From Oscillospiraceae bacterium (lineage in GTDB: Bacteria; Bacillota_A; Clostridia; Oscillospirales; Oscillospiraceae), in contig JAFQHF010000025.1 in assembly GCA_017398105.1 (NCBI GenBank), forward strand, positions 1 to 64,000: DNA of 64,000 nucleotides. The letters run 5' to 3'. A program made the position numbers and the translations under genes. Under the pieces are notes generated by a model. That model did no database searches, was not told the origin of the DNA, and worked only from the letters and a program-made list of their open reading frames with translations. Below, in pieces: positions 1 through 64,000 of this stretch. Positions within the stretch are counted from its first letter, which is position 1. Every line of letters starts with the position of its first letter.

Positions 1-1
1 G

Positions 2-442
2 ATCAATAAGCACTTACTCGATCTTACCAAGCTGGAGCGGGAAATCGAATTCGAAGAGTCTCTGAATGCCAAAAAAGCTAAGATTCAATCTGAGCAAAAA
101 GGCTATCAGGAAAAAATCGATGAGTACACAACTGCGCTGCAAACTTTATATATCGACAAATCCAAAGGCCTGATCAGCATAAGGGATTATTATGCAATGG
201 CAGAAGCATTTCAGAAAGAAAAAACTCGATTTGAGCAAATGGTCCAGGCGTGTCAGGACAAGATCGAAGATCTGGATACCAGAATCCAAATAGGGGATAA
301 CCGAACAGAGCTTTTAGCAAAATACCTCGACACGGATCACTTAACCAGAAGCATGACAGAGATCCTAATAGACCACATCGAGATAGGGAAAAGAAGCTTG
401 GAAACCGGAGATGTACCGGTTTCCATTTTTTGGAACTTTTGA
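2..442 (+). CDS. Large serine recombinase, C-terminal part (partial, cut by window edge)
   Basis: The frame is open from the window edge to a stop at 440-442, so only the last 146 residues are visible. They are Lys/Glu-rich and predicted coiled coil, ending in a motif of the kind ILIDHIEIG...VSIFWNF. This is how the C-terminal arm of Tn4451/TnpX-like large serine recombinases usually ends. The catalytic and zinc-ribbon domains would lie to the left of the window. It is a different protein from the recombinase at 1354-2880, whose tail is unrelated in sequence. It sits about 170 bp from the broken left end of the cotJC segment, which suggests it belongs to a second element inserted in that gene. 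Family assignment is by pattern only. Confidence 0.7.
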   Translation: MNKHLLDLTKLEREIEFEESLNAKKAKIQSEQKGYQEKIDEYTTALQTLYIDKSKGLISIRDYYAMAEAFQKEKTRFEQMVQACQDKIEDLDTRIQIGDNRTELLAKYLDTDHLTRSMTEILIDHIEIGKRSLETGDVPVSIFWNF

Positions 443-462
443 TGTTACTCTATCTTTCATAT

Positions 463-523
463 GGAGAGGGCATCCCCCATGAAGCGCACGTATCTACCAC
501 TGCCGATATGGGGTCACCCTCTT
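463..523. repeat. Long imperfect inverted repeat near the end of the left element
   Basis: Arms AGAGGG...CCCCAT pair with ATGGGG...CCCTCT around a loop of about 28 nt. It lies between the recombinase stop and the cotJC junction, so it may be part of the recombinase recognition site of the left element or just an RNA hairpin. The sequence alone does not decide. Confidence 0.4.
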
Positions 524-527
524 AAAA

Positions 528-564
528 AACCCAAAAACCATTGCGCTGCAACGGTTTTTGGGTT
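528..564 (+). terminator. Hairpin downstream of the left recombinase
   Basis: AACCCAAAAACC (528-539) pairs perfectly with GGTTTTTGGGTT (553-564) around a 13-nt loop. It sits 86 bp past the recombinase stop. There is no clean T-run afterwards, so termination is inferred. It could also be an arm of the element's attachment site. Confidence 0.45.
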
Positions 565-611
565 CGACACAAATCGACTATAATACGATGTTGTACTTAG
601 TGAAACGTAGC

Positions 612-838
612 CTCAGCCCCCAAGTCTTCCGCCAAATCTGCGATTGGATCACCCTTTACCTGCATCATACCCGTATTATATACCGCACCGGCGGCAGCTG
701 TGGGATAGACTCCGGTAGTATGATCCACAAAGTATGGCGCAAACGACGAATCCCGAATTTGGGAATCTTTTAGATTTCGTGTAAGCTGATGAACAATTGC
801 GCCAATCATTTCCAGATGCCCCAGTTCTTCTGTACCTA
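612..838 (-). pseudogene. cotJC: cotJC middle segment, split from its 5' part by a 10.6-kb element
   Basis: Read from 838 down, this stretch encodes the centre of a CotJC-type manganese catalase: GTEELGHLEM with the Glu/His metal-ligand pair, then DPIADLAEDLGAE with the next ligand Glu. There is no start codon. Upstream of 838 the homology stops at the 12-bp repeat. At 612 it stops again: after the GAG codon the frame runs into ATFH and a stop at 597, where CotJC proteins continue EQKAR. So the segment is broken on both sides. The right break is explained by the 827-11,471 element. The left break is probably a second insertion. About 50 C-terminal residues, including the last His ligand, should lie beyond the window. 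Confidence 0.85.
827..838. repeat. Left attachment core (12-bp direct repeat)
   Basis: CTTCTGTACCTA, identical to 11,460-11,471 and in the same orientation. On the minus strand it reads through codons TA-GGT-ACA-GAA-G of cotJC. The flanking bases differ between the two copies, so 12 bp is the exact identity. It marks the left end of the intervening element. Confidence 0.85.
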
Positions 839-841
839 CAA

Positions 842-1081
842 ATGGTTCAAAATGGAACCCGAAACAAACAATGCCTGAACTACAGGGAAGCCCGATCGCC
901 GACCTGGGGAGAAGATCCGAATGTTCCGATTCTGCTCTCCATGAACCTGAGCTCAAGTGGACTGAATCATTGAGAGGACATTGTGGAGCAACGAATATAC
1001 GACCGGATTCTGGAGCTGTGTGTGCCTGTGTGCTTCGACGGACAAATCCCACGGCAGGAGAAAACAAAACATATTGATTAA
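842..1081 (+). pseudogene. Short gene remnant at the left element end, in-frame stop
   Basis: The frame from ATG 842 reads protein-like sequence (YREARSPTWGEDPNVPILLS) to a TGA at 971-973. It then continues in the same frame as EDIVEQRIYDRILELCVPV to a TAA at 1079-1081. The residue composition looks coding on both sides of the TGA, which suggests a gene broken by one nonsense change. The frame is also open leftward through the 12-bp core, so its real 5' end may lie at the other end of the element (see 11,379-11,480). I do not recognise the family. Confidence 0.35.
844..859. repeat. Left inner attachment arm
   Basis: GGTTCAAAATGGAACC is itself a palindrome (GGTTC/GAACC). Its reverse complement closely matches the right inner arm at 11,445-11,459. 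In the excised circle the two arms would flank the 12-bp core, which is the usual geometry of a serine-integrase attP. Confidence 0.55.
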
Positions 1082-1111
1082 AAACCCATATGTTCAGACC
1101 GTGAATGTCTC

Positions 1112-1121
1112 TGCATAGATT
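1112..1121 (+). promoter_or_regulatory. Possible sigma-E-type -10 of the recombinase operon
   Basis: TGCATAGATT lies 23 bp before the start at 1145. CATAGATT matches the sporulation sigma-E -10 consensus (CATACA-A/T-T) at 7 of 8 positions. The same 10-mer occurs upstream of the cotJ operon (12,147-12,156, minus). No convincing -35 is visible here, so this is a suggestion only. Confidence 0.35.
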
Positions 1122-1144
1122 TGCATAGGAAGGAGGGCATCAGG

Positions 1145-1357
1145 ATGGCGAGAATATTCGCAAAGCTACAGCGTATCGAACATAACGAACCGATTACAAT
1201 GGAAAAGAACTATGAATTTCTCTATCAGCTGCAGCACGCCCTGCTGCTGGCCCTACGGGAGCAGGGAAGACTCAGCCCTATGCAGCACCGTCATGCAGAA
1301 GAGTGCTTGAGGAAGCAGCGCAGGGAGAGGGCCAGGCGGAAACGGGAGGAACCATGA
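1145..1357 (+). CDS. Small basic protein preceding the recombinase
   Basis: 70 residues from ATG 1145, which follows a strong GGAAGGAGG. An in-frame ATG at 1121 lacks a ribosome-binding site. The protein begins MARIFAKLQRIEHNEPITME and ends in a highly Arg/Lys-rich tail (LRKQRRERARRKREEP). Its stop overlaps the recombinase start in an ATGA arrangement, so the two are translationally coupled. Small basic proteins in this position are common in clostridial serine-recombinase elements. It could be a DNA-binding accessory or directionality factor, but nothing in the sequence proves that. Confidence 0.75.
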   Translation: MARIFAKLQRIEHNEPITMEKNYEFLYQLQHALLLALREQGRLSPMQHRHAEECLRKQRRERARRKREEP

Positions 1358-2880
1358 TCAAAGTAGTCAGCTATTGCCGGGTGTCCACAGATAAGGATGA
1401 CCAGACCAATTCCTTTGAAAACCAGAAGGCCTATTTCCAGGAGTACATTCAGCGAAATCCCGACTGGGAACTTTACGAAATTTATGCCGATGAGGGCATT
1501 ACCGGAACCAGCACAAAAAAGAGGAAAGCGTTCAACCGGATGATGAACGATGCCTATGAAGGTAAGTTTCAAATGATCATCACCAAGGAGGTCAGTCGTT
1601 TTTCCCGAAACATCCTGGATACCATCTCCTACACCCGTGAGCTGCGGTCCATGGGCATCGGAGTCATCTTCGCAACAGACCGGATCAATACGTTGGAGCC
1701 GGAAGCTGAAATGATTCTTTCCTACATTGCCGCCCAGTCCCAGGAGGAAAGCCGCCGGATCTCCGCCCGTGTGGTCTGGGGACAAACCCGGCAGATGGAG
1801 AAGGGCGTGGTGTTCGGTCAATCCCTCCTGGGTTACGATGTAAAGTCTGGGCGGATCACAGTCAATCCAGAGGGAGCTGAGATTGTCCGGCAGATCTTTC
1901 ACAAATACGCCGTAGAGCAGGCGGGAACTTCTGAAATCGCCCGGTATTTGACCAATGAGGGCTACCGGACCTATCGCGGCAGCACAAAATGGAAGCCGTG
2001 TACCATCATTAAGATTCTAAAAAACGAAAAGTATGTAGGGGATCTGGTACAAAAGAAAACCTACACCCCGGACTATTTATCCCACGAAAAGAAATCCAAC
2101 AAAGGCGCAGTACCACTGATCTCGATTGCCAACCATCATGAACCGATTATCAGCCGGGAAGTATGGAACCTTGCCCAAGAGCGGCTTCGGCTGAATAACA
2201 AGCGCGCAGAAGGGGAGAGAGGCCACTCCAATCGTTATGTGTTCTCCGGTAAAATCAAATGCGGCCAGTGCGGCAGCACCTTTGTGGGGCGCTTTAAGTA
2301 TCGGAAGGACGGAACCAGAATCCGCCGCTGGAGCTGCGGTACAGCCGCCACTGAGGGCACAGCAGGCTGCGATATAGGCAGGCTCATCCGGGATGATGAT
2401 GCCATGCAGATGCTGAAAGCTGCCATTCAAGCCCTTCCCATGGACTTCGATGCCGTGATTCGCAATGTGACGGAGCTTGCCCTGAAAGCAATTCTGATAG
2501 GCCAGACAGCCGCCTGGGACGATCCCGGCCGGCTCTGGCAGGATTTGAAGCGGGTACAGCAGAAAAAAGAAGCGGTAATGGACGGCTATTTTTCCGGGGA
2601 AATCTCTAAAGAGGATATGATTTTCTTCACTTCCAGATATGGCCGTAAACTGTCCGATCTTCAAAAACGGCTGGAAGAAGCACAAAAACAAAAGGACAGC
2701 AAACAGGATTCTACTACACTGAGGGAACAGATTCATTCGGAAGTCTCCGCAATTACGAAGGGAGAAACCGAGAGTGAGGTCTTTTGCAAAACATTGCTTC
2801 AAAGTCTCACCGTATTCAAGGATCGCCACATGGAGCTACGGATGAACCAGCTTCCACAGGTGTTTCATTTTTCTGGATAA
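1354..2880 (+). CDS. Serine site-specific recombinase of the cotJC element
   Basis: 508 residues from ATG 1354 (GGGAGGA upstream, ATGA overlap with the small gene before it). The resolvase/invertase catalytic domain opens with VVSYCRVSTDKDDQ, where the Ser is the nucleophile; conserved Arg motifs SRFSRN and EESRRIS follow. Next come the recombinase domain (about residues 150-260), a zinc-ribbon (CGQCGSTF ... WSCG ... GC) and a coiled-coil arm. Size and domain order match SpoIVCA-type recombinases that cut out the sigK element in bacilli and clostridia. It lies at one end of the 10.6-kb element, near the attachment core. It is therefore the likely excisionase/integrase for the cotJC break. Confidence 0.95.
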   Translation: MIKVVSYCRVSTDKDDQTNSFENQKAYFQEYIQRNPDWELYEIYADEGITGTSTKKRKAFNRMMNDAYEGKFQMIITKEVSRFSRNILDTISYTRELRSMGIGVIFATDRINTLEPEAEMILSYIAAQSQEESRRISARVVWGQTRQMEKGVVFGQSLLGYDVKSGRITVNPEGAEIVRQIFHKYAVEQAGTSEIARYLTNEGYRTYRGSTKWKPCTIIKILKNEKYVGDLVQKKTYTPDYLSHEKKSNKGAVPLISIANHHEPIISREVWNLAQERLRLNNKRAEGERGHSNRYVFSGKIKCGQCGSTFVGRFKYRKDGTRIRRWSCGTAATEGTAGCDIGRLIRDDDAMQMLKAAIQALPMDFDAVIRNVTELALKAILIGQTAAWDDPGRLWQDLKRVQQKKEAVMDGYFSGEISKEDMIFFTSRYGRKLSDLQKRLEEAQKQKDSKQDSTTLREQIHSEVSAITKGETESEVFCKTLLQSLTVFKDRHMELRMNQLPQVFHFSG

Positions 2881-2885
2881 TTACT

Positions 2886-2915
2886 CCGTCCCACTTGCGT
2901 TGGGACGGCATTTTC
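2886..2915 (+). terminator. Terminator after the recombinase
   Basis: CCGTCCCA (2886-2893) pairs with TGGGACGG (2901-2908), followed by CATTTTCTG. It separates the recombinase operon from the hydrolase gene. Confidence 0.7.
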
Positions 2916-2989
2916 TGTTGATGAATGGGGTTTCTTATGATAAATTATAGATGATACTCAGACTGACAAAATGAAGGAAATCAAAAACT

Positions 2990-3907
2990 ATGAAAACTGA
3001 AACATTTCTTTTTTCTGGATACAACGACAAAACGCTTCCCGCCATGCTGTGGCAGCCGGAAGGGGAGACGAAAGCCCTTCTTCAAATCACCCACGGCATG
3101 ACAGAGCATATTGGCCGTTATGAAGCCTTAGCCCGGAAAATGACTGCTCAGGGTATTGCCGTAGCAGGCTTTGATCTTCGAGGCCACGGCAGGAACTCTG
3201 GAGACAAGGAAGTTGCCTCTTTCGGAAAAGGTGGTTGGGAAGCCACTATTGGCGATATGAAGCGTTTCTACGATCTGCTGGAAGAACGATTCCCCGGTGT
3301 GCCTCATTACCTCCATGGCTTTTCTCTGGGTTCCTTCCTACTGCGGGAATATCTGGGCTATTACCCGGAAGACGGTGCCGGAGCAGTAATCCTAGGCACC
3401 GGCAATCAGCCAGCATGGTTACTGTCCATAATGATGGGAATTGTAAAAGGCCAGATCAAAAAGGCAGGCTTCGATGGCTACAGCCCCCTGGTGCGGCAGC
3501 TGTCTTTTGGCACCTACAATCAGAAATTTAAACCCCATCGTACGCAGAAGGACTGGCTCTGCTCAGACAACGAAACCATCGATGAATTCATTGCCGATCC
3601 CCTGTGCCGGGAGAATTTTTCCACCGGACTGTTTTATCAGATGCTCTCAGCCATGAAGCGCACCGGAGGAAACGATATATACGATACATGGGATAAGGAA
3701 AAGCCCATTCTGCTGATCTGCGGAGAAAAAGATCCTGTGGGCAATATGGGCAAGGGTGCAAAATCCGTGATGCAGGCCATGAAGCAGGCCGGACTGGATG
3801 TGACATTCCATCTACTGTCCGGTTCCCGGCACATGATTCTGGGCGAACAGTCAAGCGGCGCTGCCGATACAGCTGTGAAGATCATTCAGGAATGGATTTT
3901 GAGGTGA
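2990..3907 (+). CDS. Alpha/beta hydrolase, lysophospholipase / monoacylglycerol-lipase-like
   Basis: 305 residues with the Hydrolase_4 (serine aminopeptidase S33) pattern. Features in order: THGMTEHIGRY near residue 35 (oxyanion region), FDLRGHG, the nucleophile elbow HGFSLGS near residue 105, an acidic residue in GEKDPVGN, and a terminal His in SRHMIL. No signal peptide, so probably a cytosolic lipase or esterase; the substrate cannot be told. It starts a run of closely packed plus-strand genes (2990-6756) inside the cotJC element. The next gene starts 5 bp after its stop. Confidence 0.9.
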   Translation: MKTETFLFSGYNDKTLPAMLWQPEGETKALLQITHGMTEHIGRYEALARKMTAQGIAVAGFDLRGHGRNSGDKEVASFGKGGWEATIGDMKRFYDLLEERFPGVPHYLHGFSLGSFLLREYLGYYPEDGAGAVILGTGNQPAWLLSIMMGIVKGQIKKAGFDGYSPLVRQLSFGTYNQKFKPHRTQKDWLCSDNETIDEFIADPLCRENFSTGLFYQMLSAMKRTGGNDIYDTWDKEKPILLICGEKDPVGNMGKGAKSVMQAMKQAGLDVTFHLLSGSRHMILGEQSSGAADTAVKIIQEWILR

Positions 3908-3912
3908 AAAAC

Positions 3913-4326
3913 ATGAAGAGAAAGCCGAATGTTGCCTTTATCTGCGTCCATAACTCCTGCCGCAGCCAGATGGCAGAGGCCCTGGGCAAAAAGCTCTGCG
4001 GCGATACTTTTGAAAGCTATTCTGCCGGTACAGAAACCAAGCCGCTGATCAACCAGGATGCAGTCCGGCTGATGAAACAGGTATATGGCATAGATATGGA
4101 GAAAGAACAGTACAGCAAGCTCCTGTCCGAGCTCCCTGAGATCGACATCGTCATCACCATGGGCTGCAATGTCCAATGTCCCTTCCTGCCCTGCAAATAC
4201 CGGGAGGATTGGGAACTGGATGATCCCAGTGGAAAAGAGGATGAAGCGTTCCTCTGCACCATGCAGCGCATCGAAGAAAAGGTACTGGGTCTGAATCAAC
4301 GCATTGTGTCCGGAGGTCTGCTATGA
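3913..4326 (+). CDS. Arsenate reductase / low-molecular-weight phosphatase family protein
   Basis: 137 residues from ATG 3913, chosen because GAGGTG lies 7 bp before it; an in-frame ATG at 3892 overlaps the previous gene and has no ribosome-binding site. The P-loop CVHNSCRSQ (CX5R) stands at the N terminus. Two further Cys lie in MGCNVQCPFLPC, followed by DDPSG with the catalytic Asp. This three-Cys layout is that of thioredoxin-coupled ArsC rather than of simple tyrosine phosphatases. No ArsR, ArsB or Acr3 gene is adjacent, so an arsenic role is not supported by context. A redox or phosphatase role is possible. Confidence 0.8.
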   Translation: MKRKPNVAFICVHNSCRSQMAEALGKKLCGDTFESYSAGTETKPLINQDAVRLMKQVYGIDMEKEQYSKLLSELPEIDIVITMGCNVQCPFLPCKYREDWELDDPSGKEDEAFLCTMQRIEEKVLGLNQRIVSGGLL

Positions 4327-4859
4327 AGATCATCTGCTTTGGCGACTCCAATACCTACGGCTACGATCCCAGAGGATATTTTGGCGGGCGGTATGACCGT
4401 CCCTGGCCGGATATTTTGTCGGAGAAACCGGGGTGTACCGCCCTGAATTGGGGCGAGAATGGTCGGGAGATTCCTACAGGAGCCATTGATTTTCCGTATG
4501 ATACAGATCTTCTGATCATCATGCTGGGCACCAATGATCTGCTGCAATCCTGGTCTCCGGAAGCTGCCTGCGTGAAAATGGAGCGTTTTCTGAAATCGCT
4601 TACAATAGATCAGAATAAGATTCTTCTGATTGCCCCGCCGCCTATGAAATTGGGCGAATGGGTGCAGGATCAGGTTCTGATAGATGATTCCATCACTTTT
4701 GCAAAATACTGTAAAGCCCTTGCAGAGCGCCTGGGCATCCGTTTTGCGGATGCAGGGGACTGGAATACCCCGCTTGCCTATGACGGCGTACACCTGACCG
4801 AGGAGGGCCACAGAGCCTTCGCTCAAGGACTGATAGAATACTTACACAAAGGAGAATGA
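4323..4859 (+). CDS. SGNH/GDSL-family hydrolase
   Basis: 178 residues with the SGNH blocks in order: FGDSNTYG (nucleophile Ser) at the N terminus, LGTNDLL (block III, Asn) mid-protein, and DGVHLTEEGH near the C terminus with the catalytic Asp and His. There is no signal peptide, so it is cytosolic. Members of this family are esterases or acyl hydrolases, and the substrate is not predictable. The start overlaps the previous stop by 4 bp (ATGA), so it is translationally coupled to the ArsC-like gene. Confidence 0.85.
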   Translation: MKIICFGDSNTYGYDPRGYFGGRYDRPWPDILSEKPGCTALNWGENGREIPTGAIDFPYDTDLLIIMLGTNDLLQSWSPEAACVKMERFLKSLTIDQNKILLIAPPPMKLGEWVQDQVLIDDSITFAKYCKALAERLGIRFADAGDWNTPLAYDGVHLTEEGHRAFAQGLIEYLHKGE

Positions 4860-4862
4860 ACT

Positions 4863-5321
4863 ATGCTGGAAAACGGTATAAAAGCGCCTGATTTTACCAT
4901 GAACGACAAGGACGGCAATTCTGTCAGTCTGTCTGACTTCCTGGGAAAGAAAGTAGTACTTTATTTCTACCCCAAGGACAACACCCCCGGCTGCACCCGG
5001 CAGGCCTGCGCCTTTGCCGCTGCTTATGAGGGTTTCAAAGCAAAAGATGTAGTAGTAATCGGCATCAGCAAGGACAGTGTAGCCTCCCACCAGAAATTTT
5101 CCCAGAAGTATGATCTGCCCTTCATTCTGCTGTCCGACCCGGAATTAAAGGTAATTCAGGCCTACGGTGTCTGGCAGGAGAAGAAACTCTATGGCAAGGT
5201 GAGCATGGGCGTGGTGCGGACTACATACATCATCGATGAGCAGGGAAACATCGAAAAGGTCATGCCCAAAGTTAAGCCCGATACCAATGCAGCGGAAATC
5301 CTTGCTTATCTTGAGGAGTAA
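4863..5321 (+). CDS. bcp: Thioredoxin-dependent thiol peroxidase (Bcp/PrxQ)
   Basis: 152 residues, the usual Bcp length. The peroxidatic Cys lies in YPKDNTPGCT and a second Cys follows five residues later (GCTRQAC), as in the atypical two-Cys Bcp class that uses an intramolecular disulphide. It reduces hydrogen peroxide and organic peroxides with thioredoxin. It starts 3 bp after the SGNH gene and ends 3 bp before yaaA, so it shares their operon. Together with yaaA and the manganese catalase it gives the element a peroxide-defence theme. Confidence 0.93.
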   Translation: MLENGIKAPDFTMNDKDGNSVSLSDFLGKKVVLYFYPKDNTPGCTRQACAFAAAYEGFKAKDVVVIGISKDSVASHQKFSQKYDLPFILLSDPELKVIQAYGVWQEKKLYGKVSMGVVRTTYIIDEQGNIEKVMPKVKPDTNAAEILAYLEE

Positions 5322-5324
5322 GGT

Positions 5325-6080
5325 ATGCGGATCATCATTTCTCCTGCAAAGAAAATGAAGGTGGATACGGATAGCTTACCCTGCCAGGAGCTTCCTGTAT
5401 TTCTGCACAGAACTGAGAAACTTTGCAGAACTTTACAGTCCATGTCCAATGCAGAGTTACAGAAGCTTTGGAAGTGCAACGATCAGATTGCAGCACTTAA
5501 TATCCATCGTCTTCAGAACATGGACCTATATAACCATCTGACCCCAGCAGTGCTGGCTTATGAGGGCATTCAATACCAGTACATGGCGCCCGGCGTTTTT
5601 TCGCAGCAGGCGTTAAATTACATCCAGGAGCATCTTCGAATCCTTTCCGGCTTTTACGGTATCCTGAAACCCTTTGACGGTGTGACCCCCTATCGGCTGG
5701 AAATGCAGGCAAAGCTCAGGGCAGGGGAGTGCAAAGACCTGTACGCCTACTGGAGCAACAGCCTTGCCAGTTCTCTCTTTGCTGAAACAAACTGTATCGT
5801 GAATCTGGCTTCCAAGGAGTACAGTGTATGTGTTTCCAAATATTTGCCTGCAAACGTGCGCTTCATTACCTGCGTTTTCGGCGAGGAAAAGGACGGTAAG
5901 GTGATTGAAAAGGGTACCATGTGCAAGATGGCCCGGGGTGAGATGGTGCGTTTTATGGCGGAAAAACAGATCACAGACCCGGAGCAGATCAAGACCTTTG
6001 ACCGACTGAACTACCGTTTTGATTCCACTCATTCCGACGATAAATTGTTCGTATTTATCACTAAAGCAATCGGAGGTTGA
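5325..6080 (+). CDS. yaaA: Peroxide stress protein YaaA (UPF0246)
   Basis: 251 residues, full length for YaaA/DUF328, starting MRIIISPAKKMK, the family hallmark, and carrying YRLEMQAKL in the middle. In E. coli YaaA limits free iron and Fenton damage during peroxide stress and binds DNA; the exact activity is unsettled. It follows bcp by 3 bp, and that pairing supports an oxidative-stress role. The next gene begins 1 bp after the stop and uses the GGAGG inside the yaaA end. Confidence 0.93.
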   Translation: MRIIISPAKKMKVDTDSLPCQELPVFLHRTEKLCRTLQSMSNAELQKLWKCNDQIAALNIHRLQNMDLYNHLTPAVLAYEGIQYQYMAPGVFSQQALNYIQEHLRILSGFYGILKPFDGVTPYRLEMQAKLRAGECKDLYAYWSNSLASSLFAETNCIVNLASKEYSVCVSKYLPANVRFITCVFGEEKDGKVIEKGTMCKMARGEMVRFMAEKQITDPEQIKTFDRLNYRFDSTHSDDKLFVFITKAIGG

Positions 6081-6081
6081 C

Positions 6082-6756
6082 ATGATTCCTTGTGTTTCTG
6101 TTGAAAATATGCGGCTAAGCGACGCCTACACCATCGCTAATTTCGTGCCGAGCCTGGAGCTTATGTACCGGGCAGCAATGAGCGTTTTCATGGCACATCA
6201 TTGGCAGGGCAGTACCGCCATCGTGGTAGGTTCCGGTAACAATGGCGGTGACGGCTTTGCCCTGGCCTGGATTCTGAAGAAAAAAGGCTTCGACTGCACC
6301 GTGTTCACTGTCAGCCAGCATCTGTCCGACGACAGTGCCTATTATGCGACCAAGGCAAACGAAGCAAAGGTTTCCGTTATTCTTTTTGAAAAGAACTGCC
6401 TGCAAGGCTTCGATACAGTTGTTGATTGTCTGCTGGGCACCGGTTTTTCCGGTACCGTCCGGAGCAATTATCGGGATGCCATCGAAGCCATCAATAAATC
6501 CGGAGCATACGTCATCAGCGTGGACATAAACAGCGGTATGAACGGTGATACAGGTGAGGCCGAGATTGCCGTTCAATCTGATCTGACAGTAACAATCGGC
6601 TTCGTCAAGACCGGACTGGTTACGGAAAATGCGGGTAAGTGCATGAAAAAGCTGATCTGCGCTGATATTGGCATCAAACTTGTTCGGAAAGAAGGAACCA
6701 TCACAAAAGAAAACTGCCCACCCTGGCTGGATATGGAAATCATCAGATTGATTTGA
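6082..6756 (+). CDS. nnrE: NAD(P)H-hydrate epimerase, stand-alone YjeF N-domain
   Basis: 224 residues from ATG 6082 (CGGAGG 7 bp upstream). An ATG at 6019 inside yaaA is rejected. The YjeF_N core is clear: VVGSGNNGGDGFALA, then VVDCLLGTGFSG and VISVDINSGMNGDTG. The enzyme interconverts R- and S-NAD(P)HX, damaged cofactors, so that the dehydratase can repair them. In most bacteria it is fused to the ADP-dependent dehydratase; here that domain is absent and no separate copy is in the window. It is the last gene of the 2990-6756 run. Confidence 0.85.
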   Translation: MIPCVSVENMRLSDAYTIANFVPSLELMYRAAMSVFMAHHWQGSTAIVVGSGNNGGDGFALAWILKKKGFDCTVFTVSQHLSDDSAYYATKANEAKVSVILFEKNCLQGFDTVVDCLLGTGFSGTVRSNYRDAIEAINKSGAYVISVDINSGMNGDTGEAEIAVQSDLTVTIGFVKTGLVTENAGKCMKKLICADIGIKLVRKEGTITKENCPPWLDMEIIRLI

Positions 6757-6767
6757 CCGCTACAAAA

Positions 6768-6795
6768 CAGACCGCCGAATTTGGCGGTCTGTCTT
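6768..6795. terminator. Bidirectional terminator between nnrE and glgB
   Basis: CAGACCGCC (6768-6776) pairs with GGCGGTCTG (6783-6791). TCTTG follows on the plus side and TTTTG on the minus side. It serves the converging nnrE and glgB transcripts. Confidence 0.8.
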
Positions 6796-6805
6796 GCATC
6801 CTGGT

Positions 6806-8554
6806 TTATTTCACAGCATAGAGGACACCACAGTAGGGAGGAAGCTGTTTTTCAATGGATTTCTTCATGGAACGGCGCGTATTTCCGCCAAAGACTTCCC
6901 AGTCGGTATGCAGGAGCATTGTTGCACTGCCATCCACTTCCGGTACAATGGCCGATTCCTTGTCAGAGAAGTTGAACAGCACCAGTATGGTCTGCTTTCC
7001 ATCGGTGCGGATATAGCCAAATACACACTTGTTATCGCACTTACAATCTACCCACTTGAAACCGTCATAGGTATGATCCAGCGCCCAGATTGGTTTCTTT
7101 TTCAGGTACAGGCGATTCAGTTCTCCAATGTATCGATGGAAGGAATCATGGGCAGGCAGTTTCAGCAAGTCCCAGTCTGATTCCCGTCGTTCGTCCCACT
7201 CCCGGAACATCGCAAGTTCGTTCCCCATGAAGTTCAGCTTCTTGCCGGGATGGGTCATCATGTACAGGTACAGAAGCCTCGCCTGGGCAAACTTCTGCTT
7301 ATAGCTTCCGTGTAACTTTTCGATTATGGTCTTCTTGCCGTGAACCACTTCATCGTGGGAAAAGGGGAGAATGTAACGCTCGTTGTAGGCGTAGTAAATG
7401 GAGAAGGTGATTTTCTCCGGCATATTGCCCCGGTCGTAAGGATGACACGCAAAGTATTTCAGAGTGTCATGCATCCAGCCCAGGTCCCACTTGTAATCAA
7501 ACCCCAGGCCACCTTCTTCTACATCTTTGGTTACACCGGGGTAGGCGGTGGAATCCTCCGCAATCAGCATGGCGGTGGGATGGAGCCGGTGCAGACCCTG
7601 ATTCATAACCTTAATGAAATTGAGAGTGACACCATTTTCGCCACGCTTTTCATCTCCCTGCCAATAGATCAGTCGGCTGACTGCATCCATCCGCAGACCG
7701 TCAAAATGATATTCTTTCAGCCAGTAGTTGGCAGCGGATTGCAGAAAGCAGGCTACCTCCCGACGGGAGTGGATGAAATTATAGCTGCCCCATTCACTTT
7801 CACCCACATCCTTATGGAGGTATTCATAGAGGGCTGTACCGTCATATTCCTTCAACCCGTAGGCATCCACTGCAAAATGAACGGGAACAAAGTCCATGAT
7901 AGAACCGATCCCTGCATTATGGAGTTTGTCAATCAGTTCCATCAGCTGAGCTGCTGTGCCATACCGGGAGGTAGGAGCATAAAAGCCCGTGTTCTGATAT
8001 CCCCAGCTTCCGTCAAAGGGATGTTCCGAAAGAGGCAGGAACTCCACATAGTTGTAGCCGTACGCCTTGAGATACGCAATGAGTTCGTCCGCAATCTCAT
8101 TGTAGGTATACCACTCGCCATCCTTCTTTTTCCAGGAACCCAGATGCAGCTCATAGATGTTCAGGGGCTTGTCATAGCACCGGGTACGCTTCTTCATCCA
8201 TGTTTCATCGGTAAACTTGTATGCAGACAAATCCCGGATGATAGAACAGGCACCGGGGCGCAGTTCCATACCAAAGCCATAGGGGTCACAATGCTCCACC
8301 CGGCCATTCTGACCGTAAATCACATATTTGTACATTTGCCCCGGTTGGGCATCTTTGGAAAAGCCCACCCAGACACCGCTCTGATGAAGCTGCTGCAAGG
8401 GTACTTCTTTCCAACCATTAAATTCTCCCACCACATTGATGCCCCAGGCATTGGGAGCGTATGTGCGGAATACCACACCGCCGTCTTCCAGATGCGCTCC
8501 GAAGTATTCGTAAGCATCAAAGCTTTCTCCCATGTAGAATTTTTGCAGATTCAT
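6806..8554 (-). CDS. glgB: 1,4-alpha-glucan branching enzyme GlgB
   Basis: 582 residues, shorter than the common 630-740, so it has only one N-terminal carbohydrate-binding beta-sandwich (GEFNGW motif) before the GH13 barrel. Catalytic motifs: DGLRMDAV (nucleophile Asp), AEDST (acid Glu) and FSHDEVVHGK (third Asp). The start has AGGAGGTCATT ahead. The enzyme makes alpha-1,6 branches in glycogen. No other glycogen gene is in the window; it is a lone gene in the cotJC element, divergent from a TetR regulator with a palindromic site between them. Confidence 0.93.
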   Translation of the reverse strand: MNLQKFYMGESFDAYEYFGAHLEDGGVVFRTYAPNAWGINVVGEFNGWKEVPLQQLHQSGVWVGFSKDAQPGQMYKYVIYGQNGRVEHCDPYGFGMELRPGACSIIRDLSAYKFTDETWMKKRTRCYDKPLNIYELHLGSWKKKDGEWYTYNEIADELIAYLKAYGYNYVEFLPLSEHPFDGSWGYQNTGFYAPTSRYGTAAQLMELIDKLHNAGIGSIMDFVPVHFAVDAYGLKEYDGTALYEYLHKDVGESEWGSYNFIHSRREVACFLQSAANYWLKEYHFDGLRMDAVSRLIYWQGDEKRGENGVTLNFIKVMNQGLHRLHPTAMLIAEDSTAYPGVTKDVEEGGLGFDYKWDLGWMHDTLKYFACHPYDRGNMPEKITFSIYYAYNERYILPFSHDEVVHGKKTIIEKLHGSYKQKFAQARLLYLYMMTHPGKKLNFMGNELAMFREWDERRESDWDLLKLPAHDSFHRYIGELNRLYLKKKPIWALDHTYDGFKWVDCKCDNKCVFGYIRTDGKQTILVLFNFSDKESAIVPEVDGSATMLLHTDWEVFGGNTRRSMKKSIEKQLPPYCGVLYAVK

Positions 8555-8584
8555 AATGACCTCCTTGCGTGATACACTTGTGTC

Positions 8585-8622
8585 GATTTCTTCTTTGTGC
8601 TATCATAGCATAAGAAGAAATC
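8585..8622. promoter_or_regulatory. Nested palindrome between glgB and the TetR gene (probable operator)
   Basis: Outer arms GATTTCTTCTT (8585-8595) and AAGAAGAAATC (8612-8622) match perfectly, and an inner palindrome TGCTATCATAGCA sits at 8598-8610. It covers the glgB -10 region and lies 58 bp before the TetR start, a position fitting autoregulation and repression of glgB. Binding is inferred. Confidence 0.6.
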
Positions 8623-8631
8623 CGGTTGCAA
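8602..8631 (-). promoter_or_regulatory. glgB promoter
   Basis: On the minus strand TTGCAA (8626-8631), an 18-bp spacer and TATGAT (8602-8607) form a fair vegetative promoter. The -10 is inside the palindrome at 8585-8622. Confidence 0.5.
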
Positions 8632-8679
8632 TAGCTCTGCCGCAACTGACACGCTGGGAAAGAAAGTGGGTCTTTTTTT

Positions 8680-9222
8680 ATGTATCACAAGCAGGCAAAC
8701 AAGACGGCCATCCAGAGCCAGCACATGATCACAGATGCTCTGTTCAGCCTTATGAAGCGCAAGCCCTTTCAGCAGATCACTGTCACGGAAATCTGTGAGG
8801 AAGCCGCCGTGGGCCGTAAGACCTTTTACCGTAACTTTGAACTTCGGGAGGATGTGATCGACTTCTGGCTGGATTTACGGTGTGAGGAATGCCGGGAGGT
8901 GCTGCTTCCGGTTCCCTTGGAAGAACAGCTTTACCATTACTGCATCTTTCTAAAAAAACATATGGATGTGCTGATCGTGCTCTACCAAAATGGTCTGCAT
9001 CCCATGGTGGGGAAGAAATTCTCCGTTTTTATGCCATACACTATGCCCCTGTGGTCACAAGATCCGGTGGAGCAGGAGTACCGCAGCCAGTATATTATTG
9101 CAGGCATTGATGCCATCATCCGTGTCTGGGTGACTCGTGGATTTCAGGAAAGTGTTGAAGAGATTGCAGAAATCGTCAAACGGGCCCAGGATCGGCAAAT
9201 TCCCATGCATACTTCAGTTTAA
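8680..9222 (+). CDS. TetR/AcrR-family transcriptional regulator
   Basis: 180 residues. The N-terminal TetR helix-turn-helix is clear: ITDALFSLMKRKPFQQITV, then TEICEEAAVGRKTFYRNFE. The C-terminal half is helical and unlike any class I can name, so the ligand is unknown. It is divergent from glgB across a palindrome and 38 bp upstream of the manganese catalase gene, so it may control either or both. A weak ribosome-binding site precedes ATG 8680. Confidence 0.88.
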   Translation: MYHKQANKTAIQSQHMITDALFSLMKRKPFQQITVTEICEEAAVGRKTFYRNFELREDVIDFWLDLRCEECREVLLPVPLEEQLYHYCIFLKKHMDVLIVLYQNGLHPMVGKKFSVFMPYTMPLWSQDPVEQEYRSQYIIAGIDAIIRVWVTRGFQESVEEIAEIVKRAQDRQIPMHTSV

Positions 9223-9260
9223 ATTGGAAAAACTATACTACGAAAGTGAGGTTTTTTCCA

Positions 9261-9929
9261 ATGTTCAAACACGAAAAGCTGTTATTTCACCCGGTGGAAG
9301 TGGAACGTCCCAACCCCCAGTATGCAGCGCTGCTGCAGGAACAGCTGGGCGGTGCCAACGGCGAACTGAAAGCGGCCATGCAGTATATGTCACAGAGTTT
9401 CCGGATCAAAGACCCGGAGATCAAGGATCTCTTTCTGGACATCGCCGCCGAGGAGCTGAGCCACATGGAAATGGTAGCCCAGACTATCAACCTTCTAAAC
9501 GGGCACGATGTGGATGCCGCCACTGTTCCTGCCGGTGAAATTCAGACCCATGTACTGATGGGCCTGAACCCGGGGCTGATCAACGCATCCGGCTATTCCT
9601 GGACCGGGGACTATGTGACCGTCACCGGGGATCTTTGTGCCGACCTGCTCAGCAATATCGCTTCTGAGCAGCGGGCTAAGGTTGTTTATGAATACCTGTA
9701 CCGTCAGATTGATGACAAGAAAGTAAAGCAGACCATCGACTTCCTTCTGAACCGGGAGGAGGCCCACAACGCCATGTTCCGGGAGGCCTTCAACAAGGTG
9801 CAAAACACCGGCTCCAACCGGGATTTCGGCACCACCAAGGCAGCAAAGATGTATTTCAGCCTCTCTGAGCCGTCGCCCAAAGAGTCTCCCTTTCCCAATG
9901 CAAAGGTGAATCCGCCTTCTTTCAACTAA
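9261..9929 (+). CDS. Manganese catalase, complete CotJC paralogue inside the element
   Basis: 222 residues from ATG 9261 (GTGAGG 9 bp upstream; a GTG at 9246 is that ribosome-binding site). It keeps all dimanganese ligands of the family: Glu in NGELKAAMQY, Glu/His in AAEELSHMEM, Glu in ASEQRAK and His in NREEAHNAMF. It should dismutate hydrogen peroxide. It is a diverged relative of the split cotJC but intact, and it is carried within the very element that breaks cotJC. It follows the TetR gene by 38 bp. The C terminus (SEPSPKESPFPNAKVNPPSF) is Pro-rich and likely extended. Confidence 0.92.
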   Translation: MFKHEKLLFHPVEVERPNPQYAALLQEQLGGANGELKAAMQYMSQSFRIKDPEIKDLFLDIAAEELSHMEMVAQTINLLNGHDVDAATVPAGEIQTHVLMGLNPGLINASGYSWTGDYVTVTGDLCADLLSNIASEQRAKVVYEYLYRQIDDKKVKQTIDFLLNREEAHNAMFREAFNKVQNTGSNRDFGTTKAAKMYFSLSEPSPKESPFPNAKVNPPSFN

Positions 9930-9935
9930 GAATAC

Positions 9936-9963
9936 GAGCCGCCCAACCTGGGCGGCTCTGTTT
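9936..9963. terminator. Bidirectional terminator, Mn catalase / MATE
   Basis: GAGCCGCCC (9936-9944) pairs with GGGCGGCTC (9950-9958), followed by TGTTTG. It lies between converging genes. Confidence 0.8.
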
Positions 9964-9965
9964 GT

Positions 9966-11309
9966 TTATCGGGATATTCGTTTCAGCATAACGAAATAGC
10001 TTGGCACCAGGATCAGATCGGCACCGAACCATGCCAGGACTTCGGCAATGAAGATGCCGTTTTCACCCGTAAGGGCAGGAAGGAGCAGGACACCACCGGT
10101 ACGCATGATGAACTCCGCAATACCCGATACCATGGGAAGCACCGTATTTCCCATACCCTGAACTGCCGAACGGGTCACATGGAGGATATAGAGGATGGGC
10201 AGGCAGATGCTCATAATGGACAGGTATGTCACGCCTACCTTTAATGCTGCAGCAGCTTCCTCCGGCGTACCGGAAATGAATGCACCCACAATGCGCTGTC
10301 CGAAAACCAGCATCACGGCCGCAATGACAGCAGAGGTTGCCAAAGCCACAGTAATGGCCCATTTCATGCCGGTTCTGATCCGATCAATCTTGGATGCGCC
10401 CAGATTCTGGCCCACATAGGTGATCATGGCGTAGCCATAGGAGGTTGCGGCAATTTCCAGCACACCATAGAGCTTGTTTGCCGCCGTAAAGCCACCGATG
10501 AAGGCCACACCGTATCCATTGACAACGCCTTGGATAATCATACCACCCACGGCAATGATTGCATTCTGGGCTGCCATGGGAGAACCCAGGGACAAAAGCC
10601 GTCCGGCCATGGCAGGTTTCAGGGAGAAATGGGATTTACGAAGCGTCAGGAATTCGATTTTTTTGATCTTCAGCAGGCAGTAGATACTGGAAATACCCTG
10701 AGCAATCAATGTAGCAATGGCTGCACCTGCAATGCCCCAGCGGAACACCAGCACGAACAACAGATCCAGAACGATATTGGAGATCGCTGCCACAATCATG
10801 GCATACAAAGGCGTCTGGCCGTCACCAAGAGAACGCAGGATGGTGGCCAGCAGATTATAGACCATGACGATCGGAATGCCCAGAAACATGATCCGCAAGT
10901 ACAACAGGGAACTGCCCATAATCTCCGGTGGTGTATTCAACAGGACGAGAACCGGCTCCGCCACGGCCTGTCCCAGGATCAGAAACAGCAAGGCAGACAG
11001 TACCGACAGGGAAGTGGAGCTGCCCACCACACTGCGCAGGCTTTCAAACTGCTTGGCACCGAATTCCCGGGCCATCATGATTCCGAATCCCTGGGTCACA
11101 CCCTGGATCATACCCAGGAGCAGCCAATACAGCCAGTCGGTGGCTCCCAGTGCCGCCAGAGCATCCACACCCAGGGCTTTGCCTACCACCATGGTATCCA
11201 CCACAGTGTATAATTGTTGGAAAATATTGCCCACCATCAGTGGCAAGGCGAAGGAAACGATCAGCGGCAACGGCTTTCCGGTGGTCATATCTTTGATTTT
11301 GGCACTCAT
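9966..11309 (-). CDS. MATE-family efflux transporter
   Basis: 447 residues and about twelve hydrophobic segments. The N terminus reads MSAKIKDMTTGKPLPLIVSF and continues PLMVGNIFQQLYTVVDTMVVG, the typical start of the clostridial NorM/DinF-like MATE group, with the two-fold MatE repeat. It exports cationic compounds in exchange for sodium ions or protons; the substrate is unknown. It is the last full gene of the element, reading away from the right attachment core. Start ATG 11309 has a weak GAGGTATCTTT upstream. Confidence 0.92.
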   Translation of the reverse strand: MSAKIKDMTTGKPLPLIVSFALPLMVGNIFQQLYTVVDTMVVGKALGVDALAALGATDWLYWLLLGMIQGVTQGFGIMMAREFGAKQFESLRSVVGSSTSLSVLSALLFLILGQAVAEPVLVLLNTPPEIMGSSLLYLRIMFLGIPIVMVYNLLATILRSLGDGQTPLYAMIVAAISNIVLDLLFVLVFRWGIAGAAIATLIAQGISSIYCLLKIKKIEFLTLRKSHFSLKPAMAGRLLSLGSPMAAQNAIIAVGGMIIQGVVNGYGVAFIGGFTAANKLYGVLEIAATSYGYAMITYVGQNLGASKIDRIRTGMKWAITVALATSAVIAAVMLVFGQRIVGAFISGTPEEAAAALKVGVTYLSIMSICLPILYILHVTRSAVQGMGNTVLPMVSGIAEFIMRTGGVLLLPALTGENGIFIAEVLAWFGADLILVPSYFVMLKRISR

Positions 11310-11444
11310 AAAGATACCTCACATATATGTTAACTTTTAATATCTTATCATATCCGACATTGCTTTTCAATGCATTGAAATTTTCGTTCTGTTCAGGCCT
11401 GCATCGGCGATCTGTCCGACAGGGAAGTGGATGAAATGGTGCGC

Positions 11445-11459
11445 GGTGTCATTTTGACC
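11445..11459. repeat. Right inner attachment arm
   Basis: GGTGTCATTTTGACC directly abuts the core. Its reverse complement GGTCAAAATGACACC is close to the left arm GGTTCAAAATGGAACC (844-859). Confidence 0.55.
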
Positions 11460-11471
11460 CTTCTGTACCTA
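11460..11471. repeat. Right attachment core (12-bp direct repeat)
   Basis: CTTCTGTACCTA, identical to 827-838. To its right the sequence is cotJC coding DNA. To its left cotJC homology stops and the minus-strand frame ends three codons later (GSK, stop at 11,449-11,451). Confidence 0.85.
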
Positions 11472-11658
11472 TATCAGTGAGCAAACCTTTCAGCTCATCA
11501 AATGGCATGGAGTACCGTTGAGACAAATAGCGAAGGGACGCTCCCAATTCCCCGTCCGGCCCGCCATATTGTGAAATGATAATTGACGCGAGCCTTGGGT
11601 TCGGCTTACTGATTTTTACCGGATATTGCAATTTTTTATCGTAAATAAACATACTCAC
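11460..11658 (-). pseudogene. cotJC: cotJC 5' segment, interrupted at codon 66
   Basis: Start ATG 11658 overlaps the cotJAB stop (11,655) by 4 bp. The 66 native residues are very typical CotJC: MFIYDKKLQYPV, then ISQYGGPDGELGASLRYLSQ with the first Glu metal ligand, and LTDIGTE. They end at the insertion point, after which the frame runs GSK-stop. Joined through the repeat to 838-612 the protein continues ELGHLEMIG in frame. CotJC is an inner-coat manganese catalase of spores, normally near 190 residues. In the arrangement shown here only a dead 69-residue stub can be made. Confidence 0.9.
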
Positions 11659-12101
11659 CCCTCCTTATTGGCACAAAATTCCCAAGGCCATGGATCATCC
11701 AGCCAATCATAACACTCCCGCTCAGAAGCCTTCATATGATTCAGAGGTCCATGATTTCGTTTGTATTCGTCTACGCAATGCCCATACAGCTTTTGATAAT
11801 TACGGTACAGTGCCAACGCTTCCTGATCCTCACGATGCGTATCCAGATAAAGCGCCAGTTCCTGTATTGCAAAATTAAGCGCCTGCAGCTCTGTCATTGG
11901 CGTGACTGGTTTTTCCTTTTGATTGACCATCCCCATGAACGGGAGATCCAGTCCCGGAAACAAGGTTCCGCGCACCATGCCCTTACGAGCCTCATACCTG
12001 GGCGGGTTCTCCAGCTGAAAAGGAACATAAGCATTGGCCAAAGGTCCCATCGCAGGAAGTCGCCCTTCACGGCCAGATTCCGCCGTATTTTTCCTGGTCA
12101 A
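11655..12101 (-). CDS. CotJA-CotJB fused spore coat protein
   Basis: 148 residues. Residues about 20-60 match CotJA (LANAYVPFQ ... GTLFPGLDLPF). Residues about 70-145 match CotJB (LNFAIQELALYLDTHREDQE ... GPLNHMKA ... DDPWPWE). In B. subtilis these are two genes, cotJA and cotJB. Here one open frame covers both, joined by a linker around NQKEKPVTPM. The start is TTG 12101, eight bases after AAGGAGG; no in-frame ATG fits. It is followed by cotJC with a 4-bp overlap, so the cotJ operon order is kept. CotJ proteins assemble together in the spore coat. Confidence 0.88.
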   Translation of the reverse strand: MTRKNTAESGREGRLPAMGPLANAYVPFQLENPPRYEARKGMVRGTLFPGLDLPFMGMVNQKEKPVTPMTELQALNFAIQELALYLDTHREDQEALALYRNYQKLYGHCVDEYKRNHGPLNHMKASERECYDWLDDPWPWEFCANKEG

Positions 12102-12146
12102 AAGTCATTCCTCCTTATTTTTCAGTCAGAACTGTCGTTCCATGTC

Positions 12147-12156
12147 AATCTATGCA
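12147..12156 (-). promoter_or_regulatory. Possible sigma-E -10 of the cotJ operon
   Basis: On the minus strand TGCATAGATT lies 46 bp before the cotJAB start. CATAGATT fits the sigma-E -10 at 7 of 8 positions, and GAACTTT lies 14 bp further up (5 of 7 to the -35). The cotJ operon of B. subtilis is sigma-E dependent. The same 10-mer precedes the element's recombinase operon. Confidence 0.5.
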
Positions 12157-12192
12157 TCCATCTCTCGAAAAGTTCAAAAATGGCAGCCTCAC

Positions 12193-12200
12193 GCATAAAA
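12193..12200 (+). promoter_or_regulatory. Possible sigma-E/G -10 of cwlD
   Basis: CATAAAAT lies 20 bp before the cwlD start and matches the sigma-E -10 at 7 of 8 bases. TCAAAAA 14 bp upstream is a poor -35. cwlD is mother-cell expressed in B. subtilis, which fits. Confidence 0.35.
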
Positions 12201-12219
12201 TCCAGCAGAGGTGTTGCGT

Positions 12220-12921
12220 ATGAAGAAGAACATGCCATGGCTGCTGTGCTGCCTGATAACCGGCACGGTATTCCTGTCTGCTGCCCATTATGGAAGCCGT
12301 GCAATCAGTGTGATTTCCGAGAACACGCCCATTCCACGAAAAAACTGCATTATCATCGATGCTGGGCATGGTGGGGAAGATGGTGGCGCTGTCTCCTGTA
12401 CAGGGCTTCCGGAAAGCAGATATAATCTGGAAATTGCATGTCGTCTGAATGATCTGCTTCATCTGATCGGCCATGATACAAGAATGACCCGTACCGAAGA
12501 CATTTCCATTTATACAAAAGGGGAGAGCCTGTCAGAGAAAAAGATATCCGACCTGAAAGAACGGGCAAAAATTGTAAATTCCACAGAAAATGGCATTTTG
12601 ATCAGTATTCATCAAAACAATTTTTCTGATAGCCGCTACAAGGGACCACAGGTTTTCTTCAGTATGAACGAACAAAGCAGACGCCTTGCAAAACAAATGC
12701 AGTCTGATCTAACAGATTGTCTTTGTCCCGGCAGCAAACGCATGAGTAAAAAAAGTAGCGGAATATATTTGATGGACCACATCAAGACAACCGGAATTCT
12801 GATCGAATGCGGTTTTTTATCCAACCCGGAAGAGGAAGCGAATTTACGGTCCGCTTCCTATCAGAAAAAGCTATGTTGCGCGATCACTTCCTCTGTTTCT
12901 GAATTTCTTTCGAACACTTGA
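12220..12921 (+). CDS. cwlD: Spore-cortex N-acetylmuramoyl-L-alanine amidase CwlD
   Basis: 233 residues from ATG 12220 (AGAGGTG upstream). It has an N-terminal membrane segment (about residues 5-25) and one Amidase_3 domain. Zinc ligands: His in IIDAGHGGEDGGA, Glu in ESRYNLEIA and His in SIHQNN; catalytic Glu in LIECGFLSN. CwlD removes peptide side chains so that muramic-delta-lactam can form in the spore cortex, which germination enzymes need. Length and layout are typical. It diverges from the cotJ operon, so two sporulation loci are adjacent here. Confidence 0.92.
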   Translation: MKKNMPWLLCCLITGTVFLSAAHYGSRAISVISENTPIPRKNCIIIDAGHGGEDGGAVSCTGLPESRYNLEIACRLNDLLHLIGHDTRMTRTEDISIYTKGESLSEKKISDLKERAKIVNSTENGILISIHQNNFSDSRYKGPQVFFSMNEQSRRLAKQMQSDLTDCLCPGSKRMSKKSSGIYLMDHIKTTGILIECGFLSNPEEEANLRSASYQKKLCCAITSSVSEFLSNT

Positions 12922-12946
12922 CCGCATTGCATTTCACTGATATAAT
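12918..12946 (+). promoter_or_regulatory. radA promoter
   Basis: TTGACC (12918-12923), 17 bp, TATAAT (12941-12946): a near-consensus vegetative promoter 52 bp before radA. Confidence 0.75.
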
Positions 12947-12997
12947 GCATATTATAATTAACGATAAAATTCAAATGCATTACTTGAGGCGGATATC

Positions 12998-14356
12998 ATG
13001 GTAAAAACGAAAACTGTTTTTTTCTGCACAAATTGTGGAAATGAAAGTCCCAAATGGATGGGGCGCTGTCCTGGATGCGGTGCATTCAATACTATGGAAG
13101 AACATATTGAAAAACCGGCCCCCGGAAAGTCTAAACCCCTTTCTGTCGGACCCAGCCGAAAACCGCAGCGCATTCGCAGTATTGCAAATGACGCTGAAAT
13201 CCGTTTTTCTACTGGAATGGGGGAACTGGACCGTGTCTTAGGCGGCGGTGCCGTTGCAGGCTCTCTGGTTCTTGTAGGCGGAGCACCAGGTATTGGCAAA
13301 TCAACACTGCTTCTCCAAATATGCAGCAGTTTATGCTGCGGGCACCGTGTATTGTATGTCTCCGGCGAAGAAAGTGAACGTCAGTTAAAACTGCGGGCAG
13401 ACCGACTGGGTGTTGTGCCTGATGATTTATTCATTTTCTCCGAGACCAGACTGTCTGATATCGTAGATGCCGCGGAAGAAATGAAACCCGATATTCTGAT
13501 TGTTGATTCTATCCAAACTCTGTACAACGAGCAAAACGAATCTTCTCCCGGCAGCGTCTCTCAGGTAAAAGACTGTACGATGACAATGATGCAGTTATCC
13601 AAATCCCAGGGGATCACAGTATTTGTGGTTGGCCATATAAACAAAGACGGTAATATCGCAGGGCCAAAAGTGTTGGAACATATGGTAGACTGCGTTCTTT
13701 ACTTCGAGGGAGACCCCAATACCTCTTACCGCCTTCTCCGGTCTGTAAAAAACCGTTTTGGCTCAACCAATGAGATTGGTGTTTTCGAAATGCTGGATAA
13801 TGGTTTGGCAGAAGTTCCCAATCCTTCACAAATGCTGCTGGAAGGACGGCCTGAAGGTGCAAGCGGTACATGTGTCGCCTGCGTAATGGAGGGAACACGC
13901 CCTGTTTTGGCAGAGGTACAGGCACTTGTCACCAAAACAACGTTTAATGTTCCCCGAAGGACTGCTGATGGCTTTGATTTTAACCGCGCAGTACTTTTAA
14001 TGGCTGTTGCCGAAAAGCGTGCGGGAATGAAATTAAATGTCTTCGATGCCTATATCAATGTGATAGGCGGCTTGCGATTGGATGAACCCGGTGCTGACCT
14101 TCCGGTTGTTCTGGCCGTTGCATCCTCTTATCGGGATACGCCGATTCCGGATGATCTTGTGGCAATTGGAGAAATTGGACTAACCGGAGAAATTCGCTCC
14201 GTCTCTAATATGAATCAGCGTCTGGGCGAAGTAGCCCGATTAGGTTTTAAAAAATGTATTATTCCAAAAGGCAGCACCGAAAAACTGGAAATTCCGTCAG
14301 GCCTCACCGTTTATCGTGTCAGAAACCTTCGGGAAGCCATCGAAACTGCTCTATAA
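12998..14356 (+). CDS. radA: DNA repair protein RadA/Sms
   Basis: 452 residues, full length. Order: zinc finger CTNCGNESPKWMGRCPGC (residues about 9-27), RecA-like ATPase with Walker A GGAPGIGKST, the RadA-specific KNRFGSTNE motif, and a C-terminal Lon-protease-like domain without the catalytic Ser. RadA drives branch migration of recombination intermediates. Start ATG 12998 follows GAGGCGG. It has its own promoter and precedes a Nudix gene by 22 bp. Confidence 0.96.
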   Translation: MVKTKTVFFCTNCGNESPKWMGRCPGCGAFNTMEEHIEKPAPGKSKPLSVGPSRKPQRIRSIANDAEIRFSTGMGELDRVLGGGAVAGSLVLVGGAPGIGKSTLLLQICSSLCCGHRVLYVSGEESERQLKLRADRLGVVPDDLFIFSETRLSDIVDAAEEMKPDILIVDSIQTLYNEQNESSPGSVSQVKDCTMTMMQLSKSQGITVFVVGHINKDGNIAGPKVLEHMVDCVLYFEGDPNTSYRLLRSVKNRFGSTNEIGVFEMLDNGLAEVPNPSQMLLEGRPEGASGTCVACVMEGTRPVLAEVQALVTKTTFNVPRRTADGFDFNRAVLLMAVAEKRAGMKLNVFDAYINVIGGLRLDEPGADLPVVLAVASSYRDTPIPDDLVAIGEIGLTGEIRSVSNMNQRLGEVARLGFKKCIIPKGSTEKLEIPSGLTVYRVRNLREAIETAL

Positions 14357-14378
14357 TTTTCAGGATAAGATAAAAACT

Positions 14379-14837
14379 ATGAAACACACTCATTTTGTAT
14401 CATGCGCTGCACTTGTAACAAATCAAGAAGGGAAGATCCTTCTTGTAAAGAGCCCCTGGCGCGGATGGGAATATCCCGGCGGATTAATTGAGCCTGGCGA
14501 AACCTTTCAGGATGCCCTGCGCCGCGAAGTTAAAGAAGAAGCCGGAGTAGAAATTGAAATTACCGGTTTTATCGGTATATGTAAAAACATCGAAAAAGAT
14601 ATCGTCAACATCGATTTTTCCGCACAATACATCAGCGGAAAATTAACCCCCAGTGCAGAAAGCACAGAAGTAATTTGGGCAACTCCGGAAGAAGCTTTCA
14701 ATTTAATCACATTTCCATTGACAAAAAAGCGGCTGTCCAACATGCTGTCAGGCAAAAAAGAAGTTAGCCTATTCTGTTTCAGGCGCGACCCTTTTGACGT
14801 TGTGGAAGAGAATAATTATTCTGTTGGGAAACCGTAA
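14379..14837 (+). CDS. Nudix hydrolase
   Basis: 152 residues from ATG 14379; an in-frame codon at 14316 overlaps radA and has no ribosome-binding site. The Nudix box begins GGLIEPGETF and ends REVKEEAGV, matching GX5EX7REUXEEXGU. The substrate (a nucleotide diphosphate derivative) cannot be predicted. It lies 22 bp after radA and before a strong terminator, so the two may share a transcript, suggesting a nucleotide-sanitising or repair-linked role. Confidence 0.88.
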   Translation: MKHTHFVSCAALVTNQEGKILLVKSPWRGWEYPGGLIEPGETFQDALRREVKEEAGVEIEITGFIGICKNIEKDIVNIDFSAQYISGKLTPSAESTEVIWATPEEAFNLITFPLTKKRLSNMLSGKKEVSLFCFRRDPFDVVEENNYSVGKP

Positions 14838-14855
14838 TCAGTACCCCGGCGGAGT

Positions 14856-14895
14856 AAAAAGACCGTGCAGAATATCAGAATCTGCACGGTCTTTT
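14856..14895. terminator. Terminator after the Nudix gene (bidirectional)
   Basis: AAAGACCGTGCAGA pairs with TCTGCACGGTCTTTT. T-runs lie on both strands, so it can also serve the minus-strand Xre gene. Confidence 0.85.
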
Positions 14896-14945
14896 CATGT
14901 TCACCAAAAGGGCAGGGGAAGGATAGTTTTTTGAGAACTCAACAA

Positions 14946-15386
14946 TCAAAGAAGTCTTCCCAGCAATAATCCAAGAAGAAAACAAATTGCTCCAAATACA
15001 GCAAACTCTACAGCATTTCTGCGATATTTGACCCGGATAACCTTTTTGATCACTGGTTTTTCAATATACTCCGGTACAGGCTTTTCCACAATCTTTTCTA
15101 CCACCTGAATGACCGGCTTCTCAACTATTTTTTCCACCTCAACCGTTTCCACCGTTTTCACCAGAACAGGCGGTCTTCGTCCATAATTTCGTCTGCCGGT
15201 AGTCAAATACTCGATATCCGTTTCCAGAACCTCAGCAAGGTGAATCAAATTATGAGCATCAGGTAATGATTGATCTGTTTCCCATTTGCTGACAGCCTGC
15301 CGTGATACCTCCAATCTTTTTGCCAACTGATACTGCGACAAACCGGAGGACTCTCTTAATTCAGTTATTCTTTCGCCTAATGACAT
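14946..15386 (-). CDS. Membrane-anchored Xre-family regulator
   Basis: 146 residues. Residues about 5-60 are a Cro/C1 helix-turn-helix (LSQYQLAKRLEVSRQAVSKW, then SLPDAHNLIHLAEVLE). A repetitive linker with repeats of the type VEKIVEKPV, VEKIVEKPVPEYIEKP follows, then a C-terminal hydrophobic helix (FAVFGAICFLLGLLLGRLL). So the DNA-binding domain should be tethered to the membrane from the inside. Such tethered Xre proteins are common in clostridia, usually with unknown targets. It stands alone on the minus strand. Confidence 0.85.
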   Translation of the reverse strand: MSLGERITELRESSGLSQYQLAKRLEVSRQAVSKWETDQSLPDAHNLIHLAEVLETDIEYLTTGRRNYGRRPPVLVKTVETVEVEKIVEKPVIQVVEKIVEKPVPEYIEKPVIKKVIRVKYRRNAVEFAVFGAICFLLGLLLGRLL

Positions 15387-15439
15387 ACTATTCTCCGTAT
15401 TTTCCTGTCAACTATAAGTTGCATAGCATATATTTTCAA

Positions 15440-16438
15440 TTATTCCGAAAAATCCAATTTCGACAGAGGATTAGCTTCTGCCGCAATTTTCAACTCCGTA
15501 TTTTCAATATGCGTATAAATCTGCGTGGTATTCAGGTTTTCGTGCCCCAATACCTCCTGCACAGTTTTTACATCAACACCGCCTGAAAGCATCATCGTTG
15601 CAGCAGTGTGACGCAATTTATGAGCGGAAAACTGGGTCGAATCAAGCCCCGCCTGCATCAAAGCTTTTTTTACGAGCCTATGGACTGCCGAAACGCTGAT
15701 TCTATTATTATCTCTTGATCCAAATAATGCCCGGTTATCCGATAATACGCGCTTATTTCTTTCAGGCAGATATGCATCGATCGCTTTCCGGCAGGCAGAT
15801 CCAAAGTATACAAAACGTTCCTTATTTCCTTTGCCTACAACGCGAATCCGGTCATCATAGACATCCGATATATTCAGCCCAACCAATTCGCTTCGCCGGA
15901 TTCCGCAATTCAGAAACAGCATGAGTATCGCGTAATCTCTTTTCTCATTTACGCCAGAAACTGACCGCAAAAGTGCGGCAGATTCCTCTAAAGATAAGTA
16001 TTTAGGCAAGCTTTTCCTTAATTTGGGATATTCCAAATCTGCAACAGGGTTTTCATCAAGCTGTTTGGTCCGAACCGTCAGATATTTATAAAAAGATTTG
16101 ATTGCAGAAAGTTTTCTTGCTCTGGCTGCAGGCGAAATCCCGTAATCTGGAGCTGCTGAATCCGGATTTATCGCTCTGTCATTGGATAAATACGACAAGA
16201 AATCAAAAATATCCGAAGTTTCAATTTCCCGTATGAAAGCCAGTGAAATATCTTTAATATCAATATCTTCCAGTTTCGTTGTGATCGGCATATCATTACG
16301 CATTAACTTTATAAAACGAAAGAACATTCTTAAGTCCAGATAGTACTCAGAAATCGTAAGCTGAGACTGGCCTTTAATGTTCTCATGATAAATTAAAAAT
16401 TCACGTAGAATCTGCGGGCAATCATGATAACGCTGCAT
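15440..16438 (-). CDS. Tyrosine site-specific recombinase, XerC-like
   Basis: 332 residues from ATG 16438, eight bases after AGGAGGC; an in-frame TTG at 16459 is less likely. The N-terminal SAM-like core-binding domain is longer than in XerD. The catalytic set is complete: Arg in CGIRRSEL, Lys in GKGNKER, HKLRH, GHENL and Tyr in TQIYTH. With the XerD-like gene 1.4 kb away it may form the XerC/D pair for chromosome-dimer resolution, or be a lone integrase. No dif-like site was seen here. Confidence 0.85.
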   Translation of the reverse strand: MQRYHDCPQILREFLIYHENIKGQSQLTISEYYLDLRMFFRFIKLMRNDMPITTKLEDIDIKDISLAFIREIETSDIFDFLSYLSNDRAINPDSAAPDYGISPAARARKLSAIKSFYKYLTVRTKQLDENPVADLEYPKLRKSLPKYLSLEESAALLRSVSGVNEKRDYAILMLFLNCGIRRSELVGLNISDVYDDRIRVVGKGNKERFVYFGSACRKAIDAYLPERNKRVLSDNRALFGSRDNNRISVSAVHRLVKKALMQAGLDSTQFSAHKLRHTAATMMLSGGVDVKTVQEVLGHENLNTTQIYTHIENTELKIAAEANPLSKLDFSE

Positions 16439-16516
16439 TTCATCAACGCCTCCTAGCAAAAGTAATTAATAGGGTTTCGATGGTTTATCTGCGATGATTA
16501 TATCACATTCTGTGTT

Positions 16517-16550
16517 CGAACGCAACAAAATTTTTATTTTGTTGCGTTCG
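16517..16550. repeat. Perfect 15-bp inverted repeat, 4-nt loop
   Basis: CGAACGCAACAAAAT (16517-16531) and ATTTTGTTGCGTTCG (16536-16550) around TTTT. It lies between the divergent XerC-like gene and pfkA, upstream of both, so it is not an ordinary terminator. Its role is unknown: operator, attenuator or recombination site. Confidence 0.8.
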
Positions 16551-16659
16551 TTCTGTTGATTGTTTCACAGCATCCAACTTCCCTGCACGGCGTACGCAAC
16601 GCGAATAAACCGACCAAATAGGATTTCCTCGAAAATATTGAGTCATTTTGAAATTACTC

Positions 16660-16688
16660 TTTACATTTTTGCTTTTTATCAGTAGAAT
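16660..16688 (+). promoter_or_regulatory. pfkA promoter
   Basis: TTTACA (16660-16665), 17 bp, TAGAAT (16683-16688), 36 bp before the start. Confidence 0.7.
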
Positions 16689-16724
16689 AATATCAGAATA
16701 AAACCAAACTTGGAGGATATTAAA

Positions 16725-17696
16725 ATGAGCGTTAAACGAATTGGCGTACTTACCAGCGGCGGCGATGCTCCCGGCATGAATCCCTGTGTTCGCGCAGTTG
16801 TCCGTACTGCTCTCTACCATGGTTTGGAATGCTACGGCATTCGGCGTGGCTGGAACGGTCTGATCACCGGAGATATTGTGAAGCTGGATGAAAAGAGTGT
16901 TTCCCATACTATCAACCGCGGCGGTACAATTCTCTACACTGCCCGCAGTAAGGAATTCATGACCGAAGAAGGTCAGCGCCGTGCCGTTTCCACCTGCAAA
17001 TTTCTCGGTCTGGACAGCATCATTGCAATTGGCGGTGACGGCACGTTCCGTGGTGCCCGGGCTCTGAGCAAGTATGGCATTAACGTCATCGGTATCCCCG
17101 GTACCATTGATAACGATATCAGCTGTACACACTACTGTATCGGATTTGATACCGCTGCCAATACTGCAATCGAATGTATTGATAAACTCAGAGATACTAT
17201 GCAGTCCCATGAACGCTGTTCTGTTGTTGAGGTTATGGGACGCAATGCTGGCTATCTTGCCATGTACGTTGGTCTTGCCGTCGGCGCAACTGCCGTTTTG
17301 GTCCCTGAAAAAGAAATCAACTTTGAAGTAGACGTCATTGAAAAAATCCGTCAGGCTCGTCTTAATGGCTTTACGCATTACATGATCGTTGTTGCTGAGG
17401 GCGCAGGCTCTGCAGCAGATATTGCAGCCAAGATCAAAGATGCCACCGATCTTGATCCTCGCGTGACCGTTCTTGGTCACATCCAGCGCGGTGGCACTCC
17501 CACCGGACGTGACCGTGTAAACGCTACAAAAATGGGTTATCTGGCCGTGGAACTCCTACTGCAGGGCAAAAACAACCGCATTGTATGTACACATGACGGT
17601 GGATATACGGATGTGGATATCGATGAAGCCCTGTCTATGAATAAAAGCATTCAGCAAATGGAAGTGAATGTTCTTGCTGCAATGACCGGAATTTAA
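16725..17696 (+). CDS. pfkA: 6-phosphofructokinase
   Basis: 323 residues from ATG 16725, eight bases after TTGGAGG. ATP-dependent PfkA signature: GVLTSGGDAPGMN, IAIGGDGTFRGA, PGTIDNDI (catalytic Asp) and GHIQRGGTPTGRDR. It phosphorylates fructose-6-phosphate, the committed step of glycolysis. It is monocistronic, with its own promoter and terminator, between the two tyrosine recombinase genes. Confidence 0.97.
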   Translation: MSVKRIGVLTSGGDAPGMNPCVRAVVRTALYHGLECYGIRRGWNGLITGDIVKLDEKSVSHTINRGGTILYTARSKEFMTEEGQRRAVSTCKFLGLDSIIAIGGDGTFRGARALSKYGINVIGIPGTIDNDISCTHYCIGFDTAANTAIECIDKLRDTMQSHERCSVVEVMGRNAGYLAMYVGLAVGATAVLVPEKEINFEVDVIEKIRQARLNGFTHYMIVVAEGAGSAADIAAKIKDATDLDPRVTVLGHIQRGGTPTGRDRVNATKMGYLAVELLLQGKNNRIVCTHDGGYTDVDIDEALSMNKSIQQMEVNVLAAMTGI

Positions 17697-17708
17697 TTCA
17701 CAGTACAA

Positions 17709-17745
17709 AACTGCCGTGTTCAACAATGAGCACGGCAGTTTTTAA
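17709..17745 (+). terminator. pfkA terminator
   Basis: ACTGCCGTG pairs with CACGGCAGT, followed by TTTTTAA. Confidence 0.88.
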
Positions 17746-17831
17746 TCCCTATCGAATGTGTTATTTGTTTTTTCAAATGGTTCTTCCCTTCTACATTCCA
17801 GTACAACCAATCCCCTGTTTTCTTCAGGAAT

Positions 17832-17868
17832 AAAAAAGTCTGCCGTAATAATTCCGGCAGACTTTTTT
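17832..17868. terminator. xerD terminator
   Basis: AAAAAAGTCTGCCG pairs with CGGCAGACTTTTTT. It overlaps the last bases of the minus-strand recombinase gene. Confidence 0.85.
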
Positions 17869-18826
17869 ATGCTTTAGGGTGACATTTATCGTACACACTT
17901 TTCAATTTTTGATTGATCATATGGGTATACATTTGCGTTGAGGAAATATCGCTGTGTCCCATCAGCTCCTGAAGAGAACCCAAATCTGCCCCATTTTCCA
18001 GCAAATGCACCGCAAAACTATGACGCAGCGTATGGGGGGTAATCTCCTTTTCAATACCGGCCTTTGCCTGGTAGAGCTTCAGAATCTTCCAAAAACCCTG
18101 ACGGCTCATCCGAACTCCGCCAATATTGACAAACAAAGCACTTTCCTGCGGATCAGCCAGCATTGCCCCTCTGGTCTCTTTAATGTAAATGCTCAACGCA
18201 CGCAATGCTGCAGGGTACAGAGGGATTACCCGGGATCGCTTGGAACCACAGCATTTTATAATCCCAAGCTCCAGATTCACATCCTCCAGATTGAGTTCAA
18301 TCAGTTCTGTAACACGCATACCAGTAGCATACATTACCTCAAGCATTGCTTTATCGCGGATACCTTTAGGATCTGCAGAAGACGGCTGCGACAGAAGCAG
18401 TTCCACTTCTTTCCCAGTCAGAATTTGAGGCAACTTCTTCACGCCGCGGTCAACATGGATCTCGGCAGAAACCGGCGAATTCTCCAGGAAACCGGAGGCT
18501 ACAAGGTAATTGTAAAAATTCTTCAAGCTGGCAAGCGTACGGGAAGCTGTAGCGCCAGATTTTCCCCGCGTCTGAAGATAATCCAAATAGCTGGTGATAT
18601 GCAATTGAGTAGCATCCAAAATTTCAGTGTTCTCATCCTGCAGCCATTCGCAAAATTGCCGAATGTCACGCAAATAAGAAGAAACTGTATTATTCGATGC
18701 TTGTTTGACCTTCGTCAGGTAATTTTCATAGGCATGAATCAAATCCAGCATACCAAGTTTACCTAATTTATCCTTTCCGAAATCTATCAAACACGCCATG
18801 TTATGGCGAAGTGATGCTTGATCCAT
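17867..18826 (-). CDS. xerD: Tyrosine recombinase, XerD-like
   Basis: 319 residues, with the core-binding domain (NTVSSYLRDIRQFCEWL) and the catalytic domain: Arg in TGMRVTEL, Lys in GSKRS, HTLRHSFAVHLLENG, GHSDISSTQ and Tyr in MYTH. This closely fits XerD, which with XerC resolves chromosome dimers at dif. The start is uncertain: ATG 18826 has no good ribosome-binding site, and an internal Met about 25 codons later (MLDLIHAY) is nearer to the normal XerD N terminus. Monocistronic. Confidence 0.88.
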   Translation of the reverse strand: MDQASLRHNMACLIDFGKDKLGKLGMLDLIHAYENYLTKVKQASNNTVSSYLRDIRQFCEWLQDENTEILDATQLHITSYLDYLQTRGKSGATASRTLASLKNFYNYLVASGFLENSPVSAEIHVDRGVKKLPQILTGKEVELLLSQPSSADPKGIRDKAMLEVMYATGMRVTELIELNLEDVNLELGIIKCCGSKRSRVIPLYPAALRALSIYIKETRGAMLADPQESALFVNIGGVRMSRQGFWKILKLYQAKAGIEKEITPHTLRHSFAVHLLENGADLGSLQELMGHSDISSTQMYTHMINQKLKSVYDKCHPKA

Positions 18827-19154
18827 GTTTTTGCATGTAAAGTATCAGACACCTCACAAGCAAAACACACTCTCCTAAAAACGGTATAACGCAATGGAAG
18901 GAATATTTCCTTTACTTACGCAAAAAGCCATCGGTTGCCATTGAATAGTCCATCGAACCCTATTCATCTAACATAACCATACTATACTCCATTTTTTACA
19001 AAAATTCAAGCTTTTTTAGCCAAAATAGCTTTTTTTGTAGATTATGACGGATATTTATGTTAATTTAATTATGTAAACTCCAGCTACCGAATGTCGGTTT
19101 CTCTTTATCATTTTCAATTTTTATCAATATCTTGGGGCTAATTTGATACTGCGC
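18827..19154. other. AT-rich intergenic region with no recognisable gene
   Basis: About 330 bp upstream of xerD. It is AT-rich and stop-filled in all frames, with several weak promoter-like TATA-type stretches (TATACT near 18,982). Nothing firm apart from presumed xerD control sequences. Confidence 0.5.
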
Positions 19155-19204
19155 ACACTAAATATTGGTTTTGCATGCATTCCTGCAAAACCAATATTTA
19201 GTGT
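19155..19204. repeat. Perfect 21-bp inverted repeat, 8-nt loop
   Basis: The left arm at 19155-19175 starts ACACTAAATATTGG, and the right arm at 19184-19204 is its exact reverse complement. It sits 20 bp after the stop of the minus-strand membrane-protein gene. There is no T-run on the minus strand, so it is not a classical terminator. It could protect the mRNA 3' end or be a small palindromic repeat element. Confidence 0.8.
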
Positions 19205-19223
19205 AAATTTTATTTACCTGTCT

Positions 19224-19664
19224 CTATTTTTTGTACAACTTTACAAAGTGTTTTCCGGAAAAACTTCGATTCCCCTCCCTGTTTTGGGATAATTTCAGCA
19301 AATACGCACACCCACTGCCAGCTGCTACCAGTCCGCCGGTAACAAAGACGCCTTCATACTGTCCTCCAAAAAAGAGTGCGGATATTGACAGTAAACTCCC
19401 AAAATAAACCAAGCCTTCCGTCAGACATACCAATGCATATCTGCGTTTAATCCGCACGCACGCAGTCAATGCCCCCAAAAACGATGCACCAATAATCAGC
19501 ACCGAAATCCCGTATCCTATATTATCCCAGCGCATAATTTGTGCATCTATCAGTTTGGTAATCCCTGCCGCAAATGCCAATGTCGCACCGATCGCCGTGA
19601 TTGCCCCTATTGCCAAACCACTCGGAATAGAATCCGCATGTCCCTTATATCCATGCTTAACCAT
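19224..19664 (-). CDS. Four-helix membrane protein, TIGR04086-like
   Basis: 146 residues with four hydrophobic segments (about residues 12-35, 48-70, 78-98 and 104-124) and a basic C-terminal tail. Pattern and size resemble the TIGR04086/YrzE membrane proteins of Firmicutes, which have no known function. It lies downstream of the coiled-coil gene but behind a strong terminator, so it is probably transcribed separately. Confidence 0.6.
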   Translation of the reverse strand: MVKHGYKGHADSIPSGLAIGAITAIGATLAFAAGITKLIDAQIMRWDNIGYGISVLIIGASFLGALTACVRIKRRYALVCLTEGLVYFGSLLSISALFFGGQYEGVFVTGGLVAAGSGCAYLLKLSQNREGNRSFSGKHFVKLYKK

Positions 19665-19705
19665 ACGTCACTCCCCTTCCCTTGAATTCTATTCCTTCTC
19701 TCCAA

Positions 19706-19747
19706 CAAAAAGAACCGGGGCAGAGCATCTTGTGCTCCGTCCCGGTT
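19706..19747 (-). terminator. Terminator of the coaD operon
   Basis: On the minus strand AACCGGGACGGAGCAC pairs with GTGC/AGAGCA...CCCCGGTT, then CTTTTTG. It follows the coiled-coil gene by 18 bp. Confidence 0.8.
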
Positions 19748-19764
19748 GCCATTCATTTTTTAAA

Positions 19765-20268
19765 TCACACTTCAACATCCACATTAATGGCCTTGCGCTG
19801 TTCCTGCGCTTCAGTGACACTGCGGAATTTCATCCGGGTATCTCTGATCTCGTTCAATGCATTGGAAATGACTTCTTCCGTCTGGGCAAGAGATTCATCC
19901 ATATACTGATTTGCAGCTTTTCTCAGCTGATCGATCCGGTTCTGTGTCTGCCCAACCAATTCCTCGCTGCGCTTTCTTGCCTCTTCATAAACAGCTTCCT
20001 TTGTCACCAGCTGTTTTGCCTTCTCCTGAGCCTCACGCAGAATTCCATCCGCTTCACGGCGCGCCTGGCTGATCAACTCGTTACGGGATTCCACAATTGT
20101 GCGTGCATGCTTCAGTTCTCCGGGAAGCTGTGCAATGATCTCATCCAGCATATCCAGAACCTTATCCCGTTCCAGAATGCACTTATCCGCTGCCAGAGGC
20201 ATAGACCGGGCATCCTGCACCAAGTCATACAATGCGCCAATAATATCTTCTGTATTCCGCTCGTTCAT
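19765..20268 (-). CDS. Coiled-coil protein, ATP-synthase-b/DivIVA-like
   Basis: 167 residues, mostly one long amphipathic coiled coil (residues about 30-150), rich in Glu, Arg, Gln and Ala, with no membrane segment. Proteins of this kind are found next to coaD in many clostridia and are often labelled ATPase or cell-division initiation protein because of chance similarity to F-type subunit b. No enzymatic motif is visible. It ends the rsmD-coaD unit 18 bp after coaD. Confidence 0.75.
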   Translation of the reverse strand: MNERNTEDIIGALYDLVQDARSMPLAADKCILERDKVLDMLDEIIAQLPGELKHARTIVESRNELISQARREADGILREAQEKAKQLVTKEAVYEEARKRSEELVGQTQNRIDQLRKAANQYMDESLAQTEEVISNALNEIRDTRMKFRSVTEAQEQRKAINVDVEV

Positions 20269-20286
20269 TTGATTTCCTCCTAAATA

Positions 20287-20775
20287 TTATTTTTTCCGTT
20301 TCTCTATTCTCTCCTGAAAATCGGGAATAATTTCACTCGGCAAAAAATCCGAAAGTTCCACACCATAGGTGCCCAGTTCCTTCACCGTACTGGAGCTTAG
20401 ATACATATACTTGCTGTCTGCAGTCAGGAACATGGTATCCAGTTCGGGATTGATCTTCCGGTTGATCAGCGCCATCTGGAATTCATTTTCAAAGTCCGAA
20501 ACAGCCCGAAGTCCCTTTACGATGACACAGCTTCCTCTTCTGCGGGCATAGTCGGCCAAAAGTTCATTGGAACTGTCAACCTCAACATTCAGCAAGTCAC
20601 CGGTGACACGCCGAATCAAATCTACACGTTCTTCCAGTGTAAACATCGGGTTCTTGCCTGCATTCACCATGACGCAGACGATCAGCTTGTCGAAGATATT
20701 CGCAGAACGCTGAATAATATTTAAATGTCCGCTGGTAATGGGATCAAAGCTTCCCGGATAGATGGCAATTTTCAT
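20287..20775 (-). CDS. coaD: Phosphopantetheine adenylyltransferase
   Basis: 162 residues, full length. Nucleotidyltransferase motifs: YPGSFDPITSGHL at the N terminus (the HXGH-type motif is SGHL) and YLSSSTVKEL near the C terminus. It makes dephospho-CoA from 4'-phosphopantetheine, the fourth step of CoA synthesis. It lies 6 bp after rsmD, the usual Firmicute pairing. Confidence 0.96.
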   Translation of the reverse strand: MKIAIYPGSFDPITSGHLNIIQRSANIFDKLIVCVMVNAGKNPMFTLEERVDLIRRVTGDLLNVEVDSSNELLADYARRRGSCVIVKGLRAVSDFENEFQMALINRKINPELDTMFLTADSKYMYLSSSTVKELGTYGVELSDFLPSEIIPDFQERIEKRKK

Positions 20776-20781
20776 AACAAA

Positions 20782-21333
20782 TCACATTTCTTCGTTCTTA
20801 CGATAAATCGTCAGCAGTGTCTTTCCGTATTTATAGTCCTTGGAGCGGACGTACCCTTCAAAATCCCAAGGCAGTTCCTTACCCAAAGGGCGTTCTGTAA
20901 CTATTATACCATTGGATTGCAAAATGTCAATTTCCGTTATCTTATTTAACGCGGTTTCCAGAAAAACTTCCGCATAGGGAGGGTCCAGAAAGATGATATC
21001 AAATTTTTCTCTGCAGCGAGCCAAATAGTCCAAATAATCGCTGCGTACAACATTTCCGCTCAACTCTAATTTTGTACGCTTCAGATTCTCACGGATCAGT
21101 TTGCAGGCGTCCTCCCGCTGATCAACAAAAACCGCATTCCGCGCTCCCCGGCTTAAAGCCTCGATTCCCAGCTGCCCCGTGCCGCCAAATAAGTCCAGAA
21201 CGTTTGCGCCCGGAATATCAAAATTGATAATGCTGAACAATGCTTCCTTCACTCTGTCTGCAGTAGGACGTGTCAGCATACCCTCCGGTGTCTTCAGCTG
21301 AACCCCCCGCGCTTTTCCTGTAATGACGCGCAT
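20782..21333 (-). CDS. rsmD: 16S rRNA (guanine-966-N2)-methyltransferase
   Basis: 183 residues. Motifs: MRVITGKARGVQLKTP at the start, RPTADRVKEALFSII, the SAM-binding LDLFGGTGQLGIEALSRGA and the catalytic FLDPPYAE. It methylates G966 of 16S rRNA in the 30S particle. It follows uvrC by 9 bp and precedes coaD. Confidence 0.95.
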   Translation of the reverse strand: MRVITGKARGVQLKTPEGMLTRPTADRVKEALFSIINFDIPGANVLDLFGGTGQLGIEALSRGARNAVFVDQREDACKLIRENLKRTKLELSGNVVRSDYLDYLARCREKFDIIFLDPPYAEVFLETALNKITEIDILQSNGIIVTERPLGKELPWDFEGYVRSKDYKYGKTLLTIYRKNEEM

Positions 21334-21342
21334 ATTTTTCTC

Positions 21343-23163
21343 CTATTCTTCCCGTTTTTTCCGGAAATGATGATATACTGCCGCAGCTGCATCCTTTGGC
21401 AGGATTCGTTCCAGCTCCGGCAATGTTGCTTGACCAATAGCGGACAGGGATTTAAACTGCCTCAGCAGTTCCTGCTTGCGTTTCGGTCCGATCCCTGCAA
21501 TCCCATCCAGTTCTGAATAGCGCAGCCGCTTGCTGCGAAGCTGCCTATGATATGTGATGGCAAACCGATGCGTTTCTTCCTGAATATTTCCAATCAAGGA
21601 AAATACAGCCTGATTATTATCGATACGAATCTCTTTTCCATCCGGTGTCACCAGTGCCCTTGTGCGGTGACGGTCGTCCTTAACCATGCCAAATACCGGA
21701 AACGAAAGTTCCAGCTCCTGCAAGGCCTCCACAGCTATCCTGGCATGGTTCACACCGCCATCGATCAGCAAAAGATCCGGTTTCTCTTCAAATCCCTTGT
21801 CCCCTGCTTTATAATGCTGAAATCTTCGTTTCAGGATCTGATGCATGGATGCATAATCATCCTGATTGGACATTCCCTCCAATTTGAAACGCTTATAGTC
21901 GCCTTTCCTGGGTCTTCCATCCACAAAAACGACCATACTGGCAACAATATCCGTACCGGATATATTGGAAATATCGAAGGATTCCATTCTGCGGGGCAAT
22001 TCCAGCCCCAGCATTTTCCCCAGAAGCGCAACCGTTGCATTGGCACGTTCTTCTTTTCCGGTGACCCGTTCCGCCTCCTCAAAGGCATTCCTGCATGCCA
22101 ATTCAACAAGTCTTAGATTATCTCCCCGCTGCGGCACATGCAGTTTGGGGCGCCGACCATGCTGCTGCTCCAGAAACTGTGCAAACAGTTCACCATCTTC
22201 CAGTTCAAACGGAAGCAAAACACGCTTTGGAACCAAGCCTCTGCTCAGATAGTATTGTTTTATCAGGCTGGAAACTGCTTCCTCTTTGTCATCCGGTCTG
22301 GGAAACACTTCATAGTCCTTATCCAGCAAATTACCGCCTGAATAATGCAGTACAGCAAAACAAGCCTTTGCCTCTGTTTGCGCAAATCCCACAACATCCG
22401 TATCTGCCAGTGTACCTGCTGTTACCAATTGCTTCTGGCCCAGATTTTCCACCGCTGTCAGCCGGTCTCTCAGACTGGCCGCCAGTTCAAATTCCAGATT
22501 CTCTGCCGCGTCCAGCATCTGTCGGCGGATTTGCTCTGCCACTGCCTTGTAATTTCCTCTCAGCAGCTCCCTCGCCTGCAGCATCGTCTCACGATACTCC
22601 GTGCAGCTTTTATTCGGCTGACACCACCCGGCACACTGGTTCATATGATAATTCAGGCATGGCCGTTCTTTGCCAATGTCCCTCGGAAACTGCTTGCGGC
22701 AGCCCGGGAGCTTTAATGACAGGCGAATCGCCTCCATGACATCCTGTGTTGCACCGCGGCCGCCATATGGACCATAATAATCGGCTCCATCATCAGACAG
22801 TTTGCTGACCAGGGAGAGTGCCGGATAGACGTCTTTCATATTCAAACGCAGATAGGGATATCCTTTGTCATCTTTTAAAAGGATATTATATTTGGGCATA
22901 TGCCGTTTGATCAACGAGCACTCCAATACCAATGCCTCAAATTCACTGGCAGCCACAATAACATCAAAATGATCAATCTTACTGACCATAATGCGTGTTT
23001 TTGCCGTATGCGATGCCGTATCCTGAAAATATTGACTGACCCGGTTCTTCAGTTTTTTCGCTTTTCCAACGTAAATCACCTTGTCAGCCTTATCCCGCAT
23101 AATATAGACACCTGGCGCGTATGGCAATGACAACGCTTTTTCCTTCAGTTCTTCAAAGGTCAT
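21343..23163 (-). CDS. uvrC: Excinuclease ABC subunit C
   Basis: 606 residues, the normal length. Domains: GIY-YIG nuclease (PGVYIMRDKADKVIYVGKAK) at residues about 14-95, a Cys-containing region, the UVR motif (residues about 200-235), the RNase H-like C-terminal nuclease (SFDISNISG ... LLIDGG) and a helix-hairpin-helix end (LDGIAGIGPKRKQELLRQF). It makes the two incisions of nucleotide-excision repair with UvrB. It starts the uvrC-rsmD-coaD unit. Confidence 0.97.
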   Translation of the reverse strand: MTFEELKEKALSLPYAPGVYIMRDKADKVIYVGKAKKLKNRVSQYFQDTASHTAKTRIMVSKIDHFDVIVAASEFEALVLECSLIKRHMPKYNILLKDDKGYPYLRLNMKDVYPALSLVSKLSDDGADYYGPYGGRGATQDVMEAIRLSLKLPGCRKQFPRDIGKERPCLNYHMNQCAGWCQPNKSCTEYRETMLQARELLRGNYKAVAEQIRRQMLDAAENLEFELAASLRDRLTAVENLGQKQLVTAGTLADTDVVGFAQTEAKACFAVLHYSGGNLLDKDYEVFPRPDDKEEAVSSLIKQYYLSRGLVPKRVLLPFELEDGELFAQFLEQQHGRRPKLHVPQRGDNLRLVELACRNAFEEAERVTGKEERANATVALLGKMLGLELPRRMESFDISNISGTDIVASMVVFVDGRPRKGDYKRFKLEGMSNQDDYASMHQILKRRFQHYKAGDKGFEEKPDLLLIDGGVNHARIAVEALQELELSFPVFGMVKDDRHRTRALVTPDGKEIRIDNNQAVFSLIGNIQEETHRFAITYHRQLRSKRLRYSELDGIAGIGPKRKQELLRQFKSLSAIGQATLPELERILPKDAAAAVYHHFRKKREE

Positions 23164-23170
23164 GGATTAC

Positions 23171-23217
23171 CTCCAAAAAAGCACCGCCTCAATGCTGCTT
23201 TCCGGCATTGAGGCGGT
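23171..23217 (-). terminator. Terminator of the HPr gene
   Basis: On the minus strand ACCGCCTCAATGC pairs with GCATTGAGGCGGT, then GCTTTTTTGG. It separates the HPr gene from uvrC. Confidence 0.88.
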
Positions 23218-23232
23218 TAAGTAAAGCAATCT

Positions 23233-23493
23233 TTAATAAACGTCACGCTGGAGCAGCGTGTCCAGAGCGTTCACAGCAGCCTCCGCATCAGGGCCAAAAG
23301 CACTCAGGGTCACAGAGGAACCGGTCACAATTCCCAAAGACATAATGCCCAGAAGACTCTTGGCATTCATCTTGCGGCTTCCGGATTCCAGATAGATACT
23401 GCTCTCAAACTCATTGGCCTTCTGAACGAAATACGTTGCCTGTCTGTTGTGCAGGCCGGATTCACAGCGAACGACGACATCTTTGTTGAACAT
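23233..23493 (-). CDS. HPr-family phosphocarrier protein
   Basis: 86 residues from ATG 23493 (AAGGAGTG upstream). It has the phospho-His site in SGLHNRQAT (usually GLHARPA) and the regulatory Ser in MNAKSLLGIMSLG. Both key residues are present, so it can act in the sugar PTS and, through Ser phosphorylation, in carbon-catabolite repression. The NRQ in place of ARP after the His is unusual and hints at a variant HPr. It is monocistronic; no enzyme I gene is nearby. Confidence 0.88.
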   Translation of the reverse strand: MFNKDVVVRCESGLHNRQATYFVQKANEFESSIYLESGSRKMNAKSLLGIMSLGIVTGSSVTLSAFGPDAEAAVNALDTLLQRDVY

Positions 23494-23662
23494 ATTCTTT
23501 ACACTCCTTTTCGCCATATCGTGCTGGATATGACGGTCTGGATATATCATAGCATTTTTACCGAAAAAGTCAACCAATTTTCGTCTTCTTTACACAACAT
23601 GCAGTACGATTTGAGCGTTCTATTTGTTTAAAACGTTTCCAGTTTTGCATTTTTCGTGCATA

Positions 23663-26041
23663 TCAACCAAATTCAGCAATGGTGACGCCATCCTCGCCTT
23701 CACCATACTGTCCCAAACGGAATTTTTTGACAAACTTATTCTTCTTAAGTGCCTGCTGTACTGCTGCACGCAGGGTGCCGGTTCCCTTGCCATGGATAAT
23801 TCGAACCTGGGACAGATTGCTGCGCATTGCCTCATCCAGATAACGTTCCAATACACAAATCGCCTCAACAGCATCCATACCGCGCAGATCCACTTCTGTC
23901 GGCATAGCTGTCATCTTCATTTCCCGGCCGGAATGCTTCGGACGGGGACCTTTCTGCTTATAAGGATTCTCATGTTCCAGCAGATAGATTTCGTCCGCCT
24001 TGGCAGTTAGCTTCAGGATACCCGCCTGCAGCTGATAGGTGCCGTCTTTGTTGACAGCCAGTACGCTTGCCTTTGTTCCCAGCTTCAGAAGCTCCACCGT
24101 ATCTCCCACCAGAATGCTTCTGGTAGGCGCTGGGCGCTCCTGCTTCGGCTGTGTGGCACGCAGCTTATCTTCCACCTCGTTCAGATTCCGTCTCAACTCT
24201 GCCTGGCGCTGATTCAGTCCAGAAGTATCCGCACTCTCTGTCAGCTGCTTCTTCAAAGCCTTGATTTCCTCGGAAGCCAGATTGGCCGCCGCGCGAGCCT
24301 CTTCAATAATATGTTGTGCCTCCCGCCGTGCAGATTCCATAGCTTTCTCTTTTTCCTTACGAAGCTGCGCATGGTACTCTTCACTCTGCTGTTTGATTTT
24401 TGCCGTCTCCTGACGAAGCCGCTCCGCCTCCTGACGGGCAGCCTCCATCTGCTGGCGCTGATGCTCCAGCTGTGACAAAACATCCTCAAAATCCTTATCC
24501 GCTTTGTCAACCAGATCATCCGCTTCTTTCAGAATTTCTTCTGACAGACCCAGTTTTCTGGAAATGGCAAACGCGTTGGATTTGCCGGGAATGCCGATCA
24601 GCAATTTATAGGTAGGACGCAGTGTTTCCACATCAAACTCGCAGGAAGCATTGATAACCCCCTTCGTACGCATGGCATACAACTTTAGCTCCGCATAATG
24701 GGTGGTTGCAACGACACGGCTTCCCATTTTCCTGCAGAACTCAATGATCGCGGTTGCCAGCGCAGCACCCTCGGCCGGGTCTGTACCGGCACCGAGTTCA
24801 TCAAAGAGAACCAGCGTACGATCGTCGCACTGGGCCACCACATCCACAATGGTGCGCATGTGACTGGAGAATGTGGACAAACTCTGAGCAATGGACTGTT
24901 CATCACCGATGTCAGCCAGAATCGCATCAAAGGTAGAAAGAACACTTCCGTCTCCGGAGGGAATATGCAGGCCGCATTCCGCCATCAGTGTCAGCAGGCC
25001 AATGGTTTTTAGGGTAACGGTCTTACCGCCGGTATTTGGACCTGTAATGATCATCGTATCGAAATCCGTGCCCAGGCGCACAGAGATCGGCACCACGCTC
25101 TTAGGGTCGATCAGAGGATGCCGGGCCTTGCGCAGCTCTACCCTTCCCTTATCATTCATAACAGGCGCCCAGGCATTCATCCGATATGCCAGCTTTGCCT
25201 TGGCAAAGATTACATCCAGTTCCACCAGCATCTGATAGTTCAGATTTATAGACTCCCGGAATCCTGCAGCTTCTGCTGAAAACTCTGCCAAAATCCGTTC
25301 GATTTCCTTTTTTTCTTTCAGCTCCAGCTCCCGCAGCGCATTATTGGCATTCACAGCAGACATAGGTTCCACAAAGTAAGTAGATCCACTGGCAGATACA
25401 TCATGGACAAGGCCGGGAACTTCATTTTTACATTCGCTTTTTACCGGCACCACATATCTGCCCTGCCGAATCGTAATGATCGGCTCCCGCAGGAATTTGG
25501 AGTAGGCCGGGGACGAAATCACCTTTTGCAGACTGTCCCGAATTTTTCCCGCCTGGATACGCATATGACGCCGGATATCCGCCAACGCTGAAGATGCATT
25601 GTCTGCAATCTCTTCTTCAGACAAAATTGCGCCAAAAATTTTATCTTCCAGATACTTATTCGGTGACAACGCCCGGAACAAAACATCCAGCACGGTTTCC
25701 TTATCGTCTTCGGCCACATATCCCTTGATCGTGCGTGCGCAGCGGAGAATTCCCGCAATCCTCAGCAGTTCTTTGGGCTGCAGGCTGCCGCCGCGCTCCG
25801 CTCTTTCCAGAGAGGCCGAAACATCCGTAACATCGCCAAACACAGGATTTCCCTTCCGGGTACACAGCTCGGATGCTGCGGTGGTCTGAGCAAGCATCAG
25901 TTCGACCTCTTCCAGATCCGAATTGGGACGCAGCCGCAGACAGGCTTCCTTGCCGCCGATACTCCCGGCACAACACGCAAGCAGTTCCAAAACCTGATCA
26001 AGCTCCAGCTTAATCAGCGACTTTTCGTATAACTCAGACAT
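23663..26041 (-). CDS. mutS2: Endonuclease MutS2
   Basis: 792 residues. MutS core and ATPase with Walker A GPNTGGKTVTLKT and Walker B LVLFDELGAGTDPAEG, a long coiled coil (residues about 500-640) and a C-terminal Smr nuclease domain (VDLRGMDAVEAI ... IIHGKGTGTLR). It lacks the MutS mismatch-recognition domain. MutS2 acts against homologous recombination and, in B. subtilis, in splitting collided ribosomes. It ends the recO unit, 9 bp after recO. Confidence 0.97.
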   Translation of the reverse strand: MSELYEKSLIKLELDQVLELLACCAGSIGGKEACLRLRPNSDLEEVELMLAQTTAASELCTRKGNPVFGDVTDVSASLERAERGGSLQPKELLRIAGILRCARTIKGYVAEDDKETVLDVLFRALSPNKYLEDKIFGAILSEEEIADNASSALADIRRHMRIQAGKIRDSLQKVISSPAYSKFLREPIITIRQGRYVVPVKSECKNEVPGLVHDVSASGSTYFVEPMSAVNANNALRELELKEKKEIERILAEFSAEAAGFRESINLNYQMLVELDVIFAKAKLAYRMNAWAPVMNDKGRVELRKARHPLIDPKSVVPISVRLGTDFDTMIITGPNTGGKTVTLKTIGLLTLMAECGLHIPSGDGSVLSTFDAILADIGDEQSIAQSLSTFSSHMRTIVDVVAQCDDRTLVLFDELGAGTDPAEGAALATAIIEFCRKMGSRVVATTHYAELKLYAMRTKGVINASCEFDVETLRPTYKLLIGIPGKSNAFAISRKLGLSEEILKEADDLVDKADKDFEDVLSQLEHQRQQMEAARQEAERLRQETAKIKQQSEEYHAQLRKEKEKAMESARREAQHIIEEARAAANLASEEIKALKKQLTESADTSGLNQRQAELRRNLNEVEDKLRATQPKQERPAPTRSILVGDTVELLKLGTKASVLAVNKDGTYQLQAGILKLTAKADEIYLLEHENPYKQKGPRPKHSGREMKMTAMPTEVDLRGMDAVEAICVLERYLDEAMRSNLSQVRIIHGKGTGTLRAAVQQALKKNKFVKKFRLGQYGEGEDGVTIAEFG

Positions 26042-26050
26042 GATAAACTC

Positions 26051-26794
26051 CTAAATCAATAATGATTTGTAAAAATCCAGCGCAGAAAAACCACGCTCTA
26101 ACTGCGTTGTTAAGTAAGCTTCCGTCAATGCTGACAACTGCTTCAGAGTCTCCTCCCCAAGCCGGAAAGCAAACAGGCGCTTCGGGTCGCACAGAGAAAT
26201 ATAGCGCATTGCCTCAAGAACTGCAGGTGTCACCGGCATCCGGATACCATTGGATTCTGCGCTGCGGCAGCCGGCACATTCCAGCTGACCTGCAGACAGA
26301 TCAAAGCGTTCCGGAGCCTGGTTGCCACAAATGTGGCAACCAAACAAATCAGGCGTGTAGCCGGAAAGGCAGGCAGCCCGCAACTCAAATACAGCCTTGA
26401 TCTGCATCTGCGGAAGATTCAGTTTGGAAAGGGCATACAGAGAGTTCAAAAGAAGAGACTGAAGCTCCGGGCTTGGATAGTCTTCCTGAGAAAGAAGCTC
26501 TGCCGCCTGGGCAAAATATGTTCCCAGAGACAACTTTGTCAAATCCCGCCGCAGCGGTGTGAAAAGCTCAATAGACTGCGCCTCATTGATCGTATATTGG
26601 CCTTTATACTCAAACAATGTGAACTCACCATATGCCAAAAGCTGACAGGGTGCGGTAAGCGGACTGTTTTTGCGCCGAAGACCCCGAGCTTTAACCGTCA
26701 GTTTTCCATGATTACGGCTCAGCAGTGTCAGCAGTGCATCCCGGTCATTGTAATCCGTTACTCTCAGGACGATGCCCTGGATCGTCATATACAT
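26051..26794 (-). CDS. recO: DNA repair protein RecO
   Basis: 247 residues: an N-terminal OB fold (IQGIVLRVTDYNDRDALLTLL) and a helical C-terminal domain with a zinc site (CHICGNQ ... CAGC). RecO loads RecA at gaps with RecR. Start ATG 26794 has GGAGG 7 bp upstream, inside the yqzL coding region; the two genes overlap by 50 bp. Confidence 0.95.
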   Translation of the reverse strand: MYMTIQGIVLRVTDYNDRDALLTLLSRNHGKLTVKARGLRRKNSPLTAPCQLLAYGEFTLFEYKGQYTINEAQSIELFTPLRRDLTKLSLGTYFAQAAELLSQEDYPSPELQSLLLNSLYALSKLNLPQMQIKAVFELRAACLSGYTPDLFGCHICGNQAPERFDLSAGQLECAGCRSAESNGIRMPVTPAVLEAMRYISLCDPKRLFAFRLGEETLKQLSALTEAYLTTQLERGFSALDFYKSLLI

Positions 26795-26888
26795 GATTTG
26801 CCTCCGCTTTCAGCTGATTGCTGTACAACAGATATGCCTCCGGTGCACCGGTTTCCATAAATAGCTGCCAATAGTCCATTGCTTTCAT
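26745..26888 (-). CDS. yqzL: YqzL-family small protein
   Basis: 47 residues, beginning MKAMDYWQLFMETGAPEAYL and continuing LYSN. The WxLFxxTGxxxxYLLY pattern and the position just before recO are those of YqzL, a short Firmicute protein of unknown function. ATG 26888 follows GGAGGGATCAGG. It overlaps the recO start by 50 bp, a tight coupling seen in related genomes. Confidence 0.85.
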   Translation of the reverse strand: MKAMDYWQLFMETGAPEAYLLYSNQLKAEANHVYDDPGHRPESNGLQ

Positions 26889-26944
26889 CCTGATCCCTCC
26901 TGAGGATAGGGTTTGCAGTATCCTGGCAATTTACCACTGGTAAA

Positions 26945-27832
26945 TTATTCGCTGTACCCAAAATTACGCACCATGAAGTCACTGTCCCGCCAGTTTTCCT
27001 TCACCTTGACCCAGGTAGTCAAATAAACCTTTGTTCCCATAAACCGTTCACAGTCTGTACGGGCCATTGTGGAAATCTTCTTCAGCATAGCACCCTGCTT
27101 GCCGATAATAATGCCCTTATGGCTGGCCTTTTCGCAGTAAATGGTAGCATCGATATCAATAATACCGTTATCACGCTCCGTGAAGGTCGTGATTTCAACC
27201 GCCGTTCCGTGAGGAATTTCCTTATCCAGGCACCAGAGCAGCTTTTCCCGGATGATCTCAGCCATCACCTGACGCTCCGGCTGATCGGTAGTCACATCGT
27301 CCGGGAACAGGAAGGGGCTCTCCACTGCATACTTTTCGCACTGCTGAAGCAGAACATCTACACCATCGCCGGTCTTGGCAGAAATCGGGATGATTGCATC
27401 AAATGCACCGGTTTCAGAATAGACCGCAATGACTTCCAGCAGTTTTTCCTTTTCAATGGTATCAATTTTGTTGATCGCCAGAATTGCCGGACAGCGGCTT
27501 CCCTTGATCTTCTCAATCAAGGCCTCCTCCTGCGCACCAACAGATGCAATGGGTTCCACCACCAGAACGGTAGCATCCACATCCGAAATGGATTCACGGA
27601 CGGTATTGACCATATAATCGCCCAGCTTTGTGCGTGCCTTATGATAACCCGGTGTATCCACAAAAACAAACTGCATATTGTCACGTGTAACAATACCGCA
27701 AATGCGGTTTCTGGTAGTCTGAGGCTTATTGGAAACAATGGCGATCTTTTCGCCAACAAGGTAATTGGTCAATGTAGATTTGCCGACATTGGGACGGCCG
27801 GCAATTGTAATGATTGCAGTTTTTGTATTCAT
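26945..27832 (-). CDS. era: GTPase Era
   Basis: 295 residues. G motifs: GRPNVGKST (G1), the switch TTRNRI, DTPG (G3) and NKID (G4), then a KH domain (VEITTFTERDNG ... GKQGAMLKKI). Era binds the 3' end of 16S rRNA and assists 30S assembly. It lies 25 bp after ybeY and before yqzL/recO, the conserved Firmicute order. Confidence 0.97.
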   Translation of the reverse strand: MNTKTAIITIAGRPNVGKSTLTNYLVGEKIAIVSNKPQTTRNRICGIVTRDNMQFVFVDTPGYHKARTKLGDYMVNTVRESISDVDATVLVVEPIASVGAQEEALIEKIKGSRCPAILAINKIDTIEKEKLLEVIAVYSETGAFDAIIPISAKTGDGVDVLLQQCEKYAVESPFLFPDDVTTDQPERQVMAEIIREKLLWCLDKEIPHGTAVEITTFTERDNGIIDIDATIYCEKASHKGIIIGKQGAMLKKISTMARTDCERFMGTKVYLTTWVKVKENWRDSDFMVRNFGYSE

Positions 27833-27857
27833 ATTTTTCTCCTGTATGTGATCGTTT

Positions 27858-28358
27858 TTAGTCCCGGCTCATTCCGGTAATAGAAGCGGCAATGGCTTCC
27901 TCTCTGGCGCGCATCTGACGCTTTTGTTCCCCTTCATCCAGGTGATCATATCCCAGCAAATGCAGCATGGAGTGGATCGTCAGGTATCCAACCTCGCGGC
28001 GCAGAGAGTGTCCGAATTCCTCTGCCTGCGCAGCAGCGCGTTCCAGGCTGATGCACATGTCGCCCAGGGGAACCAATCCGGAGGCAGGGTCGCGGTACGC
28101 ATCCCAATTCTGAGGAGGATTGCCGGCCTCCAGCTGAAACATCGGAAAGCTCAATACGTCGGTTGGCTTGTCAATTCCCCGGCTCTCACGATTGATGATC
28201 TGAATACCGGCATTGTCTGTAACCAGAACATTAATCTCACAGCGGACAGTAATTCCCTCAGCACGCAGTGTTTCCTGAATGCATTTGCGAATATTCTGAC
28301 CAACTGTAAAACGCTGCAGGCCCAGCTGTTCGAAAACCATATTGATCTTATGTTTCAT
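27858..28358 (-). CDS. ybeY: Endoribonuclease YbeY
   Basis: 166 residues, ending with the zinc-binding motif HSMLHLLGYDH. YbeY works in 16S rRNA 3'-end maturation and ribosome quality control. It overlaps or abuts phoH (2 bp) and precedes era. Confidence 0.96.
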   Translation of the reverse strand: MKHKINMVFEQLGLQRFTVGQNIRKCIQETLRAEGITVRCEINVLVTDNAGIQIINRESRGIDKPTDVLSFPMFQLEAGNPPQNWDAYRDPASGLVPLGDMCISLERAAAQAEEFGHSLRREVGYLTIHSMLHLLGYDHLDEGEQKRQMRAREEAIAASITGMSRD

Positions 28359-28360
28359 AA

Positions 28361-29377
28361 TCAGTACTTCCTTTTATAGCGCCCGCTAAAGTGTTGATTG
28401 GGCTTTTTTATATCCGGCTTTGCAGCGGCCTTTTCGTAAGCATTGATAATCTCCTGCACCAGTGCATGCCGCACCACATCGGCAGAAGTCAGACGGCAGA
28501 TGGCAATATCCTTCACACCGTCGAGAACACGAATCGCATCTTTCAAGCCGGAAACCTTATCATCCGGCAGGTCGATCTGGGTTACATCACCGGTAATGAC
28601 AATTTTTGATCCAAAGCCAAGCCGCGTCAGGAACATTTTCATTTGCTCCCGAGTTGTATTCTGAGCCTCGTCCAAAATGATAAAGCTGTCATCCAAAGTA
28701 CGGCCGCGCATATAGGCCAGGGGCGCAACTTCAATGGCTCCCCGCTCCTGATACTTCTGGAAGGTCTCTGCTCCCAGCATATCATACAGCGCATCGTACA
28801 GCGGTCTCAGATAAGGGTCAACTTTGTTCTGCAGATCTCCGGGCAAAAAGCCAAGACGTTCGCCTGCTTCCACAGCAGGACGTGTCAGAATGATCCGGTT
28901 AACGGAGTGATCCCGGAATGCCGCAACCGCTGCCGCAACCGCCAGATAGGTTTTGCCTGTACCCGCAGGACCAACACCGATGGTAACGGTATTTTTCTGA
29001 ATCGCCTTCATGTAATGCTGCTGACCAACAGTCTTTGCTTTGATGGGCTTTCCCTTTGCTGTGATGCAGACAACATCCTTTGTCATCTGGGCAACCTGAT
29101 GGTCATTTCCCTCACTGACCAGTGTGATCAGATACCGCACACGCTGTTCATCGATTGCTTCTCCTTTGGACGCCAATGCCAGAAGCCCTTCCAGCGTACG
29201 AACCGCTTTATCTGCCATTTCCTCATCACCGGAAACCCGAATATCTGTTCCACGGTTTACAATCTGAACATTCAATGCAGCCTCTATCCGTTTGATGTTT
29301 TCATCAAAGGAACCAAATACAGCAATCAGGTCCTCGACCCGTTCTGCATTAATGATCCTCTCAGTCTGTTTTCCCAT
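28361..29377 (-). CDS. phoH: PhoH-like ATPase
   Basis: 338 residues from ATG 29377, preceded by TTGGAGATAAGA. An upstream ATG at 29404 lacks a ribosome-binding site. An N-terminal KH-like part is followed by a PhoH ATPase with Walker A GPAGTGKTYLA and Walker B FIILDEAQNTT. The start overlaps the end of yqfD by 17 bp. The phoH-ybeY pairing is conserved and links it to RNA metabolism. Confidence 0.93.
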   Translation of the reverse strand: MGKQTERIINAERVEDLIAVFGSFDENIKRIEAALNVQIVNRGTDIRVSGDEEMADKAVRTLEGLLALASKGEAIDEQRVRYLITLVSEGNDHQVAQMTKDVVCITAKGKPIKAKTVGQQHYMKAIQKNTVTIGVGPAGTGKTYLAVAAAVAAFRDHSVNRIILTRPAVEAGERLGFLPGDLQNKVDPYLRPLYDALYDMLGAETFQKYQERGAIEVAPLAYMRGRTLDDSFIILDEAQNTTREQMKMFLTRLGFGSKIVITGDVTQIDLPDDKVSGLKDAIRVLDGVKDIAICRLTSADVVRHALVQEIINAYEKAAAKPDIKKPNQHFSGRYKRKY

Positions 29378-30542
29378 TCTTATCTCCAATCTGTTCTCTG
29401 CCAATCATCTCTACACAGATAAATGATCCCGAAAAGCGGTAAACATTCTTTTCGTTTGTAATGACACAGGATCTGTCTGTAATTTTCCCCGCCGACATTT
29501 GCTGTACTATATACCGTTCTGAAAATGCATGCAGTTCTGTATCTGGAATCGTGATTGTTTCCGTCTGTGTTTCAAACTGCGTATATGTCTCAACGCAAAG
29601 TGCAAACGGAAGAATCAAACCGCCCGGCAGAGTGACATAGTACTCCTCATATATTCTAACACAGGTGCTATCAGAAATTCCACTGTCTTTCCATAAATTT
29701 ATTCGTTTTTTTTGGATCAGCAGGCTGAATTTCCGTTTTGTTTTCTTTTCCTCGGTTCTGATCCGGCATTCTGCGGCAGCGACCGACTCCAGTGAGCGGT
29801 TTGTCTGTGCAAACACCTCTCCCGATGCCTGTTCTGCGCGAATGGACAGTCCGCAGTCTGTATATCCGGAGATCAGAATTTCCCCTTCCTTCACCGCATC
29901 GCCGATTTTAAACCTACCTGTGCCTTGCGTAACAGTACCGGACAAAATATAGCCATCCCTGCAGGCCACAATATGGGAAACCACATGCTTTGGCTCAACC
30001 TCCGGTTCCCCGGAACGTTCCCGCACGGAAACCACCGCTGTGCAGCCATGCGTATTTACGCCTGCCCACTGCAGCTTGGGGATCGCTTTCAGCAGTGCAT
30101 TCTTACTTTTCTCGCTGCGCACATCCTTTCTGGACGCGCCAAAGGCTATACCGCTGTCTTCCGCTGCTTCCAGAATTATCTTTACAGGAATGGTCTGATT
30201 TCCTTCCACCTGAACAAACAGAATCCTTCCAGGCAGCAACAAGGTAATCACGAAGAAAACAATCAGCCCCACAGAAAATACAGGCCGATGCACAATCGCC
30301 TTTACCACCCAATAAACGCCTTTTCTTCCGCAGATTCGAAGTGCTGCGCCTCTAGATTCACAAATGGTCTGCAGCGCACTGTAATCCTTCCTTCGCACCC
30401 AAAATCTGCAGGTCAGAGGATCCTGATACTGAATATATGTGATCGCAATCCCCGCTTTTCCAACCATTTGCAATATCAATTCCAACTCGGCACTCGTCAT
30501 CTCTGCCTGAAGCATGGCACTCAGAGGTCGGAATCCCTTCAT
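29361..30542 (-). CDS. yqfD: Sporulation protein YqfD
   Basis: 393 residues. The N-terminal domain includes FWVRRKDY; one transmembrane helix lies at about residues 88-108 (FSVGLIVFFVITLLLPG) and a large outer domain follows. This is the YqfD layout. In B. subtilis yqfD is sigma-E controlled and needed for efficient spore development. It starts 1 bp after yqfC and overlaps phoH. Confidence 0.92.
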   Translation of the reverse strand: MKGFRPLSAMLQAEMTSAELELILQMVGKAGIAITYIQYQDPLTCRFWVRRKDYSALQTICESRGAALRICGRKGVYWVVKAIVHRPVFSVGLIVFFVITLLLPGRILFVQVEGNQTIPVKIILEAAEDSGIAFGASRKDVRSEKSKNALLKAIPKLQWAGVNTHGCTAVVSVRERSGEPEVEPKHVVSHIVACRDGYILSGTVTQGTGRFKIGDAVKEGEILISGYTDCGLSIRAEQASGEVFAQTNRSLESVAAAECRIRTEEKKTKRKFSLLIQKKRINLWKDSGISDSTCVRIYEEYYVTLPGGLILPFALCVETYTQFETQTETITIPDTELHAFSERYIVQQMSAGKITDRSCVITNEKNVYRFSGSFICVEMIGREQIGDKNGKTD

Positions 30543-30543
30543 A

Positions 30544-30825
30544 TTATCCCCTCCGATGCAGAGAGACCGTTTTGATCCTGCCGCAAATCACCAGTTGATC
30601 TTTCGTCAGATGCATCACTGTCAGGCCGCATCCGCAAACACGGACAGATCCAAATTTTGTCTTCACAGCAATTTCTTCCTGCCCGTATGCGGTAACCCCT
30701 CTGTGGTTCTCAATCAAAACTCTGTTCTCCCCGGCAATTTCTACAACACAGCGCCTGGAGACCGACTCCGCGGACATACCCGTTTCTTCTGCCAGCCGTT
30801 CCCAAAATTGTCTGCCTTCACGCAT
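30544..30825 (-). CDS. yqfC: Sporulation protein YqfC
   Basis: 93 residues from ATG 30825 (AGGAGGTG upstream); an in-frame ATG at 30879 is rejected. It has the YabP/YqfC fold pattern: VVEIAGENRVLIENHRGVTA, then VRVCGCGLTVMHLTKDQLVI. YqfC-family proteins act in spore coat or cortex assembly under sigma-E. It is the first gene of the yqfC-yqfD-phoH-ybeY-era unit and diverges from ylbJ. Confidence 0.93.
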   Translation of the reverse strand: MREGRQFWERLAEETGMSAESVSRRCVVEIAGENRVLIENHRGVTAYGQEEIAVKTKFGSVRVCGCGLTVMHLTKDQLVICGRIKTVSLHRRG

Positions 30826-30855
30826 AACCGGCACCTCCTCTTTGGGAAATCCTAT

Positions 30856-30884
30856 GAATGATGCTCCCTGTATTTGCATACATT
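30856..30884 (+). promoter_or_regulatory. Sigma-E-type promoter of ylbJ
   Basis: GAATGAT (30856-30862), 14 bp and CATACATT (30877-30884). The -10 is a perfect match to the sporulation sigma-E consensus, 17 bp before the ylbJ start. On the opposite strand a weaker GCAAATA-14-CATAGGAT could serve yqfC. Confidence 0.6.
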
Positions 30885-30901
30885 CTTGCGAGGTGACACG
30901 T

Positions 30902-31897
30902 ATGAATTACACAAAGCTGATTACGGGCGTATTATCGTTTTTAGGAATATTGATTCTGATCCTGGATGGAAAAACCGCTTTAGAGGGGGCCAATGCCGGA
31001 ATCATGCTATGTATTCAGGCGGTTATCCCCTCCATGTTTCCTTTTTTCGTTTTATCTTCCATATTCAGCACCTCGCTGACTGGCATCCCGATACCAATTC
31101 TGAAACCAATTGCTGCATTTTGCGGGTTGCCATCCGGTGCAGAACCGCTTCTGATTGCCGGTTTCCTGGGAGGATATCCGTCTGGTGCGCAATGTATTTT
31201 TCAAGCTTATTCCAACGGTAATCTGACAAAAAAGGATTCGGAAAGACTTCTGCGTTTTTGCAGCAATGCCGGTCCGGCATTTTTATTTGGTATGGTCAGT
31301 CCGCTGTTTCCAGGACCTTCCTACGCATGGAAATTATGGGGCATTCATATTGCCAGTTCTCTGCTGATCGGTTTTTTCTCCAATCATAATTCCGGAAGCC
31401 AAAACATCCCGGTCCCGCGTGCAGCACCTTCGCTTTCCGACAGCGTGCTGACATCCGTTCGTGCAATGGCGGCTGTCTGCGGATGGTGCATCCTTTTCCG
31501 CATCCTGATCACTTTTTTCGAGCATTGGTTTTTCTGGTTATTGCCAAGCGAAATTCAGGTGCTGTTCACAGGATTACTGGAACTAAGCAATGGCTGTATC
31601 GCTCTGAGGGAAATCGAAAGTATAGAGCTTCGCTTTTTGCTCTGCTCCGTTTTTCTATCCTTCGGCGGACTGTGTGTTACTATGCAAACCAGTTCCGTAA
31701 TCGGTGATCTGTCACCCTGGCCCTATCTTCGCGGAAGATGTCTGCATACGCTCTTCAGTTTAATTCTCAGTGCACTTATCATAACCAACAGAAGCATTTT
31801 TTTCCTGGCAGCAATTCCTTTACTCCTTTTCTTCCGCAAAAAAAGAAAAATACCCATAGCAATCGGGCCTGCATTGTTGTATAATGAAAAGGTATAA
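30902..31897 (+). CDS. ylbJ: Sporulation integral membrane protein YlbJ
   Basis: 331 residues from ATG 30902 (GAGGTGA upstream). About eight hydrophobic segments, with the nucleoside-recognition/gate-type pattern (MFPFFVLSSIFSTSLTG and FLGGYPSGAQ). In B. subtilis YlbJ is sigma-E dependent and required for heat-resistant spores. It stands divergent from yqfC behind a sigma-E-like promoter. Confidence 0.93.
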   Translation: MNYTKLITGVLSFLGILILILDGKTALEGANAGIMLCIQAVIPSMFPFFVLSSIFSTSLTGIPIPILKPIAAFCGLPSGAEPLLIAGFLGGYPSGAQCIFQAYSNGNLTKKDSERLLRFCSNAGPAFLFGMVSPLFPGPSYAWKLWGIHIASSLLIGFFSNHNSGSQNIPVPRAAPSLSDSVLTSVRAMAAVCGWCILFRILITFFEHWFFWLLPSEIQVLFTGLLELSNGCIALREIESIELRFLLCSVFLSFGGLCVTMQTSSVIGDLSPWPYLRGRCLHTLFSLILSALIITNRSIFFLAAIPLLLFFRKKRKIPIAIGPALLYNEKV

Positions 31898-31917
31898 ACT
31901 CGTATGGAGGCGATATC

Positions 31918-32127
31918 ATGCTGTTTCGCAAAAAAATAGAGCGCTCCTGCACATATTGTCAGCATGGCGCATGCCTGGAAGATGGCGCCATCCTCTGTGC
32001 CAAAAAAGGACTGAAAACCACGGAAGACAGCTGCAGACGTTTTCGTTATGATCCATGCAAGCGTCAGCCCAAAAAAGCCAAGGCTCTGGATTTTTCCAAG
32101 TACGATTCTCAGGATTTTTCTCTTTGA
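31918..32127 (+). CDS. Small Cys-rich protein of unknown function
   Basis: 69 residues, ATG 31918 with GGAGGCGATATC before it. Five Cys stand in the pattern CTYCQHGACLEDG...CAKKG...SCRRF, which could bind a metal ion, with a Lys-rich second half. Similar small Cys proteins occur in many Oscillospiraceae, without known function. It follows ylbJ by 20 bp and may be co-transcribed. Confidence 0.8.
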   Translation: MLFRKKIERSCTYCQHGACLEDGAILCAKKGLKTTEDSCRRFRYDPCKRQPKKAKALDFSKYDSQDFSL

Positions 32128-32314
32128 ACCGCAGCTGCCTCATGCCGTTTTTTTCCACGCAATCCGGTCAGTTTGTTGCTGACCGGTATTTTTCTTGGTA
32201 ACCGTGCCGCGGTTGAATCACCTGCAAAACAGAAACCATATTCGGAAATATTTCTTATTTTTTCCTTTTCTGCAGCCATATCTGTAGCATATCACCGAAA
32301 TTTCAATTACAGAC

Positions 32315-32342
32315 TTGATTTTATGCAAAAAAAGACTACAAT
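32315..32342 (+). promoter_or_regulatory. asnA promoter
   Basis: TTGATT (32315-32320), 16 bp, TACAAT (32337-32342). Confidence 0.65.
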
Positions 32343-32378
32343 AAGACGTATATTTCAATTTGAAAGGCTGGCGGTCTT

Positions 32379-33389
32379 ATGAACAAGATCTACATCCCCG
32401 AGGGGTATACGCCTAAGCTGGACGCCTATGATACCCAGCGGGCCATTGCCTATATCAAAGAAACCTTTCAGGAAGAGTTCGCCAAAGCACTGAATCTGAA
32501 ACGTGTTTCCGCTCCCCTGTTCGTTACGGAACATTCCGGTCTGAATGACAATCTGAACGGCTACGAGCGAGCCGTATCCTTCGATATTCCCGCTGTTGGT
32601 GCAGATGCCCAGGTGGTTCACTCCCTGGCAAAATGGAAGCGTCTGGCTCTGAAACGGTATCATTTCACGGTTGGTAACGGATTATATACCGATATGAACG
32701 CCATCCGACGGGATGAAGAGCTGGATAACGTCCACTCCATTTACGTGGATCAGTGGGACTGGGAAAAAGTGATTACCCGTGAAAACCGGAACAGCGAATA
32801 CTTAAAGCTGATCGTCCGGGCCATTGTCCGGGCCATCTGCAACACCAATGACCGTCTCCACGTCCGCTTCCCCCAGCTTCGCACGGAATTTTGCCGAGAG
32901 GTCTCCTTTATCACCTCTCAGGCACTGGAGGATATGTACCCGAATTTAAAAACCGGCTCTGAGCGCGAAAAAGCTTATGTGAAAGAGCATAGAACCGCCT
33001 GCATCATGCAGATTGGCCGAAAGCTCCGCTCAGGTAAACCTCACGATGGACGTGCACCGGACTATGATGACTGGAATCTGAACTGTGACATTTTCTTCTG
33101 GGATGAAGTTCTGGACCGGGCTCTGGAAATCTCCTCTATGGGTATCCGCGTAGACGCGGAATCTCTTGACAGGCAGCTGACAGAATCCGGCTGTGATGAC
33201 CGTCGGGAACTGCCGTTCCACAAAATGCTGCTGAATAACGAGCTGCCCCTGACCATTGGCGGCGGCATCGGCCAGTCCAGACTTGCCATGCTGATGATGG
33301 GCTGCGCCCACATCGGTGAGGTTCAGTCCAGCGTGTGGGATCACGAAACCATGGAAGTCTGCGAACAGGCCGGCATTCGACTGCTGTAA
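32379..33389 (+). CDS. asnA: Aspartate-ammonia ligase
   Basis: 336 residues, the class-II-synthetase-like AsnA. Motifs: RVSAPLFVTEHSGLNDNLNG, TDMNAIRRDEELDNVHSIYV, and the C-terminal GGGIGQSRLAM. It makes asparagine from aspartate and ammonia with ATP. It has its own promoter and terminator. A glutamine-dependent AsnB is also present (53360-55171), so the organism has both routes. Confidence 0.97.
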   Translation: MNKIYIPEGYTPKLDAYDTQRAIAYIKETFQEEFAKALNLKRVSAPLFVTEHSGLNDNLNGYERAVSFDIPAVGADAQVVHSLAKWKRLALKRYHFTVGNGLYTDMNAIRRDEELDNVHSIYVDQWDWEKVITRENRNSEYLKLIVRAIVRAICNTNDRLHVRFPQLRTEFCREVSFITSQALEDMYPNLKTGSEREKAYVKEHRTACIMQIGRKLRSGKPHDGRAPDYDDWNLNCDIFFWDEVLDRALEISSMGIRVDAESLDRQLTESGCDDRRELPFHKMLLNNELPLTIGGGIGQSRLAMLMMGCAHIGEVQSSVWDHETMEVCEQAGIRLL

Positions 33390-33391
33390 GC

Positions 33392-33430
33392 AAATCCCGG
33401 ATCTACCTATGGGCAGATCCGGGATTTCTG
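33392..33430 (+). terminator. asnA terminator
   Basis: AAATCCCGGATCT (33392-33404) pairs with AGATCCGGGATTT (33415-33427). Confidence 0.85.
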
Positions 33431-33491
33431 ATCACAACATGACCTTTTAAAAAAGTCTCTGAAAAAACTTTGTTAAAAACAAAAATAATGC

Positions 33492-33520
33492 TTGACATTT
33501 CGGTGTTCATGGTGTATTAT
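33492..33520 (+). promoter_or_regulatory. tRNA-Ser promoter
   Basis: TTGACA (33492-33497), 17 bp, TATTAT (33515-33520), 30 bp before the tRNA: near-consensus, as expected for a stable RNA gene. Confidence 0.85.
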
Positions 33521-33549
33521 ATCGAAGTCGGCAAGAGAGCCGCCCACAT

Positions 33550-33641
33550 GGAGCAGTATCGAAGTGGTCATAACGGGCACGACTGGAAATCGTGTGTACC
33601 CCAAAAGGGTACCGAGGGTTCAAATCCCTCCTGCTCCGCCA
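33550..33641 (+). tRNA. tRNA-Ser (anticodon GGA)
   Basis: A class II tRNA of 92 nt with the CCA encoded. The acceptor GGAGCAG pairs with CTGCTCC. The anticodon stem CACGA/TCGTG encloses loop CTGGAAA, so the anticodon is GGA, reading UCC and UCU. The long variable arm (GTACCCC...GGGTAC) is typical of Ser. The T arm GAGGG-TTCAAAT-CCCTC is perfect. Confidence 0.97.
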
Positions 33642-33645
33642 GATA

Positions 33646-33680
33646 AACCCCTCATCCTTTTGGATGAGGGGTTATTTTTG
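33646..33680 (+). terminator. tRNA-Ser terminator
   Basis: AACCCCTCATCC pairs with GGATGAGGGGTT, followed by ATTTTTG. Confidence 0.9.
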
Positions 33681-33709
33681 TGCATCTGAAAGAATTTGCT
33701 TTTGCACAG

Positions 33710-34150
33710 TCAGATCGCACCAAACTGCTTAGCCTGAACAATCAGAAAAACCAGAACGACTGCACCAACACCGAGCGTTGAGGAAAACAAAGCCACAAAA
33801 AAATTCTGCACGGTATTTCGCTCCCGGTTCCAATACCAGATCAGGTATTGGATCATAAACCAAACCGCCGACAGCATCACAGCCATGCCCCATATTGAAA
33901 ATGGTTTAAAAACAATCTGCCAGTCCTTTTGAAAGAATCCCAGCAACGCCAGAGACACCACAAGAGACAGTGCATTTCCCAAAACTCCGAACCGGATACA
34001 GTTTCCCCTCCGGCATAAATAACCAAGTATCATCATATATACCAGCATCACGGGATAGCCCGCAGCAACCCCATAGGCCGCATCCAAGTACATTGCCGCA
34101 AATGCACAAGGTAACATATACAGAATCAGAATCCATCCGCTGCCTTTCAT
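33710..34150 (-). CDS. Membrane protein of unknown function
   Basis: 146 residues with four hydrophobic segments (about residues 5-25, 28-48, 58-75, 85-108) and a fifth near the C terminus (VALFSSTLGVGAVVLVFLIV). No family recognised. It lies 18 bp after the lipoprotein-like gene on the same strand, so the two may form an operon. Confidence 0.65.
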   Translation of the reverse strand: MKGSGWILILYMLPCAFAAMYLDAAYGVAAGYPVMLVYMMILGYLCRRGNCIRFGVLGNALSLVVSLALLGFFQKDWQIVFKPFSIWGMAVMLSAVWFMIQYLIWYWNRERNTVQNFFVALFSSTLGVGAVVLVFLIVQAKQFGAI

Positions 34151-34168
34151 TATACCCTCCCCTTTTGG

Positions 34169-34666
34169 TTATGTGTCAAATACGGCATAGTATATCACCT
34201 GCGTTGCCGGATCATAGACCGCAGCCGTAAAATTAAACGATCCTGCATCCAGCACGCCAGCATCATCATACGTTTCCGTCTTGCGGTTATAAAAGTACCA
34301 CCAGCCCTCTTTTATTTCCGGAAAAAGAGGCTGACTGTTCTCCTGAAGATACGGACCGTATTTCCACTGTCCCCTATCCAGACCGTACAGAAGAGCAGTC
34401 ATATTTTCCGTCAGAGGGAATTCTCTCCATCCTTTTGCATGGCTGATCTCAGTGGCCACCGTCGGCGGCAGCTCTGACAGTACCACAAAACGCAATCCGT
34501 CCCCATGAAAACCACCATGGCTGTCACGATCTTCCGAAAGAAGCGCTCCAGTAACATCAATGCCGAGTATTTCCGAGATTTCCTGGGTTCGCCTGTCCCT
34601 GTGACCGGTTGTAAGAAGCAATGCCGCCGCAAACAACACCAGCAAAATTGTGATTGGCTTTTTCAT
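34169..34666 (-). CDS. Secreted or membrane-anchored protein of unknown function
   Basis: 165 residues, starting with a signal-peptide-like segment (MKKPITILLVLFAAALLLTT) with no lipobox Cys. The mature part includes GWREFPLTENMTALLYGLD and EIKEGWWYFYNR, with many aromatic residues, and looks like a globular outer domain. Similar short extracytoplasmic proteins exist in clostridia without known role. It is transcribed toward the membrane protein at 33,710-34,150. Confidence 0.65.
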   Translation of the reverse strand: MKKPITILLVLFAAALLLTTGHRDRRTQEISEILGIDVTGALLSEDRDSHGGFHGDGLRFVVLSELPPTVATEISHAKGWREFPLTENMTALLYGLDRGQWKYGPYLQENSQPLFPEIKEGWWYFYNRKTETYDDAGVLDAGSFNFTAAVYDPATQVIYYAVFDT

Positions 34667-34742
34667 GGAATTACCCCCTTTTTCTTACTATATCACGGCG
34701 TATCTGGGCCGAACAGACACAGCAGAAACTTTTTACAAAAAG

Positions 34743-34774
34743 TTAACCTCCCTTCCAGTTTCAGAAGGGAGGTT
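34743..34774 (-). terminator. Terminator of the ABC exporter operon
   Basis: AACCTCCCTTC (34745-34755) pairs with GAAGGGAGGTT (34764-34774). On the minus strand it is followed by AACTTTTTG. Confidence 0.8.
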
Positions 34775-34857
34775 CTTGTCTTATACGATTTCCTGCCGCT
34801 GTAAGCGGACTGCATCCGAATGGCACAATAAAATGGCATTAGGCCATTGAATTCGTA

Positions 34858-36597
34858 TTAATGCGCAAACTGGCTCTGATACAGCTGGGCATAAAAACCG
34901 CGCTTTGCAAGAAGTTCATCATGCTTTCCCTGCTCCACGATGTGTCCGTCCCGCATTACCAGAATCATATCCGCTTCCTGGATCGTAGAAAGGCGATGTG
35001 CCACAATAAAAGAGGTTCTTCCCTTCATCATGGTATTAAACGCCCTTTGAATCCGCATTTCGGTACGGGTATCAATGGAAGATGTTGCTTCATCCAGAAA
35101 CAGCATCGGCGGCAGGCAGAGCATCACCCTGGCAATACACAGCAGCTGCTTTTGTCCCTGGGACAAATTATCCCCATCTTCTGCAATTACTGTATCATAC
35201 CCATTGGGAAGACGTTTGATAAAGCTGTGAGCATGCGCCTGTTTCGCCGCTGCAACAATTTCCTCCTCAGATGCATCCGGCCTGCCCATAGCAATATTCT
35301 CCCGAATCGTGCCGGACTGCAGCCAGGTATCCTGCAAAACCATGCCAATATTGCGCCGCAGCTCACCACGTTGCATTGTGCGGGTATTGACCCCGTCCAA
35401 ACAGATCTCACCGCCATCCGGATCATAAAAACGCATCAGAAGATTGATCAGTGTTGTTTTTCCGCAGCCTGTAGGGCCTACGATTGCCACACGCTGACCT
35501 GGTTCAACCGACAGGTCAAAGTCTCCGATAAGCGGTTTATCCGGCGTGTAGGAAAAGGACAGATCTCTAATCTCAATTTTTCCGGATACATTCTGCGGAT
35601 ACGGAGCATTATCCGGCTCCGTACTCATGGCAGGTTCCTCAATCAGCGCAAACACCCGCCCGGCACAAGCCAGAGCATTCTGCAGTTCCGTTACCACACC
35701 GGAAATCTCATTGAACGGTTTGGTATATTGATTGGCATAATTCAAGAAACACGTAAGATCACCGATAGAAATACCGCCCCGAATGGCAATCAAAGCACCG
35801 GTAAGACCGACACCGGCATAGACAACAGAATTGACAAATCTGGTACACGGATTTACAAGAGATGAGAAAAATGTTGCACGAAGAGAAGCGTTCTGCAGAC
35901 GTGTATTGATCTCATCAAACTGCGTCATCGACTGCGCCTCATGCCCAAAAGCCTGAACAACGCGAATATTACCAATTGTTTCATTGATAAATCCTGTCTG
36001 TTCACCCCGAATGGAAGACTGCAGCTTAAACATAGAATATGTTTTGGATGCAATAAAATTCGCAACCAGCAGAGAAAGCGGCGTTATGCAAATAACCACA
36101 AGTGCAATTCCCCAGTGAATCCTGATCATAAACAGCAGTGTGCCCAAGATCGTCATGAAACCGGTAAATAATTGCGTAAAACCCATCAGCAATCCATCCG
36201 CAAAGGCATCCACATCCGCAACCATTCGGCTGATAATATCTCCCTGCGGCGTTTGATCCAGATACTTCAACGGCAGCGCATGGATATGGCGGAATGCCTC
36301 ATTGCGAATGTCCCTTGTTATCCGATAAGTCATTCTCTGATTAATCAGACTCATAAGCCACTGAGAAAGACCGGCCAAAACCGCGCACACACACACTCGT
36401 TCAAGATAGGAATACATCAGAACAAAATCAACAGAGCCTTCCGCAACAATACAGTCAATCGCCTGGCCAACAAGAATTGGGATATACAGCGTCATCACAA
36501 CATGAATGACTGCCAGCAGAACCGAAACTGCAATGCCAAGCCAATAGTTTCGGATTCGGAACAGAACCTTTTTCAGAATCATCCACTGTTTATCCAT
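34858..36597 (-). CDS. ABC exporter, catalytically complete half-transporter
   Basis: 579 residues from ATG 36597; the frame is open further upstream but that part overlaps the partner gene. Six transmembrane helices are followed by an NBD with Walker A GPTGCGKTT, signature LSQGQ, Walker B MLFLDEA (catalytic Glu present) and H-loop VAHRLST. The signature LSQGQ departs from LSGGQ, as in the TM288/BmrD-type partner of heterodimeric exporters. It pairs with the upstream gene, which it overlaps by 8 bp. Likely multidrug or lipid export. Confidence 0.93.
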   Translation of the reverse strand: MDKQWMILKKVLFRIRNYWLGIAVSVLLAVIHVVMTLYIPILVGQAIDCIVAEGSVDFVLMYSYLERVCVCAVLAGLSQWLMSLINQRMTYRITRDIRNEAFRHIHALPLKYLDQTPQGDIISRMVADVDAFADGLLMGFTQLFTGFMTILGTLLFMIRIHWGIALVVICITPLSLLVANFIASKTYSMFKLQSSIRGEQTGFINETIGNIRVVQAFGHEAQSMTQFDEINTRLQNASLRATFFSSLVNPCTRFVNSVVYAGVGLTGALIAIRGGISIGDLTCFLNYANQYTKPFNEISGVVTELQNALACAGRVFALIEEPAMSTEPDNAPYPQNVSGKIEIRDLSFSYTPDKPLIGDFDLSVEPGQRVAIVGPTGCGKTTLINLLMRFYDPDGGEICLDGVNTRTMQRGELRRNIGMVLQDTWLQSGTIRENIAMGRPDASEEEIVAAAKQAHAHSFIKRLPNGYDTVIAEDGDNLSQGQKQLLCIARVMLCLPPMLFLDEATSSIDTRTEMRIQRAFNTMMKGRTSFIVAHRLSTIQEADMILVMRDGHIVEQGKHDELLAKRGFYAQLYQSQFAH

Positions 36598-38326
36598 ACT
36601 GTACCTCATTTTTAGGAAATTGAGAGTAATAGATTTCCTGGTAAATCGGACAACGATCAAGAAGCTCCTCATGGGAACCTTTACCAACCAAAAGTCCATC
36701 ATCCAGAACAAGGATCTCATCAGCATACCGCACCGATGCTGCACGCTGAGAAATAATAAACGTCGTAGGAGGATTTGGCATACTTCGAATTGCCATGCGC
36801 AAATTGGCATCAGTCGCATAATCCAGAGCAGAGGCGCAATCATCCAGAATCAATATTTTCGGTTTCCGAACCAACGCTCTCGCAATCGTCAGACGCTGAC
36901 GCTGACCGCCGGAGAAGTTAGCACCTCCCTGCTCCACAAAGGCATCCAGTTCCCCTGCCTTGCTTTTAACGACCTCACGTGCCTGTGCAACCTCCAGTGC
37001 ATTCCACAGTTCTGCATCCGTAGCTTCAGAATTTCCCCATAATAAATTTTGACGGATCGTACCCTGAAATAAAACCGGCTTTTGCGGAACAATGCCAATA
37101 TTTCTGCGAAGAGATCCCATCTCAAACTGAGAAACATCAGTACCGTCAATCAATACACGCCCATCCTTAGCATCATAGAATCTGGAAATCAAATGCACCA
37201 ATGTAGTCTTGCCTGCACCCGTACCTCCAATAATGCCAATAACCTTACCGGATTCAACAGAAAAAGAAATATCCTCAAGAGAAGGATGGCCGGAGCCTGC
37301 ATACTGCGCTGTAACATTTTCAAATTCGACCGATCCCTTAAGATCATCTGCTGACAATTCCCCATTTTTCTGATCTGAAACCATATTCAGGACTGCCCCA
37401 AGACGTTTTCCGCAGGTAACAGCCTTTGTAAGCGAAATGATCAAATTAGCCAGTTTAATCAGTTCCACAAGAATTTGAGACATATAATTATAGAGGGCAA
37501 TCACCATACCTTGTGTCAGAACACCAACATCCACCCGAATCGCCCCAATATTCACCAGCAAAATAACAGCAACATTAATGACAACCAGGGTCAAGGGGTT
37601 CAGTAAAGCTGAAATACGCCCAACCAAGGTCTGTGCATGTGTCAAAGATTCCGTTTGCACTTCAAAATCAGTCACTTCGGAATTTTCCTTGCAAAACGCC
37701 CTTAAAACACGAACACCAGTCAAATTCTGGCGTACGATGGATGTAACGCCATCAAGCAAATTCTGAACTCGCTTGTACATAGGCATCGTAATCAGCATAA
37801 TGCCAAACACAATTAAAGTCAAAATAGGAATTACCCCTACAAAGATAAGCGCCGCCTTCGGATCAATCGTAAAAGCCATAATTGTAGAGCCAAACACAAC
37901 GAAAGGGGATCGAAGCAGCAGCCGCAATGTCAAATTCACGCCATTTTGCACCTGGTTAATATCCGATGTCATGCGGGTAATCATAGCAGAAGTACCCAGC
38001 CGATCAGTCTGACTATAGCTCAGATGGAGCAGTGCGTCCAGAATGGCCGCACGCAGCCGTGCAGAAAAGCCAACCGCAGCTACCGCAGAAAAATACTGAG
38101 CTGAAACAGCCATTATCAGGCCAATTACGCCCAAAACGATCATAATTCCGCACATACCGAAAACATAACGATAATCGGCATTGGAAATACCTTTGTCAAC
38201 AATGCTGGCCACAACCAAAGGGATCAGCAATTCAAAAGAAGCCTCCAATAATTTAAAGAGAGGTCCAAGAAAACATTCCTTCTCAAAGCCTCGCAAATAC
38301 TTCAAGACATCCTTCACAGAACTCAC
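36590..38326 (-). CDS. ABC exporter, half-transporter with degenerate ATPase site
   Basis: 578 residues: six transmembrane helices, then Walker A GGTGAGKTT, signature FSGGQRQR, Walker B ILILDDCASALD with Asp where the catalytic Glu should be, and SQRAAS with Gln in place of the H-loop His. These two changes are those of TM287/BmrC-type subunits, in which one of the two ATP sites is inactive. It forms a heterodimer with the following gene. AGTTCTG precedes ATG 38326 with a GAGGTGAG ribosome-binding site. Confidence 0.93.
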   Translation of the reverse strand: MSSVKDVLKYLRGFEKECFLGPLFKLLEASFELLIPLVVASIVDKGISNADYRYVFGMCGIMIVLGVIGLIMAVSAQYFSAVAAVGFSARLRAAILDALLHLSYSQTDRLGTSAMITRMTSDINQVQNGVNLTLRLLLRSPFVVFGSTIMAFTIDPKAALIFVGVIPILTLIVFGIMLITMPMYKRVQNLLDGVTSIVRQNLTGVRVLRAFCKENSEVTDFEVQTESLTHAQTLVGRISALLNPLTLVVINVAVILLVNIGAIRVDVGVLTQGMVIALYNYMSQILVELIKLANLIISLTKAVTCGKRLGAVLNMVSDQKNGELSADDLKGSVEFENVTAQYAGSGHPSLEDISFSVESGKVIGIIGGTGAGKTTLVHLISRFYDAKDGRVLIDGTDVSQFEMGSLRRNIGIVPQKPVLFQGTIRQNLLWGNSEATDAELWNALEVAQAREVVKSKAGELDAFVEQGGANFSGGQRQRLTIARALVRKPKILILDDCASALDYATDANLRMAIRSMPNPPTTFIISQRAASVRYADEILVLDDGLLVGKGSHEELLDRCPIYQEIYYSQFPKNEVQYG

Positions 38327-38437
38327 CTCCGAATAATGTTTTAATTATACCACCACATTTGCAATTGTGCAATCTGCAAATAAGCCATATATATGCGATA
38401 CCGGCTGACCGTAAGCACTAACCAATCCTCAGAACGC

Positions 38438-38461
38438 AAAAAAGCCCCGTCCTTACGGACG
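38438..38461 (-). terminator. Strong terminator, minus strand
   Basis: CGTCC-TTAC-GGACG hairpin with six T on the minus strand after GGGC. It ends the glyA transcript or the putative RNA. Confidence 0.85.
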
Positions 38462-38569
38462 AGACTTTATGTTCGCATTACCTGTCTTCCCGGGCAGGTC
38501 AAGTATTGCAGCCGAGACGCAGTACATTCAGGTAAACCTCTATGAGTGAACTACGTTTTCAACATGCTG

Positions 38570-38596
38570 AAGGAGCAGCTAAAAGCTGCTCCTTTT
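38570..38596. terminator. Hairpin directly after glyA
   Basis: AAGGAGCAGCT and AGCTGCTCCTT around AAA, perfect arms, 5 bp past the glyA stop. Probably a first terminator or 3'-end protecting hairpin. Confidence 0.7.
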
Positions 38597-38600
38597 CATA

Positions 38601-39854
38601 TTACTTATACATGGGAAACTGCTCACAGATCTCTGCAACCGTAGCATGCACTTCTGCCTGAGTTCCTTCAAAATCCCTTGCTGTCAGTGCAACGCAATGG
38701 GCGATCTTCTTCATTTCGGTCTCACCCAGGCCGCGGGTAGTAACTGCAGCCGTACCGATTCGAACACCGCTGGTAACAGCGGGCTTTTCAGGATCATTGG
38801 GGATTGCATTCTTATTCAGGGTGATGTGATTGGCATCGCAGCGCAGCTGCAGCTCCTTACCGGTGATATGCATGGGACGGAGATCTGCCAGCATCAGGTG
38901 GTTGTCAGTGCCGCCGGTAACCAGGTCAAATCCCTCTTCCAGCAGGGACTGTGCCATGACTTTGGCATTCTTAACCACATTCTGCGCATAGGTCTTGAAT
39001 TCCGGCTGCATAGCCTCCTTCAGGCAGACTGCCTTCGCTGCGATCACATGCTCCAGGGGGCCGCCCTGGGTGCCGGGGAAGACTGCGGAGTTCAGCTTCT
39101 TGCCATACTCCTCTCGTGCCAGAATCAGGCCGCCCCGGGGACCGCGCAGGGTCTTATGGGTTGTGGTGGTAACGATATCTGCATAGGGCACAGGGCTCAT
39201 ATGGGCACCGCCGGCAACCAGACCGGCAATGTGTGCCATATCCACCATCAGAACAGCACCCACTTCATGCGCAATGTCCGCAAAGATCTTGAAATCGATT
39301 GCTCTGGGATAGGCAGAAGCACCGGCAATGATCAGCTTGGGCTGGCATTTCTTTGCCATGTCCCGGATCTGATCATAGTCGATCAGGCCGGTATCGTGGT
39401 TCACATCATAGGAAACCACATTATAATACTTGCCGGAAATATTGGCAGGGCTGCCGTGAGACAGGTGGCCGCCATTGGCCAGGCTCATACCCATCATGGT
39501 ATCGCCCGGCTGCAGCAGCGCAAGCTGTACTGCCATATTGGCCTGAGCACCGGAATGGGGCTGAACATTGGCAAATTCTGCGCCGAACAGAGCTTTTGCC
39601 CGGTCAATGCAAAGCTGTTCGATCTCGTCAACATAGTGGCAGCCGCCGTAGTAACGCTTTCCGGGAAGGCCTTCCGCATACTTATTGGTCAGAATGGAAC
39701 CCATGGCAGCAATGACCGCAGGAGAAGCAAAGTTCTCGGATGCAATCAGCTCCAGGCCATCCTTCTGCCGGGAAAACTCCCGGTCCATCATGGCAGCCAG
39801 TTCGGGATCAAAGTTAGAAACAAATCCAATGGAATCAATGGGTTTTGCCAGCAT
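38601..39854 (-). CDS. glyA: Serine hydroxymethyltransferase
   Basis: 417 residues, full length. Motifs: [13 protein letters not shown], the PLP-Lys site [17 protein letters not shown] and [20 protein letters not shown]. It interconverts serine and glycine with tetrahydrofolate, feeding one-carbon metabolism. Its leader carries a glycine riboswitch and a terminator (39,888-40,050), so glycine controls its expression. It is monocistronic. Confidence 0.97.
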
Positions 39855-39887
39855 AGATAATTACCTCTTTTTTCATGTTCTGTAAAA

Positions 39888-39923
39888 CAAAAAAGCGCAG
39901 CCCACAACAGGACTGCTCTGCGC
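39888..39923 (-). terminator. Riboswitch expression-platform terminator
   Basis: On the minus strand GCGCAGAGCAGTCC...GGGCTGCGC and TTTTTTG, between the aptamer and glyA. It is the regulated terminator of the glycine riboswitch. Confidence 0.85.
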
Positions 39924-39937
39924 AAACATAATTGGTT

Positions 39938-40050
39938 AGCGTTCTCTGTCCGTTTGCCTGAGAGATTCGGCAATTAGCCTTGCACCTTCGGCACACAACT
40001 GAATGTGTTCTCCAGAGAGTCCTCCGCCTTCCGGTCTTTCTCATTCCGAA
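39938..40050 (-). promoter_or_regulatory. Glycine riboswitch, single aptamer
   Basis: The minus strand shows the glycine aptamer signature in order: GGAGGACTCTCTGGAGA, GCCGAAGGTGCAAGGC, and AATCTCTCAGGCAAA followed by GGACAGAG. Only one aptamer is found, unlike the frequent tandem form. The terminator hairpin follows, then glyA. The natural reading is that glycine binding changes termination ahead of glyA; the direction cannot be read from the sequence with certainty. Confidence 0.93.
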
Positions 40051-40084
40051 AAGCTTCTTAGGGGTATTTTGTTTTTATGTATAC

Positions 40085-40112
40085 AGTATACTCCCTTTTT
40101 TCAAAAAGTCAA
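40085..40112 (-). promoter_or_regulatory. glyA promoter
   Basis: TTGACT (40107-40112), 16 bp, TATACT (40085-40090), upstream of the riboswitch. Confidence 0.75.
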
Positions 40113-40181
40113 CTTGTCGTTTTTCACGGATTGCAACCAATAAAGAAGTATGATATTATGCACATGAACGGAGGTTTTGGT

Positions 40182-40670
40182 ATGATTTGTTATCGGAAGG
40201 CTACTTTGGAAGACCTGGAAATCCTTTGGAACCGATCTATCGCGGAAAACCCAGGTGATGCGCGTTATCTCCGCTGGAAAGACAGCTTTATTTCCAGAAA
40301 CCAGCAACAGGAAGCGGCCACCTTTGTGGTTGTGGATGGGGTTCTTCCTGTTGGTGAGGTCACACTTGACTATTATGCCAGCGGCTATGGCAATGCAGAA
40401 AGCCGCATTAAGCTGGCAGACGGTAAAACCACCGGCTATGTCACTGCCCTCAGAATTCGTGAGGAATATGAGGGAAAGGGTTATGTTTCCCAATTGATGC
40501 GCTGTATGGAAGACGGAGCAAGAGCGTTGGGATTCCGCCGTCTGACCATCGGCGTGGAGGCCGCAGAAACCCGGAATTTAGGGATTTATCTTCATTGGGG
40601 GTATGATGCGTTCGTTATGTCGGAAATCGATGACGGCGCACTGGTCTTATTTTATGAGAAAAAGCTGTAA
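40182..40670 (+). CDS. GNAT-family acetyltransferase
   Basis: 162 residues from ATG 40182 (ACGGAGG upstream); an in-frame ATG at 40077 lies in the glyA promoter and is rejected. Acetyl-CoA-binding motif A: ALRIREEYEGKGYVSQLM (R/Q-x-x-G-x-G/A type), then a C-terminal LGIYLHWGYDAF. The substrate cannot be told. It is a lone gene between the glyA control region and a terminator. Confidence 0.85.
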   Translation: MICYRKATLEDLEILWNRSIAENPGDARYLRWKDSFISRNQQQEAATFVVVDGVLPVGEVTLDYYASGYGNAESRIKLADGKTTGYVTALRIREEYEGKGYVSQLMRCMEDGARALGFRRLTIGVEAAETRNLGIYLHWGYDAFVMSEIDDGALVLFYEKKL

Positions 40671-40697
40671 AAAGGACTCCGAATGGAGTCCTTTTTA
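40671..40697. terminator. Terminator between GNAT and esterase genes
   Basis: AAAAGGACTCC pairs with GGAGTCCTTTTT; usable in both directions. Confidence 0.88.
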
Positions 40698-40698
40698 C

Positions 40699-41571
40699 TT
40701 ACAAAATCGGCTTCTCCTCTGCATCGGCAGGCAGGAAACCCAGTTTTTTCATATGCTTTACCAGCATACTGGTATTCTTCTGAGCAAGTTCCGGTTTTCC
40801 CAAAGTCCTGTGGAGCCACTGAACGCTCAATTCATGCCACTGCGCATAGGCAGGATCATAGCTCTGGATACTACCATCTGCAGTCACTTCGTTGCCAAGG
40901 GCATATCCATGAGGACCATACTGGAAAATGTGCAGTTCATATTTCATACCAAGGTCGCTGTACTTCTGTGCCACCGGCAAAGCACCGTGGGGTGTCAGCA
41001 GGTCTTCCGAGGTAGCAGCCAGAAAAACCGGAGGTGCCTCTTTGGTGATCTGAGATACCAGATCGAACCGTTTGGCATCTTCATCCGTTGCGTCCTTCTT
41101 TCCGGTCAGCAGCTGCAGCATAAAATTCATTCCCGGCATATTGGGCGCAGAGGTTGCAGGATAGCACAGCACCATGGCATTGGGCTTGTTGTCTGCCAGA
41201 AGACCGGCAGACAGTGCCAGGTGACCGCCGGCGGAAAAGCCACAGGTAACGATCTTCTCCGGATCAATGTTCCACGCCTCTGCCATTTCCCGCAGATAGC
41301 CGATAGCCCAGGAAACCTCGTCCAAAGGTGCAAAACCGGCTGCATTCCAGCCAACACTATAGCGCAGAATGAAAGCATGGAAACCTCTGGCCGTATAGGC
41401 CAGTGCAATGGGTTCCGCTTCCCGCGGAGAACAATACATATAGCCACCACCCGGACAAATCACAATGGCAGGCCGCTTCTGAAACTGGCCCAGACTGATC
41501 TCGCAATCAAGAATATATCCTTCCAGTGTGGCCTCCGGATGTCCCGGTACATTCATATGGATCATTTTCAT
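40699..41571 (-). CDS. Alpha/beta hydrolase, carbohydrate-esterase-like
   Basis: 290 residues. Oxyanion motif VICPGGGYMYCSPRE (HGGG-like), nucleophile GFSAGGH, Asp in ATSEDLLTP and His in GPHGYALG. This is the BD-FAE / acetyl-esterase pattern (Axe-like deacetylases). There is no signal peptide, so it is intracellular. It is the last gene of a minus-strand run with a HAD phosphatase and a GH3 glycosidase, so deacetylation of imported oligosaccharides is a fair guess. Confidence 0.85.
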   Translation of the reverse strand: MKMIHMNVPGHPEATLEGYILDCEISLGQFQKRPAIVICPGGGYMYCSPREAEPIALAYTARGFHAFILRYSVGWNAAGFAPLDEVSWAIGYLREMAEAWNIDPEKIVTCGFSAGGHLALSAGLLADNKPNAMVLCYPATSAPNMPGMNFMLQLLTGKKDATDEDAKRFDLVSQITKEAPPVFLAATSEDLLTPHGALPVAQKYSDLGMKYELHIFQYGPHGYALGNEVTADGSIQSYDPAYAQWHELSVQWLHRTLGKPELAQKNTSMLVKHMKKLGFLPADAEEKPIL

Positions 41572-41630
41572 AGAATCTTCCTCCTGGTCAATAAGGGCTG
41601 CTGCGCAGTGCAGCAGCCCTCAAAATGTTC

Positions 41631-42482
41631 TTAGCCGCCCAGGTTCCGCAGGAACTTCTGCTTCATCTCAGCGCCGTACTGCGCGTACTCACCGGACTGC
41701 AGCTTGCCAAAGCCAACAGCAATCGCCTCATCCCAGCTTTCCTTCTCGTGGTTGACCAGAATGGGATAGTAGTGAACGCCGTTCTTTTCAGCAGCATCAC
41801 AGTCACCGGGGGCATCACCCACCATGACTACCTTGTCCAGATCATAACCGAACTTCAGCATTTCCTTGATGCAGGCTGCCTTGGAGCCAACATCCTGCGC
41901 CAGAACGATATCGGTGTGCTCCAGCAGACCGAACTTGCCCCACTCTTCTTCCACCGCATCACGGTTTGCAGAAGAAACCATGGCCACGTCCGCAAATTCA
42001 TGCGCAGCAGCCAGACCTTCCTTGGCACCCACATAGGGAACCTTCAGGCTTTCATCCAGCTCCACAATGGCTGCATTAACAGCCTTGGACCAGCTGAGTG
42101 CCTTCTGAAGAACCAGCTTGGCATCGGGATCGGTTGCCTCGGCAGCAGCCTTGGCGGCGCCGTCATTGCTCAGCGCGGGAGCCGTATCTGCCCAGTGCTG
42201 AAGCGCCTCCACACCGGTGATCCTGGTGTACTTCTCATTGATCTCCCCCAGAGCCATGGCCAGGCCCTTGAAACGGTTAATGCCACGGGTCATAGAGAAC
42301 AGATTGATCACGTTCCAGCGATCCAGAATCTCGTCCTTCCATTCCTCAAGGCCCCATTCTGCAACCATGCAGGGACCGAAGCAGTTGAAGTGCTTGCAGT
42401 TCATGGTATCCATGACGCAGCCGTCAGAGTCAACGCAGACCAGATAGTCGTGCTTTCTGACAAAAGAATCAAAAATAGACAT
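41631..42482 (-). CDS. HAD-superfamily hydrolase
   Basis: 283 residues. HAD motif I VDSDGCVMDT (nucleophile Asp), motif II VSSAN and motif IV VMVGDAPGDCDAA. A large helical cap lies between motifs I and II. The Gly-Cys after DSDG is a known variant in a group of HAD proteins found beside glycosidases. It lies 21 bp after the GH3 gene and likely dephosphorylates a sugar phosphate. Confidence 0.85.
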   Translation of the reverse strand: MSIFDSFVRKHDYLVCVDSDGCVMDTMNCKHFNCFGPCMVAEWGLEEWKDEILDRWNVINLFSMTRGINRFKGLAMALGEINEKYTRITGVEALQHWADTAPALSNDGAAKAAAEATDPDAKLVLQKALSWSKAVNAAIVELDESLKVPYVGAKEGLAAAHEFADVAMVSSANRDAVEEEWGKFGLLEHTDIVLAQDVGSKAACIKEMLKFGYDLDKVVMVGDAPGDCDAAEKNGVHYYPILVNHEKESWDEAIAVGFGKLQSGEYAQYGAEMKQKFLRNLGG

Positions 42483-42503
42483 TCTGTATTCCTTTCCCGC
42501 TGA

Positions 42504-44279
42504 TTACATATGGGTATCGAACATACCGCAGTAGGAATCGATGGGATCGGTGCCCTTGAAAGCCTCGGGGCCGGTCAGCAGAGCATCAACCAGTGCATCC
42601 AGAGTATCCTCGTTGGAGTCATAGGTGTTGATGTAGGTGCGCAGCATGGGAGCGTCAGCCAGCATGGTGGGCTTGTTCACGGAGACACCCACGACAGGGA
42701 TCTCATGGACATACCAGGGGATCTCACCGCCGCCCTTGGACATACCGAAGACGGGATGGCCGTTGGCAACATTGAAGAAGGTAATAACGATATCCATACC
42801 GGAAACGAACTCGGAGATGGCGTTCTTGCCTGCGAAGTACAGGTTCAGGTTGAAGGGCTTGCCGGCGGCAACTTCCTTCATCATCTTATCCAGGGGAGAT
42901 TCGTAAATGAATGCATCGAAGCCCTTTTCGTTCAGCTTGTCGCAGAACTTCTCAACAGGAGTCTTCTTCTGTGCACCGCCGCCCATGGCGATAGCAGCCA
43001 GCTTACCCATGGGGCTCTCGGGGCCCTTGACGTTGACGATCATGACGCGCTTGGTCTTCTCAGGGGACAGGGGCAGAATGCCTTCGTCCTTGTACTTGAC
43101 CAGAGTCAGAGCATCCTTGGAGATGGCGGGAGCAACAGCCTTGAACTCAGGATTGCCCAAAGCAGCGGCCAGCTCTTCGTCAGTGCCGCACAGAGCTTCC
43201 TTTGCCATCTTGTGCATACCCTTGGCAGCCTTCAGGCCCAGGATACGGGTCAGGGCTTCCACGATACGCTCTTCGCTGATGATGCCGGTCTTATAGGCAT
43301 TCAGCATGGTATCGAAGTCTTCCTGAGGATCGTTGAAGAACAGGAACATGTCGCAGCCGGCGTTGATGGCAGCGGGCAGCATATCCACGCGCTTCATGCG
43401 GTTGGTCATACCGACCATGTGGGAAGCATCGGTAACAACCATGCCGTTGAAGCCCAGCTCACCGCGGAGCAGGTCAGTCATAATCTCCTTGCACAGGGTG
43501 CCGGGCATGATGGTATCGGCAGTGATTTCGGGATTGATCTCCTGCATGTATTCGGGCATCAGGATATGGCCGCCCATGATGGCATCCAGACCGCCGTCAA
43601 TCAGGGTCTTGTAAACATGGCCGTAGGTAGCCATCCACTTGTCATGGGTGAAGTGGTTGACGTTGTTGGACATATGGGCATCGCGGTAATCCTGGCCGTT
43701 GCCGGGGAAATGCTTGGCGCAGGCATAAACGCCTTCGGTCTCATGAATGCCGTCCATATAAGCCTTGCCCATGGTGGCAACCAGCTCATGGTCATTGCCG
43801 TAGGCACGTGCCAGAACTTCTTCACATTCCCAGTTATAGGTGATGTCGACAACAGGAGCAAAGGCCATGTTGCAGCCGGTGGCCTTGATCTGGGCACCGG
43901 AAACGCGGCCCATAGCCTGTGCATATTCAGGCTTTCTGGTTGCGCCGATCTTCACCTGGCTGGACACGAAGGTACCGTCGGGGCAAACACCGTTGCCACC
44001 CTGCTCAGGATTGCAGGCGATGAATACGGGAACCTTTGCATACTTCTGCAGCAGGCGGTTCTGGTTCAGAACCATCTGACCGGGCATGCCGTTGTAGCGG
44101 CAGCCACCCAGGTGGTACTTTTCCATCAGCTCCTGCAGATATTCCTCGCTATTGCCGGCAGTCAGCTGCCAGAACAGCTGACCAACCTTCTCTTCATCGG
44201 TCATGGAAGCGATGGTATTCTCGACCCATGCGATATCCTCATCATTCAGATAATAGGGCTTTGCTCTTAAATCGACCAT
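42504..44279 (-). CDS. Glycoside hydrolase family 3, beta-N-acetylhexosaminidase-like
   Basis: 591 residues from ATG 44279 (AGGAAATGATACC upstream); an in-frame ATG at 44336 is rejected. GH3 barrel motifs: EEKVGQLFWQL, CNPEQGGNGV, KHFPGNGQDYRDAH (usually KHFPGHGD) and the nucleophile VVTDASHMVG, followed by the C-terminal alpha/beta sandwich. There is no signal peptide. It probably cleaves terminal beta-linked sugars such as GlcNAc. It heads the GH3-HAD-esterase unit. A 586-residue open frame on the other strand is only its shadow. Confidence 0.9.
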   Translation of the reverse strand: MVDLRAKPYYLNDEDIAWVENTIASMTDEEKVGQLFWQLTAGNSEEYLQELMEKYHLGGCRYNGMPGQMVLNQNRLLQKYAKVPVFIACNPEQGGNGVCPDGTFVSSQVKIGATRKPEYAQAMGRVSGAQIKATGCNMAFAPVVDITYNWECEEVLARAYGNDHELVATMGKAYMDGIHETEGVYACAKHFPGNGQDYRDAHMSNNVNHFTHDKWMATYGHVYKTLIDGGLDAIMGGHILMPEYMQEINPEITADTIMPGTLCKEIMTDLLRGELGFNGMVVTDASHMVGMTNRMKRVDMLPAAINAGCDMFLFFNDPQEDFDTMLNAYKTGIISEERIVEALTRILGLKAAKGMHKMAKEALCGTDEELAAALGNPEFKAVAPAISKDALTLVKYKDEGILPLSPEKTKRVMIVNVKGPESPMGKLAAIAMGGGAQKKTPVEKFCDKLNEKGFDAFIYESPLDKMMKEVAAGKPFNLNLYFAGKNAISEFVSGMDIVITFFNVANGHPVFGMSKGGGEIPWYVHEIPVVGVSVNKPTMLADAPMLRTYINTYDSNEDTLDALVDALLTGPEAFKGTDPIDSYCGMFDTHM

Positions 44280-44348
44280 TGGTATCATTTCCTTTCTTGT
44301 TATGCTTAAACTGCACAAAACATACGCATTAAGCACATAATCACGAAT

Positions 44349-44377
44349 AATATACCAAACAATCCGACTTTTTGCAA
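44349..44377 (-). promoter_or_regulatory. Promoter of the GH3 operon
   Basis: TTGCAA (44372-44377), 17 bp, TATATT (44349-44354) on the minus strand. Confidence 0.6.
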
Positions 44378-44435
44378 TGGATATCCTGTTTATTTCTATC
44401 TTCTATTGTTACTTTTGTACAAGTGAACAAAAACA

Positions 44436-44464
44436 TTGCATCCCTTCACTGCATATGATACAAT
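44436..44464 (+). promoter_or_regulatory. Promoter of the ZIP transporter
   Basis: TTGCAT (44436-44441), 17 bp, TACAAT (44459-44464), 34 bp before the start. Confidence 0.6.
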
Positions 44465-44497
44465 GAAAAAAACTGCAAACAAGGAGGTTTGTTCAAA

Positions 44498-45241
44498 ATG
44501 AAACTGGTTTGGTTGACTGCACTAGGCGTAGGCGGTGCAACTGTTCTTGGCAGTGTGATCGGTTTTGCTTTTAAGAAGATGACACACAAATTCAGCGACC
44601 TGGTTCTTGCCTTTGCTGCCGGTGTGATGCTGGCCGCCGCGGTGTTGGGCCTGATCCTGCCCTCCGTGGAATACGGCAATTTATGGATTACCGTGGCCGG
44701 TATTTTTACGGGTGCTGTTTCTTTGAATCTGATCGACCGGCTGGTTCCCCACATGCATCATCTGGTTGGTGCGGATACAGAGGCGCACAAGGGAAATGCC
44801 AATCTGGATAAGGTGCTGCTGTTTGTCAGCGCTATTGCCATCCATAATCTTCCTGAGGGTATTGCCGCCGGTGTCAGCTTCGGTTCCGGCAACAACGCAG
44901 AAGCGCTTCTGATTGCAGGAGGAATCGCTCTTCAAAATATCCCGGAGGGTATGGTCATCATCGCGCCTATGCTGGCTGCGGGCATCAGCCCCCGCAAAAC
45001 CTTCATCTGCGGCCTGGCAACGGGTCTTGTGGAGGTAGCAGGCACACTGCTAGGCTATTTTGCCGTGACCATTGCGACCGCAATTCTTCCCTTTGCACTG
45101 GCTTTCGCAGGCGGCACCATGCTGTATGTGATCAGTGACGAAATGATCCCGGAAACCCATCATAATAATGAAAGCGGCGCAACGTATGCTTTGCTGGTGG
45201 GCTTCTGCGTGATGCTGATTTCGGATGTACTTCTTGGATGA
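44498..45241 (+). CDS. ZIP-family metal transporter
   Basis: 247 residues from ATG 44498 (AAGGAGGTTTGTTCAAA). Eight hydrophobic segments, with the metal sites HNLPEGIAAG and LQNIPEGMVI in helices IV and V. A His-rich loop (PHMHHLVG) precedes helix IV. It imports zinc or other divalent metals. Which metal is not evident. Monocistronic or joined with the following gene (42 bp). Confidence 0.93.
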   Translation: MKLVWLTALGVGGATVLGSVIGFAFKKMTHKFSDLVLAFAAGVMLAAAVLGLILPSVEYGNLWITVAGIFTGAVSLNLIDRLVPHMHHLVGADTEAHKGNANLDKVLLFVSAIAIHNLPEGIAAGVSFGSGNNAEALLIAGGIALQNIPEGMVIIAPMLAAGISPRKTFICGLATGLVEVAGTLLGYFAVTIATAILPFALAFAGGTMLYVISDEMIPETHHNNESGATYALLVGFCVMLISDVLLG

Positions 45242-45283
45242 GCACATAAAGTAGTTCTTCTGAAAACGTTTTGAGGTAGTGGT

Positions 45284-45892
45284 ATGCTGATTCTATGTTC
45301 CGATGGCCTTTCCAGTAAACATCTGCAAAACAGAACTGCCTCAGCAGTCAGACATTGTCAGACTGCCGCATTGGTTGTTACCGCAGATCATACATACAAA
45401 GAAAAAAATTATCATGTTCCCAGATGTATTCGGGAATTGGAATTACTTGGTCTTCATGTTGAGATATTTGATCTCGATAAGCAAAATGCATCCCTTCTAA
45501 AAAACTATGATGTTGTGGAATTTATTGGAGGAAACCCCTATTATCTTTTAAATGCAATCCGGACACAAGACTGCAGTTCTGTCCTGCATTACCTGGCGAA
45601 AGAGAAGGTTTTGATTGGTTGGAGTGCGGCTGCCTTTGTTTTTGGTCCGACTCTGGCATTGGCAGATCAATACACACCGGAGATGAATTTTCTTAAATTA
45701 TCCGATCTGTCCGGACTTGCGTTGACGCAATGTATGGTTCTTCCTCATTACAGTAAGTTTTTGCATAAACTTGATCGTTTTGAGGAGATATGCACTGAAT
45801 TCGAAACAACACACTGCATATCTGTTCTGCGTTTAAATGACGGTGACGGTATTTTTATTGATGGTTCCAGAATAGAGCTATGCAGAGCATAG
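45284..45892 (+). CDS. Peptidase S51-like protein (type 1 glutamine-amidotransferase-like)
   Basis: 202 residues. The S51 pattern: FIGGNPYYLLNAIR, then the nucleophile elbow GWSAAAFVFGP and VLPHYSKF. Peptidase E of this family cleaves Asp-X dipeptides. Usual family length is about 200-230, so it is full length. AT-richer than its neighbours, which may indicate transfer. ATG 45284 has TTTTGAGGTAGTGGT before it. Confidence 0.75.
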   Translation: MLILCSDGLSSKHLQNRTASAVRHCQTAALVVTADHTYKEKNYHVPRCIRELELLGLHVEIFDLDKQNASLLKNYDVVEFIGGNPYYLLNAIRTQDCSSVLHYLAKEKVLIGWSAAAFVFGPTLALADQYTPEMNFLKLSDLSGLALTQCMVLPHYSKFLHKLDRFEEICTEFETTHCISVLRLNDGDGIFIDGSRIELCRA

Positions 45893-45921
45893 GCCTTATT
45901 ATCATACCTAAGGAGGCTAAA

Positions 45922-46563
45922 ATGAAAAAGACGATTCTTTTTGATCTGGACGGAACCCTGACCGACTCCGGTGAGGGCATCATCAACTGTGTTATTTACG
46001 CACTGGAACGGTTTGGACTGCCCATTCCTGAGCGTGAATCCCTGCGCTATTTTGTAGGGCCTCCTTTACACGAATCCTTTATCAGACAGGGTGTCCCGGC
46101 GGAACGTGCAGAGGAAGCGGTTGCGGTCTACCGGGAGCGCTACATTCCCATTGGCAAATTTGAAAACACCCCCTATCCCGGAGTTCAGGAATTACTGGAA
46201 GCGTTAAAAGCGGAAGGTTATACCCTGTATGTGGCCACCTCCAAACCGGAACAGATGAGCATCGATATACTGGAACACTTTGATCTGGCCAAATATTTCG
46301 ACATGATCTGCGGAGCTACCATGGACACTTCCCGTACCAACAAGGAAGCTGTAATTGCATATCTGATCCGCTGCAACGGCAGAACCGGAAATATGATCAT
46401 GGTTGGTGATACCAAATTCGATGTGATTGGTGCAAAAGCCCATGGTATCCCCTGCATCGGTGTCAGCTGGGGCTATGGTTCCGTTGAAGAAATGACGGAA
46501 GCCGGCGCCTGTGCAATCGCTGACAGTATGGATTCTCTGCTGACATTGCTGCGCAAGACGTAA
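45922..46563 (+). CDS. HAD hydrolase, phosphoglycolate-phosphatase-like
   Basis: 213 residues from ATG 45922 (AAGGAGGCTAAA). HAD motifs: FDLDGTLTDSGEG, VATSKP and MVGDTKFDVIGA. The small helical cap follows motif I, as in Gph/PpaX. The substrate could be phosphoglycolate, pyrophosphate or a nucleotide. It follows the S51 gene by 29 bp. Confidence 0.88.
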   Translation: MKKTILFDLDGTLTDSGEGIINCVIYALERFGLPIPERESLRYFVGPPLHESFIRQGVPAERAEEAVAVYRERYIPIGKFENTPYPGVQELLEALKAEGYTLYVATSKPEQMSIDILEHFDLAKYFDMICGATMDTSRTNKEAVIAYLIRCNGRTGNMIMVGDTKFDVIGAKAHGIPCIGVSWGYGSVEEMTEAGACAIADSMDSLLTLLRKT

Positions 46564-46619
46564 CCCCCCGCCTTCAAACGGCCGCTTCTCAGCAGTCAAT
46601 ATTGCCCAAAATTCATTTC

Positions 46620-46653
46620 CCGCGGTGTTTCCTGCAACACCGTGGATTTTTTT
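46620..46653 (+). terminator. Terminator after the HAD gene
   Basis: CCGCGGTGTT pairs with AACACCGTGG, then ATTTTTTTGC. Confidence 0.85.
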
Positions 46654-46696
46654 GCATAAAACGAAGACATTCCTTCGGATATTTGTTACCAAACTA

Positions 46697-46725
46697 TTGA
46701 CACTTTTCCATTTTTTTGCTATTAT
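46697..46725 (+). promoter_or_regulatory. pepV promoter
   Basis: Consensus TTGACA (46697-46702), 17 bp, TATTAT (46720-46725), about 120 bp before pepV. The leader between holds no obvious riboswitch. Confidence 0.75.
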
Positions 46726-46842
46726 GTTTCTATCTTTTTGACATTTTGTGCATTATTATACGAGTTTTTGGTAAAATGGCCCAAGCCGTTTTATCAGGAA
46801 TTCGTATGATTTCTGACCCATTCCGAATCCGGAGGTAGAATT

Positions 46843-48213
46843 ATGACCCTTAACGAACGTGTTCTTGCTATGGAACCGGATCTGCTTTCCTGTCTGCAGG
46901 AAAATCTTCGCATTCCCAGTGTACAGGGAGCTGCGGAAGATGGTGCCCCCTATGGTATTGAGGTACGCAGAAGCCTCGACCATGTCCTTGCTGCAGCAGA
47001 AAAATTAGGATTCCGCACCGAAAATGTTGACAACCACCTTGGCTGGTGTGAATATGGTTCCGGTGAAGAAATGGTTGCGGTTCTTGGTCATCTGGATGTG
47101 GTACCTGCCGGTGATGGCTGGAGCTTTGACCCCTGGGGCGGTGAAATCAAGGACGGCCGCATTTGGGGCCGAGGCACTATGGACGACAAGGGACCCTCTA
47201 TCGCCGCACTGTTTGCCCTGGCCGCCATCCGGGATTCCGGGCTGCCTCTGAATCGCAGAATCCGTCTGCTGTTCGGCTGCAACGAAGAGACCGGCTCCGC
47301 GGATGTCAAATATTACCTGTCCAAAGGCGGCGAAGTTCCTGTTATGGGCTTTACCCCCGATGGCGAATATCCTGTTATCAACGGTGAAAAGGGCATTATT
47401 AATGTTACTTTCTCCAAATCCTACGCCCAGACCGGAGATCTGAAGCTGATTTCCATTCAGGGCGGCACCGCTCCCAATGTGGTACCTGCCGCCGCCTGCG
47501 CCAAGCTCAGCTGTTCAAAGGAGCTTGCTGGACGCATTGCGATGCTGAGTACACCCAAGGTTCATTTTACGGCTACTGAATACGGTATTCTCGTGGAAGC
47601 AGAAGGTGTTAGTGCCCACGGCAGCACCCCGGGACAGGGTGAAAATGCTATTGGCCGTCTCGTTCAGGCACTGGACACCCTTCCCTTCGAAGGAGACATC
47701 GCTGATACCATCCATTTCCTGGCAGAAAAGCTGGGGATGGAGTCCGACGGAAAATCTGCCGGGATCTACCTGCATGACGATGTATCCGGTGAGCTGACGC
47801 TGAACTGGGGTACACTGACCGCAGATGATGCGAAACTGTCCATGAAGATCAATTACCGCTACCCTGTTACAAAGACCTACGAGGACTGCGCACCTGCCTT
47901 TGATGCTCTGTTTGCTGAGGCTGGATTTGTAAAGGATTTCGAGCAGCACAAGGCAAAGCTCTATATCCCCGAGGACAGCGAGCTTGTCCAGACCCTGCTG
48001 AAGGTATATACCGAGCATACCGGTCTGACAGGTACGGCAAAATGCATCGGCGGCGGAACCTATGCCAAGATGCTGCCCAATATTCTGGCCTTCGGCCCCA
48101 TCTTCCCCGGTGATGAGGTTCGGGAGCATAAGCCTGACGAATTCCTGGAAATTCCCAAGCTCATGAAAAACGCGCAGATCATCGCTGCCGCCATGTATGA
48201 AATGGCTAAATAA
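46843..48213 (+). CDS. pepV: Dipeptidase PepV / M20 metallopeptidase
   Basis: 456 residues. Zinc ligands: His in LGHLDVVP, the bridging Asp in GRGTMDDKGP, NEETGS with the catalytic Glu and following ligand, and Asp in FTPDGEYP. A lid domain follows. PepV cleaves dipeptides with broad specificity in the cytosol. ATG 46843 is preceded by CCGGAGG. The next gene, a DUF819 transporter, lies 163 bp downstream. Confidence 0.93.
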   Translation: MTLNERVLAMEPDLLSCLQENLRIPSVQGAAEDGAPYGIEVRRSLDHVLAAAEKLGFRTENVDNHLGWCEYGSGEEMVAVLGHLDVVPAGDGWSFDPWGGEIKDGRIWGRGTMDDKGPSIAALFALAAIRDSGLPLNRRIRLLFGCNEETGSADVKYYLSKGGEVPVMGFTPDGEYPVINGEKGIINVTFSKSYAQTGDLKLISIQGGTAPNVVPAAACAKLSCSKELAGRIAMLSTPKVHFTATEYGILVEAEGVSAHGSTPGQGENAIGRLVQALDTLPFEGDIADTIHFLAEKLGMESDGKSAGIYLHDDVSGELTLNWGTLTADDAKLSMKINYRYPVTKTYEDCAPAFDALFAEAGFVKDFEQHKAKLYIPEDSELVQTLLKVYTEHTGLTGTAKCIGGGTYAKMLPNILAFGPIFPGDEVREHKPDEFLEIPKLMKNAQIIAAAMYEMAK

Positions 48214-48376
48214 TATGCTGATTACCGTTTTGATGTGCCGCTAAACCGGCATCCTTTGAACGGTCATCATATATTCGGAAGTTTTCAAAACCAGACTGAA
48301 CCTTTTCGGTTGCAGCCGGTTTGGTTTTGACAATTTCCGGTGCAACCATGAAATAAAAACGAAAGAAGGAACATCT

Positions 48377-49561
48377 ATGATTACCAATGGCCTGACTTAT
48401 ATTGCCATTCTGATGTTCGTTGCAGGCGGCCTGCTGGTCCTGCAGAGAACCACCAAGTGGAAGATTTTTGATATCGTTCCCCCCCTGGTTTGGATCTATG
48501 TCCTGCACATGATCATCTGCACCTTCGGTGTCTACGAGTCTGATGCTGTCAAGGCTACTTACTCCTCATTCAAAAACAATCTGCTGTATGCCATGATCTT
48601 CGTTATGCTGCTGCGCTGCGACTTCCGCAAGCTGGGCAAGCTGGGCCCCAGAATGATCGCCATCTTCCTGGGCTGCTCTCTGACTCTGGCAATCGGCACC
48701 ATCGCTGCTTACCCCATCTTCATGAATTCCCTGGGCGGCGGCGAAAAGACCTGGGCTGCCGTTGCTGCTCTGTACGCCTCCTGGGTCGGCGGTTCCGGCA
48801 ACATGGCTGCAATGGAAGCTGCCTTCACCATCGATCCCGGTGCTTACGGTGCCGCTCTGGCTCTGGACACCGTCTGCTACTCCGTCTGGATTGCTCTGCT
48901 GCTGCTGGCTGTCCGTTATGCTGACAAGTGGAACAAGGCCTGCAAGGCTGATACCTCCAAGCTGGACGCTATTGCCGATGCCGCAAACGCTGAGCTGGCT
49001 AAGGATAAGAAGATTGCTACCGCTGCTGACTGGATTTTCCTGATCGGCATCTCCCTGCTGATCTCTACCTTCACCCAGTGGGCCGGCAAGATCATGAACA
49101 ATGGTCTGTGTGCCATTGGCCTGGATATGTTCGGTGCTGCAACCTGCACCACCGTTCTGGTCACCATCCTTGGCCTGATCTGTGCTATGACTCCCCTGGG
49201 CAAGATGGCAGGTGTGGAAGAGCTCTCCAGTGTCTACCTGTACGCCGTTGTCTCCATGCTGGCTTCCCGTGCAAGCCTGGTTGACCTGATTGCCGCTCCC
49301 ATGTGGGTCGTTTACGGTTTCGTGATCCTGATTGTTCACGTTGTCCTGATGTTCATCCTGTCCAAGCTGTTCAAGTGGGATCTGTGCATGGTCTCCACCG
49401 CTTCTCTGGCAAACATCGGTGGCTCCGCTTCCGCTCCTATCGTTGCTACTGCCTACAACCCCAACTTCGCCGGTATCGGTGTTCTGATGGGCGTTCTTGG
49501 TGCTGCAATCGGTAATTTCTGCGGTCTGGCTATGGGTGCAATTCTGCAGCTGTTCGTGTAA
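48377..49561 (+). CDS. DUF819-family membrane protein
   Basis: 394 residues and about ten transmembrane helices with internal symmetry. Typical DUF819 (YjcL) segments are ALYASWVGGSGNMAAMEAAF and STASLANIGGSASAPIVA. These proteins are thought to be transporters, substrate unknown. Codon use is markedly biased to optimal codons (GCT, TCC, CTG, GGC), more than its neighbours, so it is probably highly expressed. Following pepV, amino-acid or peptide transport is a reasonable guess. Confidence 0.9.
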   Translation: MITNGLTYIAILMFVAGGLLVLQRTTKWKIFDIVPPLVWIYVLHMIICTFGVYESDAVKATYSSFKNNLLYAMIFVMLLRCDFRKLGKLGPRMIAIFLGCSLTLAIGTIAAYPIFMNSLGGGEKTWAAVAALYASWVGGSGNMAAMEAAFTIDPGAYGAALALDTVCYSVWIALLLLAVRYADKWNKACKADTSKLDAIADAANAELAKDKKIATAADWIFLIGISLLISTFTQWAGKIMNNGLCAIGLDMFGAATCTTVLVTILGLICAMTPLGKMAGVEELSSVYLYAVVSMLASRASLVDLIAAPMWVVYGFVILIVHVVLMFILSKLFKWDLCMVSTASLANIGGSASAPIVATAYNPNFAGIGVLMGVLGAAIGNFCGLAMGAILQLFV

Positions 49562-49573
49562 CAAACCACAAAT

Positions 49574-49612
49574 GCGCTCCCACCCTGCTGCGGGCGGGAG
49601 CGCTCTTTTTTA
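49574..49612 (+). terminator. Terminator after the DUF819 gene
   Basis: GCGCTCCCACCC pairs with GGGCGGGAGCGC, followed by TCTTTTTT. Confidence 0.9.
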
Positions 49613-49622
49613 GGTGATTGCT

Positions 49623-51008
49623 ATGAATATCAATGATACTCTGAAATATATGCAGTTCGGCGCACCGGATGATATTGTCCGCCGGAAGCAGAACGGTGAT
49701 TATGATGGTGCCATTCGTCTTATTGACCGCCGGCTGGCAGAACCCGGTCTCACAGATGCCATGAAAGGCAGTCTGCTGATCCAAAGGAAAATCTGTCAGC
49801 TCCTCCCTGCCGAATTTCCCTATTCAAAAGCAGAGGCGCTGGATATTGTCCGCAAAAACATTCCTGACTTCACCATGGAGGAGCTGGAGGAGCTGATCGA
49901 TGCCCGGCGAATCCGCTGGATCTACGTCAACGGTGAAGAGCGCATTTTTAATCGTTTTTTCTCTTCCCTGTGCAAGGCTGCTCCCGGTTTTGCCCAGCGA
50001 GCCGGCGTAATCATGCCCGGCGTTGAAAGCGCGACCTCCGGTTCTCAGGCCGACAGCCGTTTGGATATCGCCATGAGGAAAATGAAGCGCAATGGCTCCA
50101 TGACAAACCGAATCCGAATCCGGGCAACAGTAAAGATGAAGGACGCATATTTTACCCCCGGAATGTTTGTCCGTGCGCATCTGCCGATCCCTGCAGCATG
50201 TGATCAGCAAAGCGACATCCGAATCGAGAGAATTTACCCCGAAACCGGTATCATCGCGCCCGAAACCTCCGGTCAGCGTACCGTCTGCTGGGAAGAAAAC
50301 CTGGAGAGCAACCACGAATTTTGGGTCGAGTACTCCTATCTGCACACCGCAAAATTTACGGATGCCTACAATGGAGCCGGTATTCCGGGAAACTATGATT
50401 TTGACCTGCAGGAACAGCCTCCCCATGTGGTATTTACCCCGTATCTTAAGGCCCTGTGTAAGGAACTGAGTGCCGGCATTACCGATCCACTGAAAAAAGC
50501 CAGAGCCTTCTATGACTTCATTACGCTGAACATGAAATATACGTTTATGCCCAGCTATATTGTTCTGGAGAACATGGTCGAAAATTGTGCACGCAATTAT
50601 ACCGGCGACTGCGGTATCTTTGCTCTGCTGTTTCTTACCATGTGCCGCTGCGCCGGTATTCCCGCCCAGTGGCAGAGCGGCCTGACAGCGGAACCGGATT
50701 TTATCGGCGGACACGACTGGGTGCGTTTCTATGTGGAACCCTATGGATGGATCTTTGCAGACCCCTCATACGGAACCGCCGCTGTTCGGGCAGGGAAAGA
50801 AGAACGCCGTCAGTTCTACTTCGGCAATCTGGATGCCTACCGGATGGTTGCAAATTCTGCATTCTATGAGAATTTCACAATTCCGAAACAGCAGTGGCGT
50901 GCTGATCCCTATGACAACCAGCTGGGCGAAATAGAATCTGCCGACCGCGGCTATCTCTTTGACGAATACGAACGCTCCAAAGTCATTCTCAGCTGCGAAG
51001 AAGTATAA
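49623..51008 (+). CDS. Transglutaminase-fold cysteine hydrolase
   Basis: 461 residues from ATG 49623, with AGGTG in the terminator tail. The transglutaminase core lies at residues about 280-400: Cys in YTGDCGIFALLF, His in GGHDWVRFYV and Asp in FADPSYG, so the catalytic triad is intact. The first half is helical with a beta-sandwich-like part. There is no signal peptide, so it should act in the cytosol as a peptidase or amidase. Related proteins occur beside peptide-use genes, which fits pepV and DUF819 upstream. Confidence 0.88.
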   Translation: MNINDTLKYMQFGAPDDIVRRKQNGDYDGAIRLIDRRLAEPGLTDAMKGSLLIQRKICQLLPAEFPYSKAEALDIVRKNIPDFTMEELEELIDARRIRWIYVNGEERIFNRFFSSLCKAAPGFAQRAGVIMPGVESATSGSQADSRLDIAMRKMKRNGSMTNRIRIRATVKMKDAYFTPGMFVRAHLPIPAACDQQSDIRIERIYPETGIIAPETSGQRTVCWEENLESNHEFWVEYSYLHTAKFTDAYNGAGIPGNYDFDLQEQPPHVVFTPYLKALCKELSAGITDPLKKARAFYDFITLNMKYTFMPSYIVLENMVENCARNYTGDCGIFALLFLTMCRCAGIPAQWQSGLTAEPDFIGGHDWVRFYVEPYGWIFADPSYGTAAVRAGKEERRQFYFGNLDAYRMVANSAFYENFTIPKQQWRADPYDNQLGEIESADRGYLFDEYERSKVILSCEEV

Positions 51009-51091
51009 TTACCAATTCCTGAAATGGCCTATTGCCATTTTATCGCCCATTCGGATGGCACGCCGCTTGCTGCGGCAAAAACTCGTATAAC

Positions 51092-51129
51092 AAAACGCTG
51101 GCAGCCTTTGAAGTGGTTACCAGCGTTTT
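51092..51129. terminator. Bidirectional terminator
   Basis: AAAACGCTGG pairs with CCAGCGTTTT, between the converging transglutaminase and carD genes. Confidence 0.85.
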
Positions 51130-51130
51130 A

Positions 51131-51637
51131 TTATTCCTGCGCACGAAGCTTCGTTCGCATATATTGCTTGGCCTGTTCCGGTTCCATGCCGAGAACAACG
51201 GCAAACTCTCCTGCAAGAATTTTTTCCGCATCACGCAGGAAGTTATCATCACACATGTGGATTTTTTTACCGGCATCGGACTGAACCTTTTTATGATGAT
51301 AAAGGGCACGTACCATCTGCATCAGTTTCGCTCTGTCACCACTGCTGATCAGCTCACGGTAAGTCTGCTTCCTTTGGTTTTCATCCTGAATCCAGCCGTC
51401 AGACAGAACAAAGTCCGAAACCATCAATGCTTCCAGTTCCTCTCTGGACATCATCTGCTTGATTTTTCCCATGGCAACCGCATTGTGTGTGGGAACAAGA
51501 TAACGGGAACCAGCCTGTCCGATCGGCTCCAGAGCGAGATACGTCACTTTTTTTCTGTCAATGACCCGCTCCTCCTGAGAAGCTACCACGCAAACACCAT
51601 GTACACCATACACAACCTTATCTCCAACCTGATACAT
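51131..51637 (-). CDS. CarD-family transcriptional regulator
   Basis: 168 residues from ATG 51637 (GGAAAGGGTG upstream). The N-terminal RNA-polymerase-interacting Tudor-like domain opens MYQVGDKVVYGVHGVCVV; a helical C-terminal domain follows. CarD/CdnL proteins bind the RNA polymerase beta subunit and stabilise open complexes. Monocistronic, with TATAAT on the minus strand at 51,683-51,688. Confidence 0.92.
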   Translation of the reverse strand: MYQVGDKVVYGVHGVCVVASQEERVIDRKKVTYLALEPIGQAGSRYLVPTHNAVAMGKIKQMMSREELEALMVSDFVLSDGWIQDENQRKQTYRELISSGDRAKLMQMVRALYHHKKVQSDAGKKIHMCDDNFLRDAEKILAGEFAVVLGMEPEQAKQYMRTKLRAQE

Positions 51638-51759
51638 AAATACACCCTTTCCCAAACGCCGTTTATCCGCTTTCCATTTTGATTATAGCACAGATTTCCA
51701 TCAAATGCATGTAGGGATAATGACGAATTTTCCAGGTATATTTTCTCGGTAAAAATAGC

Positions 51760-51792
51760 AAAAATGCTGCCCTGGAAGAATTTCCAGGGCAG
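51760..51792 (-). terminator. pyk terminator
   Basis: CTGCCCTGG (51767-51775) pairs with CCAGGGCAG (51784-51792), then CATTTTTG on the minus strand. Confidence 0.85.
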
Positions 51793-51803
51793 TTTCAAAG
51801 GCA

Positions 51804-53216
51804 TCAGATCATCTCGATCTTAATAGTATCCGTATTGCCGGAACGGCCGTTGATGGTACCGCCGGTCAAAACGATGTTATCGCCAGGCTGCAGATTCAGA
51901 ATCTTTGTGGTTGCCTTCTTGGCATAGTAGAACATAACATCCATGCTGGGGAACTGCTCTGCCATAACGGGAGTCACGCCCCAGCTCATGGACAGACGGC
52001 GCCAGATCTTGGGATCGGTGGTCATGCCGATGATATTCACAGGGGTACGGAACCGGCTGACCAGCATGGCCGTCTTGCCGGAAACAGAGCAGACAACGAT
52101 TGCCTTGGCATTCACGTCCAAAGCCATTGCGCATACTGCATGAGAAATGCAGTCCAGATTATCCTTGCCGACATACTCCGTAGACAGGAAACGCTGTTTG
52201 TAATCTGTATGATGCTCCATATATTCGGCAATTTCAGCCATTGCCTTGACAGCTTCTACAGGATACTTACCGGCAGCGGATTCACCGGAAAGCATGACAC
52301 AGGATGTTCCATCATAAACAGCATTGGCAACGTCGGAAATTTCAGCGCGGGTAGGACGGGGGTTCTGAATCATGGACTCCAGCATTTCGGTTGCGGTAAT
52401 CACACGCTTACCCATCATACGGCAGATCCGAGTCAAACGCTTCTGTACAGCAGGAACCTCCACAAAGGGGATCTCAACACCCAGATCGCCGCGGGCGATC
52501 ATAATGCCGCCGCAGTTCTGGCAGATCTCCACTACATTGTCCACACCGGCACGGTTTTCGATCTTCGCAACCACTTCAATGTCATTGCCGCCGTTCTCAT
52601 CCAGCAGCTTGCGGATATCCAGAACATCCTGCTTGGTAGAAACAAAGGAAGCCGCCACAAAGTCAACGCCCTGCTGAATACCGAAGATGATATCAGCCTT
52701 ATCCTGTTCAGAAAGATATGGACCGGACATGACCTTGTTGGGGAAGGACATGCTCTTGCGGTTGGACAGCACACCGCCCAGCAGACACTTGGTGATGATA
52801 TCACTTCCCTGGATCTCCTGAACCTCAAATTTCACCATGCCGTTATTGACTGTAACGATATCACCAGGCTTCAGATCCTTGTTCAGCTGCTTATAATTGA
52901 CGGCAACCTTGGTCTCATCGCCTTCAATCTCATCGACGGTGAACGTGAAGGTATCGCCGGTCTTGATCTCAACCTTACCGTCCTTAAAGGTACGGATACG
53001 GTATTCAGGGCCCTTGGTATCCAGCAGGATCGCAATGGGCAGATTCAGCTTCTGGCGAACCTTTTTGATCAGAGCAACCTTCTGGGCATGCTCCTCGTGG
53101 GAACCATGGGAGAAATTCAGGCGGGCAACATTCATGCCGGCTAGACACATCTGTGTCAAAACCTCTTCATTTTCACTTGCAGGGCCGATGGTGCAGATGA
53201 TCTTTGTTTTGCGCAT
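51804..53216 (-). CDS. pyk: Pyruvate kinase
   Basis: 470 residues from ATG 53216 (AGGAGGCGTCACT). Motifs: KIICTIGPASEN, LDTKGPEYR, VVAKIENRAGV (catalytic Lys), IARGDLGVEIP and ITATEMLESMI. It makes pyruvate and ATP from PEP. It lacks the extra C-terminal PEP-utiliser-like domain of bacilli. Monocistronic with its own promoter and terminator. Confidence 0.97.
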   Translation of the reverse strand: MRKTKIICTIGPASENEEVLTQMCLAGMNVARLNFSHGSHEEHAQKVALIKKVRQKLNLPIAILLDTKGPEYRIRTFKDGKVEIKTGDTFTFTVDEIEGDETKVAVNYKQLNKDLKPGDIVTVNNGMVKFEVQEIQGSDIITKCLLGGVLSNRKSMSFPNKVMSGPYLSEQDKADIIFGIQQGVDFVAASFVSTKQDVLDIRKLLDENGGNDIEVVAKIENRAGVDNVVEICQNCGGIMIARGDLGVEIPFVEVPAVQKRLTRICRMMGKRVITATEMLESMIQNPRPTRAEISDVANAVYDGTSCVMLSGESAAGKYPVEAVKAMAEIAEYMEHHTDYKQRFLSTEYVGKDNLDCISHAVCAMALDVNAKAIVVCSVSGKTAMLVSRFRTPVNIIGMTTDPKIWRRLSMSWGVTPVMAEQFPSMDVMFYYAKKATTKILNLQPGDNIVLTGGTINGRSGNTDTIKIEMI

Positions 53217-53268
53217 AGTGACGCCTCCTAAAGTATATGTGATCCGTATTCGGGTATAATTCCTTATT

Positions 53269-53297
53269 ATTTTAGCACAGCTGAAAAAAATCGTCAA
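53269..53297 (-). promoter_or_regulatory. pyk promoter
   Basis: TTGACG (53292-53297), 17 bp, TAAAAT (53269-53274) on the minus strand. Confidence 0.75.
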
Positions 53298-53359
53298 TCC
53301 GCAATCTTCAAAAACTCTTTTTCCTGATGTGCAGTTCCAGCTGCTTGTGGAATGTGCCG

Positions 53360-55171
53360 TTAAAATGCGAATTGCACATCATACTGCCGGAGCCAGAAGT
53401 CTGTCTGAAGGAAATAGGCCAATGTCTGAGGTCTGCGCATCAGCTGACCGTACCAGGGCCAGGGCATCTCACAGAACAGAAGCCGCTCAGCTTCCCTTTT
53501 ATCGATCATATACCACAATGGGGAATCCCTGTTCAGAAGCGAATGGAACCGTTCCGAAATCAGCTGCTCATATCGGGGATCGAATGTTTTGGGATAGGGG
53601 CTTTTCTTTCTGTAAAGCACCTGATCCGGCAGCAGTCCTTCCATTGCATGACGCAGCAGACCTTTTTCCTGCCCCTGGTGGTCTTTGAAAGACCAGGGAA
53701 CACCGTACAGGTATTGCGCGATCCGGTAGTCACAGAAGGGTACGCGCACTTCCAGGGCATGATACATGCTCATCCGGTCTTTTCTGTCCAGCAGTGTCTG
53801 CATAAAGCACCGGAAATTCAAATTCACCATTTCCTTGATCCGCCGTTCAGAATCGGAAGCTGTTGGCAGGATGTCACTTTCCCTGCAGATCTGTGTATAT
53901 GCATCCATGACAAAGGCTTCTGCCTTTGTCTGGCTCCCATTCAGCAGACTTGCCCTCTGCTTTGTATTCTGAGCCCAGGGAAAACCCTCTCTTACCCGAA
54001 TCTCCGGGTCCCGATACCAGGGGTATCCGCCGAAAATCTCATCTGCACACTCCCCTGACAGAGCGACTTTCACATTCTTTCGGATTTCTGCGCAGAACGC
54101 AAGCAAGGAAAAATCCACATCCGCCATTCCCGGCAGGTCCCGTGCCAGCGTTGCGTCTTCCAGATGCCGAAGCAAATCCTCAGGTGTCAGCACCGTCTGT
54201 GTATGGATTGTATGCAGATGCTCCCGCATCAGCCGGATATACATCCCATCGGAATTGGGCTGGAACTTACTGGCCTGAAAATATTGATCATTGTTTTCGT
54301 AGTCAACTGAAAAGGTACGCAGCGATTGCCCTCTGTCCTTCAGCTCCGCAGCGCACACAGCCGTGATAATGCTGGAATCCAGTCCGCCTGAAAGAAAGGT
54401 TCCCAAAGGAACGTCCGACACCATCTGCCGTTTAATGGCATCCTCCACCAGATAGCGGACGCATTCGCTGGTTTCCTCAAAGCTGTCGCCATGTTCTCTG
54501 TCCTGCAGATACCAGTAACGCTGTAGTGTAAGCCTTCCATTGTGAAAATATCCACACCAGCCGGGCTCCATTTCCCGAATCCCCATAAATACACCGCTGC
54601 CAGGAAGTCGCCCCGGTCCAAGCATCCAGATTTGATACACGCCGGACATATCCAGCTTTGCCCGGATACCAGGTATCTGCAGAATGGTCTTTATCTCTGA
54701 GGCAAAAACAAAACCGCCTCCCTTTTCCGCAAAAAACAGAGGCTTCACACCGATCCGGTCCCGTGCAAGAAACAGCCGCTTTGCGTTCAGCTCCCAGACA
54801 GCAAAGGCAAAGATCCCGTTCAATCGGCTGACACAAGCCTGACCATATTCTGCGTAGGCATGCAGCAAGACCTCCGTATCGGAATGCCCCCGGAAGAAAT
54901 GGCCCTTGCCCAGCAATTCCTGCCGCAATTCTTCCGTATTGTACAGTTCTCCGTTATAAACCAGAATATACGTTTCCCCTGCCCATGTCAGGCACATGGG
55001 CTGCGAACCGCCTGCAGGATCGATAACCGACAGGCGCGTATGCAGCAGTACCGCTTCGCTGCTTCGCCAGATCCCTTCCCCATCCGGCCCCCGCCGACGC
55101 ATGGTGGAGAGCATTTTTTCAACAGTTTCCGTTTCTTCCGGTAATCCGATAATGCCGGAAATCGCGCACAT
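53360..55171 (-). CDS. asnB: Asparagine synthase (glutamine-hydrolysing)
   Basis: 603 residues from ATG 55171, so that the catalytic Cys is residue 2 (MCAISGIIGLP) as the N-terminal nucleophile glutaminase requires. The synthetase domain has the PP-loop LSGGLDSSI and the conserved SGECADEIFGGYPWY. It makes asparagine from aspartate and glutamine. It is the second asparagine route next to asnA. AGGAAGTG precedes the start. Confidence 0.96.
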   Translation of the reverse strand: MCAISGIIGLPEETETVEKMLSTMRRRGPDGEGIWRSSEAVLLHTRLSVIDPAGGSQPMCLTWAGETYILVYNGELYNTEELRQELLGKGHFFRGHSDTEVLLHAYAEYGQACVSRLNGIFAFAVWELNAKRLFLARDRIGVKPLFFAEKGGGFVFASEIKTILQIPGIRAKLDMSGVYQIWMLGPGRLPGSGVFMGIREMEPGWCGYFHNGRLTLQRYWYLQDREHGDSFEETSECVRYLVEDAIKRQMVSDVPLGTFLSGGLDSSIITAVCAAELKDRGQSLRTFSVDYENNDQYFQASKFQPNSDGMYIRLMREHLHTIHTQTVLTPEDLLRHLEDATLARDLPGMADVDFSLLAFCAEIRKNVKVALSGECADEIFGGYPWYRDPEIRVREGFPWAQNTKQRASLLNGSQTKAEAFVMDAYTQICRESDILPTASDSERRIKEMVNLNFRCFMQTLLDRKDRMSMYHALEVRVPFCDYRIAQYLYGVPWSFKDHQGQEKGLLRHAMEGLLPDQVLYRKKSPYPKTFDPRYEQLISERFHSLLNRDSPLWYMIDKREAERLLFCEMPWPWYGQLMRRPQTLAYFLQTDFWLRQYDVQFAF

Positions 55172-55250
55172 ATGGATCACTTCCTTTCCATCCTTCCAGT
55201 TTATGAATCATCCCGCCAAAAATGCACACAATATTTCCGGTGATGATATT

Positions 55251-55679
55251 ATGAAAAACAGCAAGGATCTTCTTACCTCACTTCTGAAGACCACACAAAT
55301 GGGACAGGTCGGTATCCGCAGTGTACTGGATACTGCCATGCAGCCCAGCCTTCGCAAAGCCCTGGAATCCCAGCTAAGAGAATACGATACCATTGAAACG
55401 GAAGCCCACGCAATCGCCGCACAGCGCGGATGGGAACTGAAAGAGCTGGACAGCGGCGTACGGATCATGGCAGATATGATGACCAGAATGCGTCTTACCG
55501 GAAGCAATACAGATTCCAAAATCGCAGGAATGATGATTCAGGGAAACACCCGGGGAATGATCAAGGGACTGAAAGATCAGCACCAAAGCCACGTAACCGA
55601 CGATCAGGTAAGCATTCTTTCCCGGAAGCTCCTGGATTGCGAAAATGCAAACATTAAGCAAATGCAGGAGTTTTTGTAA
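55251..55679 (+). CDS. Helical protein of unknown function, head of the spore PG-binding operon
   Basis: 142 residues from ATG 55251, with a weak CCGGTGATG before it. Entirely alpha-helical by pattern; no signal peptide or membrane segment. It is rich in Met and Gln with TQMGQVGIRSVLDTAM and LRLTGSNTDSKIAGMMIQGN. It might be a four-helix, ferritin-like coat-type protein, but no metal-ligand motif is visible. It precedes the peptidoglycan-binding genes by about 75 bp. A possible mother-cell-type -10 (CACACAAT) is at 55,225-55,232. Confidence 0.7.
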   Translation: MKNSKDLLTSLLKTTQMGQVGIRSVLDTAMQPSLRKALESQLREYDTIETEAHAIAAQRGWELKELDSGVRIMADMMTRMRLTGSNTDSKIAGMMIQGNTRGMIKGLKDQHQSHVTDDQVSILSRKLLDCENANIKQMQEFL

Positions 55680-55752
55680 AAGAAGCGCACTCCTTTCACG
55701 TTTTCCGTATCCGGTGCATAGGATAAGGGAGAATGTGAAAGGAGTGTTGTCT

Positions 55753-56133
55753 TTGTCATCAACAGGATACATACAGGTTCGCGCCTACACCAGTATTGCC
55801 CAATTTCCCATTAAGGATGCAGCCATAACCGTCACCTCTGCCGACGGAACCGCAATCGCTATGCGGCTGACGGACCGTAACGGTGGAATTACCCCCATAG
55901 AGATCCCCGTTCCGGATCTGACCGAAAGTCAATCCCCTGACCCGTCAGAAACGCCCTATGCCACTGTGAATCTCTATGCCCGTGCAAGAGGATATGAGCA
56001 GATCGAGTCCGAAAATCTCCAGGTTTTTCCCGGCACTACCACTTTTCAGAATCTGGAAATGATCCCGCTGTCGGAACTGCCCGGGAGCTGGGATCAGACG
56101 ATTATTTTCGATACACCTCCCCAGAATCTGTAG
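55753..56133 (+). CDS. Short Ig-like (carboxypeptidase-regulatory) protein of the spore PG operon
   Basis: 126 residues if TTG 55753 is the start: it lies eight bases after GGAG and no ATG fits. It has a beta-sandwich, transthyretin/CarboxypepD_reg-like pattern (GYIQVRAYTSIAQFPIKDAA, then VNLYARARGYEQIE) and ends in TPPQNL. Proteins of this type precede SpoIID/PG-binding spore proteins in Oscillospiraceae genomes. It ends 10 bp before the next gene, with a good AGGAGGTGC in its tail. Confidence 0.7.
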   Translation: MSSTGYIQVRAYTSIAQFPIKDAAITVTSADGTAIAMRLTDRNGGITPIEIPVPDLTESQSPDPSETPYATVNLYARARGYEQIESENLQVFPGTTTFQNLEMIPLSELPGSWDQTIIFDTPPQNL

Positions 56134-56143
56134 GAGGTGCACC

Positions 56144-57370
56144 ATGCCGACCGTTATTCCCTATGTACCGCAATACATTACTGTCCATTTGGGAACCCCC
56201 AGCTCAGATGCGGAAAATGTAACCGTCAGCTTCCCGGACTATGTAAAAAATGTAGCTTCCAGCGAAATATATCCGACCTGGGAGGAAAGTGCCCTGAGGG
56301 CCAATATTCTGGCCATCGTCTCCTTTGCTCTGAACCGGGTATATACGGAATTTTACAGAAGCCGTGGGTATGATTTTGATATTACCAATTCAACGGCCTA
56401 TGATCAGTATTTTGTCAACGGAAGAAGTTATTTTACAAACATCTCCCAGCTGGTAGACAGTTTATTCAATGACTACCTGCGGCGGCCGGGATTTGTGGAG
56501 CCGCTGGCAGCCAAATTCTGCAACGGAACCACAGTTACCTGTGAAGGATTAAGTCAATGGGGAAGTCAAAACCTTGCTCTGCAGGGCTATAACTCCACCC
56601 AAATCATACGCAGCTATTACGGAAATGTGGAAATCGTCAGCAATGCTCCCCAGGCCGGTATCACCAGCAGCTACTCCGGAACGCCTTTGCGCCGGGGAAC
56701 CACCGGCCCCGGTGTGGTGGTGATCCAGACGGAGCTGAACCGCATCTCCCAAAATTTTCCGGCAATTCCCAAAATACCCCAGGTAGACGGAATTTTTGGC
56801 GCACAAACAGAAGCTGCCGTCCGAAAATTCCAGGAGGTCTTCAATCTGCAATCAGACGGTGTTGTGGGCAAGGCCACATGGTATGCCCTGGTTCGTTACT
56901 ATATCGCCGTCACATCCATGGCAGAACTACGCAGTCAGGGACAGCGTTTTTATGCTAACTCCTGGGCAACCACCGATCCCATAAATCAGGGCGACAGAGG
57001 AATCAAGGTAGAACACCTGCAATACATGCTTTCCGTTCTGTCTGCCTACATTCCAGAAATCCCCCGGCTGACCATAGACGGAATTTTCGGGCCCGCAACA
57101 CGCAATGCCGTGATCGCTGCCCAACGGCGTTTCGGACTTCCACAAACCGGCATTGTCAATTATGAAACCTGGGATGAAATTTACGACCAGTTTTCCGGAA
57201 TTGAAAACATCAGCTGGCGCGATCCCCAGGATTTCCCCTATACCTCTGCCATAATCGGCACAACCAATCCCCGTTCCCGGTATTCCAGAACTACTACCAT
57301 GACCCAATTCCCGGGCAATTCCCTGCGCACCGGAAATCAGGACTCTGTCAGACAGGAGGCACCCCGATGA
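56144..57370 (+). CDS. SpoIID-like and peptidoglycan-binding domain protein
   Basis: 408 residues. The first 180 resemble the SpoIID/LytB domain, with GLSQWGSQNLALQGYNSTQI and RSYYGNVE (QGMSQWGAYGMA in SpoIID). Two peptidoglycan_binding_1 modules follow at about 185-255 and 285-350 (VDGIFGAQTEAAVRKFQ and IDGIFGPATRNAVIAAQRRF). No signal peptide is seen, so it should be packed in the spore by the mother cell. Likely a cortex-binding or cortex-processing protein. The SpoIID catalytic Glu could not be placed. Confidence 0.78.
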   Translation: MPTVIPYVPQYITVHLGTPSSDAENVTVSFPDYVKNVASSEIYPTWEESALRANILAIVSFALNRVYTEFYRSRGYDFDITNSTAYDQYFVNGRSYFTNISQLVDSLFNDYLRRPGFVEPLAAKFCNGTTVTCEGLSQWGSQNLALQGYNSTQIIRSYYGNVEIVSNAPQAGITSSYSGTPLRRGTTGPGVVVIQTELNRISQNFPAIPKIPQVDGIFGAQTEAAVRKFQEVFNLQSDGVVGKATWYALVRYYIAVTSMAELRSQGQRFYANSWATTDPINQGDRGIKVEHLQYMLSVLSAYIPEIPRLTIDGIFGPATRNAVIAAQRRFGLPQTGIVNYETWDEIYDQFSGIENISWRDPQDFPYTSAIIGTTNPRSRYSRTTTMTQFPGNSLRTGNQDSVRQEAPR

Positions 57371-57921
57371 GACCACCGGAATCCTTTATTGGTCAGCCAA
57401 TCCGCAGTCTGCAAACCATGCTGCGCGTCATTGCGGAAGCGGATCCCAGTCATATACCTGTTATACCAGATGGGATCTATGGCCCAGAAACCATGCAGGC
57501 AGTATCCGTATTTCAGCGTAAACACGGTCTGCCGGTCAGCGGCGTCACCGACCAGGCAACCTGGGAAGCCGTCGTTGCAGTTTATGAGCCGGCACTTATC
57601 GATCAGGACGAAGCAGAAATGCTTCACATCGTTCTCAATCCCGGACAGATCATCCGTAAAGGAGAGCGGCATCCGCATCTTTACCTGGTTCAGGGCATGC
57701 TTCTTGCACTGTCCGAAGTCTACGGAAGCATCGGGAAACCCACAAGCAGCGGCATCCTCGACGATGCAACAGAAGATGCCATTGCGTCCTTTCAGTTTCT
57801 GAGCGGGCTGCCTGCAACAGGGCAACTGGATAAACATACCTGGAAGCAGCTGGCGCTGCAATACCCATTAGCGGCAAATTTACAATCTTTGACGCCAAAT
57901 TATTCCGAAAAACAGCAGTAA
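57367..57921 (+). CDS. Double peptidoglycan-binding-domain protein
   Basis: 184 residues holding two peptidoglycan_binding_1 modules (IPDGIYGPETMQAVSVFQ and ILDDATEDAIASFQFL). There is no catalytic domain and no signal peptide. It begins with an ATGA overlap on the previous gene, so the two are made together. It is probably a cortex-binding partner of the SpoIID-like protein. Confidence 0.8.
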   Translation: MRPPESFIGQPIRSLQTMLRVIAEADPSHIPVIPDGIYGPETMQAVSVFQRKHGLPVSGVTDQATWEAVVAVYEPALIDQDEAEMLHIVLNPGQIIRKGERHPHLYLVQGMLLALSEVYGSIGKPTSSGILDDATEDAIASFQFLSGLPATGQLDKHTWKQLALQYPLAANLQSLTPNYSEKQQ

Positions 57922-57966
57922 AATATTGACAATTTTTAAATTTTTATTTGTGTCCTATGTGTGTAC

Positions 57967-57995
57967 TTGATAAACGGAAACAAAGTGACTATAAT
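57967..57995 (+). promoter_or_regulatory. Promoter of the phosphatidyltransferase gene
   Basis: TTGATA (57967-57972), 17 bp, TATAAT (57990-57995), 41 bp before the start. Confidence 0.75.
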
Positions 57996-58036
57996 ATATC
58001 CATTGTTTAGTCATATCCGTTTGGAGGATTTATCCC

Positions 58037-58612
58037 ATGTTTATCAAGGACTGGAAAAAAGAAGTATTTACCATACCAAATTTTCTCAGCCTGTTTCGGC
58101 TGATCCTGATTCCCGTTTATGTTTACATCTATCTCAACGCGCAAAGCGATTCCGGCTATTTGATTGCCGGTATTATCATGGCCCTTTCCTGCGCTACTGA
58201 TTTGGTCGACGGAAAAATCGCGCGGCACTTTAACATGATTTCCAACCTGGGAAAGGTACTGGACCCTTTGGCTGACAAATTTACGCAGCTGGCCCTGATT
58301 CTCTGTCTGTCCGCCCGGTATCCGATTCTCTATCCCGTTCTGGCATTGTTTCTGGTCAAGGAGTTTTTCCAGCTGTTTGTTGCCATCATCCATTACCGCA
58401 AGGGAAAAGCGCTGAACGGAGCCCTGATGGCCGGAAAAGTCTGCACCACCGTCATGTTTATCAGTCTGATCGCACTGGTTTTCTTCCCCCACATGAATCC
58501 GCTGCTTGTGGACGTACTGGTACTGACCGACGTTTTTTTCCTTGTTAATTCCTTTATCTGCTATTTCCTTGCCTATTTTGGTAAAAACAAAAAAATTCAG
58601 GATGTGGAATAA
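58037..58612 (+). CDS. CDP-alcohol phosphatidyltransferase (PgsA-like)
   Basis: 191 residues, four to six membrane helices and the family motif in DLVDGKIARHFNMISNLGKV, continuing LDPLADK (DX2DGX2ARX8GX3DX3D). It most likely makes phosphatidylglycerol-phosphate from CDP-diacylglycerol and glycerol-3-phosphate. Cardiolipin or another head group cannot be excluded. TTTGGAGG precedes ATG 58037; terminator 58617-58656. Confidence 0.88.
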   Translation: MFIKDWKKEVFTIPNFLSLFRLILIPVYVYIYLNAQSDSGYLIAGIIMALSCATDLVDGKIARHFNMISNLGKVLDPLADKFTQLALILCLSARYPILYPVLALFLVKEFFQLFVAIIHYRKGKALNGALMAGKVCTTVMFISLIALVFFPHMNPLLVDVLVLTDVFFLVNSFICYFLAYFGKNKKIQDVE

Positions 58613-58616
58613 CCAA

Positions 58617-58656
58617 CAGCGTCCGCCGGAAGTTTTCGGCGGACGTTGCTTTTTTT
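58617..58656 (+). terminator. Terminator after the phosphatidyltransferase
   Basis: CGTCCGCCG pairs with CGGCGGACG, followed by TTGCTTTTTTTG. Confidence 0.9.
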
Positions 58657-58704
58657 GTGGATATATAGTATAATGATGGAAATTTTCACAGAGGAGACCC
58701 ATTC

Positions 58705-59193
58705 ATGTCTTTAACGCTGCTTCCCGGTTACGATTATCCCAATGAGATCCGTCAGCTATTTTCAGAATACACCCAGCTGTTGGCGTCAGGTGATTCGGAA
58801 TTCTGGGAATACCTTCAGATCCAGCATTATGATGATGAGATTGAGCATCCGGATCATAAGTACGGGCCGCCAAACGGCCGACTGTATCTGGCTCTTTGGA
58901 ACGGACAGGCCGCCGGCTGTGCCGCCCTCCGGCAGATCAACCAGTCAGAATGTGAAATGAAGCGGCTCTATGTCCGCCCGGAATATCAGGGAAACGGAAT
59001 CGGAGATGCACTGGTGGCGCAAATTATTGACGATGCCCACAGTATCGGATATTCCCACTTGAAGCTGGATACCTTCCCCTTCCTGACGCGGGCAATTGGT
59101 ATGTATCGCAATTTGGGTTTTTATGAGATCCCAAAATACAATGACAGCCCTATGGCCTCCACCATCTATATGCAGCTTGACCTGCAAACATAA
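58705..59193 (+). CDS. GNAT-family acetyltransferase
   Basis: 162 residues. Motif A YVRPEYQGNGIGDALV binds acetyl-CoA; IGMYRNLGFYEI marks the C-terminal strand. The pattern resembles the clostridial GNAT group with a YxNDxP ending. Substrate unknown. It has an AGAGGAGA ribosome-binding site and lies between two terminators, so it is monocistronic. Confidence 0.88.
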   Translation: MSLTLLPGYDYPNEIRQLFSEYTQLLASGDSEFWEYLQIQHYDDEIEHPDHKYGPPNGRLYLALWNGQAAGCAALRQINQSECEMKRLYVRPEYQGNGIGDALVAQIIDDAHSIGYSHLKLDTFPFLTRAIGMYRNLGFYEIPKYNDSPMASTIYMQLDLQT

Positions 59194-59226
59194 AAAATGC
59201 AGCGGCTTATCACACTAAGCCGCTGC
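59192..59226 (-). terminator. Strong hairpin with minus-strand T-run
   Basis: GCAGCGGCTTA pairs with TAAGCCGCTGC. On the minus strand it is followed by ATTTTTTATG, and on the plus strand it follows the GNAT stop. Confidence 0.85.
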
Positions 59227-59345
59227 CAATCATTTGTCCTCTTTCCGGCGAAGCAGCGTGTCACAGGGCCGCCGTCGGGTTATCCGCAGATATTTCCACG
59301 GCATCGGCTTTCCTCATTGCTTCCCGCTCTGTAGCATTAGTATAC
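59227..59345 (-). ncRNA. Possible small RNA or leader, minus strand
   Basis: A stretch with no good coding frame, transcribable toward the terminator at 59,192-59,226. GAAGCA could pair with TGCTTC and GCCG..GCCG with CGGCGGC, giving a compact fold. A TATACT-type -10 is at 59,339-59,344 on the minus strand. It matches no RNA family I recognise. It may also be an unstructured spacer. Confidence 0.25.
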
Positions 59346-59408
59346 CATATCCTTCCTTTCATTGGTGAAGAAACCTTGAACTTTTGGCAAAAATTTTGTA
59401 TATATTAT

Positions 59409-59441
59409 AAAAAGAGACGGCAGTATAAGCCGTCTCTTTTG
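59409..59441. terminator. Terminator of the small membrane-protein gene
   Basis: AAAGAGACGGC pairs with GCCGTCTCTTT; A/T runs on both sides. Confidence 0.85.
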
Positions 59442-59445
59442 TCAT

Positions 59446-59829
59446 TTATGCAGGATACAGATTGCTGACCAGAATCAGTACCGGCAGAGCCAGTGTAAAA
59501 ACACTGATCGCCCAAGCATACATGGCTTTTCTGGAACAGAACATCAGCAGCAAACAGGCAATGGTAAGTGCAAAGGGCCCCATCACCGCCATGCTCCTGG
59601 CAATCATCACAGCAAATTCTCCGGAAGACTGCAGGTTCAGTCCAACCTCCTCCGGCAGATGCTCCATGTTGTAGACTGCCAGTTTCAGGGCATAATACAC
59701 CACCGGTGCGGCCAAAACAAATTTGCGCAGACGGTACAGCCATACGCCAATCAGATTTATGATCCTATTCAGCTTATTCACAGCAGAGGGTGTCTGTGAA
59801 GCTTGGGAATGTATTCCGGAATCTTTCAT
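59446..59829 (-). CDS. Small membrane protein of unknown function
   Basis: 127 residues with three hydrophobic segments (about residues 36-55, 72-95 and 102-122). The N terminus is Ser/Gln-rich and hydrophilic. No family recognised. It is a lone gene between terminators, divergent from the 58-residue protein at 59,973. Confidence 0.65.
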   Translation of the reverse strand: MKDSGIHSQASQTPSAVNKLNRIINLIGVWLYRLRKFVLAAPVVYYALKLAVYNMEHLPEEVGLNLQSSGEFAVMIARSMAVMGPFALTIACLLLMFCSRKAMYAWAISVFTLALPVLILVSNLYPA

Positions 59830-59972
59830 TTCTTACCTCCGGGAAATATTTTGATTATCATACCATATTTACCAACGGGTTTCAAGCATCTGGCCGCTTT
59901 AATCAGTCCGTTTTATAGGACTTTCCCTTTTGTATACTATCCTCAGAAAGAAAACAAAAGGAGGAAACCAAT

Positions 59973-60149
59973 ATGAAGAACAAGAACAGAAAGAACAGCC
60001 ATTTAAGAGTCGTAAACAGCCGCCAGCCCAAATATCCCAATGCAGCAGACGATCAGTACTTTGCCAGAAGGACACTGGACATCGTCACCGCGATCGTATC
60101 CGGCATGGGGTTTACCACAGCCATGATCTTTCTCGTTACACTGGCTTAA
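59973..60149 (+). CDS. 58-residue basic protein with one membrane helix
   Basis: ATG 59973 has a perfect AAAGGAGG eight bases before it. The first half is very basic (MKNKNRKNSHLRVVNSR), followed by a hydrophobic C-terminal helix (IVTAIVSGMGFTTAMIFLV). So the basic head would face the cytosol. The stop overlaps the end of the converging phosphodiesterase gene. The good ribosome-binding site and coding look make it a real small protein of unknown function. Confidence 0.75.
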   Translation: MKNKNRKNSHLRVVNSRQPKYPNAADDQYFARRTLDIVTAIVSGMGFTTAMIFLVTLA

Positions 60150-60637
60150 TCCAGCAAATCACTGTCCGATAAAATTCTGCAGGAACGGATCTTACCGTCG
60201 GATATCTCAATAAGTCCCACACTGCCGCCGAAATAGCCGCAGCTGCCGGGATTCAGCACCCAAAGTCCGTCCTCCTCCTGATGACAGTCAGGAACATGGG
60301 TATGACCATACAGGGCAGCTGCAGCACCTGCTGTGCGGGCATCCCGCAGCAGTGCACTCAGATAGGTTTTCACACGATGCCTGTGGCCGTGGGTCATATA
60401 AAAGTCCACGCCGCCGATCCGATAAATCAGGATCTCCGGTTGTCCCGGAGGACAGCGGTAGCGATCACAGTTTCCCGGCACCTGATAAAAAGGGATGCCG
60501 GGAAATTCTTCTTTCATGGCTGCACCGTCATCAAAATGATCCCCAAGATGAATGACTGCGTTGGGCTTCAAGCCTTCAATGCAGCGGCGCATGAAACTGA
60601 GTGAGCTGTGGGAATCTGACAACACCAGAATTCTCAT
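60146..60637 (-). CDS. MJ0936/YfcE-family metallophosphoesterase
   Basis: 163 residues. Calcineurin-like motifs: VLSDSHSS, HLGDHFDD, PGNCDR, THGHRHRV and YGHTHVP, then NPGS. All metal ligands are present. These enzymes hydrolyse phosphodiesters; in Firmicutes the gene often sits next to rdgB/rph, not here. It converges on the small basic protein. Confidence 0.92.
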   Translation of the reverse strand: MRILVLSDSHSSLSFMRRCIEGLKPNAVIHLGDHFDDGAAMKEEFPGIPFYQVPGNCDRYRCPPGQPEILIYRIGGVDFYMTHGHRHRVKTYLSALLRDARTAGAAAALYGHTHVPDCHQEEDGLWVLNPGSCGYFGGSVGLIEISDGKIRSCRILSDSDLLD

Positions 60638-60703
60638 TGTACCGTCCTACTCTCCTTTTCATTCTGTACAGATTTCGACAAGATTATTCCCGCAGGGCGC
60701 AAA

Positions 60704-61588
60704 TCAATCTTCGTCAAAATCAGAATCCGGCTCCTCCAGCGTAACCTCCCGGAAGAACTTTCGTTTCTCAGAAGGGGTACAGCCATAAATTTCCTTAAAA
60801 TACTGGTTCAGCATTTTAGGGTCACGGAAACCGTGGCGTTCCGCAATTTCACCGATGGGGTCCTCTGAGGTTTCCAGTTCCCGGCAAACCGCAGTGGTAC
60901 GTACCTGATACACATACTGCAGATAGCTGACGCCCATATTCTTCTTGAACAGACGGCAAAAATATTCCTTATTCAGACCCATAAAATCGACAGCCTCATC
61001 CAGAGGAAGTTCTTCTCCATGGTGCAGCTGAATGTGTTCCAGCAGCGGCTCAAGCCTGGTCATGTCACTTCGCTGGAGCCTGGTTTCTTCCACCGCAAGA
61101 GGCTGAGAGAAATGCTTCACCAGAAGTGCAGTCACCGCAAACAATCTGGCCTGCCGATCCAGCTTATTGGTCAGATCAGATTCATCCGCCGTCTGCCGCA
61201 GGATCTCATTCATATGTGCACGCAGCTGATCATATGCCATCGCCTTTGCCTGATCCTCCGGATCGAAGGCAAGATGAAAGCGCATCTGATCAAATGTGGG
61301 CACATAATGCAGCATCACATTTGGATCAATGTGAATCACCAGGTACACCGCATTGCGGCTGCATTTTGTCTCGTGCACCTCATGAGAATTGATGATAAAC
61401 ATATCACCAGCTTTAAATTGCAGCTTTGCATTTTCGAAATTGCAAGTAACTTTTCCCTTCACAAACAGCAAAAGCTCCACCGCCTTGTGCCAGTGAGGCG
61501 GTGTATAGGCGCTCAGCTTATTTTCAAATTTCACACCAAAGCCGGTATCATCCATACCAATAAGCATCCGATGTTGATAATTTTGCAT
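60704..61588 (-). CDS. AraC-family regulator with cupin sensor
   Basis: 294 residues. The N-terminal cupin domain (YTPPHWHKAVELLLFVKGKV ... SHEVHETK) may bind a sugar or small ligand. The C-terminal double helix-turn-helix (FMGLNKEYFCRLFKKNMGVS and EIAERHGFRDPKMLNQYFKE) is typical of AraC. It ends in an acidic tail (EEPDSDFDED). It is divergent from three micro-ORFs, with AAAGTCAA repeats between them, so it may control that operon. No carbohydrate gene is adjacent. Confidence 0.92.
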   Translation of the reverse strand: MQNYQHRMLIGMDDTGFGVKFENKLSAYTPPHWHKAVELLLFVKGKVTCNFENAKLQFKAGDMFIINSHEVHETKCSRNAVYLVIHIDPNVMLHYVPTFDQMRFHLAFDPEDQAKAMAYDQLRAHMNEILRQTADESDLTNKLDRQARLFAVTALLVKHFSQPLAVEETRLQRSDMTRLEPLLEHIQLHHGEELPLDEAVDFMGLNKEYFCRLFKKNMGVSYLQYVYQVRTTAVCRELETSEDPIGEIAERHGFRDPKMLNQYFKEIYGCTPSEKRKFFREVTLEEPDSDFDED

Positions 61589-61633
61589 GAAATACTCCTT
61601 TTTCCGAACATTTCAGTTCATAATTCATTCACA

Positions 61634-61689
61634 AAAGTCAATATTCACCCAACTAAAGTCAATTATACCACTTTTTTCCCCGAAGTCAA
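61634..61689. promoter_or_regulatory. AraC promoter and AAGTCAA direct repeats
   Basis: AAAGTCAAT occurs at 61,634-61,642 and 61,655-61,663, 21 bp apart as is common for AraC half-sites; AAGTCAA recurs at 61,683-61,689. The minus-strand araC promoter lies among them: TTGACT (61,684-61,689), 16 bp, TATAAT (61,662-61,667). The third copy sits where the -35 of the plus-strand promoter (TATAAT at 61,695-61,700) would be, so an activator could act there. Confidence 0.55.
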
Positions 61690-61694
61690 GGTGC

Positions 61695-61700
61695 TATAAT
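61695..61700 (+). promoter_or_regulatory. -10 of the micro-ORF operon
   Basis: A perfect TATAAT about 110 bp before the first micro-ORF. The -35 (TTTTTT at 61,672-61,677) is poor, fitting an activator-dependent promoter. Confidence 0.5.
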
Positions 61701-61809
61701 ACGCCCATGCTTGAGGGTTGCAAGCAGCAGCCTGATTGCAATATAAGCAAAAATAAATTTCACACAGATGTTATATAGAACTACCAACACAAATTGGAGG
61801 TATTTGATT

Positions 61810-61875
61810 ATGAAAAAGAACCTGTTTATTATGATGGGCCAGTACGGCGAACTGCTGAACCGGGTGGGCCGGTAA
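61810..61875 (+). CDS. Micro-ORF 1 (21 residues)
   Basis: ATG 61810 follows TTGGAGG at a spacing of 8-10 nt. Peptide starts MKKNLFIMMGQYG and ends NRVGR: basic ends around a hydrophobic patch. It is the first of three tandem micro-ORFs between a promoter and a terminator (62,148-62,178). Function unknown: signalling peptide, leader or small toxin are all possible. Confidence 0.6.
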   Translation: MKKNLFIMMGQYGELLNRVGR

Positions 61876-61899
61876 TCCTTTCAATCCGGAGGTATCCGC

Positions 61900-61977
61900 A
61901 TGAAGAAGAAAACCTTTTCCGCATATCTGAAGGAAGTTTTCAAAAGCTACGATGAAATGCGTGAGTTCATTCGCTAA
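61900..61977 (+). CDS. Micro-ORF 2 (25 residues)
   Basis: ATG 61900 has CCGGAGG seven bases before it. The peptide starts MKKKTFSAYLKEVFKSYDEM and ends with FIR, an amphipathic helix pattern with alternating basic, acidic and aromatic residues. It begins 24 bp after the first micro-ORF. It is not similar to the other two. Confidence 0.6.
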   Translation: MKKKTFSAYLKEVFKSYDEMREFIR

Positions 61978-62009
61978 AATAATTATCACATATATTGGAG
62001 GAAATTGCA

Positions 62010-62084
62010 ATGATTAACTATAGAAAAAACATTCAGCTGGCTGTTAACTGCAGCAGCGAGTATCTGAAGCGCATCAATAACTGA
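62010..62084 (+). CDS. Micro-ORF 3 (24 residues)
   Basis: ATG 62010 has TTGGAGG at a spacing of 7-8 nt. The peptide starts MINYRKNIQLAVNC and ends LKRINN: basic, one Cys, amphipathic. It begins 32 bp after the second micro-ORF and is followed by two stops (TGATGA). The terminator is 63 bp downstream. Confidence 0.6.
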   Translation: MINYRKNIQLAVNCSSEYLKRINN

Positions 62085-62147
62085 TGACCGGCTGCTGATA
62101 CGCTTTCTCAATAAATCAAATTTAGGCCGTTTTAGAATAAACGAGCA

Positions 62148-62178
62148 CAGGCTGCCTGATTGGGGCAGCCTGTTTTTT
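62148..62178 (+). terminator. Terminator of the micro-ORF operon
   Basis: CAGGCTGCC (62,148-62,156) pairs with GGCAGCCTG (62,164-62,172), then TTTTTT. Confidence 0.92.
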
Positions 62179-62245
62179 GTTCACCTTTGTTCCTGCTGAT
62201 GCATATGCTATTGCAGACGAATCTTTCCCAGTGGGAGGTATTTTG

Positions 62246-62461
62246 ATGCAATATGATCTATCTGAGCTGATGCGGCTTGCCCGGTCACCTGCCGGACAGC
62301 AGTTGATCGCTCTGCTGCAGGAACGGGGCGGCACCGCATTGCAGGATGCTGCGCAGATGGCATCTTCCGGTAATCTTGATGGTGCAAAGCAGATACTTTC
62401 TTCCCTGCTCGCCCAGGAGGATGCCCGAACATTGCTGAAAAAGCTGGAGGAAGCCATATGA
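62246..62461 (+). CDS. Small helical protein of unknown function
   Basis: 71 residues from ATG 62246 (GGGAGGTATTTTG). All-helical, with YDLSELMRLARSPAGQQLIA and LEEAI at the end. It overlaps the next gene by 4 bp (ATGA). First of three unknown genes that belong together. No family recognised. Confidence 0.7.
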   Translation: MQYDLSELMRLARSPAGQQLIALLQERGGTALQDAAQMASSGNLDGAKQILSSLLAQEDARTLLKKLEEAI

Positions 62462-62817
62462 GTGAACTGGAAGAAAAATTAGGCGCCGTGCTGAACAATC
62501 CTCAGCTGATGCAGCAAATCATGGGGCTGGCTCAATCCATCGGCAGTTCTCAACCCGCCAGAGATGTGCCGCAGAAGCAGGCGCCGGAACCGCCCGCGTC
62601 TGCCAGCCTTGATCCCAAGCTTCTGCAAAGCCTTGCGGGTTTCGGTAAGCAAGCCGGTGTTGATCCAAACCAAACGGCACTTCTGACGGCACTGTCTCCC
62701 TATCTCAGCCAGGAGCGTGTCGGAAAACTGGAACGTGCAATGCGCGCTGCCCGAATGGCAGGTGCCGCCTCCATGTTCCTGAATTCCGGCGGGCTTCAGC
62801 TTCTCAGCGGGAGGTGA
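62458..62817 (+). CDS. Helical protein of unknown function with Pro/Ala linker
   Basis: 119 residues. N-terminal helix (LEEKLGAVLNNPQLMQQIMG), a Gln/Pro/Ala-rich linker (PQKQAPEPPASASLDPK), and a C-terminal helical part (LSPYLSQERVGKLERAMRAA). It overlaps the first gene (ATGA), and the third gene begins 4 bp after its stop. The helical NNPQLMQQIM pattern resembles STI1-type repeats, but that is weak. Function unknown. Confidence 0.7.
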   Translation: MSELEEKLGAVLNNPQLMQQIMGLAQSIGSSQPARDVPQKQAPEPPASASLDPKLLQSLAGFGKQAGVDPNQTALLTALSPYLSQERVGKLERAMRAARMAGAASMFLNSGGLQLLSGR

Positions 62818-62821
62818 TATC

Positions 62822-63181
62822 ATGTATAACCGGTACATCCCGCAAAATGACGGAACCTATCGCAGAAACCGTATTCCTGACCCTCCAAGAGAACCAGCTC
62901 CCGTTATGCCTCACATGCCGAGCCTTCCGGAAAAACCCCAATCTCCTCCTCCGGAGCCGCCTCAGTGCAAAACCTGTGTCCATAGCCAGGGAAACTGTCG
63001 CCCTTCAGCCAGAAAGCCGGTCAGGCGGGAAAGCGTAGGAAGCTTTCTGAAACAGCTGCTTCCTAAAAATTTTGATACGGAAGATCTTCTGATCGTATTG
63101 TTGCTGCTGCTTATGGCCGGAGACTGTCAGGAAGATCAGAACTCCGCACTGCTGACCCTTGCTCTCTATCTTTTCATGTAG
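62822..63181 (+). CDS. Pro-rich protein with Cys cluster and C-terminal hydrophobic segment
   Basis: 119 residues. A Pro-rich N-terminal half with Met and Arg (RIPDPPREPAPVMPHMPS) is followed by two Cys in CKTCVHSQGNC, basic residues, and hydrophobic ends (LLIVLLLLLMA and LLTLALYLFM). Probably membrane-associated, or a self-assembling structural or coat-type protein. It ends the unknown trio. Ribosome-binding site GGGAGGTGATATC in the previous gene's end. Confidence 0.7.
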   Translation: MYNRYIPQNDGTYRRNRIPDPPREPAPVMPHMPSLPEKPQSPPPEPPQCKTCVHSQGNCRPSARKPVRRESVGSFLKQLLPKNFDTEDLLIVLLLLLMAGDCQEDQNSALLTLALYLFM

Positions 63182-63235
63182 CATTTTCTTATAAAATCTG
63201 ATATAATAAGGACATTCCAGCTTCGGAGGATGTCC

Positions 63236-63853
63236 ATGAGAGAGAAAAATACATTCAGATGGTTTTGTGTATCTTTGATAATCTGTCTTGCTGTGTTGGC
63301 TCATTATCTGTTTGATCCCTGGGGCTTTTACTGGAAGGTCTCCCCGGAAGAAGCGGCACTGCGGATGGAACTTGTTACCACAGCCCAGGAGTATCTTGGA
63401 TATCAGGAATGTGACGGCAGCCACACAGAAATTCTGGACATCTATAATTCGCACGAACCCTTAGCCATGGGGTATTCTGTTCAGACCACGGACAGCTGGT
63501 GTGCCGCATTTGTCAGTGCCATGGGCATTCGCTGCAATATGACCGGAATTATCCCTACAGAATGCAGCTGTGAGCGTCAGATCGGCCTATTTCAAAGCAT
63601 AGACCGGTGGATCGAATCGGATGATTACCTTCCCCTGCCGGGCGATCTAATCTATTATGACTGGAACATGAAAAAATTGGGCGATTCCACCGGCTGGTCT
63701 GACCACGTGGGAATCGTAGTCGGTACAAAGTGGCCTTTTATGAAGGTCGTCGAAGGAAACAAGGATGATTCCGTCAGCTACCGCATTATCCCTCTCAGCC
63801 ACATTCACATCCGCGGCTTCGCTGTTCCGGATTACCACAGCCTTACAAAATGA
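63236..63853 (+). CDS. CHAP-domain cell-wall hydrolase-like membrane protein
   Basis: 205 residues from ATG 63236 (GGAGGATGTCC; an ATG at 63230 is too close to the GGAGG). One N-terminal transmembrane helix (WFCVSLIICLAVLAHYLF) is followed by a CHAP domain: Cys in TTDSWCAAFVS, His in WSDHVGIVVG and the third residue in VVEGNKDD. It would cleave peptidoglycan amide bonds outside the membrane. Related clostridial proteins are plain amidase/endopeptidase types. Confidence 0.88.
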   Translation: MREKNTFRWFCVSLIICLAVLAHYLFDPWGFYWKVSPEEAALRMELVTTAQEYLGYQECDGSHTEILDIYNSHEPLAMGYSVQTTDSWCAAFVSAMGIRCNMTGIIPTECSCERQIGLFQSIDRWIESDDYLPLPGDLIYYDWNMKKLGDSTGWSDHVGIVVGTKWPFMKVVEGNKDDSVSYRIIPLSHIHIRGFAVPDYHSLTK

Positions 63854-63857
63854 AAGC

Positions 63858-63887
63858 GCCGCAGCTCATTGAGCTGCGGCATTTTTC
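63858..63887. terminator. Terminator after the CHAP gene
   Basis: GCCGCAGCTC pairs with GAGCTGCGGC, followed by ATTTTTC. Confidence 0.9.
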
Positions 63888-63889
63888 TG

Positions 63890-64000
63890 TTATTCTTCTT
63901 CCGCGAGAATCGCTTTTAATTCCCGGTTTCGCTTTCGCCATTCAGAAACAAGCGGAAACAGTCCGGTAACATTGATGATCATCACGAAGATCATCAGGCC
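63890..64000 (-). CDS. C-terminal end of a membrane protein (partial)
   Basis: The last 36 residues of a minus-strand gene that runs off the window. A hydrophobic helix (GLMIFVMIINVTGLFPLV) is followed by a charged tail (EWRKRNRELKAILAEEE). The hydrophobic end plus charged tail fits a multi-helix transport protein, which cannot be named. Confidence 0.6.
   Translation of the reverse strand, partial: GLMIFVMIINVTGLFPLVSEWRKRNRELKAILAEEE

Follow-up and report, generated by a model that had tools for sequence, protein, structure and literature searches.

In the window, by which we mean the whole 64-kb stretch of DNA analysed, cotJC, which encodes a spore-coat manganese catalase, is interrupted by an element that has its own serine recombinase and core copies in register. 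We propose, with a probability of roughly 0.7, that the gene is broken at codon 64/65 and likely again after codon 136, and that both elements are excised in the sporulating mother cell. The two-break reading draws on the reading frame, the core, the element arms, a small partner ORF, a recombinase tail of the type found at the second site, recurrence among relatives and purifying selection on the pieces, all of them taken from sequence.

The first break and its element

In the window, cotJC is read from the minus strand and follows an ORF in which cotJA and cotJB are fused; the first break, at what we call site A, comprises the following features:

12130..12180, minus strand: promoter-like block GAACTTTTCGAGAGATGGATGCATAGATTG of the cotJ genes; the same block lies in 28 of 50 cotJ upstream regions
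11655..12101, minus strand: cotJA-cotJB as one ORF (PF11007 and PF12652)
11461..11658, minus strand: cotJC piece 1, residues 1-64 in the numbering of the intact gene of relative L024, with an ATG at 11652
11460..11471, plus strand: site-A core CTTCTGTACCTA, copy adjoining piece 1, in register with the other copy
11444..11459, plus strand: element arm adjoining piece 1, GGGTCAAAATGACACC on the coding strand
839..11460, no strand: site-A element minus the core copies, from the cores, the joined frame and the comparison of junctions
839..856, plus strand: element arm adjoining piece 2, CATTTTGAACC..TGTAG on the coding strand
827..838, plus strand: site-A core CTTCTGTACCTA, copy adjoining piece 2, an exact 12-mer match
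612..827, minus strand: cotJC piece 2, residues 65-136 in L024 numbering

Piece 1 is 94% identical to residues 1-64 of L024 and piece 2 is 81% identical to residues 65-136. Each matches PF05067 (Mn_catalase), piece 1 at 11449-11658 (minus strand; profile positions 1-65, E 1.4e-20) and piece 2 at 597-842 (minus strand; profile positions 62-151, E 1e-11). The core CTTCTGTACCTA has two exact copies in the whole window, 10,633 bp apart from core to core; when up to one mismatch is allowed there are three matches against 0.12 expected, a number reached by none of 100 shuffles, the third being a one-mismatch copy at 7265-7276 (minus strand). Joining the two pieces at the core gives ...LTDIGTEELGHLEM... 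with no insertion or deletion, the same reading as in intact relatives. The arm adjoining piece 1 shows few changes across the site-A elements of relatives (junction table), and the arm adjoining piece 2 approximates its inverted repeat.

The element carries these genes:

1145..1357, plus strand: ORF of 70 aa immediately preceding the recombinase gene; candidate directionality factor
1354..2880, plus strand: large serine recombinase of the site-A1 lineage, 508 aa, assigned by Pfam and grouping with six other site-A recombinases
2990..11309, no strand: other element genes, namely alpha/beta hydrolase, ArsC-like phosphatase, GDSL lipase, peroxiredoxin, YaaA, NAD(P)H-hydrate epimerase, GlgB, TetR and MATE
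9261-9929: second manganese catalase inside the element, from gene and domain annotation

The recombinase has Resolvase, Recombinase and zinc-ribbon domains (Pfam). The 70-aa ORF has no match in Pfam or NCBIfam; its relatives, 37-54% identical, adjoin related recombinases (L003, L045, L049, L004, G331, G075, G007), and its product may set the direction of recombination. A preliminary description of this DNA had taken the two fragments for one gene, ending in the same 12-bp sequence and joinable without a base gained or lost, with a recombinase at one end of the element. All of this was borne out, the distance of 10,633 bp was recomputed to the same value, and the uninterrupted cotJC that the description proposed looking for exists in related genomes, which read through the site-A junction.

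Its further claim of a non-phage cargo fared unevenly. No phage structural or replication genes were seen among the twelve element ORFs scanned with Pfam, defence-system models applied to five proteins gave GlgB as the sole resemblance, and a search of IMG/VR for relatives of the window recombinase returned one distant match. The word cargo is the weaker part, since in L015 the genes for MATE, the epimerase, YaaA, peroxiredoxin, the GDSL lipase and the ArsC-like phosphatase stand in the window order directly downstream of an intact cotJC and are 69-89% identical to their window counterparts. Because the same six genes follow an intact cotJC in the same order, they may be native neighbours rather than foreign cargo. 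Peroxiredoxin and/or YaaA also follow intact cotJC in G321, G268, G333, G347 and G109, and lie within the element next to piece 2 in 6 of 19 annotated site-A elements (the window, G007, G331, G332, G328 and G224). Site-A elements may also be small; that of G120 consists of the recombinase gene and two ORFs, one of 54 aa and one of 432 aa, the latter resembling, judged from its sequence, a pyrimidine-nucleoside phosphorylase.

A second break after codon 136

The frame joined at site A ends in ...GDPIADLAEDLGAEATFH followed by a stop, four codons past residue 136, whereas intact relatives continue beyond this residue as ...AEQKARVTYDN... to about 198 residues. Residues 137-198 are absent from the window. 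Two features at its left edge bear on this second site, site B:

586..611, minus strand: site-B junction; L028 has the same base at 24 of the 26 positions that follow codon 136
2..442, plus strand: C-terminal part of a second serine recombinase, which starts outside the window and likely belongs to a site-B element

Over 146 aa the recombinase tail shares 76% identity with the site-B recombinase of L028, which adjoins that locus's own codon-136 junction; the tail also has a weak match, under cut-off, to DUF4368. In the L028 genome the missing C-terminal piece of cotJC lies about 46 kb away, on a contig whose length of 97,000 bases indicates that it is the same one. The second break is likely a second element of the same sort. 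Given the early stop, the L028-like 26 bases and the L028-like recombinase tail, it is very likely that the window cotJC consists of three pieces and that the third lies outside the window, presumably to its left.

These data change what the loss of the site-A element can be expected to achieve. Excision had been said to restore the frame, which holds at site A but not for the complete gene. It had also been predicted that cutting out 10,633 bp makes CotJC; since the gene is broken again after codon 136, that element alone is insufficient and a second excision would be needed. A complete gene upon excision is expected of sporulation intervening elements, and excision at site A alone leaves none. 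The proposed likeness to sigK skin, spsM and spoVFB stands as regards a skin- and gin-like layout that recurs in many relatives with related recombinases, with the reservation that one excision does not suffice.

Broken cotJC among relatives

Among 49 named loci, found via cotJAB, 21 have cotJC broken at a fixed site and one (L005) is unclear. Both ends were observed for site A in 9 loci, the window included, and for site B in 10, and the codon boundary at which the ends meet is identical in every case. Of 22 genomes searched, 19 yielded the 62 C-terminal residues, free of stops, although in G003 the piece covers the first 44 of the 62 only. Piece ends cluster at codons 29-34 (site 0), 61-66 (A), 133-137 (B) and 175-179 (D). 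At site D, matches to the short last piece are weak (E from about 1e-3 to 1e-10). In an alignment to solved manganese catalases, site 0 falls beside E35, A at E65/H68, B at E136 and D a few codons after H169. These residues are conserved in the alignment, and from other manganese catalases we take them to be metal ligands. With the sites beside conserved ligand residues, the integrases appear to have adopted the codons that vary least. When 31 shifts were tried at each junction with both flanks, the longest shared run was in register in 23 of 37 (3 of the 40 junctions had no usable pair). Joins were free of stops in 26 of 37, and we read the 11 with stops as second breaks or a misplaced join. 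Aligned by hand, site A reads GGTACNGAR, and most site-B ends have GCAGCAGA.

A wider survey covered 300 genomes of the family of relative G002; most of the named relatives carry the label Oscillospiraceae. Full-length CotJC was matched in 235 of the 300, comprising 130 full-length genes and 105 genomes that were searched again. The latter contained 94 with piece ends at the fixed sites; the remainder, not counted as split, were 6 full-length genes, 4 with a distant paralogue only and one contig overlap (G300). In the 231 cotJC-bearing genomes, both flanks of at least one break were seen in 72 and a single flank in 22 more (G280, a mixture of two organisms, among these), so that 31-41% have breaks (72 to 94 of 231). 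The control gene coaD was partial in 2 of the 129 genomes having a match. Two or more sites are broken in 23 of the 94 by piece ends, G280 included, and both flanks are present at two sites in 12 of the 72; L040 has three breaks, with a recombinase adjoining the first two. Neighbouring pieces on the same contig are collinear in 47 of 48 pairs (one extra G027 row dropped), separated by gaps of 1.9 to 42.6 kb, the exception being G165, where the last piece is inverted.

The recombinases follow the sites. A tree of 41 of 52 rows (omitted were five duplicate loci, the fragments of L046 and of window 2-442, L050, two L160 rows and one L040 ORF without a clear site) has single groups for sites 0 (18 rows), B (11) and D (2), with support of 98/98 to 100/100, and two origins for site A, namely the window group (7 rows) and a group of L040, L124 and L125. 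Site labels change three times on this tree, which is the minimum, against a mean of 19.6 for shuffled labels, and 0 of 200 shuffles were as low. Long branches meet between some of the groups, so the deeper joins are untrustworthy. The site-B recombinases of G020 and G021 are 97% identical over 398 aa, while their cotJC genes have a synonymous divergence of 1.5 or saturated. Near-identical recombinases in such diverged hosts suggest that site-B recombinases move between hosts and that the insertions may be recent.

Pieces 2 and 3 are under purifying selection. Within one genus, the median dN/dS of piece 3 is 0.039 in 17 split genomes (70 of 136 pairs usable) against 0.079 in 12 intact genomes (51 of 66 pairs), and that of piece 2 is 0.115 in 16 split genomes (69 of 120 pairs) against 0.146 in intact ones (66 of 66); the split pieces 2 and 3 of this genus are stop-free. 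Across the family the medians are 0.177 for split (65 of 703 pairs) and 0.127 for intact genes (149 of 1,326), with no stop in 38 split and 52 intact loci, where the 38 count one genome three times and a few of them, G300 and G280 included, are loci truncated at the end of a contig. These family-wide medians run slightly against the reading of intervening elements, whereas those of the matched genus do not.

Proposed excision, its alternatives and known elements

The window's cotJC is a split sporulation gene of a spore former. Spo0A_C was above cut-off in 18 and SpoIVA in all 19 of the genomes with split cotJC examined, these being the 19, out of the 22 searched, in which a C-terminal piece was located. 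CwlD-, YqfD- and YlbJ-like genes occur in the window, all under NCBIfam cut-offs. The block upstream of cotJ has the approximate consensus TGAAC-N14-GGCATAGWATG in the 28 of 50 upstream regions, and GAACTTTTCGAGAGATGGATGCATAGATTG is the best match in the window (score 20.6), its own copy being among the training sites. It presumably resembles promoters of mother-cell sigma factors. Scans with sigma-factor consensuses gave little or no excess upstream of the recombinases or of cotJ itself; whole-element promoter scans gave nothing over shuffled maxima apart from single cases, and consensus and matrix scans found no convincing sporulation promoter for the recombinase operon. One candidate, at the 1145 ORF, ranked second of 267 gene starts in 13 elements under the cotJ-trained matrix. 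It was discounted because its -10 would overlap the ribosome site, it scored 11.3 against 27.5 for true cotJ promoters, and the matrix missed 3 of 5 cotJ controls.

By analogy with gin and skin, recombination between the two half-sites would take place in the mother cell, carried out by the recombinase together with the small partner ORF. The recombinase probably acts at the element ends described here, with excision presumably timed by sporulation. The mother cell would make whole CotJC and then die, while the forespore chromosome would retain the integrated elements; with two elements, both would have to leave for full CotJC. Since the gene is cut at fixed points, spore-forming cells would need excision to make this catalase. 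For the family as a whole, we would give even odds to a broader proposition, that cotJC is a gene in pieces spliced at the DNA level, in which at least five recombinase lineages hold metal-ligand codons as private attachment sites, with up to three breaks, and which the mother cell reassembles by successive excisions while the germ line stays broken. An excised circle was found in 0 of 400 genomes by the strict window-type site-A attP pattern, assemblies being a poor place for circles, nor did the exact pattern find one in IMG/VR. Split and intact forms were never seen together in one genome: G280 is the mixture noted above (80% identity in the overlap), and in G300 the gene is intact, with two contigs overlapping by 127 bp. 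The inverted last piece of G165 counts against excision.

The main rival is that cotJC is a mere integration hotspot, where cotJC-specific serine integrases enter a dispensable, highly conserved gene and excision is rare and not tied to sporulation, the pieces looking intact while insertions are young and turn over. We think this unlikely, though it draws on the near-identity of the G020 and G021 recombinases beside strongly diverged cotJC genes, on an intact cotJC in 12 of 37 cotJC-bearing genomes of one genus, and on the failure to find either a circle or a sporulation promoter in the searches above. A gene dead while split would be expected to leave decaying pieces, yet the split pieces are stop-free, piece 3 is constrained at least as strongly as its counterpart in the intact genes of that genus, and breaks occur in 31-41% of genomes, several per gene. 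That the 10.6-kb segment is instead native chromosome, moved into cotJC by rearrangement, is very improbable. The gene order of L015, and peroxiredoxin and/or YaaA behind intact cotJC in five more genomes, would fit it, but both ends carry the core and arms common to unrelated site-A elements and one end a recombinase of the site-A lineage, so that at most the inner genes would be native, taken up by the element. An artefact of assembly or binning is scarcely credible, even though most genomes of the relatives are metagenome assemblies, a single flank is seen in 22 of the 94 and G280 mixes two organisms; it is already contradicted by the recurrence of piece ends at four codon positions only, with site-specific recombinases adjoining, as well as by breaks inside a 2.19-Mb contig (G120:C1) and by the low rate of partial coaD.

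We read the cotJC elements as sporulation gene-intervening elements like skin and gin, with a new target gene and up to three breaks per gene. As described in the text consulted, gin, in gerE of Bacillus cereus ATCC10987, is a non-phage element of 28.6 kb with three recombinase genes, and its excision in sporulation was shown (PMC5595907). It too is a serine-recombinase element that splits a mother-cell sporulation gene, with a short repeat common to the pieces and a gene restored by rejoining, and like the twelve scanned ORFs of the window element it includes no phage structural or replication genes; it differs in its gene and branch of the phylum, its single break, its size and number of recombinase genes, and in that excision was demonstrated there, while that of cotJC is predicted (PMC5595907). 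The skin element in sigK of Bacillus subtilis and Clostridioides difficile also pairs a serine recombinase with a mother-cell gene and shares the precise excision expected here and a candidate small directionality factor, but is prophage-like, targets sigK and, in the text consulted, occurs as one element per gene (PMC5025042). SPbeta in spsM, vfbin in spoVFB and yin in yabG likewise interrupt a sporulation gene and are excised by a site-specific recombinase; they are prophages or prophage-like, lie in other genes and, in the portions consulted, are not described as splitting a gene at several fixed sites by several lineages (PMC4191935, PMC10747680, PMC6957869). In Clostridioides difficile R20291, the mobile DNA phi027 adjoins a CotJC-like manganese catalase gene, CDR20291_1465, which lies downstream of attR and is not called interrupted or reconstituted in the corresponding part of the paper (PMC11222575). 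The targets of sporulation rearrangement named in the literature covered are sigK, spsM, spoVFB, gerE and yabG, all single cases, and no report of cotJC as a split and rejoined gene was recognised in the part of the open-licence PMC literature covered.

About one in three of the species surveyed, in a family known mostly from metagenome assemblies, have cotJC interrupted; the breaks keep to four codon positions, each recombinase lineage is tied to one of them, and two or three sites are sometimes broken together. Gene finders would likely call such a split cotJC truncated or overlook its pieces. The survey yields about five integrase lineages with matched attachment sites, and the many broken loci amount to replicated natural experiments on three questions: why genes of the mother cell become homes for mobile DNA, whether the host relies on excision, and what governs the order and direction of events where one gene holds more than one element.

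Further signals and a fused reading frame

A second match to the cotJ-type promoter matrix was found on the minus strand of the window (17180-17230), with a score of 19.1 that is almost equal to that of the cotJ promoter itself. The 12-bp core repeated at the ends of the site-A element, the recombinase segment separating the first two cotJC pieces, also has an inverted copy with one mismatch within a glgB-like gene (7265-7276, minus strand), which may be there by chance. cotJA and cotJB form a single fused ORF (11655-12101), and matches to the relatives retrieved with this ORF cover most of its length.

Neighbours and piece order in relatives

Peroxiredoxin and YaaA genes repeatedly adjoin cotJC, either within site-A elements or 3′ of intact cotJC.

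Peroxiredoxin/YaaA genes beside cotJC
Window, 4863-6080
L015 (locus with intact cotJC), 1263-6210
L208-L213 and L215 (loci of relatives)

In a related genome (G165, contig C1, 71980-129879), cotJC pieces 1-33 and 27-137 lie on the minus strand and piece 132-197 on the plus strand; because this last piece is on the opposite strand, the pieces could not be joined by excision alone. At L028, a locus broken at site B (after codon 136), two recombinase genes of the site-B lineage lie in tandem (11011-14289), adjoining the cotJC junction.

A second manganese catalase gene

The element that splits cotJC in the window itself carries a second, intact Mn catalase gene (9261-9929), whose product shows 33% identity with the CotJC pieces when these are joined. 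In L161 (IMG/VR contig; 3339-3974), cotJC piece 2 has a phage-like gene on one side and a site-B end on the other, and the first gene of that end encodes an Mn catalase with 92% identity to the window's. Carriage of Mn catalase within cotJC-splitting elements may represent compensation.
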